From positions 1 to 23,960 of the IMG/VR virus record IMGVR_UViG_3300042904_000145: DNA of 23,960 nucleotides; one strand, given 5' to 3'. The position numbers and the translations under genes were made by a program. This document shows, in pieces, positions 1 to 23,960 of this stretch. How positions within the stretch are numbered: the stretch's first letter is position 1; every line of letters begins with the position of its first letter. A model generated the notes under the pieces. That model was given only the letters and a program-made list of their open reading frames with translations. It searched no databases and had not been told where the DNA came from. This DNA is from a virus.

Positions 1-396
1 ACGTGGCGAAAACCTGCGGACGATATTGAGGGCGCTGTTCCACACGTTGTTCCATGCACGGCCCAGTGCCGCCTTCGCCTGACTGACCAGTGCCTTGATA
101 CGCTGCACCGGGTTCTTGAGAAACTGCGCTAGACGCGGCGAGAACCTGCGGACGATGTTGAGCGCACTGTTCCATACGTTGTTCCACGCACGGCCTAACG
201 CTGCCTTCGCCTGACCGACCAGTGTCTTAATACGCTGCACCGGGTTCTTGAGAAACTGTGCTAGACGTGGCGAAAACCTGCGGACGATGTTGAGGGCGCT
301 GTTCCACACGTTGTTCCACGCACGGCCCAGTGCCGCCTTCGCCTGACTGACCAGTGCCTTGATACGCTGCACCGGGTTCTTGAGAAACTGCGCTAG
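1..396 (-). repeat. three tandem 132-bp (44-residue) repeats in the tape measure gene
   Basis: Units lie at 1-132, 133-264 and 265-396 and are in frame. Each encodes a segment around RRFSPRLAQFLKNPVQRIK and RAWNNVWNSALNIV. Units 1 and 3 differ at only 2 bases, while unit 2 differs from unit 3 at about 13 bases, most of them synonymous. Degenerate copies continue to the right (NWKQIWNNALDIVKNFSP near 400-460 and NWRAAWNIALKIVDSFSP near 530-590). The array may continue beyond the left edge. Confidence 0.95.
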
Positions 397-3300
397 ACGT
401 GGCGAGAAGTTCTTCACTATATCAAGGGCGTTGTTCCATATCTGCTTCCAGTTGCCACTCAAGATACCCTTGATGATGCCGATGATGTTACGGACAATTG
501 CTCCGACGGCTTGCAACTTCTTGCGAAGGTTGGGGGAGAAAGAGTCCACTATCTTGAGTGCGATGTTCCACGCGGCCCGCCAGTTCCCGTTGATGATATT
601 CTTGACGACCTGGCCCACAGCGCGTATGACGCCCACGGCCTTGGCGATGGCCCGCTTCCAACTCCCCGGCAACGCGTTCCATATGGTGTGTGCCACCCCG
701 ATGGCTGCCCGCCACACAGTGGATATGATGGTCCTGAAGATGTTTCCGGCACCGCGTAGGACGCCCTTGATCGTCTCGATGGGGTGACGGAAGAGGTTGA
801 TAAGGAACCCGGCGAACTTGACTACCGTCAACCCCTGGATGAACCCGCGAACGAGGTCGATGGCCCAACCCCGGGACTTGGTGGAGGGCGAGTGAATGCC
901 CAGGAAATTCAGCAGGGCGTTAACCGCGTCGCCGATCCACTTGATCAGCGGACCCACCAGCGGGAGCGCCTCCAAGCCTCCGATGATACCCCCGATGATA
1001 GCGTCCACCACCGACCGGAACACGCCCTTGCCCATATTACGATCCTTGCGGTAGGTCTCGGTCAACTTGTCCCAGAACGCCTTTACGATGCCCGCGAAGT
1101 TGAGGGCGTCCCATAGTCCGGCGAAGAACCCGGTGAACAGGCCGATGATGCCGTGCTTTTTCCAGCCCTCCTTCATGCCATTGAATATGGCCCCGAAGAA
1201 CTGGCCGAGTCCCTTACTGATAGCACCCCCGGTCACGATGTCGGCGAATAGGAGTATCCACCCCACCGGACCCGACAGCACGCCGATCGCCCGGGCGATC
1301 AGGGTTCCCGCGATCTTCTTACCGGCCAGCCCGAAGAGACCGGGCAACTTGGCGAGCAGGCCACTCATGGTCTTGCCGATGGGGATCTTCTTCAGGGTGT
1401 TGACGATGAAGGTTCCCAACGTGGTGAATATCTTGCCCAGTCCCGTGGTGCTGAACTTCTTCATCAGGGCCGCCAGGATGTTGCCGAAGGTTTTGATCGG
1501 CCCCACCTTGAAGGCGTTGGCGACCACCTTGGCCAGATTGGGGAACCGCTTGGCGATGGCGTTTCCGATGAGGGTACCCACCTTCTGGAGGACACCTATT
1601 GCACCGTTGACGGCCTTGACGAAGAGACCCCATGCGCCTCTCGCCAGTTTCCCGCCGCGAACCAGCCGGAACAGTCCCGCGGCCAGACGGCCAAGGTTGC
1701 CGACCAGCGTGATCAGCGCGCCCCCCCCAAACGCCTTGAACAGCAGCAGTAGGGCAGCGCCCTGTACCACGAACTTCTGTACAGGCTTCGGCAACTTGAA
1801 GAATACGCCCAGGATCTCGGAGAGGAAGTGGAAGAACTCCTTGAACACCGTGGGGTTCTCGGTCAGCAGGGTGATGATCTTGAAGACGTCGTCCCGGAAC
1901 TCCTTCATGCCCTTGGACCGGGAGATCTGGAAGAGGAACTTTATGAGTTGCCACACGGCAGTTCCCAACTTCTTCATGAGATCCCAGCCCTCGTCGATCA
2001 GTTTATTGATCTCCTTCTGGCCCCTGGCGCTCTCAAGGTAGTCGGCGGCCCGGTCGGTGAGGTTGACCAGGGTGGTGAGAACCTGACGGAACTTGGGCAC
2101 TGCGGGCGCGATGAACGCCAGCAGCATGCGGCCCACGTTGATGAGGATGTCTATAGTACGGCGCACGATACCGGGCATGGCCTCAAAGATCGACTTGAGA
2201 GCTCTCAGTCGATCCTGCTGTCCGAAGACCTTGACGACCTTCTCCCAGCCGTCCCTGACCCGCTTGGCGATCCTCTCGGCGACGTTGCCGAGGAAGGGCA
2301 TGACCTGCTTACCCAGCCTCAGTACGGACACCCCAACGTTGTCCAGAATACGCTGCGCTGGCTTCATCTGGTTAGTGAATACCTTGATGAAGTTCTCCCA
2401 CGCCTTCATCAGGCGCTGCTGGGACTTGGTCAACTTGGCACCGGTCTCGTCGGCGGCCTTCTGGGCCTCCTGATGGGCCTTCTTGAGATCCTCCACGGCG
2501 CCCTTCAGGTCGCGCATCGCCTGCGCCTCGTCCTCCGCGGCCTGCTCCTGCGTACGTCTCAGGTTCCTGAGTTGGTTGGCGGCGGTCTCCTGCGCTGCGG
2601 CCACCGCCTGCACCCCGGCGACACGCGCCTCGCGCACCCGGTTCTCGGATTCCTTGATGTCGTTGAGGGCGTCCTGTATCGCCCACTTGCGGTTGCGCTC
2701 GGCCTGAGCCAGCGCCCGCATCTGGTTCGCCACCTGCTGGTGGGAACGCCGTATCAACTGCTGGCCGGCCACGATGGCGTCGGCCACGCCCTTCTCGGCG
2801 ACCTTGACCTGATTTAGCTGTTCGCGGATGCTTTGCGCACCAGCACGGTGGGTCTGGACTACGTTGGACCATGACTCGCGCACCGCCTTTTGAGACTGCA
2901 GGATCTGCTTCTTGCCCTCGTTTACGGTGTCGCGGTAGTTATCGAACGCCTCGCGCTGCCGTTCGTGGGCGTCGGCGATCTGATCGGCCCCCGTGCGCAC
3001 CGTTTCCTTGTACCGATTGAACTCTTCGCGGGCACGCTCGTGCGCCTCCGCGATCTGCTCGGCACCGTTGCGCAGGGTTTCCTTGTAGTTACGGTAGGCC
3101 TCGTTGGACCCGCGTATCGCCTCGCGTATCGCCTGCTCGCCCTCGACCACGGTTTGCCGGTAGTCGCGGTACGACTGCTTGGACGCCCGCTGGGCCTCGC
3201 GTATGGCCTTCTCGCCCTCGATGACCGTTTCCTTGTAGTTCTGGAAGGACTCGCGGGCCTGCTCGTGTGCCTCACGGATGGACTCCTGCCCCTCGATGAC

Positions 3301-6300
3301 CGTCTCCCGGTAGTCCTTGAGGGCGTTTCGAGAGTCCTCGACCGCCTCACGTATCGCCTGCTGTCCCGCCACCACGCTGCGGCGGTAGTCTAAGAAGGCC
3401 TCCTTGGCCGCGATCTGGGCCTCGCGAACGGCCTCCTGACCCTCGATAACCGCCTCCCGGTAGTCCTTGAGGGCATTGCGGGCGTCCTCCTGCGCCTCCC
3501 TGATATCTCGGGCGCCCTCGATCTGATCGCGACGCAGGTTGCGCTGTGCCTCCCGCAGTCGACGCTGGGCCTCCTCTATGGAACGGTTACCGTCAACTAT
3601 CGCCTCGCGGTACGCCTCGTACGTTTCGCGGGCGCGTTCATGGGCTTCTGCTATGGCCTCAGCCCCGTCGCGTTGCGCCTCCACGATTTCCTTCGCGCTG
3701 TCGACCACGTCCTGCTGGGCCTCGGCGATCATCCGAGCCGCCGCGATCTGAACCTTGGCGATGTTGACCTGTGCCCTGCCCGCCTCAATCTGGGCGTCGC
3801 GCAGCTGCTCGACTGCCTCTTGTACGCCCTCGATGGCCTCCTGCTGGTCGAGGTATGCCTGCTCGACGGCGCTGCGGGCGTTCTGCAACTCGTCGGTGCC
3901 GTTCTTCTGGGCTTGGGTCAGGTCGTTCTGGGCGTTGGCCAGATCTATCGCGTCCTGCTTGCGTTCTATCTCCAAGTTGGCGATGTCCCGCTGGGCGTCC
4001 AGTATGGCCTCCATGTCGCCCACGGCGGACGCCTCGGCGAGGCGCTGGCGTGCCGCGGCCAGTTCGTACGCGGTGTCGATCTGGTCCTGCTGTGCCTTCT
4101 GTACGTCCAACTCAAGTTGAGCCTGACGGATTGGTTCGCCCGCCATGACGGCGTTGAGATCTTTCTGTGCCTGCATAAACTCTTCGGTGGCGTCCCGGGC
4201 AGAGGCGCGAGCGTCTGCCAGATTTTCCTCCATGTCCAGCACCCGGTCTAGGGCATCCAGGTAGTCCTCTCGGGCGTCCGCGATCATCTCTTCGGCCTCG
4301 ACCTGCGCGTCCGCCAGATCCTGAACGGCCTCCTGATGCCGTTCTATCGCCTTGCGGATGTCGTCTCGTACGTCCTGCTCGACTTCGGCGATCTTCTTGA
4401 TGGCGTCCTGCCACTCGTCGTACGAGTCGTTGATCTCGTCCTGTACGTCCGTGCGCGTCTCGGCGAGATCTCTTTCGGCCTCGCGGATGTCGCGCAGATC
4501 CTCCTGAATGGTGCGCGCCACCTCGCGCTCGGTTTCCCTGATGTTCTGCAGCGTCCCCACGTAGTCTTCCCACGCGTCCCTGGCGGCCTCCGCGGCCTCG
4601 ATGTTGGCCTCCTTGACATCAGAGAGACTGTCCTGATAGTCCTTCCACGCCTCGGCGGTGTCCCGGGCCACGTCTCTGGTGACCTCGCGGATGTTCTTGA
4701 GGGTCTCCTGATAGTCGGCCCACGCCTCCTTGGCGGCCTCCGCGGCCTCTACTTGGGCATCTCGCAGGTCTTCTACACTATCTTGGTAGTCTTCCCAGGC
4801 ATCCTTGGTCGCCTTGGCGGCCTCGACCTGTGCCTCCTTGATATCCCGCAGGCTGCGCTGGAAGTCGGCCCACGCCTCCTTGGCGGATCGGGCAGCCTCG
4901 ACCTGCGCCTCGCGGACGTCCTTGAGGCTGTCCTGATAGTCGGACCATGCCTCCTTGTTGGCCCGGGCGACGTCCCTCTCGACCTCTCCAACTTCCTTGA
5001 CCGCGTCCCGGTAGTCCTCCCACGCCTCCTTGTTGGCCTGAGCGACGTCCCTCTCGATCTCCCCGACTTCCTCGACCGTGTCCCGGTAGTCCTTCCACGC
5101 GTCGGCGTTGGCCTCGGCCACGGCCTTCTCCGTGCTGGCGAGTTCGGCCACCGACTCCCGGTATGCCTTCATGGCCTGCTGGTTGGCCTGTGCCGCCTCG
5201 GCGCGAGTCTCATTCAGTTGTGCCTGTGCGTCGCGCAGAGTCTGTACGGCTTCCGCCACGCCCTTGGCCGCCTCCCGCTGGGCCTGCGTCACACCGGCCA
5301 CGGCAGCGGCGAGATCCCTCTCGGCCTGTGCCACGGCCTCGTTCTGCTCGATGACCGTCCGACGATACTGGACGTGAGCCTCTTCACGTTGGGCTATGGC
5401 GTCCTTGATCTGGGCCGTGGCGTCCTTCTCGGCCTGCGCGACCCCCTCCAGCGAGGACTGGTACTCCCGCTGGGCGTCGGCGATCGCCTGCGCCCCCGAC
5501 TCGCGGACCTCCTGCAGGTTGCGCTGGGCGTCGGCCACGGCCTCGGCGGCGGCCTTCTCCGCGTCCAAGGCGGCGACCAGAGCCTGACTCGCGGCCTCAT
5601 GCTCGGATATGGCGGATATGGAGGGCAGGAAGGCGGCGGCCATCAGTCCTATGGCGCCCGCCAGCGAGGCGAACCCGGCGGTCAGTATGCCCAGTATGCC
5701 TACGAGTGGACCGAGTGCCGACACGGCCAGAACCACCGCCACCCGTCCGAGGGTGACGAGGGCTACCGTGGTCGCCTTGGTGGACTGCGCGAAACCGCCT
5801 TGCAGGGACCGCATGTTTCCGATGGACGCACGGAGGGCCGCGAGACCCGACAGTGCGCGTCCGGCGTCGATGTCTGCCTGAATCTTGAGGTTCTCGCCCG
5901 AGACGTCGCGGATCTGGGCCTCGATCTGCTGGATCGTCGCGGAGACCCTCTCGTCCCCGTCCATCTCCATCTTGAGGCGGGCCGTCTGTCCGGCCAGAGA
6001 CTTGAGCAGGTTGTTGACGATCTTGACTTCTCGCTTGGCCTCGGTCCCGTCGCCCGTGATCTTGATGTTGGCCTGCTGCGTACGGAGCCGCTGGATCATG
6101 ACCAGGATCTGGTCGGCCTTGGTTCTGGCGTCTTGGACGTCCGCGGTGACCTTCAACTCGGCACGCTGGTTTTCCACGTCAGACAGGAAGGTCTTGACCT
6201 GCGCCTCCATGGCGGCCAGCTGCTGGAACCCGGACGAGTCTATGTCGAACTTGAGTTTGAGTTCCTGAATGCTACGCAGTTTGGAGTTGAGGAAGGAGGT

Positions 6301-7026
6301 GAGGCGATTGGCGTCGGCTATGGCATCCTGCGTATCCATCTCGGCGGTGATATGCAAGGTGGGATGCATGCCATTGATCTCGGCCTGCAGGGCCGACACG
6401 CGACCGCGGAGTTCAGACTCGCTAAACTCGCCCTTGACGCGCATCTGGGCCTCGGCGGTGAAGCCGTCGACCTCTTTCAGTCCTTGTAGCATTCTGTCGA
6501 TGTCTGCGGTAGATTTACCGGCCCCTTCGAGCTCGGCCCGCATGTGAATGGCATCTCGGGAAACTTCATTCTTCATCCGTACCAGTTCTGCCAGCCCGGA
6601 ACGGAGTCGGTCTACATCCTCCTCACCCTCAAGGTGGATCTTCATGCGTTGAAGCACGGCCATCTTGCGGGCAAGGTCGGACGCCTTGGCCTCGGCGGCA
6701 TCCGTATCCAGATCTAGCCTGACCTGTCTAGTGGCCTCTAGTTCGTTGGCGATTTGCTGGCGGAGTTCGTTGAGGTTGTTGACCTCGGCCTCGATCTCAA
6801 GGCGGCGTTTCTTGGTCAATCCCTTGTTATTGAGTTCTCGCTGGAGGGCCTTTAATTTTCTGTCGGTGTCCTCGTACCCGAGCAGTTGTAGGGTGACGGT
6901 GGAGACCACGTCCTCATCGCCCATCTTGTTCGCCTCACTGCGCGCAGACTTGAGCTCGCGCACGAGTTGATCCAACTCCGAGCGAACTTTGACGATGACA
7001 TCAATCTCTTCCTGGTTCGGTCCCAA
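1..7026 (-). CDS. tail tape measure protein (3' end beyond left edge)
   Basis: The reading frame is open from 7026 to the edge, at least 2342 codons. Tape measure proteins line the tail tube during assembly and set its length; at about 0.15 nm per residue this one implies a tail of at least 350 nm. From the N terminus I see a helical region with recurring short beta-like phrases such as LKVTADVQDA and IKITGDGTEA (residues ~100-400), a hydrophobic Ala/Gly/Val/Leu segment (~420-470), a very long charged coiled coil (~480-1500) holding two 25-residue repeat blocks, then a Gly-rich hydrophobic region (~1600-2000) and 44-residue tandem repeats (from ~2211). I chose TTG at 7026, just after the GT stop, with GGAGGGG 12 bases upstream; GTG at 7056 or 7053 in the same frame is an alternative. 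It directly follows the frameshifted chaperones, the classic position. Identity is secure; the start is not. Confidence 0.93.
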   Translation of the reverse strand, partial: MGPNQEEIDVIVKVRSELDQLVRELKSARSEANKMGDEDVVSTVTLQLLGYEDTDRKLKALQRELNNKGLTKKRRLEIEAEVNNLNELRQQIANELEATRQVRLDLDTDAAEAKASDLARKMAVLQRMKIHLEGEEDVDRLRSGLAELVRMKNEVSRDAIHMRAELEGAGKSTADIDRMLQGLKEVDGFTAEAQMRVKGEFSESELRGRVSALQAEINGMHPTLHITAEMDTQDAIADANRLTSFLNSKLRSIQELKLKFDIDSSGFQQLAAMEAQVKTFLSDVENQRAELKVTADVQDARTKADQILVMIQRLRTQQANIKITGDGTEAKREVKIVNNLLKSLAGQTARLKMEMDGDERVSATIQQIEAQIRDVSGENLKIQADIDAGRALSGLAALRASIGNMRSLQGGFAQSTKATTVALVTLGRVAVVLAVSALGPLVGILGILTAGFASLAGAIGLMAAAFLPSISAISEHEAASQALVAALDAEKAAAEAVADAQRNLQEVRESGAQAIADAQREYQSSLEGVAQAEKDATAQIKDAIAQREEAHVQYRRTVIEQNEAVAQAERDLAAAVAGVTQAQREAAKGVAEAVQTLRDAQAQLNETRAEAAQANQQAMKAYRESVAELASTEKAVAEANADAWKDYRDTVEEVGEIERDVAQANKEAWEDYRDAVKEVGEVERDVARANKEAWSDYQDSLKDVREAQVEAARSAKEAWADFQRSLRDIKEAQVEAAKATKDAWEDYQDSVEDLRDAQVEAAEAAKEAWADYQETLKNIREVTRDVARDTAEAWKDYQDSLSDVKEANIEAAEAARDAWEDYVGTLQNIRETEREVARTIQEDLRDIREAERDLAETRTDVQDEINDSYDEWQDAIKKIAEVEQDVRDDIRKAIERHQEAVQDLADAQVEAEEMIADAREDYLDALDRVLDMEENLADARASARDATEEFMQAQKDLNAVMAGEPIRQAQLELDVQKAQQDQIDTAYELAAARQRLAEASAVGDMEAILDAQRDIANLEIERKQDAIDLANAQNDLTQAQKNGTDELQNARSAVEQAYLDQQEAIEGVQEAVEQLRDAQIEAGRAQVNIAKVQIAAARMIAEAQQDVVDSAKEIVEAQRDGAEAIAEAHERARETYEAYREAIVDGNRSIEEAQRRLREAQRNLRRDQIEGARDIREAQEDARNALKDYREAVIEGQEAVREAQIAAKEAFLDYRRSVVAGQQAIREAVEDSRNALKDYRETVIEGQESIREAHEQARESFQNYKETVIEGEKAIREAQRASKQSYRDYRQTVVEGEQAIREAIRGSNEAYRNYKETLRNGAEQIAEAHERAREEFNRYKETVRTGADQIADAHERQREAFDNYRDTVNEGKKQILQSQKAVRESWSNVVQTHRAGAQSIREQLNQVKVAEKGVADAIVAGQQLIRRSHQQVANQMRALAQAERNRKWAIQDALNDIKESENRVREARVAGVQAVAAAQETAANQLRNLRRTQEQAAEDEAQAMRDLKGAVEDLKKAHQEAQKAADETGAKLTKSQQRLMKAWENFIKVFTNQMKPAQRILDNVGVSVLRLGKQVMPFLGNVAERIAKRVRDGWEKVVKVFGQQDRLRALKSIFEAMPGIVRRTIDILINVGRMLLAFIAPAVPKFRQVLTTLVNLTDRAADYLESARGQKEINKLIDEGWDLMKKLGTAVWQLIKFLFQISRSKGMKEFRDDVFKIITLLTENPTVFKEFFHFLSEILGVFFKLPKPVQKFVVQGAALLLLFKAFGGGALITLVGNLGRLAAGLFRLVRGGKLARGAWGLFVKAVNGAIGVLQKVGTLIGNAIAKRFPNLAKVVANAFKVGPIKTFGNILAALMKKFSTTGLGKIFTTLGTFIVNTLKKIPIGKTMSGLLAKLPGLFGLAGKKIAGTLIARAIGVLSGPVGWILLFADIVTGGAISKGLGQFFGAIFNGMKEGWKKHGIIGLFTGFFAGLWDALNFAGIVKAFWDKLTETYRKDRNMGKGVFRSVVDAIIGGIIGGLEALPLVGPLIKWIGDAVNALLNFLGIHSPSTKSRGWAIDLVRGFIQGLTVVKFAGFLINLFRHPIETIKGVLRGAGNIFRTIISTVWRAAIGVAHTIWNALPGSWKRAIAKAVGVIRAVGQVVKNIINGNWRAAWNIALKIVDSFSPNLRKKLQAVGAIVRNIIGIIKGILSGNWKQIWNNALDIVKNFSPRLAQFLKNPVQRIKALVSQAKAALGRAWNNVWNSALNIVRRFSPRLAQFLKNPVQRIKTLVGQAKAALGRAWNNVWNSALNIVRRFSPRLAQFLKNPVQRIKALVSQAKAALGRAWNNVWNSALNIVRRFSPR
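2806..3630 (-). repeat. about eleven tandem 75-bp (25-residue) coiled-coil repeats, second block
   Basis: Read on the minus strand from 3630, the tape measure protein repeats every 25 residues with the pattern R-x-x-[YFL]-x-x-Y-[RK]-[ED]-[TA]-[VI]-x-x-G-x-x-x-I-x-E-A-x-x-x-x. Examples are RNALKDYREAVIEGQ, KEAFLDYRRSVVAGQ, RESFQNYKETVIEGE and REEFNRYKETVRTGA. The first two copies and the last copy are degenerate. Copies share little DNA identity although the protein pattern is clear, so the array is old. This block has a fixed Gly, which the first block lacks. Confidence 0.9.
4501..5175 (-). repeat. nine tandem 75-bp (25-residue) coiled-coil repeats, first block
   Basis: Read on the minus strand from 5175, the tape measure protein repeats every 25 residues with the core A-W-x-D-Y-[RQ]-[DE]-[ST]-[VL]-x-[ED]-[VI]-x-E, followed by an Ala/Glu/Lys-rich linker. 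Examples are AWKDYRDTVEEVGEIERD, AWSDYQDSLKDVREAQVE and AWEDYQDSVEDLRDAQVE. The Trp at position 2 marks this block; the second block, further along the same protein, keeps the 25-residue period but has a Gly instead. A 25-residue period equals 7+7+11, which fits a nearly straight helical bundle. Confidence 0.92.
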
Positions 7027-7027
7027 T

Positions 7028-7812
7028 TTAGGGCAGATCCCCTCCGCTGGCACCACGACCCGAGCGTGTCTTCTTGCGGGCCTTCTGCTGGGGGATGTAC
7101 TTGTATTCCCAGCGACCCGAGAGGAGTCCCTTGCGTAGCGCCTTCTTCCCCGAATCGGGATCTTGACGAATGTGATCCCAGATCGAGTACATCTGGTCTA
7201 CAATTCTAAACGAATGCCACACTTTATGCGACCCCGGCAACTCGTCATCGGGGAGAATCTTGAATTCCAGGTAATCCCAGTAGGCCTTGAGGGCAGGCAG
7301 GGGTCTGGGGTATCCCTCGGGGGATCGCTCCCGGAAGAAACTCTGACCCTCGCCCGCCTCCGCGTTGCCGCTGAGTTCCCTCAGCCACTCGCGGACCTGT
7401 GTTCTTAACTCTCGAAGGTAGGGTTTTCCTCGGCCTCCTGCGTGACCTCACCGAACTGGTTCTTAACCTCTTCGATGTCGTCAGGCAACTCGTTGAGTTT
7501 GCGGATGTGGTTGGAGATCTGATCGGAGATGTAGCCCTTCAACTTCCTGAAGGATGCATCCTCGATGGGCAACTTGTTGCCATCCTCGTCCTCGAAGTCC
7601 CAGTCCTTGATGGAGTACCGGAAGTCCGCCGACCGCTGGCGGTCGAGGCGCACGTTGGACTCGCCGTCCCCCGCGTTGGTATCGAGGATCAGGTTAGCGC
7701 GAAAGCGCATGAACTGCTCGCTCATCTCCTGCAGGTAAACGCTGGCCTTTTCCCCGCCACGGAGTTTTATTTCACGCTCGTGTAGTTCGTCGTCAACAAA
7801 GAACTTGCTCAA
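7028..7812 (-). CDS. tail assembly chaperone GT, -1 frameshift fusion
   Basis: This is the long product made when ribosomes slip one base back at 7426-7420 while reading the G gene. Codons are read in the G frame to the slip, then in the -1 frame to the TAA at 7030-7028, giving about 131 + 130 residues. The shifted frame has no start of its own near the junction. It encodes a plausible protein with YLRELRTQVREWLRELS, KAYWDYLEFKILPDDELPG and a basic C-terminal tail rich in K and R. In lambda, gpG and gpGT form a complex that binds the tape measure and delivers it to the tail tip; the T part contacts tail tube protein. Position between tail tube and tape measure, the two overlapping frames and the heptamer together support the assignment. 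Sequence similarity to known GT proteins was not tested. Confidence 0.82.
7405..7812 (-). CDS. tail assembly chaperone G
   Basis: A 135-residue protein starting MSKFFVDDELHEREIKLRGG, probably binding the tape measure protein during tail assembly. I placed the start at TTG 7812 because GGGGAGGGAGAG lies just upstream. The frame stays open further upstream to 7935, but that extension would read through a terminator hairpin and promoter and has no ribosome site. The first half resembles other phage tail chaperones (a HEREIKLRGGEKASVYLQ phrase followed by SEQFMRFRANLIL). The C terminus is acidic (NELPDDIEEVKNQFGEVTQEAEENP) and contains the slip site five codons before the TAA at 7407-7405. It has its own promoter, so it can be expressed separately from the tail tube gene. 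Confidence 0.85.
   Translation of the reverse strand: MSKFFVDDELHEREIKLRGGEKASVYLQEMSEQFMRFRANLILDTNAGDGESNVRLDRQRSADFRYSIKDWDFEDEDGNKLPIEDASFRKLKGYISDQISNHIRKLNELPDDIEEVKNQFGEVTQEAEENPTFES
7420..7426 (-). promoter_or_regulatory. programmed -1 ribosomal frameshift site AAACCCT
   Basis: On the minus strand the sequence A AAC CCT is a canonical X XXY YYZ slippery heptamer in phase with the G frame (AAC, CCT). After tandem slippage the same bases are read AAA, CCC and then TAC in the -1 frame. That frame is open for 130 more codons and ends exactly where the tape measure gene begins. The G stop codon lies 12 bases further on. Confidence 0.85.
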
Positions 7813-7848
7813 TGCTCTCTCCCTCCCCAGGAAGTGGTTACAAGTAGC

Positions 7849-7876
7849 ATTGTACACATTGTGGGGAGTTAGGCAA
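7849..7876 (-). promoter_or_regulatory. promoter for the tail chaperone and tape measure genes
   Basis: On the minus strand TTGCCT (7876-7871) is followed after 16 bases by TACAAT (7854-7849); TTTGCC with a 17-base spacer is the other reading. It lies directly after the terminator at 7902-7883 and before the Shine-Dalgarno and TTG start of the chaperone gene, leaving a leader of about 30 bases. The TACAAT box matches the boxes at 18520 and 18581. Confidence 0.6.
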
Positions 7877-7882
7877 ATGGAA

Positions 7883-7902
7883 AGACCCCCCGAAGGGGGT
7901 CT
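7883..7902 (-). terminator. intrinsic terminator after the tail tube gene
   Basis: On the minus strand AGACCCCC-TTCG-GGGGGTCT is a perfect 8-bp stem with a stable TTCG tetraloop. It is followed by a short T run (TCTTTCC) and lies about 36 bases after the tail tube stop codon. The T tract is short, so termination is probably partial. Confidence 0.7.
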
Positions 7903-7938
7903 GACCGTGGAAACCATCCACCGATATATTACCACACG

Positions 7939-8976
7939 TTAGGTGGTGGGTGCCCGGTAGATGTCGCCGTCGTCGGAGTTGACCAGCACGACCTCAAGGA
8001 ACCCGGTGCCGTCGTCCGTGAGGACGGGGGCAGCCGTGACCTCGACGCCCGACAGGGTCTCCCCGGCGTCGATCTCGACCGGAGCCTCCGTGTACTGGAG
8101 CCTCTTGAGGTCCACCGAGATTGCATAGCGGTGGATACCCGTGATGATGGCACCCTGCGCGTTCAACTTGAGGCGCACGTCCTCCGGGCTGTCGAGCAGC
8201 GACCGGCGGTAGTGGTCCTCGATGTCCGCGGCGGGCGTGAAGGTGGCCTCCGGCTCGATGTTGCCCTCCGGAAGGTTCTCGACCTCCTTGGAACCCAGCA
8301 CGAACTGGTCCGTCACGATGTTGTTGTTGTAGTCCAGACCGAAGTCCAGAAGCGGTACCGTCGCCAGCGAACCCCCGCCAACTGCCATCTGTGCCGTGAC
8401 CACGTGGAACGGGAACTTCTTCGAGAGGTCCTGCGCCACGCCCGTCGGCTCGGTGGCCGTCTGGTCCAGCAGGTACCCCACGGCCCCCATGGTAAAGACC
8501 AGGTAGCCGTCATTGGCGATCTCAAGACTCAGTGAGTCTCCCTTGACCCCCACGTACTTGTCGACGATGTCGACCCCCTCGTCCGTACGGTTGACGGTCC
8601 AGATGGACGCGGGCAGCGGACCCGGGTTCCCCACCCGTATCGGGTTCCACGTGTGGGTGTAGACCCCGGGGTCTCCACCGCTGGGTGCCAGCGTCTCCAC
8701 GGTGACAGGCGGACCCATCACCATAGAGAGGAACAGGCCGAACGAGTTGGGACGTGCAGCCCCCTCGATGTCGCCCTCGTACACCCGGCCACCATACTCC
8801 TGTGCCGTCGGCGCACGGTTGCCCACCGTCTCGTCGTACTCCATGGTGTCTCGGCTGAGACCCAGCCCCTCGGTCGCCACAGGCGGCGAGATCAGGTTGC
8901 CGGCGGTGCCAGCCCGAGCCGTCTTCAACTGACCGTTTAACTGCAGTGCGCCATAGACGCGATCAGACTGACCCAT
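7939..8976 (-). CDS. major tail tube protein
   Basis: A 345-residue protein beginning MGQSDRVYGALQLNGQLK, probably the subunit that stacks into the tail tube. It lies between the neck/terminator genes and the tail chaperones, the standard place for this gene in siphoviruses. The sequence is beta-rich with alternating hydrophobic residues. It has an N-terminal Gly/Ala-rich arm, Pro/Gly-rich loops (residues ~70-115) and a C-terminal segment of about 70 residues (SLLDSPEDVRLKLNAQGAIITG onward) that looks like a separate beta domain. The ATG overlaps the stop of the gene upstream (TAATG) and has GAGGGGGATG just before it. Only one tail protein of this kind is present and no sheath gene follows, which argues for a non-contractile tail. 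The call rests on position, length and fold-like features rather than a diagnostic motif. Confidence 0.75.
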   Translation of the reverse strand: MGQSDRVYGALQLNGQLKTARAGTAGNLISPPVATEGLGLSRDTMEYDETVGNRAPTAQEYGGRVYEGDIEGAARPNSFGLFLSMVMGPPVTVETLAPSGGDPGVYTHTWNPIRVGNPGPLPASIWTVNRTDEGVDIVDKYVGVKGDSLSLEIANDGYLVFTMGAVGYLLDQTATEPTGVAQDLSKKFPFHVVTAQMAVGGGSLATVPLLDFGLDYNNNIVTDQFVLGSKEVENLPEGNIEPEATFTPAADIEDHYRRSLLDSPEDVRLKLNAQGAIITGIHRYAISVDLKRLQYTEAPVEIDAGETLSGVEVTAAPVLTDDGTGFLEVVLVNSDDGDIYRAPTT

Positions 8977-9272
8977 TATTCATCCCCCTCGTTCTCTTCG
9001 TTCTCGCCGGGACCACCGGATTTCAACTCCTGGTTGATCTCCTCCATGGTCTTCGGCCCCTCGTCGCCACGCTGGGCTTCGATCTGCTCCACGGGGCTGT
9101 CTTCACCCTCTTCGTTCCAGCCCTCGTACACGTCTAGGCTGTCCGCGGTCGCGAGGTCGACCTCGTAGGTCTTGCCCTTCTCGGCCCGTCGGTTGCCCTC
9201 GTTGAAGACCGCGATCTGATCGAAGACCAGTCCGTCGGGTCCCGTGTACACCATGTTCACTTTATCCGCCAT
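8976..9272 (-). CDS. small acidic protein next to the tail tube gene
   Basis: A 98-residue protein starting MADKVNMVYTGPDGLVFDQI. I chose ATG 9272 because AGGAGGGG lies 7 bases upstream; the in-frame GTG at 9278 would sit almost on top of that site. The first 55 residues look like a small beta domain (KTYEVDLATADSLDVYEGW). The rest is very acidic and probably disordered, ending GENEENEGDE. It overlaps both neighbours by a few bases and is surely co-translated with them. I do not recognise the family. Its place between a probable tail terminator and the tail tube suggests a neck or tail-completion role, or a small virion accessory, but this is inference from position only. Confidence 0.8.
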   Translation of the reverse strand: MADKVNMVYTGPDGLVFDQIAVFNEGNRRAEKGKTYEVDLATADSLDVYEGWNEEGEDSPVEQIEAQRGDEGPKTMEEINQELKSGGPGENEENEGDE

Positions 9273-9687
9273 ATTCACTCCCCTCCTCAGTGAAGACCGT
9301 GATTACCATCGGCTTCACGAGGTTTGTTCCCACGGAGAAGGCACGTCCGCCGTTCCCCAAGATTACGTTGTCCGCCAAACCTTCCAGTTGCGGATCGTTG
9401 TCCACCTTGGCCCGCAGAGCCACCAAGATCTCCAGCAACATCTGCATCGCGTCGCTGGCATCCTCCACCGAGAGGTAGATGTCAAAGAAGTAGTTGTAAC
9501 TAACTGCCTTGATTCCACCCGTCGCCTCGGGGCGACTGTCTGGCCAGTCGAACTCCAACACGCCCGCGGGCGAGTTGATCGTCGGAACCAGCGTGGCCTC
9601 GACCCGTCCCCGAAGGTGAGGGAGCGCGTTGAGCCACTCCTGCAGCTTCCTGTACACCGGTATGGCCGTTACCTCTGGCGCGTTCAC
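9262..9687 (-). CDS. probable tail terminator (tail completion) protein
   Basis: A 141-residue protein with an alternating alpha/beta pattern: an N-terminal helix (PVYRKLQEWLNALPHL), strands RVEATLVPTI and YNYFFDIYLSV, a central helix DASDAMQMLLEILVALRAKV, and a final strand MVITVFTE. This is like the small alpha/beta proteins that cap siphovirus tails at the neck. The start is GTG 9687, whose bases overlap the upstream stop (GTGA). The ribosome site is weak (AGAGAG), so translation is likely coupled. Position after the gp10-like gene and before the tail tube agrees with the usual order connector, gp10-like, terminator, tube. A different neck role cannot be excluded. Confidence 0.6.
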   Translation of the reverse strand: MNAPEVTAIPVYRKLQEWLNALPHLRGRVEATLVPTINSPAGVLEFDWPDSRPEATGGIKAVSYNYFFDIYLSVEDASDAMQMLLEILVALRAKVDNDPQLEGLADNVILGNGGRAFSVGTNLVKPMVITVFTEEGSEYGG

Positions 9688-10205
9688 GATGTGGCCAACT
9701 CTCTAGCGATCTCGCGCCGGATGTTGGCGAGGATCTCGGGCTTGCTGTCCTGCAGCGTCCGTCCCATGATCGGGTCCGGCTTCTGCCCCGGGTGGTACAC
9801 CGTTGACACCCGTCCCCTACGGGTGGCAAACTGTCGGCCTTCCCGTGTCCACCAGAAGTTCAAGTTTCCGGTGATGGGGCGTCCCCTGCCCGGTCCCAGT
9901 GATCTGGAGCCGGGGGCACGCTGACCGATAAACGGCCAGACGCCATACTCCGAACGGGCCGCGTTGGGCCGCCGGTTGAAGACGCTCAGGTTGAGATCCT
10001 GTCGGATCGTGGCCTGAAACCCCTCAGCGGTGTGGCCCGAACCCCGATGCTTGGCGTTCCACTGGGCCTTCACCCTCCCGAGCAGCATTTTAGCATTATC
10101 TTCTTGTGCGCGTCTAATTGCACGGTTTCTGTCAATCGTGGGCAGGTCATGCTTGACCTCGCTGCGCACCGTGGACTTGGTCCGGTAGGTTCTCCGGGAC
10201 GCCAT
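9684..10205 (-). CDS. HK97 gp10-like neck protein
   Basis: A 173-residue protein starting MASRRTYRTKSTVRSEVKHD. The start is ATG 10205, which overlaps the connector stop (TAATG) and is preceded by GGGGGAGGAAG; an in-frame extension to 10436 would run inside the connector gene and is rejected. It is basic at the N terminus, has a helix (IDRNRAIRRAQEDNAKMLLGRVKAQWN) and then a segment ending with DSKPEILANIRREIARELA. Proteins of the HK97 gp10 class, with an N-terminal helix, a beta core and a C-terminal helix, lie at this position in many siphoviruses and help join head and tail. The family call comes from layout and helix pattern, so it is moderate. Confidence 0.6.
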   Translation of the reverse strand: MASRRTYRTKSTVRSEVKHDLPTIDRNRAIRRAQEDNAKMLLGRVKAQWNAKHRGSGHTAEGFQATIRQDLNLSVFNRRPNAARSEYGVWPFIGQRAPGSRSLGPGRGRPITGNLNFWWTREGRQFATRRGRVSTVYHPGQKPDPIMGRTLQDSKPEILANIRREIARELATS

Positions 10206-10834
10206 TACTTCCTCCCCCGGGGCTTCTTCCACGACTTCAGCCCCTTGATGACCGCCGTCGGCAGCCGGTCGGGGACCACGAACTGGTCCACCGGACCCCC
10301 CAGCGCGTAGGTCTGGGTAAACTCGGCAATGCCCCCCTTGTACCAGAGTTGCACGGTACGGGCACACAGGTAGTCGATCTCCTTGGGCACCTTCGCCCAA
10401 CCCCAGTTGCCGTAGACCCTGACCCGCAGCGGCCACGAGTTGTACCCCTGTGGATACGGGCCGTTGAGGTTGACGGTGAACAGGTCCGCGTGCATGGGAG
10501 GCAACTTGGACGCGTCAACCGGCTGGGCGATCAGTAGGTACTCGCCCCGCTTGGGTATGCTGGACTCCGGCAGTGTTTCGTATGCCATCGCCAGACCGTT
10601 CGCGTCCAACACCGCGGTGATCTCGTTGATCTCGTCCAGGTACACGATTCGATCCCGGTAGATGAGAACCTGTCGGTCCTCCACCACAGGTGGAATAGTG
10701 AACAGTCGTCCCGTCTCCGAGCGAATGGCGTCGGAGGCGACCGGAATGAGGTAGTCGATGATGTCGTTGCGCTTGTCGCTGTCCTCCTGAAGCAGGAGGC
10801 GTACGTTATCCGTCGTTGTCAGGTTCTTGGCCAC
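10205..10834 (-). CDS. head-tail connector (adaptor) protein, gp6/gp15-like
   Basis: A 209-residue protein starting MAKNLTTTDNVRLLLQED. The N-terminal segment DNVRLLLQEDSDKRNDIIDYLIPVASDAI, followed by SETGRLF, is the helical signature of phage head-tail adaptors that bind under the portal (HK97 gp6, SPP1 gp15). A beta-rich middle part (RQVLIYRDRIVYLDEINEI) and a helical C terminus follow (PKEIDYLCARTVQLWYKGG), with a basic tail PRGRK. The start GTG 10834 has GAGGA 11 bases upstream. Its first 29 bases overlap the end of the small Cys-rich gene in another frame, and its stop overlaps the next ATG. Confidence 0.75.
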   Translation of the reverse strand: MAKNLTTTDNVRLLLQEDSDKRNDIIDYLIPVASDAIRSETGRLFTIPPVVEDRQVLIYRDRIVYLDEINEITAVLDANGLAMAYETLPESSIPKRGEYLLIAQPVDASKLPPMHADLFTVNLNGPYPQGYNSWPLRVRVYGNWGWAKVPKEIDYLCARTVQLWYKGGIAEFTQTYALGGPVDQFVVPDRLPTAVIKGLKSWKKPRGRK

Positions 10835-10979
10835 GGTCGTCGGCTTCCTCGTTGGAGTCGTCCCCTAGTTTCTGGGGGCGCTTCTGTGCCGGCGTTTCCG
10901 CCGTTACCACCTTGGTATCGTAGAAAGCACCCCCGCCTTTGCAGGGGCACTCTCCACTAGGTCCAGCACACTTGCACAC
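10806..10979 (-). CDS. small Cys-rich protein between capsid and connector genes
   Basis: A 57-residue frame beginning VCKCAGPSGECPCKGGGAF (GTG start at 10979) and ending in an acidic tail. Two C-x-C pairs (CKC and CPC) separated by six residues could bind a metal ion or be disulphide linked; the rest is hydrophilic (QKRPQKLGDDSNEEADD). GAGG lies 8 bases before the GTG, within the end of the previous gene, and the spacing to that stop is 3 bases. The 3' end overlaps the connector start by 29 bases. Its gap-filling position, ribosome site and coherent composition support a real gene. I do not recognise the family; a minor head or neck component is possible. Confidence 0.6.
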   Translation of the reverse strand: MCKCAGPSGECPCKGGGAFYDTKVVTAETPAQKRPQKLGDDSNEEADDRGQEPDNDG

Positions 10980-10982
10980 GAA

Positions 10983-11450
10983 CTATGCCTCGTCGTCGTC
11001 GCTGGACGGACCCGAGGACGCGGCGTCCGGGGCCGCCTCTTCACGAGCCTGACGCCTGTCGGGGTAGGCCCCCTCGTAGGCGCGCTGCCTCAGCGAACGC
11101 TGTGGCTCGCTGTCGACCTCGCGCCTGCCCACGGCGTCGGAGACGTCGGTGTCCCCGTGAGGCGAGTTGTTGGAGGCGTTGGCGTCGCCGAACTTCATCC
11201 CCAGCGAACTGGAGTACCGCCAAGAGTTGTCAACTTCCTTCTCCTGAACGGCCCTGTCGGACTCCTCGGCGGCACGCTGGTTGGCGGCCTCCTGATCTTC
11301 CTCGTTGACGTACTCGGCCTTGCCCTGCCCAACGAGCTCGTCGGCGCTGTCGTCGGAGGCGGTGACCTCCTGCATGCCGAAGGTAAAGTTGGCGTTGCCG
11401 TCCTTGTCCACGTAGGGCGAGTCCACCTTCACAAATATGTCTTTGCTCAT
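10983..11450 (-). CDS. acidic hydrophilic protein downstream of the capsid gene
   Basis: A 155-residue protein starting MSKDIFVKVDSPYVDKDG. The start is ATG 11450 with GGAG 6 bases upstream; an in-frame extension to 11498 passes through a stem-loop and is rejected. The first 60 residues look like a small folded domain with strands (NFTFGMQEVTA) and a VGQGKAEYV turn. The remainder is a charged, low-complexity segment (EEDQEAANQRAAEESDRAVQ) ending SSGPSSDDDEA. It is separated from the capsid gene by a hairpin, so its level may be lower than capsid protein. Many phages carry a head decoration or connector-associated protein here, but nothing in the sequence proves that. Confidence 0.75.
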   Translation of the reverse strand: MSKDIFVKVDSPYVDKDGNANFTFGMQEVTASDDSADELVGQGKAEYVNEEDQEAANQRAAEESDRAVQEKEVDNSWRYSSSLGMKFGDANASNNSPHGDTDVSDAVGRREVDSEPQRSLRQRAYEGAYPDRRQAREEAAPDAASSGPSSDDDEA

Positions 11451-11472
11451 GTTCTGCTCCTGTGTTCCGGGA

Positions 11473-11496
11473 GGTGAGGGGGCGCACCCCCTCACC
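11473..11496 (-). terminator. stem-loop between capsid gene and downstream gene
   Basis: On the minus strand GGTGAGGGGG-TGCG-CCCCCTCACC forms a perfect 10-bp stem with a 4-base loop, 14 bases after the capsid stop. No T run follows. It may be a partial terminator, or a 3' stabiliser or processing site that lets capsid protein be made in excess of the genes below. Confidence 0.55.
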
Positions 11497-11510
11497 ATGC
11501 TTGTCCCTGT

Positions 11511-12983
11511 TTAGTTGAAGGTTCCCTTGACGAAAGCCTGCGGACGGATCGGAGCCGAACCCAGCCTTTCCTCGGCCAAGATGGCCACCATGTTCGAGGT
11601 AAAGAAATCCTTGTGCTGGTCCGCGATGCGCACGTTGGCGTCCTCGCGGTTGAGCAGGTAGACGCCCCGGTCGAAGGCACCCATGAGGAACTCTCCCTGA
11701 CGGATGGAGGTGGTCACGCGAACGTTGAGCCTCCACAGCCTCTCGACGCCACCCTCGACGACGGTCACCCACACGTAGTGGTTGTCCGTGCCCTTGGCGA
11801 GCTCGATCTCCTGCCAGTCGTAGGGGTTGACCAGGAACGCGCTCGGCGGGAACTGCGACACCTGCGCCCTCGTGATGGCCCTGCGCACGTGGTCCAACCT
11901 CCAGACGCCGTTGGCGTCCTTGGTGCCCGCGAAGTTCGGGTGAACCTGCGTGTCGGCAAGGTTCATGATGCCGCGGAGGTTCGGGCTGGTGCCGTTGCCG
12001 TAGAGCAACTGCAACTCGACGCTGAGGTCGAGGCCCGAGAGCAGCCTGTTGTTGATCAGACCCTGCAGCTGCGGGGCATCCGCCAAGGTCTGCCTGTGGG
12101 CCACCATGTAGTGGGCCACAGTTCCGATCGGGTAGGACTCTTCCGTGAAGCCGAGCAGTGAGGCCTCGGGCTTCTGGGCACCATGCGGCGTCATGCCGAT
12201 GGCCTCGGCGGTGACGGGGTCACCAGCGGCGAAGGCCGTGCCCGTGGCCGCCGTTATCGTGACCACGCGAGTGGTCTGGTTGATGGCCGATATGATCTTG
12301 GACACCGTGTTTTCGGGGTCCGCGGCGGGTGCCAGGAATATCTCCTGACCGACGAACAGTCCCGCGGTCGACTTGACCGTGATGGTGGTGGCGCTCGACA
12401 GTGCCGGCGCGTCCAACTCGGTGTAGAGGTTCGCGTACCCCAGTTCCTTGATGTAGGACACGGTGTCGGAGTTCGTGCGAATCGTCGGTATCAACTGACG
12501 GATGTCGTTGACGCGCTCCGGCCCCTCGATGACGCCCAACTCCTGCGGCTGGATGAGGTGACCCATCTGGCCGTACGCCGGACCCTCGTCGCTGGTCAGC
12601 GTCTTGGTGAACCCGCCGAAGCCCTCAAAGGCTATCTGGTCGGACTCGCCACGAGCGCCACGCTTGATGAACCGCTGAAACTCGTCGGACTGCACGACCT
12701 CGGCGCCCACGTTCTTGCGGTGCGCGCTGCCGGGTAGCACGCGGCCACCCTCGGCCTTCATCTCGTTGAGCTCCCTAGTGATCTCTTCCTGCTGCTTGAC
12801 CAAGTCTTCCATCTTGGAGTTGTACTCCTGGATGCTCTCGGCCACGGACTCGTCGATGCTTGAACGAAGCCCCTTCTGGACCTCGCCGATCTGCCTCTCC
12901 TGGTCCTTGACGACCTCTTTCAGTTCGGAGGCCGTGTTCTGAAACTCCTTGATTATTTCGTTCTTGGTTTCCTCAAGACCCAT
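11511..12983 (-). CDS. major capsid protein, HK97 fold, with N-terminal delta-like coiled coil
   Basis: A 490-residue capsid protein; the ATG has AGGAGA upstream. Residues 1-80 are a charged coiled coil (MGLEETKNEIIKEFQ ... ITRELNEMKAEGG) that should act as a built-in scaffold and be removed by the adjacent protease. The mature shell domain begins near residue 90. Typical HK97-family features follow: the IRQLIPTIRTNSDTVSYIKE strand, GAQKPEASLLGFT, HYMVAHRQTLADAP, GNGTSPNLRGIM and SAFLVNPYDWQEIELAKG. Residues ~195-262 (TTITVKSTAGLFVGQ ... TGTAFAAGDPVTAEAIG) appear to be an added beta-rich segment in the E-loop region. No separate scaffold gene is present, consistent with the built-in one. Confidence 0.92.
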   Translation of the reverse strand: MGLEETKNEIIKEFQNTASELKEVVKDQERQIGEVQKGLRSSIDESVAESIQEYNSKMEDLVKQQEEITRELNEMKAEGGRVLPGSAHRKNVGAEVVQSDEFQRFIKRGARGESDQIAFEGFGGFTKTLTSDEGPAYGQMGHLIQPQELGVIEGPERVNDIRQLIPTIRTNSDTVSYIKELGYANLYTELDAPALSSATTITVKSTAGLFVGQEIFLAPAADPENTVSKIISAINQTTRVVTITAATGTAFAAGDPVTAEAIGMTPHGAQKPEASLLGFTEESYPIGTVAHYMVAHRQTLADAPQLQGLINNRLLSGLDLSVELQLLYGNGTSPNLRGIMNLADTQVHPNFAGTKDANGVWRLDHVRRAITRAQVSQFPPSAFLVNPYDWQEIELAKGTDNHYVWVTVVEGGVERLWRLNVRVTTSIRQGEFLMGAFDRGVYLLNREDANVRIADQHKDFFTSNMVAILAEERLGSAPIRPQAFVKGTFN

Positions 12984-12996
12984 GTTCTCTCTCCTG

Positions 12997-13782
12997 CTAC
13001 TTTATGCCCAGCAGCGCACTGCCCAGGTACAATTCACCCAACACGTCCTGAAGCGCCTTCGCCTCGTCCGCGTCGTCTTGCGGCGGCTCCTGCCTCCCCC
13101 GAGTGCCTTCCAGCGGCTCGGAGTGGGCCTTGAGTGCCCTCTTCTCTTCGTCGGTTCCGAACAACAGCGTCCGTGCCTTTATCAGGGACTCGATGACCTC
13201 GTCAAGGTCTCGCGGGTCCACGGTGTCCAGCACGTCCTTCATGACGTCCGCCTGCTTGAGCAGGGTGTCCTTGCCGAAGGACTTGACTAGCGTCGCCACC
13301 TGTTGGTGCTTGGCGACGCTGCTGATGATCGCTTCCTCGTTGGCGGGGAACATCACGGGGGAGAACTCCATCAACTTGGCCTCGGTGATGTGGCGAGTCC
13401 AGTTGTCCTCCTCGAACCATGCCTTGCCCTCGGGAATCCGAAAGCCGACCGACATGGTCTTGACCACGCCATCTCGCATGTACACGAGACGGTCCTTGTT
13501 CTCGTGGGTGTCGGACGCCTGCCCGACTACATAGAGTCCATGGTCGTCCTCGTGGAGTTCCAGGGGCATCCCGAAGGGTTCCATGTGTCCCCATAGCACC
13601 TTGATGTCGTTGGAGCCGTTGGGACCACGCTCCGCAATGCTCTTGCGGTAGCACCCCTTCTCCATGATGTCATCAACCAAGTCCTTGTTACCAAAGGTAC
13701 TGGCGTACCCCTCAAACTGCCGTTCCCCAAGATTTACCTTGCACTCAAAGGGCAGGCTCTTGGTAATCACACCACTGTTCAA
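12997..13782 (-). CDS. HK97-type prohead maturation protease
   Basis: A 261-residue serine protease of the HK97 prohead protease family (herpesvirus assemblin-like fold). Visible signatures are FEGYASTFGNKDLVDDIMEKG near residue 23, the LWGH His motif (~63-66), EDDHGLYVVGQA, the Ser motif KTMSVGFRIPEG (~108-119), and LMEFSPVMFPANEEA. The His and Ser are the expected catalytic residues. The C-terminal third is charged and helical. It should cleave the capsid protein's N-terminal coiled coil inside the prohead. The start is TTG 13782 with AGGGG 5 bases upstream; the capsid gene follows after 13 bases. A structured leader and a promoter-like sequence lie upstream, so it begins a new transcription unit with the capsid gene. 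Confidence 0.92.
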   Translation of the reverse strand: MNSGVITKSLPFECKVNLGERQFEGYASTFGNKDLVDDIMEKGCYRKSIAERGPNGSNDIKVLWGHMEPFGMPLELHEDDHGLYVVGQASDTHENKDRLVYMRDGVVKTMSVGFRIPEGKAWFEEDNWTRHITEAKLMEFSPVMFPANEEAIISSVAKHQQVATLVKSFGKDTLLKQADVMKDVLDTVDPRDLDEVIESLIKARTLLFGTDEEKRALKAHSEPLEGTRGRQEPPQDDADEAKALQDVLGELYLGSALLGIK

Positions 13783-13802
13783 GATTTCCCCTAGTAGTTA
13801 AG

Positions 13803-13843
13803 TGGATGAATCCCCTGCACGACCGTGCAGAGGCATTCGTCCA
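13803..13843 (-). promoter_or_regulatory. long imperfect stem-loop in the protease/capsid leader
   Basis: In the minus-strand RNA an inner stem CCTCTGCAC-GGTC-GTGCAGGGG (9 bp, one G-U) is stacked on an outer stem TGGACGAAT / ATTCATCCA (one mismatch, one bulge). It ends 20 bases before the TTG start of the protease gene. It may control translation or be an RNA processing site. Confidence 0.5.
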
Positions 13844-13857
13844 TCCCATCCCCCATA

Positions 13858-13875
13858 CATGGTTCCCCAACCATG
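13858..13875 (-). promoter_or_regulatory. 5'-end stem-loop of the protease/capsid transcript
   Basis: CATGGTT-GGGG-AACCATG on the minus strand is a perfect 7-bp stem with a 4-base loop. It would lie at or next to the start of RNA made from the promoter at 13912-13883. A stem at the 5' end commonly protects mRNA from decay. Confidence 0.5.
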
Positions 13876-13882
13876 CGAAGCA

Positions 13883-13912
13883 AGCATACCACACCACAAA
13901 TGATCTGCGCAA
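13883..13912 (-). promoter_or_regulatory. possible promoter for protease and capsid genes
   Basis: On the minus strand TTGCGC (13912-13907) is followed after 18 bases by TATGCT (13888-13883), preceded by TGG as in an extended -10 box. It sits just after the terminator at 13938-13919 and before the leader stem-loops. The match is fair, not strong; the context helps. Confidence 0.4.
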
Positions 13913-13918
13913 CAAAAG

Positions 13919-13938
13919 ACCCCCACTGGGGTGGGGGT
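13919..13938 (-). terminator. intrinsic terminator after the CsbD-like gene
   Basis: On the minus strand ACCCCCAC-CCCA-GTGGGGGT is a perfect 8-bp stem followed by CTTTTGTTG. Just before it (13960-13941) is a second hairpin, TCGCTC-ACCGTAAC-GAGCGA. Together they lie 16-57 bases after the stop of the CsbD-like gene and separate the early head genes from the protease/capsid unit. Confidence 0.75.
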
Positions 13939-13975
13939 AATCGCTCGTTACGGTGAGCGAGCCGAATGAAGTGTA

Positions 13976-14182
13976 CTACCCGCCGAGCAGCTTGCCCAGC
14001 GGGTTGTCCTTCGCCCTGGCCTCGCGCTCGGCACGCTCCGCGGCCTTTTCCTTCTCCTTGGCCTTTTTCTTGGCGTCGGCGTCAGCCCAACGCTGCTCCG
14101 CCTTGCCCTCGGCCTTCCTGTCCTCGTCGCCGATTATGGCGCCGTAGGCCTCCTTGGCCTTGCCTGAAGTTTTATCGCTCAT
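13976..14182 (-). CDS. CsbD-like small protein
   Basis: A 68-residue protein starting MSDKTSGKAKEAYGAIIGDE and continuing DRKAEGKAEQ. This is the CsbD family pattern (DK-x-x-GK-x-KEA-x-G-x-x-x-x-D-x-x-x-x-x-EGK), known from bacterial general-stress proteins. The second half is an almost pure Lys/Glu/Ala helix (AKEKEKAAERAEREARAKD) ending NPLGKLLGG, unusual for bacterial members. AAAGGAGAGG lies before the ATG. It sits alone between two terminators, downstream of the 33-residue basic peptide. What a CsbD-like protein does in a phage is unknown; a charged helical protein at this position could be a small internal head or assembly protein. The family call is good and the function is open. Confidence 0.8.
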   Translation of the reverse strand: MSDKTSGKAKEAYGAIIGDEDRKAEGKAEQRWADADAKKKAKEKEKAAERAEREARAKDNPLGKLLGG

Positions 14183-14198
14183 ACTGCCTCTCCTTTAC

Positions 14199-14227
14199 AA
14201 AAACCTTCTATTTAACTGAAGGTTTTT
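14199..14227 (-). terminator. intrinsic terminator after the basic-peptide gene
   Basis: On the minus strand AAAAACCTTC, a 9-base loop, then GAAGGTTTTT forms a 10-bp A/T-ended stem with a T run built into the stem. The stem begins within the stop codon of the 33-residue peptide gene (14228-14226) and ends about 5 bases before the Shine-Dalgarno of the CsbD-like gene. It should work in both directions and probably lets some transcription through. Confidence 0.75.
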
Positions 14228-14327
14228 ACCGCTTGTTCTTGCCACGCTTGCTGCGCTTACCGCCGCGGCTCCCGCCGTTGCGCATCCGAGCGCGACCATA
14301 CCGGCTGATCTTCCGCTTGGTCTCCAT
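14226..14327 (-). CDS. 33-residue very basic peptide
   Basis: A short frame starting METKRKISRYGRARMRNGG and continuing with Ser/Gly/Arg/Lys to a KNKR end. Close to half of its residues are Lys or Arg and there are only two acidic residues... in fact a single Glu near the start. GGGGGTGAG sits directly before the ATG, and a terminator begins at its stop codon, so it looks like a real, separately punctuated gene. The composition suggests binding to DNA or RNA, or to acidic capsid surfaces, and is reminiscent of small ribosomal proteins and DNA-condensing peptides. I do not recognise a family. It lies between the Ntn hydrolase and the CsbD-like gene within the head operon. Confidence 0.65.
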   Translation of the reverse strand: METKRKISRYGRARMRNGGSRGGKRSKRGKNKR

Positions 14328-14364
14328 TACTCACCCCCTATTGCCTTTACGTAAAAGGATCTCA

Positions 14365-14781
14365 CTACATATATTCTACCTGAACTGCGCCCCCGGTGTA
14401 GGCGTCCCCCTTGGCGGCGAAGTGGATGGCGTCGACGGGGGACATGCCAGACCGCAGGGCCGCGAGCGCCGTCTCCTGCCCCGACCCGATGGCGTGGGCA
14501 CCGTCCACCAGTTCTATGGCCACCCCCTCGTTGGAGTACAGGTACAGGCCGTCGGGTGTCAACACTAGGGCAATGAAGTCGTTGTCGATGTCCTCCAGAT
14601 GGCTGCGGTCCTCGCCCTTCTCAAACCACTCAACGAACTTCTTGCACTCGAAGATGCTGCCCGTACACCCAATGATTCCCCTGCTCGTCCGGTACAACTT
14701 CTTCACGTTGTACTTTACGTACCCCCCGTTAGCCTGGGAGTCGCTGGCCATCATCTCCCGGTTTGCTGCTATCGTCGTCAT
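14365..14781 (-). CDS. HslV/proteasome beta-like Ntn hydrolase
   Basis: A 138-residue protein starting MTTIAANREMMASDSQANGG. Removal of Met would expose Thr, as in HslV and proteasome beta subunits (HslV starts TTI). Further matches are an early Asp in ASDSQ, the YNVKKLYR Lys motif at the place of HslV K33, a GIIGCTGSIFECKKFVEWF segment like the HslV helix after strand S2, GLYLYSNEG, the strongly conserved AIGSGQETALAALRSG, and a C-terminal AAKGDAYTGGAVQVEYM like the HslV end. It is shorter than HslV (about 175 residues) and no HslU-type ATPase is present here. AGGGAG precedes ATG 14781, which lies inside the 3' end of the portal gene (53-base overlap). A second protease beside the HK97-type enzyme is unusual. 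The family is clear; peptidase activity is inferred. Confidence 0.82.
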   Translation of the reverse strand: MTTIAANREMMASDSQANGGYVKYNVKKLYRTSRGIIGCTGSIFECKKFVEWFEKGEDRSHLEDIDNDFIALVLTPDGLYLYSNEGVAIELVDGAHAIGSGQETALAALRSGMSPVDAIHFAAKGDAYTGGAVQVEYM

Positions 14782-16351
14782 CGCGCTCCCTCTCGATCTC
14801 CTTGCGCAGCATCTCGCGGATGCGCTCAACTCTCTTCTCAGTTTCCTCGTCGGTTTGTGAGGTGTCGGTCCCGTTTCCCTCGTTGTTCTCGTCGGGGTTG
14901 TCCGACTCGCCGCCGTCGGGATTGGAGTTCTGGTCGCCCGTGTTGCCCGTGACGTTCGGCTCGTTCTCCGCGGCCAGCACGTTGGGCACGGAACGGCTGC
15001 TGGCCGGCAGGAAGCCGACGTCCAGACCTTCCAACTCGTCGTCATAGAATCCCAACCGCAGTCGGCGGTTGATGGCCTTGAGGGGGACGCCGTTGCGGGC
15101 GATTAGGGTCACCGACTTGGCCTTGTCGTGGAAGATATCCTGCAGGGCGTCTACGTTCATGGTGTCGTACCACACAAGCAGGTCGCCCCCGAACTCGGGC
15201 ACCAGACTGCGGTTGAAGTTGGACTGCAGCCGGTCCATCCAGGGCAGGATCAGGGTCGTGTAGTGGCGTCGGTCTATTTCCTTCATGTCGGGGTTGCCCT
15301 GAATGATACCCGCGACTCGCGGGTCGACACCAAACACGGCACAGATGCCCTCGCGGGTCATCTTACGGCTCTCGATAAAATCCATCTCCACCGGGGTCAA
15401 CGACAATTGATAGTACTTCGCGTTATTACCCATCAGCATCGGGGTACGGGCGTTGCCACGTCCGTAGTACTGCACGCGCATCTGCTCGCGCATGACCTCG
15501 AACTCGGTCTCGTCGATCTCGTCTTGGATGGCGAAGACCCCATCGGGGGCTGCACGGTTCTCCATCGACTGCCTCTGCCATTCGACCGAGGCCACGTCCA
15601 TGTCTATGATGCGGGCCGCGGACTTCAGCACGCTGCCCCCCCAGTACAGGTCGTCGGGGTCGGGCAGCAGCATGTGTATGACGTCCTGAACCGGGATCTC
15701 CATCGGCTTTTGCTGGTCGGGCACTTCCATCTCGTAGTGCTTGATGAACTTCCTGCGGTCGGGCACGGGGTTGAAGTTATCGGGTGGCATGACCCACAAC
15801 TCCAGCGGCGGCCCCTGCCCCGAGACGCCACGCCCACGCTTGGGGGCGCGCACCTTGGTCACGATGGTGTTGCCCCCGAGTAGCAGGTGCTGCGTCATGC
15901 GCTCGATCATGGTTTGCCGGTCGAGGAAGGGGTTCGGGTTTTCCAGAAGTTTCTCCAGCGGGTGGTCCGGCTCCGGCTCAAGGTAGTGGCTCTTGGTGAC
16001 CATGGCCTTCTCGTTCATGGCGTGGTAGGAGTGGATGAAGGCGGAACGCTCCTCGGCGGGTATCGACTTCATCTCCCACACGAACCGCTTCTTGGCGTCG
16101 GGCGACGAGAAGCGGGACACGCGCCATGGGATGGTGGAGGCGGGGGAGGCGATGCGGTCCACGTTAATCTTGACCCACTCGTTCTGGTTGAACCCCTCCG
16201 AAACCCCCAATTTGGTGGTCCAGCGCCGGGGTAGCCGGGGCGTCCAGTTGCGCGAGGGTACCAGCACCCCGGCGGTCACGGACTTTGCGTTGTCTGGACC
16301 CACCCCCGCGGCGGACCTCGCGGCGTATCCTATTAAGTCTATAATTCCCAT
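14729..16351 (-). CDS. portal protein, HK97 family
   Basis: A 540-residue portal protein, the dodecameric ring through which DNA enters and leaves the head. The start is ATG 16351 with GGGGAGG upstream; an in-frame start at 16435 lies inside the preceding gene and is rejected. Typical HK97-portal features are WVKINVDRIASPASTIPWRV near residue 60, HPLEKLLENPNPFLDRQTMIE, LLLGGNTIVTKV, LWVMPPDNFNPVPD, VIHMLLPDPDDLYWGGSVLK, and the adaptive-helix region with SRKMTREGICAVFGVDPRVAG. The last ~90 residues are a disordered Asn/Asp/Glu-rich tail (NTGDQNSNPDGGESDNPDEN) plus a charged helix, longer than usual. It overlaps the next gene by 53 bases. Confidence 0.93.
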   Translation of the reverse strand: MGIIDLIGYAARSAAGVGPDNAKSVTAGVLVPSRNWTPRLPRRWTTKLGVSEGFNQNEWVKINVDRIASPASTIPWRVSRFSSPDAKKRFVWEMKSIPAEERSAFIHSYHAMNEKAMVTKSHYLEPEPDHPLEKLLENPNPFLDRQTMIERMTQHLLLGGNTIVTKVRAPKRGRGVSGQGPPLELWVMPPDNFNPVPDRRKFIKHYEMEVPDQQKPMEIPVQDVIHMLLPDPDDLYWGGSVLKSAARIIDMDVASVEWQRQSMENRAAPDGVFAIQDEIDETEFEVMREQMRVQYYGRGNARTPMLMGNNAKYYQLSLTPVEMDFIESRKMTREGICAVFGVDPRVAGIIQGNPDMKEIDRRHYTTLILPWMDRLQSNFNRSLVPEFGGDLLVWYDTMNVDALQDIFHDKAKSVTLIARNGVPLKAINRRLRLGFYDDELEGLDVGFLPASSRSVPNVLAAENEPNVTGNTGDQNSNPDGGESDNPDENNEGNGTDTSQTDEETEKRVERIREMLRKEIERERDDDDSSKPGDDGQRLPG

Positions 16352-16353
16352 GC

Positions 16354-16554
16354 TTATGCCTCCCCGTTGGCGGGTACCGGCACCCTGGCCCAGCACACGT
16401 CGCACATCCACTTGTCTAACCCTACGGGTCCCCACCCGTACTTTTGCATCGCGTAATTATACGCGTCCATAAACGTCTTACCCTCGATCGTGCATTCTCC
16501 GCCACACTTCTCGCACTTGAACTTGACATAGACCGGTTGAGACTTCTTGCCCAT
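16354..16554 (-). CDS. small zinc-ribbon-like protein between terminase and portal
   Basis: A 66-residue protein starting MGKKSQPVYVKFKCEKCGGE. Two C-x-x-C pairs (CEKC near residue 14 and CDVC near residue 51), plus CGGEC, frame a central helix FMDAYNYAMQKYG. This is the layout of a small zinc ribbon or treble clef. GAGGA lies 8 bases before ATG 16554 within the end of the terminase gene, and its stop is 2 bases before the portal ATG. It is co-translated with the packaging genes. It could bind DNA or help assemble the packaging machine, but I know of no assigned function and infer only metal binding. Confidence 0.75.
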   Translation of the reverse strand: MGKKSQPVYVKFKCEKCGGECTIEGKTFMDAYNYAMQKYGWGPVGLDKWMCDVCWARVPVPANGEA

Positions 16555-16556
16555 GA

Positions 16557-17969
16557 CTAGATCCTCGCGACCAGCAGCTTGCCCGACCGGCTGCCCCGGG
16601 CCTCACCCGCCAGTGCCGCCGCCACGATGGAGTCCGGCGTATGCTCGTTCCCGTACAGCATGTCCACGGTGAGGTACTTGTGTTCCTCGTACATGAACTT
16701 GATCATGGGGTACTCAAACTCCCCCGACTCGCAGTCGGCCACGTAACGGTTGAGCAGCCGATCGCGCTGCTTGATGTTCCTGAAGTCCACGCCCCTAGAC
16801 GCCACCGTCATGTAGTCGTGGGGTACCGACCCCACGCCCGTGATGTCGTGAGCGTTCTTGCCCACGTACGCCTCGGTGCGCTCGTTGTGCTTGCCCACCA
16901 TGTCCGGCCACTTGCGCCGACCCATTCTAATCCAGGCCGCGAGACGGTCGGGACCGCGGCGGTGTTTCTCCATGGTGTGGATCACGGTCCAGTCGTGGGA
17001 CTTGGCCCAGTCCGTTCCCGTGTAGTACTCGCGCCCCTCCAGGGCTGGCGAGAGTATGATGTCCTGCCCCTCGGCCCCCTCGTAGAACCCGAGCTCGGGT
17101 CGGAACAGCATCTCCAGCACGTCCTCGCTGAATATGCGCCCCTCGGGGTTCGGTTCCTGTCCCTCGTACTCGGCAAACCACATGGCGGTGGGGATGCTGA
17201 TCTTCTTCTCTTCGACCTCGTCGTCATCCAACCAGCCGCCGTTGGACTGCAGGTTCTCCCGGTAGCACCACTCGTACATCCCCCACCCGTTCAACTTCGC
17301 CCGACGCATGGCGTCAGACATGGTGCCGTCGACGTGCTGGTGGGTGGACGAGCAGACGGTGTGCGCCTTGATGCCGTGGGCGCTCATGGGCTGGCCCAAG
17401 GCGGAGTCGAAGATCCCCACGTCCATCTCGTCGATCTCGTCGAGACGTAGCCGCTGGGGGTGTGGTCCACGCACGGACGTGGCGGAGGCCATCAGGGCGC
17501 GAACCAGCGCCCCATTACTGAGGCGGAGTTCCCGCTTGTACGCCTCCATGATCATGTTGCGGGGCGCAAAGGGAGAGTCGAAGAACTGGCCCTTGGTGCG
17601 CGAGTGCGTGCCCGAGATGTACGCCTGAACGTTCTGCGACTGCTCGCCCGAGCCGCCGAGGATGTTCACGTTGGCACCGAGCGTCAGCGCCTCGGTCAGC
17701 GTCAGCAGCGCCAGCATGACCGTCTTGCCCCCGAACCCTCGCGACGCCTTCCATACGGCGATGGGATCGCGGGCGAAGTAGGCGTTGGCGAAGGCCGTGA
17801 AGGGCGCCACGTGATGCTCGCAGACCCTCTTTCGGGGTATGTCGAACCCCAGGTAGAGTTCCACCCAGTCGTGTAGCCAGTCATCATTTTGGGGCGCGAC
17901 CGTACGGTAGTTACGAAGTGCCTTCTTCTTCTCCTCCGCCGGCAGCCCTCTTATATAGTTCTTCAGCAA
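16557..17969 (-). CDS. terminase large subunit
   Basis: A 470-residue packaging motor. The ATPase part shows a Walker A-like KASRGFGGKT (74-83), Walker B with catalytic acid in RLRLDEIDEM (173-182) and coupling motif CSSTHQ (206-211). The nuclease part shows GTDWAKSHDWTVI with the first metal-binding Asp (~320), an HDITGVG segment (~374) and a terminal Asp in TPDSIVAAALAG (~446). The start is TTG 17969 with GAGGAAC just upstream, inside the small subunit gene (59-base overlap). ATP hydrolysis drives DNA into the head through the portal; the nuclease cuts genome units. All expected motifs are intact. Confidence 0.93.
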   Translation of the reverse strand: MLKNYIRGLPAEEKKKALRNYRTVAPQNDDWLHDWVELYLGFDIPRKRVCEHHVAPFTAFANAYFARDPIAVWKASRGFGGKTVMLALLTLTEALTLGANVNILGGSGEQSQNVQAYISGTHSRTKGQFFDSPFAPRNMIMEAYKRELRLSNGALVRALMASATSVRGPHPQRLRLDEIDEMDVGIFDSALGQPMSAHGIKAHTVCSSTHQHVDGTMSDAMRRAKLNGWGMYEWCYRENLQSNGGWLDDDEVEEKKISIPTAMWFAEYEGQEPNPEGRIFSEDVLEMLFRPELGFYEGAEGQDIILSPALEGREYYTGTDWAKSHDWTVIHTMEKHRRGPDRLAAWIRMGRRKWPDMVGKHNERTEAYVGKNAHDITGVGSVPHDYMTVASRGVDFRNIKQRDRLLNRYVADCESGEFEYPMIKFMYEEHKYLTVDMLYGNEHTPDSIVAAALAGEARGSRSGKLLVARI

Positions 17970-18492
17970 GTTGTTCCTCTGACATCTTGTCCAACTCTTC
18001 CACCGGGGTCTTACCGTTGGAGTCGTCGGACAGGTACTTGGCCAGATCCAGCTGCACGCGCATCAGGTTGGACAATCCGGCCAACGTGATCTTGTCGGGG
18101 TCGATGGAGTCACCCTGCGCGAGGGTCGTCATCATCGCCTCAAGCGTGTTCTGGATGGTGAAGAAGTTCTCCTGCAGGTTGTCCCGTAGCCTCTCCACGT
18201 TGACGCCCTGACGCTGGGCCTCCTTCACGACGCCCTTCTCGTACGCCCCCCGCCGCTTCTTGGCCAGGTCGGCGTCCGCGGCCCGGGCACGTTCGGCCCA
18301 CTTGAACTTGCGGCTCCACTGCTTGAAGGACGAGGACGGCTGGGCGCCCGACGCGTCGGGCGTGATCTCGATGTACTTTGTCCACGCGTTTTCTATAGTC
18401 CGGACACGCGGGTCGATGCTTAGGTAGCACTCAAACGCCTTGTACTGGCGCTCGTTCTCATCGTCCCACATGTCCCATGCATTTTTCGCCAC
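17911..18492 (-). CDS. probable terminase small subunit
   Basis: A 193-residue mainly helical protein starting MAKNAWDMWDDENERQYKAF. I chose GTG 18492 because GGGGAGGGG is directly upstream and the promoter at 18548-18520 gives a short leader; a longer in-frame form to 18546 would include the promoter. The N-terminal half has a helix-turn-helix-like part (AFECYLSIDPRVRTIENAWTKY, SSSFKQWSRKFKWAERARAAD), suitable for recognising the packaging site. The middle is a helical region (NVERLRDNLQENFFTIQNTL) and the C terminus is acidic, ending GGGEEEGTS, suited to binding the large subunit. Position as first gene of the leftward block just before the large subunit supports the call. Confidence 0.75.
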   Translation of the reverse strand: MAKNAWDMWDDENERQYKAFECYLSIDPRVRTIENAWTKYIEITPDASGAQPSSSFKQWSRKFKWAERARAADADLAKKRRGAYEKGVVKEAQRQGVNVERLRDNLQENFFTIQNTLEAMMTTLAQGDSIDPDKITLAGLSNLMRVQLDLAKYLSDDSNGKTPVEELDKMSEEQLAEELYKRAAGGGEEEGTS

Positions 18493-18519
18493 ATGCCCCT
18501 CCCCAAGGGTTAGATTCAC

Positions 18520-18548
18520 ATTGTAGTCGTAATGGCAACCTTGCACAA
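18520..18548 (-). promoter_or_regulatory. leftward promoter of the packaging/head operon
   Basis: On the minus strand TTGTGC (18548-18543), a 17-base spacer and TACAAT (18525-18520). The start site would be near 18513, giving a leader of about 20 bases with GGGGAGGGG before GTG 18492. Confidence 0.7.
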
Positions 18549-18553
18549 CTTAG

Positions 18554-18568
18554 ACCGTTGTCAACGGT
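18554..18568. promoter_or_regulatory. 15-bp palindromic operator between divergent promoters
   Basis: ACCGTTGTCAACGGT is a perfect 7-1-7 palindrome. It covers the -35 box of the rightward promoter (18558-18563) and lies 6 bases upstream of the leftward -35 box. It is a good candidate binding site for a dimeric repressor or activator that sets the balance between the two operons. Confidence 0.6.
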
Positions 18569-18586
18569 ATCCTCACCCCGTACAAT
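18558..18586 (+). promoter_or_regulatory. rightward promoter of the accessory gene block
   Basis: TTGTCA (18558-18563), 17-base spacer, TACAAT (18581-18586): close to the sigma70/SigA consensus. The expected start site is at about 18593, the first base of the first gene's ATG. Confidence 0.78.
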
Positions 18587-18592
18587 GAGGTC

Positions 18593-18751
18593 ATGAACGG
18601 GTTTACGGAGATAGACGAATCGCTGGGCTACTGGAGGTACGGAGAACTGTATCTCCCGTGGGAGATCGTGAGGGTACACCTGTTTCACCACGACTACTTC
18701 TGCGGGATGCACGACGGTACCTACTGGGGCGAATGGGACGTGTTCGTATGA
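18593..18751 (+). CDS. 52-residue protein, probably leaderless
   Basis: A short frame starting MNGFTEIDESLGYWRYGELY and ending GTYWGEWDVFV, rich in Trp, Tyr, His and acidic residues. It is the first gene of the rightward block. The promoter's -10 box ends 6 bases before its ATG, so transcription should start at or within a base or two of the ATG. No usable ribosome site fits between; a GAGG is only 2 bases away. Its stop overlaps the next start (ATGA). I do not recognise a family. The aromatic-rich composition suggests a small folded protein. A host-takeover or early regulatory role is possible from its first position but is inference. Confidence 0.65.
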   Translation: MNGFTEIDESLGYWRYGELYLPWEIVRVHLFHHDYFCGMHDGTYWGEWDVFV

Positions 18752-19008
18752 GAGAAGCCAATGAACATCTAGGCTGGTGTCCACACTGCGGGCAGTCCAC
18801 GTGGCACAGGCTGCGTTCTGAGGATGAGCAGGGCCGGGATCTCAACGCGATCGCAAACACCCTGTCCAACATCACGCTGAAGGAGTCGCTGGGCGAGCCA
18901 TTGACCAAAACCGAGCAGAGGATCAAGGCATTCACCCTGAGCGCCTCGTCGCACTCGATGAACAACCGATACGGCACCTATATACGAGAGGACTTCGATG
19001 GAACCTAA
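18748..19008 (+). CDS. 86-residue protein with CPHC motif
   Basis: Starts MREANEHLGWCPHCGQSTWH at ATG 18748, which overlaps the upstream stop (ATGA), so it is translationally coupled. A longer in-frame form to 18658 would lie inside the previous gene and is rejected. The N-terminal CPHCG-x4-H looks like half of a zinc finger; no second Cys pair follows, so it may bind metal as a dimer or with His residues. The rest is a polar helical segment (LNAIANTLSNITLKESLGE, LTKTEQRIKAFTLSASS). Function is not recognised. Confidence 0.75.
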   Translation: MREANEHLGWCPHCGQSTWHRLRSEDEQGRDLNAIANTLSNITLKESLGEPLTKTEQRIKAFTLSASSHSMNNRYGTYIREDFDGT

Positions 19009-19252
19009 GTACACCTTTGAGTTGGGCGTAAACCTGGAGACGGTGCAGTTCGGGGAGAGGTTCATCATCATAAACTCGCGGGCCATGGCCGCGGAGTACG
19101 CCGAGGTGGGAGACCTGTTCTCGGTGAAGATGCAGGACTCCGATGGGATCGAGATCGAGCTCTTCGGCTTCGTGACCTCTCCACCCGACAAGAAGACCGA
19201 CGAGAACGGCGGGGACTCCTACTGGTTCGCGGGCACTAGGGTCAATAGTTGA
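18998..19252 (+). CDS. 84-residue hypothetical protein
   Basis: Starts MEPKYTFELGVNLETVQFGE at ATG 18998, overlapping the end of the previous gene by 11 bases, with GAGAGGAC upstream. Alternating strands (RFIIINSRA, DLFSVKMQDSDGIEIELFGFVTS) suggest a compact beta-rich domain. Its end SYWFAGTRVNS overlaps the next start (TGATG). No family is recognised. It is surely part of the same co-translated string of small genes. Confidence 0.75.
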   Translation: MEPKYTFELGVNLETVQFGERFIIINSRAMAAEYAEVGDLFSVKMQDSDGIEIELFGFVTSPPDKKTDENGGDSYWFAGTRVNS

Positions 19253-19581
19253 TGCGTCGAATATCCGTTCAGGAGGTCATTGATGCGTACAAGTCAACCG
19301 GGAGATACCCTATTTCGGGGGTCTTCCAGAACGACGACCGGGGGTGCTGTCCTGTCACCGCCTGCGCAAAGGCTTCTGGCGCAATGGTTGCGTACCATAG
19401 ACTTAATAACCATAACTACATGGAACGGCTCGCAGAGAGTATGGGTTATTCCAAGGAATACCTCTTATCGTTCATCGACGGATACGACATGAAGGACTTC
19501 GACCCCGGTCGACACCTCAAGGAGGGCTACGACGATGGATTCAAGTGCCGTGAAGAGTTCCCCCCGCTGCGAGACTACTGA
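19252..19581 (+). CDS. 109-residue hypothetical protein
   Basis: Starts MRRISVQEVIDAYKSTGRYP. The ATG at 19252 overlaps the previous stop (TGATG); a TTG three bases upstream is the alternative. Visible are an N-terminal helix (QEVIDAYKSTG), a Cys pair (GCCPVTACAKASG) and a helix MERLAESMGYSKEYLLSFIDGYD with an acidic C terminus. The phrase VTACAKASG followed by MGYSKEYLLSFIDGYD resembles a small helical family seen in phage and bacterial accessory regions, but I cannot name it. The stop overlaps the next ATG. Confidence 0.75.
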   Translation: MRRISVQEVIDAYKSTGRYPISGVFQNDDRGCCPVTACAKASGAMVAYHRLNNHNYMERLAESMGYSKEYLLSFIDGYDMKDFDPGRHLKEGYDDGFKCREEFPPLRDY

Positions 19582-20387
19582 TGCCTAAGCCAAACGGGGT
19601 GGAGTTGAAGTCAATGGTTATATCGCACAATAACAGCGAGCCGCCGCCGTGGGAAAACCGCAGGCTGGGTCCGGGAGACACGGCATACTGGGATGGCAAG
19701 GACTATCGGTGTAGTACTGATGGGGTCTGGTACCAGGTGTCGTGGGAGCCGCCGAAAAGCGCCAGAGCCGGAGACACCTGCTTTCACGATGACAAGATGT
19801 ACATGTTCGACGGTGAGATGTGGTACGAGAGAAGTATGTGGAAGCAGTTCTGTGTGCATTGCGGGGAGGTGGAGGTCGACTTCGAGGGACAAATCTGCGA
19901 CCCCTGCGCTCGCGAGAAGCAGACCGAACTCATGAAGAGAGAGGGCGTGGGGCACACCTGCGAGTACCACCGCCATGAGGACGGGGTAAAGTGTACCTGC
20001 CCCAACCCGCGGGGAATCCCTCTCAATCCGGTGTGCGTGGTCTGCGGGAAAGAGGGGTCTGAAACGGCAACCCGGGTCCATATGGAGAACCCCTACGACA
20101 ACTACCACTCGCAGTGGTTCAACGTGTGCGAGAAGGGGAGGTGTCGTAGCACGCTGGGGGCACGCCCAGACGGCTACTTTTGCCAGCCGTCGACCGTGGC
20201 CTCGTACGTGGCTTCCCACACCAGCGACTCCAAGGTTGAGGAACAGCAGTATCTCGACCGCATCGGCAAGAGGCACTTCGATAAGAACGCCAAGGCGTCA
20301 ATAGTTATCCCGCGGGATCTCCGCATAATGGGGTACACAGCCTTTGGGACCACACTGGCCATCGTTGTTCAGCACTTCTTCCTCTAG
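19581..20387 (+). CDS. Cys-rich 268-residue protein with C-terminal hydrophobic tail
   Basis: Starts MPKPNGVELKSMVISHNNSE at ATG 19581 (TGATG coupling). Three parts can be seen. First, two related ~28-residue repeats (LGPGDTAYWDGKDYRCSTDG and ARAGDTCFHDDKMYMFDGEM, each followed by W-Y) at residues ~29-86. Second, a Cys/His-rich region with paired motifs CVHC ... CDPC, CEYHRH ... CTC, CVVCG and CEKGRC at ~90-190, able to hold two or more zinc ions. Third, a C-terminal segment MGYTAFGTTLAIVVQHFFL (~250-268) that could anchor it in a membrane. This mix suggests a membrane-tethered binding protein. No family is recognised. Confidence 0.78.
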   Translation: MPKPNGVELKSMVISHNNSEPPPWENRRLGPGDTAYWDGKDYRCSTDGVWYQVSWEPPKSARAGDTCFHDDKMYMFDGEMWYERSMWKQFCVHCGEVEVDFEGQICDPCAREKQTELMKREGVGHTCEYHRHEDGVKCTCPNPRGIPLNPVCVVCGKEGSETATRVHMENPYDNYHSQWFNVCEKGRCRSTLGARPDGYFCQPSTVASYVASHTSDSKVEEQQYLDRIGKRHFDKNAKASIVIPRDLRIMGYTAFGTTLAIVVQHFFL

Positions 20388-20396
20388 GAGGGACTG

Positions 20397-20621
20397 ATGG
20401 GAGTATTCAAGAAAGACCGGTACCGGGAGGGGTCGCGGGTGCAGATCGTGTCCTCGCCCTACACGGAATCCCGGCACATCGTGGGGCTGGAGATGGTGAT
20501 CGCCTCCCGTCCAAACGGCCTATCCGAGAAGGGCGTGCTGGAGGTTCGCATGCCCGAGGCGCCCCGGACGGAACGGTCGGAGTACGTGAGGCCCACAGAG
20601 GTGATCGAACTTGGAGATTAA
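20397..20621 (+). CDS. 74-residue hypothetical protein
   Basis: Starts MGVFKKDRYREGSRVQIVSS with an excellent AGGAGGGAC before ATG 20397. It has alternating beta-like stretches (SRVQIVSSP, LEMVIASRPNG, GVLEVRMPEAP) and an Arg/Pro/Glu-rich end (SEYVRPTEVIELGD), resembling a small SH3-like barrel; that is a guess from pattern. Its last 11 bases overlap the nucleotidyltransferase start, so expression of the two is linked. Confidence 0.78.
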   Translation: MGVFKKDRYREGSRVQIVSSPYTESRHIVGLEMVIASRPNGLSEKGVLEVRMPEAPRTERSEYVRPTEVIELGD

Positions 20622-21582
20622 CGCCCTGATCGGCCCCGCGTGGATGAAGGACATGCCCGCCGTGGCACAACTAAGCGTTGATACCAGAACCCTGTTTCTG
20701 GGGTACCGCGGCAGCATCGCGCATGGTATGCATGTGCCCAGCACGGACCCCGACTCGATCGATGACATCGACCTGATGGGCGTGTTCATGGGAACCGAGG
20801 CCTACTATCTGGGCTTCGGCGGCAAGGACACTAGGGAAGTGACCGCCGAGTACCCCACGGGCTACTACGACGTGGTCTTCTACGAGTGGCGCAAGTTTAT
20901 TCACCTGCTGCTCAAGAACAACCCCAACGTGCTGGGGATGCTGTGGCTGCCCGAGTACATGCACCACGTCACCTCTCCCTTGTGGGGAATACTGGTGCGT
21001 CACCGTGGGGTCTTCGCCTCCAAGTTGGCCTACAAGACTTTCGGCGGATACGCGCACGCGCAGATGAAGAAGATGACCCGTGCCCGCATCGACCCATCGA
21101 CCAATCAGGAACTGCAGGCTATAGAGAAGGAGATACGTCGTCGCGAGGGCGCAATTACTACGGCAGAGGCGTCCAACCTCACGGGGTACACGCTGTCGCT
21201 ATCGACGCAGCAACTCCGCGAGAGGGTGAACGAACTCCGCGGGTATCAGGGGTACATGGGACCCAAGCGCCGGGAACTGGTCGAGCGCCACGGGTACGAC
21301 ACCAAGAACGCGGCCCACCTGATCCGGCTGCTGAGGATGGGCTGCGAGTTCCTTGAGCGTGGCGACATGTATCTGGACCGTCGGGCCGAGGGCGACGCGG
21401 AGCAGCTTCTGGACATCAAGCGGGGCAATTGGTCCCTGCAGGACGTCCAGAGTCTCGCCAATACCCTGTTCATCGCGCTGGAGGCGGCCAGAAACGCCAG
21501 CCGCCTGCCCGAATTGCCAGACCGCGAGGCCGCGGAACGGCTCCTGATCGACGGCGTGAAGGAGGCCCATGGGTTTAATTGA
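20611..21582 (+). CDS. predicted nucleotidyltransferase (COG3541/RlaP-like)
   Basis: A 323-residue protein. The polymerase-beta-type active site is visible: GYRGSIAHGM (31-40, the G-S turn of the nucleotide-binding helix) and DSIDDIDLMGVFMG (48-61) with the metal-binding D-x-D. The following TREVTAEYPTGYYDVVFYEWRKFIHLLLKNNPNVLGMLWLPE matches the pattern of predicted nucleotidyltransferases proposed to act in RNA repair. The C-terminal half is helical and basic (RRELVERHGYDTKNAAHLIRLL, LLDIKRGNW). The start is TTG 20611 with GAGG 9 bases upstream. Expected reaction: transfer of a nucleotide to RNA or another acceptor; the substrate is unknown. Its 3' end overlaps the nuclease-like gene by 14 bases. 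Confidence 0.8.
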   Translation: MEINALIGPAWMKDMPAVAQLSVDTRTLFLGYRGSIAHGMHVPSTDPDSIDDIDLMGVFMGTEAYYLGFGGKDTREVTAEYPTGYYDVVFYEWRKFIHLLLKNNPNVLGMLWLPEYMHHVTSPLWGILVRHRGVFASKLAYKTFGGYAHAQMKKMTRARIDPSTNQELQAIEKEIRRREGAITTAEASNLTGYTLSLSTQQLRERVNELRGYQGYMGPKRRELVERHGYDTKNAAHLIRLLRMGCEFLERGDMYLDRRAEGDAEQLLDIKRGNWSLQDVQSLANTLFIALEAARNASRLPELPDREAAERLLIDGVKEAHGFN

Positions 21583-22078
21583 ACTCAACGAGTACCACGT
21601 GGCCTTCTGCGAGAACGTGGCCCAACACCGCAACCAGTACGAGAAGATCCACGGGCACGGCGTCAAGAACCCCAACATCCAGTCCGACGAGGGCAAGTCC
21701 TACCACACCCACCTGGTAGGCGTGATGGCCGAGATGGCGGTGAGCATCTACCTGACGGCTCCCCCCGACGAGATCACGTACCGTACGGACGGCAAAGGCG
21801 GTCGAAACTACGACCTGCTGGTCCGCGGTCAGCGCGTGGAGGTCAAGGCCACGGAGCGCACGGGAGCCTCCCGGCTGGTGGTCCCGAAGGGGCGTCTCAG
21901 GGAGGCCGACTACTTCTTTCTGGTCTACGTGAACGTCAAGGCGGCCTCGTGCATCATCCGGGGCTGGTGTACGTGGCAGGAGGTGCTGGACTTCGACGAA
22001 GAGGACAAGCCCGCGGCACTGGCGGGTAAGAACCTGTACACGGTACATGAAAATAACCTACACAAGGTGAGGATATAG
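21569..22078 (+). CDS. PD-(D/E)XK nuclease-like protein
   Basis: A 169-residue protein starting MGLIELNEYHVAFCENVAQH. The order of motifs fits the restriction-endonuclease fold: VGVMAEMAVSIYL with a helix Glu (~55), NYDLLVRGQRVEVKATER with Asp ~82 and the E-x-K pair at 91-93, then the strand LVVPKGRLREADYFFLVYVNV. The last part (GWCTWQEVLDFDEEDKPA, NLYTVHENNLHKVRI) also resembles phage-encoded members. It should cut DNA or another nucleic acid using a divalent metal. The ATG lies inside the nucleotidyltransferase 3' end, so the two are translationally coupled and may work in one pathway. The substrate is unknown. Confidence 0.72.
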   Translation: MGLIELNEYHVAFCENVAQHRNQYEKIHGHGVKNPNIQSDEGKSYHTHLVGVMAEMAVSIYLTAPPDEITYRTDGKGGRNYDLLVRGQRVEVKATERTGASRLVVPKGRLREADYFFLVYVNVKAASCIIRGWCTWQEVLDFDEEDKPAALAGKNLYTVHENNLHKVRI

Positions 22079-22336
22079 GTGAAGATGGAAGAACACACGA
22101 ACTTGCCGGTCAGTGAGAGAACTAAGACGACGCTGCGTGTGAGCGAGAAGTACGAGATCTCGGTGACAGGATCGCTCGATGGCGTGCTGATGGCCGCCGG
22201 ACGCATCGTGAATGAACGCAAGGAAATGGGCCACGACCTTATCTCGGCCCGTTTTGAGGGACCGGCGGGGGGCATCGAGAAGTTCAACGCCCTGATACTC
22301 GCCTTCAAGACCAACCTAGATACGGAGGACAAGTAG
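22079..22336 (+). CDS. 85-residue hypothetical protein
   Basis: Starts MKMEEHTNLPVSERTKTTLR. GTG 22079 directly follows the upstream TAG, with GGTGAGG 6 bases before it; ATG 22085 is an alternative. The pattern is strand (YEISVTGSLD), helix (GVLMAAGRIVNERKEMG), strand (LISARFEGPAG), helix (GIEKFNALILAFKTNL), a small alpha/beta domain. No family is recognised. The TAG overlaps the next GTG. Confidence 0.75.
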   Translation: MKMEEHTNLPVSERTKTTLRVSEKYEISVTGSLDGVLMAAGRIVNERKEMGHDLISARFEGPAGGIEKFNALILAFKTNLDTEDK

Positions 22337-22539
22337 TGAACGAACTCAGTGTGTACGTGCTGGCCGCGTTTGACGACGAGTGGCCCTGTCCCGTGGCCGC
22401 GGTGATCCTGGCAAGGGACAAGTACGACGCCGAGGATCAGGCGGAGGCGATTTGCGAGAAGAAGGAGTGGGATCTAGCGGACTTCGACATCATGGAGTGG
22501 TACGAGGACGACGACATCGGGGAGGTTTACGTAGGTTGA
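22336..22539 (+). CDS. 67-residue acidic hypothetical protein
   Basis: Starts MNELSVYVLAAFDDEWPCPV at GTG 22336, which shares a base with the previous stop (TAGTG) and has GGAGGAC upstream. The sequence reads strand, helix (KYDAEDQAEAICEKKEW) and a highly acidic C terminus (DIMEWYEDDDIGEVYVG). The charge resembles DNA-mimic proteins but the length is small; this is only a suggestion. No family is recognised. Confidence 0.75.
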   Translation: MNELSVYVLAAFDDEWPCPVAAVILARDKYDAEDQAEAICEKKEWDLADFDIMEWYEDDDIGEVYVG

Positions 22540-22541
22540 AG

Positions 22542-22706
22542 ATGCTGATAAACAGGAACCGCCTGTTCGTGGCAGTGGGCCGATGGAGCCTGCAGGCTAG
22601 GGCAGTGGTGGCGAGCCGACGGTTCCTGTCGGTGGACCTGTACTGGATTCCGTGGGACTTCGACGCTCGCACGAAGACCCCCAAAGAACGAGCAGAGGAA
22701 GGTTAG
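22542..22706 (+). CDS. 54-residue basic protein
   Basis: Starts MLINRNRLFVAVGRWSLQAR and continues through VVASRRFLSVDLYWIPWDFD to a charged end. ATG 22542 lies just after the preceding stop; TTG 22536, which overlaps that stop and would add MK, is also possible, with GGGGAGG 10 bases before it. The first half is basic with spaced hydrophobic residues (possible amphipathic strand or membrane contact). It fills the space between two genes and ends 3 bases before the next ATG. No family is recognised. Confidence 0.65.
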   Translation: MLINRNRLFVAVGRWSLQARAVVASRRFLSVDLYWIPWDFDARTKTPKERAEEG

Positions 22707-22709
22707 GAT

Positions 22710-23159
22710 ATGACGCCAATCAAGTACAACCTTGGGGACAAGGTCTCTGTGACCTACGGCGGTGGGTTCGTGACCACCACCGAGCCATGGGAGGTCGAAA
22801 CTACGTACGCATTGTTCACCGGGGGGAAGTTTACGTACCAGTACGACGTGCGCTCACCCTCTGGCTTTCTGCAGCGGGTCGATGAAGACCATCTGACCCC
22901 CTTCGTCGCTCCCACGAACTTCCCGACGGACTTCTCGCAGATCACGGGCCTGTTCACCCAGTTGGGGGTGCCCTACAAGTTACTGGGCGCTCCCGGCGAC
23001 TCCGAAATGTACGAGGCGCCCGAGTGCAAGGAGGGCCGCCTACAGGTGTTCCTTGAGGGGTCCGACACCTCGCTGGTGTTCGACGACGACGAACGCTACA
23101 TGGGGACGCTGACCACCGATGCATACCATGGATCTCACTGGAACGCGAGACACGAGTGA
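22710..23159 (+). CDS. 149-residue hypothetical protein
   Basis: Starts MTPIKYNLGDKVSVTYGGGF with GAGGAAGG upstream of ATG 22710. The first ~60 residues look like a small beta barrel of KOW/SH3 type (LGDKVSVTYGGG, GKFTYQYDVRSPSG, RVDEDHLTPF). The second part has a helix (DFSQITGLFTQLGVPYKLL) and a strand pair (GRLQVFLEGSDTSLVFDDDERYM). It is the last gene before a terminator. No family is recognised; I infer only a two-domain layout. Confidence 0.78.
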   Translation: MTPIKYNLGDKVSVTYGGGFVTTTEPWEVETTYALFTGGKFTYQYDVRSPSGFLQRVDEDHLTPFVAPTNFPTDFSQITGLFTQLGVPYKLLGAPGDSEMYEAPECKEGRLQVFLEGSDTSLVFDDDERYMGTLTTDAYHGSHWNARHE

Positions 23160-23222
23160 GCCTGATGTCGTGAATTCTGGGCAAATCGCCATTCTTGTCA
23201 AGGGCAACAGGCCATCTTTTTC

Positions 23223-23247
23223 GGGGCTTACTTACGGTGTAAGCCCC
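23223..23247 (+). terminator. terminator at the end of the rightward block
   Basis: GGGGCTTAC-TTACGGT-GTAAGCCCC is a perfect 9-bp stem with a 7-base loop followed by CTATTTAC. It lies 63 bases after the last stop of the block. The T run after it is broken, so efficiency is uncertain. Confidence 0.6.
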
Positions 23248-23275
23248 CTATTTACGGGCTTATTTACGGTGTAAG
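23224..23275 (+). repeat. two direct repeats of a 20-bp dyad motif
   Basis: GGGCTTACTTACGGTGTAAG at 23224-23243 recurs at 23256-23275 with one change (C to T in GGGCTTAT). The copies are spaced 32 bases start to start, about three helix turns. Each contains CTTA-n-TTACGGTGTAAG with internal inverted symmetry (TTAC-GGT-GTAA). The first is also the stem of the terminator. Confidence 0.7.
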
Positions 23276-23322
23276 TGTCGCGTTATGGTTCAATCTTGCG
23301 CCGAAATTGCACGTTTTGGGAC

Positions 23323-23328
23323 TATAAT
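23323..23328 (+). promoter_or_regulatory. possible promoter -10 box
   Basis: TATAAT matches the -10 consensus exactly. No good -35 box stands at 16-18 bases (GCCGAA at 17); TTGCGC at 23296 is 21 bases away and TTGCAC at 23307 only 10. It would need an activator or be weak, and would give a leader of about 125 bases to the 55-residue gene. Confidence 0.4.
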
Positions 23329-23409
23329 GGGGGAACCGGGGGGGAGGGGGCAAGAAAGTGCCTCCTTACCACGCCATTTGGTCCATTTGTTGCAACACAC
23401 GGGTTTATT

Positions 23410-23445
23410 GCTTGCGAAGCAAGCCCTCGGAGAGTCCCCGAAGGG
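23410..23445 (+). promoter_or_regulatory. paired stem-loops in the leader of the 55-residue gene
   Basis: GCTTGC-GAA-GCAAGC (23410-23424) is followed at once by CCCTCGG / CCGAAGGG (23424-23430 with 23438-23445, one bulged A). The second stem ends 2 bases before the AAGGAGGG ribosome site. Such a structure could modulate translation. Confidence 0.45.
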
Positions 23446-23459
23446 TTAAGGAGGGATCT

Positions 23460-23627
23460 GTGATAGACGCTGATGCACTTGCCGAGTTCACTTCACTGAC
23501 CCCCTACGGGGCCAAAATGCTGCTGGCTCAAAGCCCAGATCGTGTCGAGGCCCTGATCCTTCAGAAGGCTGAGGAGGGGCTGCGGATGATCGAGTGGTGG
23601 CTAAACCAGTATCACCCGTTCTCGTAG
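23460..23627 (+). CDS. 55-residue helical protein
   Basis: Starts MIDADALAEFTSLTPYGAKM at GTG 23460, preceded by a near-perfect AAGGAGGG. The sequence suggests two or three helices (DADALAEFTSL, YGAKMLLAQ, RVEALILQKAEEGLRMIEWWLNQYH). It ends inside the 3' end of the convergent HNH gene (16-base overlap). No family is recognised; a small regulatory or adaptor protein is possible. Its own promoter box and folded leader suggest separate control from the block to its left. Confidence 0.7.
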   Translation: MIDADALAEFTSLTPYGAKMLLAQSPDRVEALILQKAEEGLRMIEWWLNQYHPFS

Positions 23628-23960
23628 AGGTAGTTGATCGCGTCACGGAGTCGTTCAGGATCGTCCCCGAACTTCCCCAACCCGGTGTTGCACGTATAGC
23701 ATAGCAAACCGCGTACTTTCCCAGTGTCATGGCAGTGGTCTACGGTGAACTTGCCAGAAAGTTCCTTGCGGCACAACGCACAGGCGTGTCCCTGAGAATC
23801 CAGCATGTCTTCTATGTCTTCGTGGCTTAATCCGTACCGACTTTTGCGCTGGATCTTTTGCCAGTATAGTGGGTCTTCCTCCACCCTTCGCTTGGCATGC
23901 TCCTTAGCGCGTGCCTTCACCTGTTCCTTGTTCTTCTCGTAATACTTTCTCTTAGCGGCT
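23612..23960 (-). CDS. HNH endonuclease, endonuclease VII type (5' end beyond right edge)
   Basis: The frame is open from the right edge; 115 codons are visible. The C-terminal part is a clear recombination endonuclease VII-type HNH domain: YGLSHEDIEDMLDSQGHACALC with the first zinc Cys pair, VDHCHDTGKVRGLLC with the catalytic D-H-x-H, CYTCNTGLGKFGDDPERLRDA with the second Cys pair and the conserved Asn. Upstream is a Lys/Glu/Arg helix (KYYEKNKEQVKARAKEHAKRR), usual for this family. Internal GTG 23920 could be a start, but the same frame and composition continue to the edge, so the true start is probably outside. Such enzymes nick or resolve branched DNA or act in packaging or mobility. Confidence 0.9.
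   Translation of the reverse strand, partial: AAKRKYYEKNKEQVKARAKEHAKRRVEEDPLYWQKIQRKSRYGLSHEDIEDMLDSQGHACALCRKELSGKFTVDHCHDTGKVRGLLCYTCNTGLGKFGDDPERLRDAINYLYENG

Follow-up and report, generated by a model that had tools for sequence, protein, structure and literature searches.

A divergent PPH-type Ntn hydrolase encoded behind the portal gene of a tailed phage

The window analysed here is an entire viral contig of 23,960 bases. The same stretch was found on two more contigs with 99.98% DNA identity, one of them 39 kb in length; being near-identical, both are uninformative on selection. No DNA-level match of the window to named phages was found. On the minus strand, at positions 14365–14781, the list of open reading frames and their translations contains a gene with an ATG start for a proteasome-like Ntn hydrolase of 138 amino acids. 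The protein begins with M-TTI and has no propeptide, and the motifs that had drawn attention to it (M-TTI, ASDSQ, VKKLY and AIGSGQETALAALRSG) were all recovered in the translation. Proteasome homologs of approximately 140 residues, encoded by tailed phages and devoid of helix H2, have been named PPH by Fuchs, Alva and Lupas (2021; PMC8665760), a size with which the 138 residues agree. The designation as a PPH-type Ntn hydrolase is based on the ORF, its match to PHROG 1040, its residues and a structure model.

The genes around the locus are all encoded on the minus strand, in the order small terminase, probable large terminase, Cys-rich ORF, portal and Ntn hydrolase, then a basic ORF, a hairpin, a CsbD-like ORF, a second hairpin, an S78 protease and the capsid gene. 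The terminase small subunit (17911–18546) was recognised by phrog_6299 (E = 8e-12). The following ORF (16557–17969) gave no terminase match in PHROG, Pfam or PDB; judged from its position and the Walker-like stretches ASRGFGGKT and RLRLDEIDEMD, it is probably a very divergent terminase large subunit. Between this gene and the portal gene lies a small Cys-rich ORF (16354–16554) with a zinc-ribbon-like pattern (CEKCGG...CDVC), for which a Pfam search returned no match. The portal protein (14729–16360) was identified with PF04860 (E = 5e-46) and phrog_2662 (E = 2.5e-53). The first 53 nt of the Ntn hydrolase gene overlap the 3' end of the portal gene, whose stop is at 14729, and by position the former thus belongs to the portal-side unit.

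Immediately behind the Ntn hydrolase gene, a strongly basic ORF of 33 amino acids (METKRKISRYGRARMRNGGSRGGKRSKRGKNKR; 14227–14328) is followed by a terminator-like hairpin with a T-run (14196–14232, −10.7 kcal/mol). An ORF of 68 amino acids (13976–14182) resembles the CsbD stress-protein family below the threshold of the model (PF05532, 28.4 bits, cutoff 40) and is also weakly matched by phrog_4133. A second terminator-like hairpin, predicted by folding at 13919–13938, precedes the gene of the HK97-type prohead protease (S78; 12997–13782; PF04586, E = 6.5e-23; TIGR01543, 85.8 bits, cutoff 59), which is itself followed by the HK97-fold major capsid protein (11511–12983; PF05065, E = 4e-39). The placement of the Ntn hydrolase gene between portal and protease/capsid, as given in the original prediction, is therefore correct. 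The same prediction had located it in a phage head operon together with an HK97-type protease; the protease is indeed present, but two ORFs and two terminator-like hairpins lie between the two genes and render a shared transcript uncertain.

Elsewhere in the window, a minus-strand frame of 2399 amino acids (1–7197) runs open off the contig end and, by position, represents the tape measure gene; the numerous long ORFs on the plus strand of this region resemble antisense shadows. By eye, an ORF of 102 amino acids (23612–23920, minus strand; CALCRKEL...VDHCHDTGKVRGLLCYTCN) looks like an HNH endonuclease of the recombination endonuclease VII type, and an ORF of 323 amino acids (20611–21582, plus strand; LGYRGSIAHGMHVPSTDPDSIDDIDLMGVF) like a nucleotidyltransferase.

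The Ntn hydrolase matched PHROG 1040, annotated 'peptidase HslV family', over residues 1–137 (E = 9e-32). At E ≤ 0.01 it was matched by 488 phage records, and in 484 the match covered 80% or more of the protein; PHROG 1040 was also matched by all 72 aligned relatives. At the sequence level, a family resemblance far beyond chance was thus confirmed. The highest identity to anything found was no more than 43%, and no close homologs were present in a collection of genome contigs. The match to the HslV pattern had been described as near-perfect, which proved to be overstated. As a single sequence, the protein resembles real HslV only locally (residues 70–111, E = 0.007), and it remained below the cutoffs of Pfam Proteasome (18.3 bits, cutoff 22.4) and of the curated HslV model TIGR03692 (16.2 bits, cutoff 157.75). 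While the single sequence thus stayed below the curated cutoffs, the proposed profile search was positive when the profile of the 72 relatives was compared with the PDB: proteasome beta-type subunits were matched over the full length (E = 4e-14), followed by HslV (E = 1e-11) and BPH (E = 1.6e-9).

The active-site set is complete, with Thr2, Asp14, Lys28 and Gly41 corresponding to Thr1, Asp17, Lys33 and Gly47 of the canonical numbering. Further residues are Ser100 and the motif Asp126-x-x-Thr129-Gly-Gly; the D-x-x-S/T-G pattern near the C terminus corresponds to Asp166/Ser169 of proteasome beta subunits. The search for relatives used a degenerate DNA pattern that covers the C-terminal part and leaves the N-terminal catalytic residues free; it yielded 120 relatives. 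In their alignment, position 2 is Thr in 117 and Ser in three of the 120 readable rows, so that the N-terminal Thr, on which the original prediction depended, is retained in relatives not selected on that position. Asp14 (119/119), Lys28 (120/120) and Gly41 (117/119) are equally conserved; Ser100, Asp126 and Thr129-Gly-Gly are also common to the relatives, yet they were part of the search pattern. Two additional scans yielded Thr or Ser directly after the start codon in 310 of 311 complete relatives, a count that is partly circular because ATG-ACN-ACN was a selection criterion in one of them. The sole exception (L148) carries TTI a few residues further in, which suggests that its start was probably mis-set. 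That the full catalytic set is kept at a mutual identity of only some 30% speaks for a functional enzyme.

An AlphaFold model of the monomer, calculated with the 72 aligned relatives from viral contigs, reached a pLDDT of 94.7 and a pTM of 0.89. The four-layer alpha-beta-beta-alpha Ntn fold, on which the original prediction had been staked beforehand, is present in this model. The best structural match was HslV (Z 19.6, 136 residues, rmsd 1.9), with proteasome beta subunits at Z 17–18 and BPH at Z 17.2, and residue 2 of the model superposes on residue 1 of the mature HslV and proteasome chains, which places the nucleophile at the N terminus. Helix H1 (43–55) is followed by only a six-residue helix (59–64) before the next strand, and the sequence gap relative to HslV 1m4y falls at the same site; helix H2 is thus missing in the predicted structure. 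The view of the protein as a proteasome/HslV-type Ntn hydrolase can be retained for the proteasome fold, but not for HslV proper: the failed TIGR03692 model (16.2 vs 157.75 bits) and the missing H2 rule out membership in HslV.

These results indicate that the protein is a real, divergent member of the known phage family PPH. This membership is based on size, missing H2, residues, host type and PHROG 1040. Since PPH was already described in 2021, the protein itself is not new (PMC8665760). For their new homologs, the same authors reported neither a genomic context nor an AAA+ partner hinting at function (PMC8665760). No experimental work on the activity, substrate or oligomeric state of PPH was found in the open-access literature, and one phage paper merely lists a 'proteasome-like' gene (PMC7289586).

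The results agree with the statement that no HslU-type ATPase accompanies the gene, although a host unfoldase such as HslU may still be available to the protein. No HslU/Clp-type AAA_2 ATPase was detected in the 39-kb contig of the window's phage (phage records may be incomplete), and AAA_2, the domain of ClpA/X- and HslU-type ATPases, was detected in only one of 37 records carrying the family, whereas the same search succeeded in each of 14 control genomes.

The genomic position of the family gene was then compared among relatives. The PF04860 portal occurs in three of 50 family records and, apart from the window's phage, never adjoins the Ntn hydrolase gene. It was thus rejected as a regular neighbour; likewise, the S78 protease (3/50 records) was rejected as a regular partner. 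Other portal families were recognised by PHROGs. A portal gene lies directly upstream of the family gene in the L047 group (21 records; phrog_104, 1-nt overlap), in L127 (also phrog_104), in L039 (phrog_3753) and in L084 (phrog_145), and in L240 the upstream gene belongs to phrog_332, which is annotated as a head-tail adaptor and also matches the P22-type portal. At the junctions in these lineages, the two genes overlap by up to 4 nt or are separated by at most 1 nt. A BLASTP comparison of the five portal types, including that of the window, revealed no significant similarity among them. Five lineages whose portals are unrelated to one another thus have the family gene directly behind the portal gene, a pattern that is new here. 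The tree requires about five changes of the portal-linked state, at least two of which are forced by well-supported branches. As helix H2 is kept in the model of L047, the portal linkage spans two subgroups.

The large terminase adjoins the family gene in nine further lineages (L004, L034, L085, L130, L226, L229, L258, L273 and L281). Across 140 clusters, 30 genes next to the family gene encode 350 amino acids or more, and 18 of these are portal, terminase or minor-head genes (binomial p = 5e-5 if a quarter is expected, 0.002 if a third, both expectations being our own estimates); the test is post hoc and is based on clusters that are not fully independent. In 13 of the 26 records with a locatable terminase, the family gene lies within 3 kb of the large subunit, closer than under uniform placement (Fisher p = 4e-5 for the 26 records and 0.03 for a subset of 17 that are larger and less redundant). 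In several large-genome phages, the family gene is located amid DNA metabolism genes (PhoH, DNA ligase or primase neighbourhoods), far from head genes. A conserved partner gene was ruled out, with no neighbour family shared by more than three lineages (at most 3 of 132 upstream and 3 of 133 downstream). The packaging-gene signal is therefore only moderate and compatible with a cargo hotspot; the pairing with portal and terminase is real, but was found after the fact. As a separate observation, the terminase large subunit ORF of L004 (4530–7955) is 1141 amino acids long with intein-like insertions, and is directly followed by a proteasome homolog of 175 amino acids and a DUF4055 portal-like gene.

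From these data, the protein is proposed to be a catalytically competent, late-made PPH, i.e. an N-terminal-Thr peptidase without its own unfoldase, a proposal to which we give about as much credence as doubt. With a stripped-down proteasome beta-type fold lacking H2, as seen from sequence and model, its competence is suggested by conservation. The host methionine aminopeptidase would strip Met1, as Thr at position 2 permits, and expose Thr2, with no propeptide to be removed. By analogy with proteasome and HslV chemistry, Thr2 would act as nucleophile in a site completed by Asp14, Lys28 and Gly41. The gene is positioned to be translated right behind the portal, so that its product is probably made late. 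The enzyme would most likely act on peptides or unfolded chains independently of ATP, because a Clp/HslU-type unfoldase went undetected in the 39-kb contig and in nearly all relatives. Its substrates may be proteins of the head, such as scaffold, prohead debris or portal tails, or else host or defence proteins. The recurrent portal/terminase pairing speaks for action at the head or packaging stage, or for a slot of late expression, but is proof of neither. Proteasome-type active sites usually require oligomer assembly for activity, and the loss of H2 could make such oligomer-dependent activity fail, which counts against a competent peptidase. The small self-assembling ring of the original prediction is a hypothesis, as are its second maturation protease, internal head protein and capture of the host HslU/Clp machinery. 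The distance of many relatives from head genes and the lack of a shared neighbour mean that the position may be just a cargo hotspot.

Several other explanations were weighed against the proposed unfoldase-independent peptidase. The first is an enzyme of head assembly that would be produced in amounts matching the portal, enter or attend the prohead, and trim scaffold, portal or capsid tails or break down the peptides that the S78 protease leaves behind. The 53-nt overlap with the portal gene, the upstream portals of L047, L127, L039, L084 and L240, the terminase or minor-head neighbours of other relatives and the roughly estimated enrichment (18/30) are in line with this role, which nevertheless appears rather unlikely: relatives distant from head genes are common, the rarity of S78 (3/50) means no regular protease pairing, two hairpins separate the Ntn and protease genes in the window, and the neighbour test was post hoc. 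Somewhat less probable still is a role as cargo, with an accessory gene (moron) that targets host proteostasis or defence and is carried in insertion slots of the late module, in which case proximity to packaging genes would only mark where cargo is tolerated. The patchy occurrence over some 490–700 phage records (E 0.01 to E 10) with unrelated neighbours and the roughly five separate changes in portal linkage, at least two of them forced, fit cargo. Against it stand the catalytic site, which shows no decay in even very divergent sequences, and an enrichment near packaging genes beyond uniform placement. A bolder proposal, which we consider improbable, is that the mini-hydrolases are recurrent and independently recruited partners of portal and packaging machines, co-translated with the portal and acting at the portal vertex or prohead of unrelated phages, e.g. 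in scaffold clearing or portal trimming. Finally, capture of the host's HslU/Clp unfoldase by a phage-encoded HslV would fit the best structural match (Z 19.6), but is very hard to reconcile with the failed HslV family model (16 vs 158 bits), the helix H2 missing from the model and the lack of an AAA+ partner for the new homologs of Fuchs et al. (PMC8665760).

PPH proteins are among the smallest proteasome relatives, and the active-site set is intact in the window's member. The portal/terminase pairing gives a positional hint to when and where PPH may act, and its repeated siting beside packaging genes of unrelated phages renders the role testable, with concrete test phages named by the context, among them cultured phages with a relative of the gene that public collections keep, for example a Kagunavirus or a Phapecoctavirus. 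If action in head assembly were true, a further, unrelated type of protease would take part in capsid maturation; if the protein were a portal partner, a proteasome-derived maturation enzyme would exist besides the known prohead proteases.

Compared with known systems, the protein is closest to PPH and PHROG 1040, with which it shares a length of about 140 amino acids, the absence of H2 and of a propeptide, the conserved Thr1/Asp17/Lys33/Gly47 set, the origin from tailed phages and the lack of a detected AAA+ partner. It differs in being at most 43% identical to anything found and, with regard to PPH, in the coupling of its gene to the portal gene, whereas the PPH authors reported no context from which a function could be read. 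HslV (ClpQ), itself a double hexameric ring, has the same fold, a Thr nucleophile behind Met1 and a local GSG motif; in contrast, the window's protein is under the HslV model cutoffs, approximately 36 residues shorter and without H2, and HslU was not found in its phage. The profile matches proteasome beta subunits and BPH over the full length, and the D-x-x-S/T-G motif near the C terminus is shared with the former, but the window's protein is much shorter than both and lacks H2 and the S12/H5 elements. The L047-type proteasome homologs of other phages are likewise encoded directly behind a portal gene and have the same catalytic residues; being longer (169–177 amino acids) and retaining, in the model, a helix H2 of 19 residues, they form a different subgroup.
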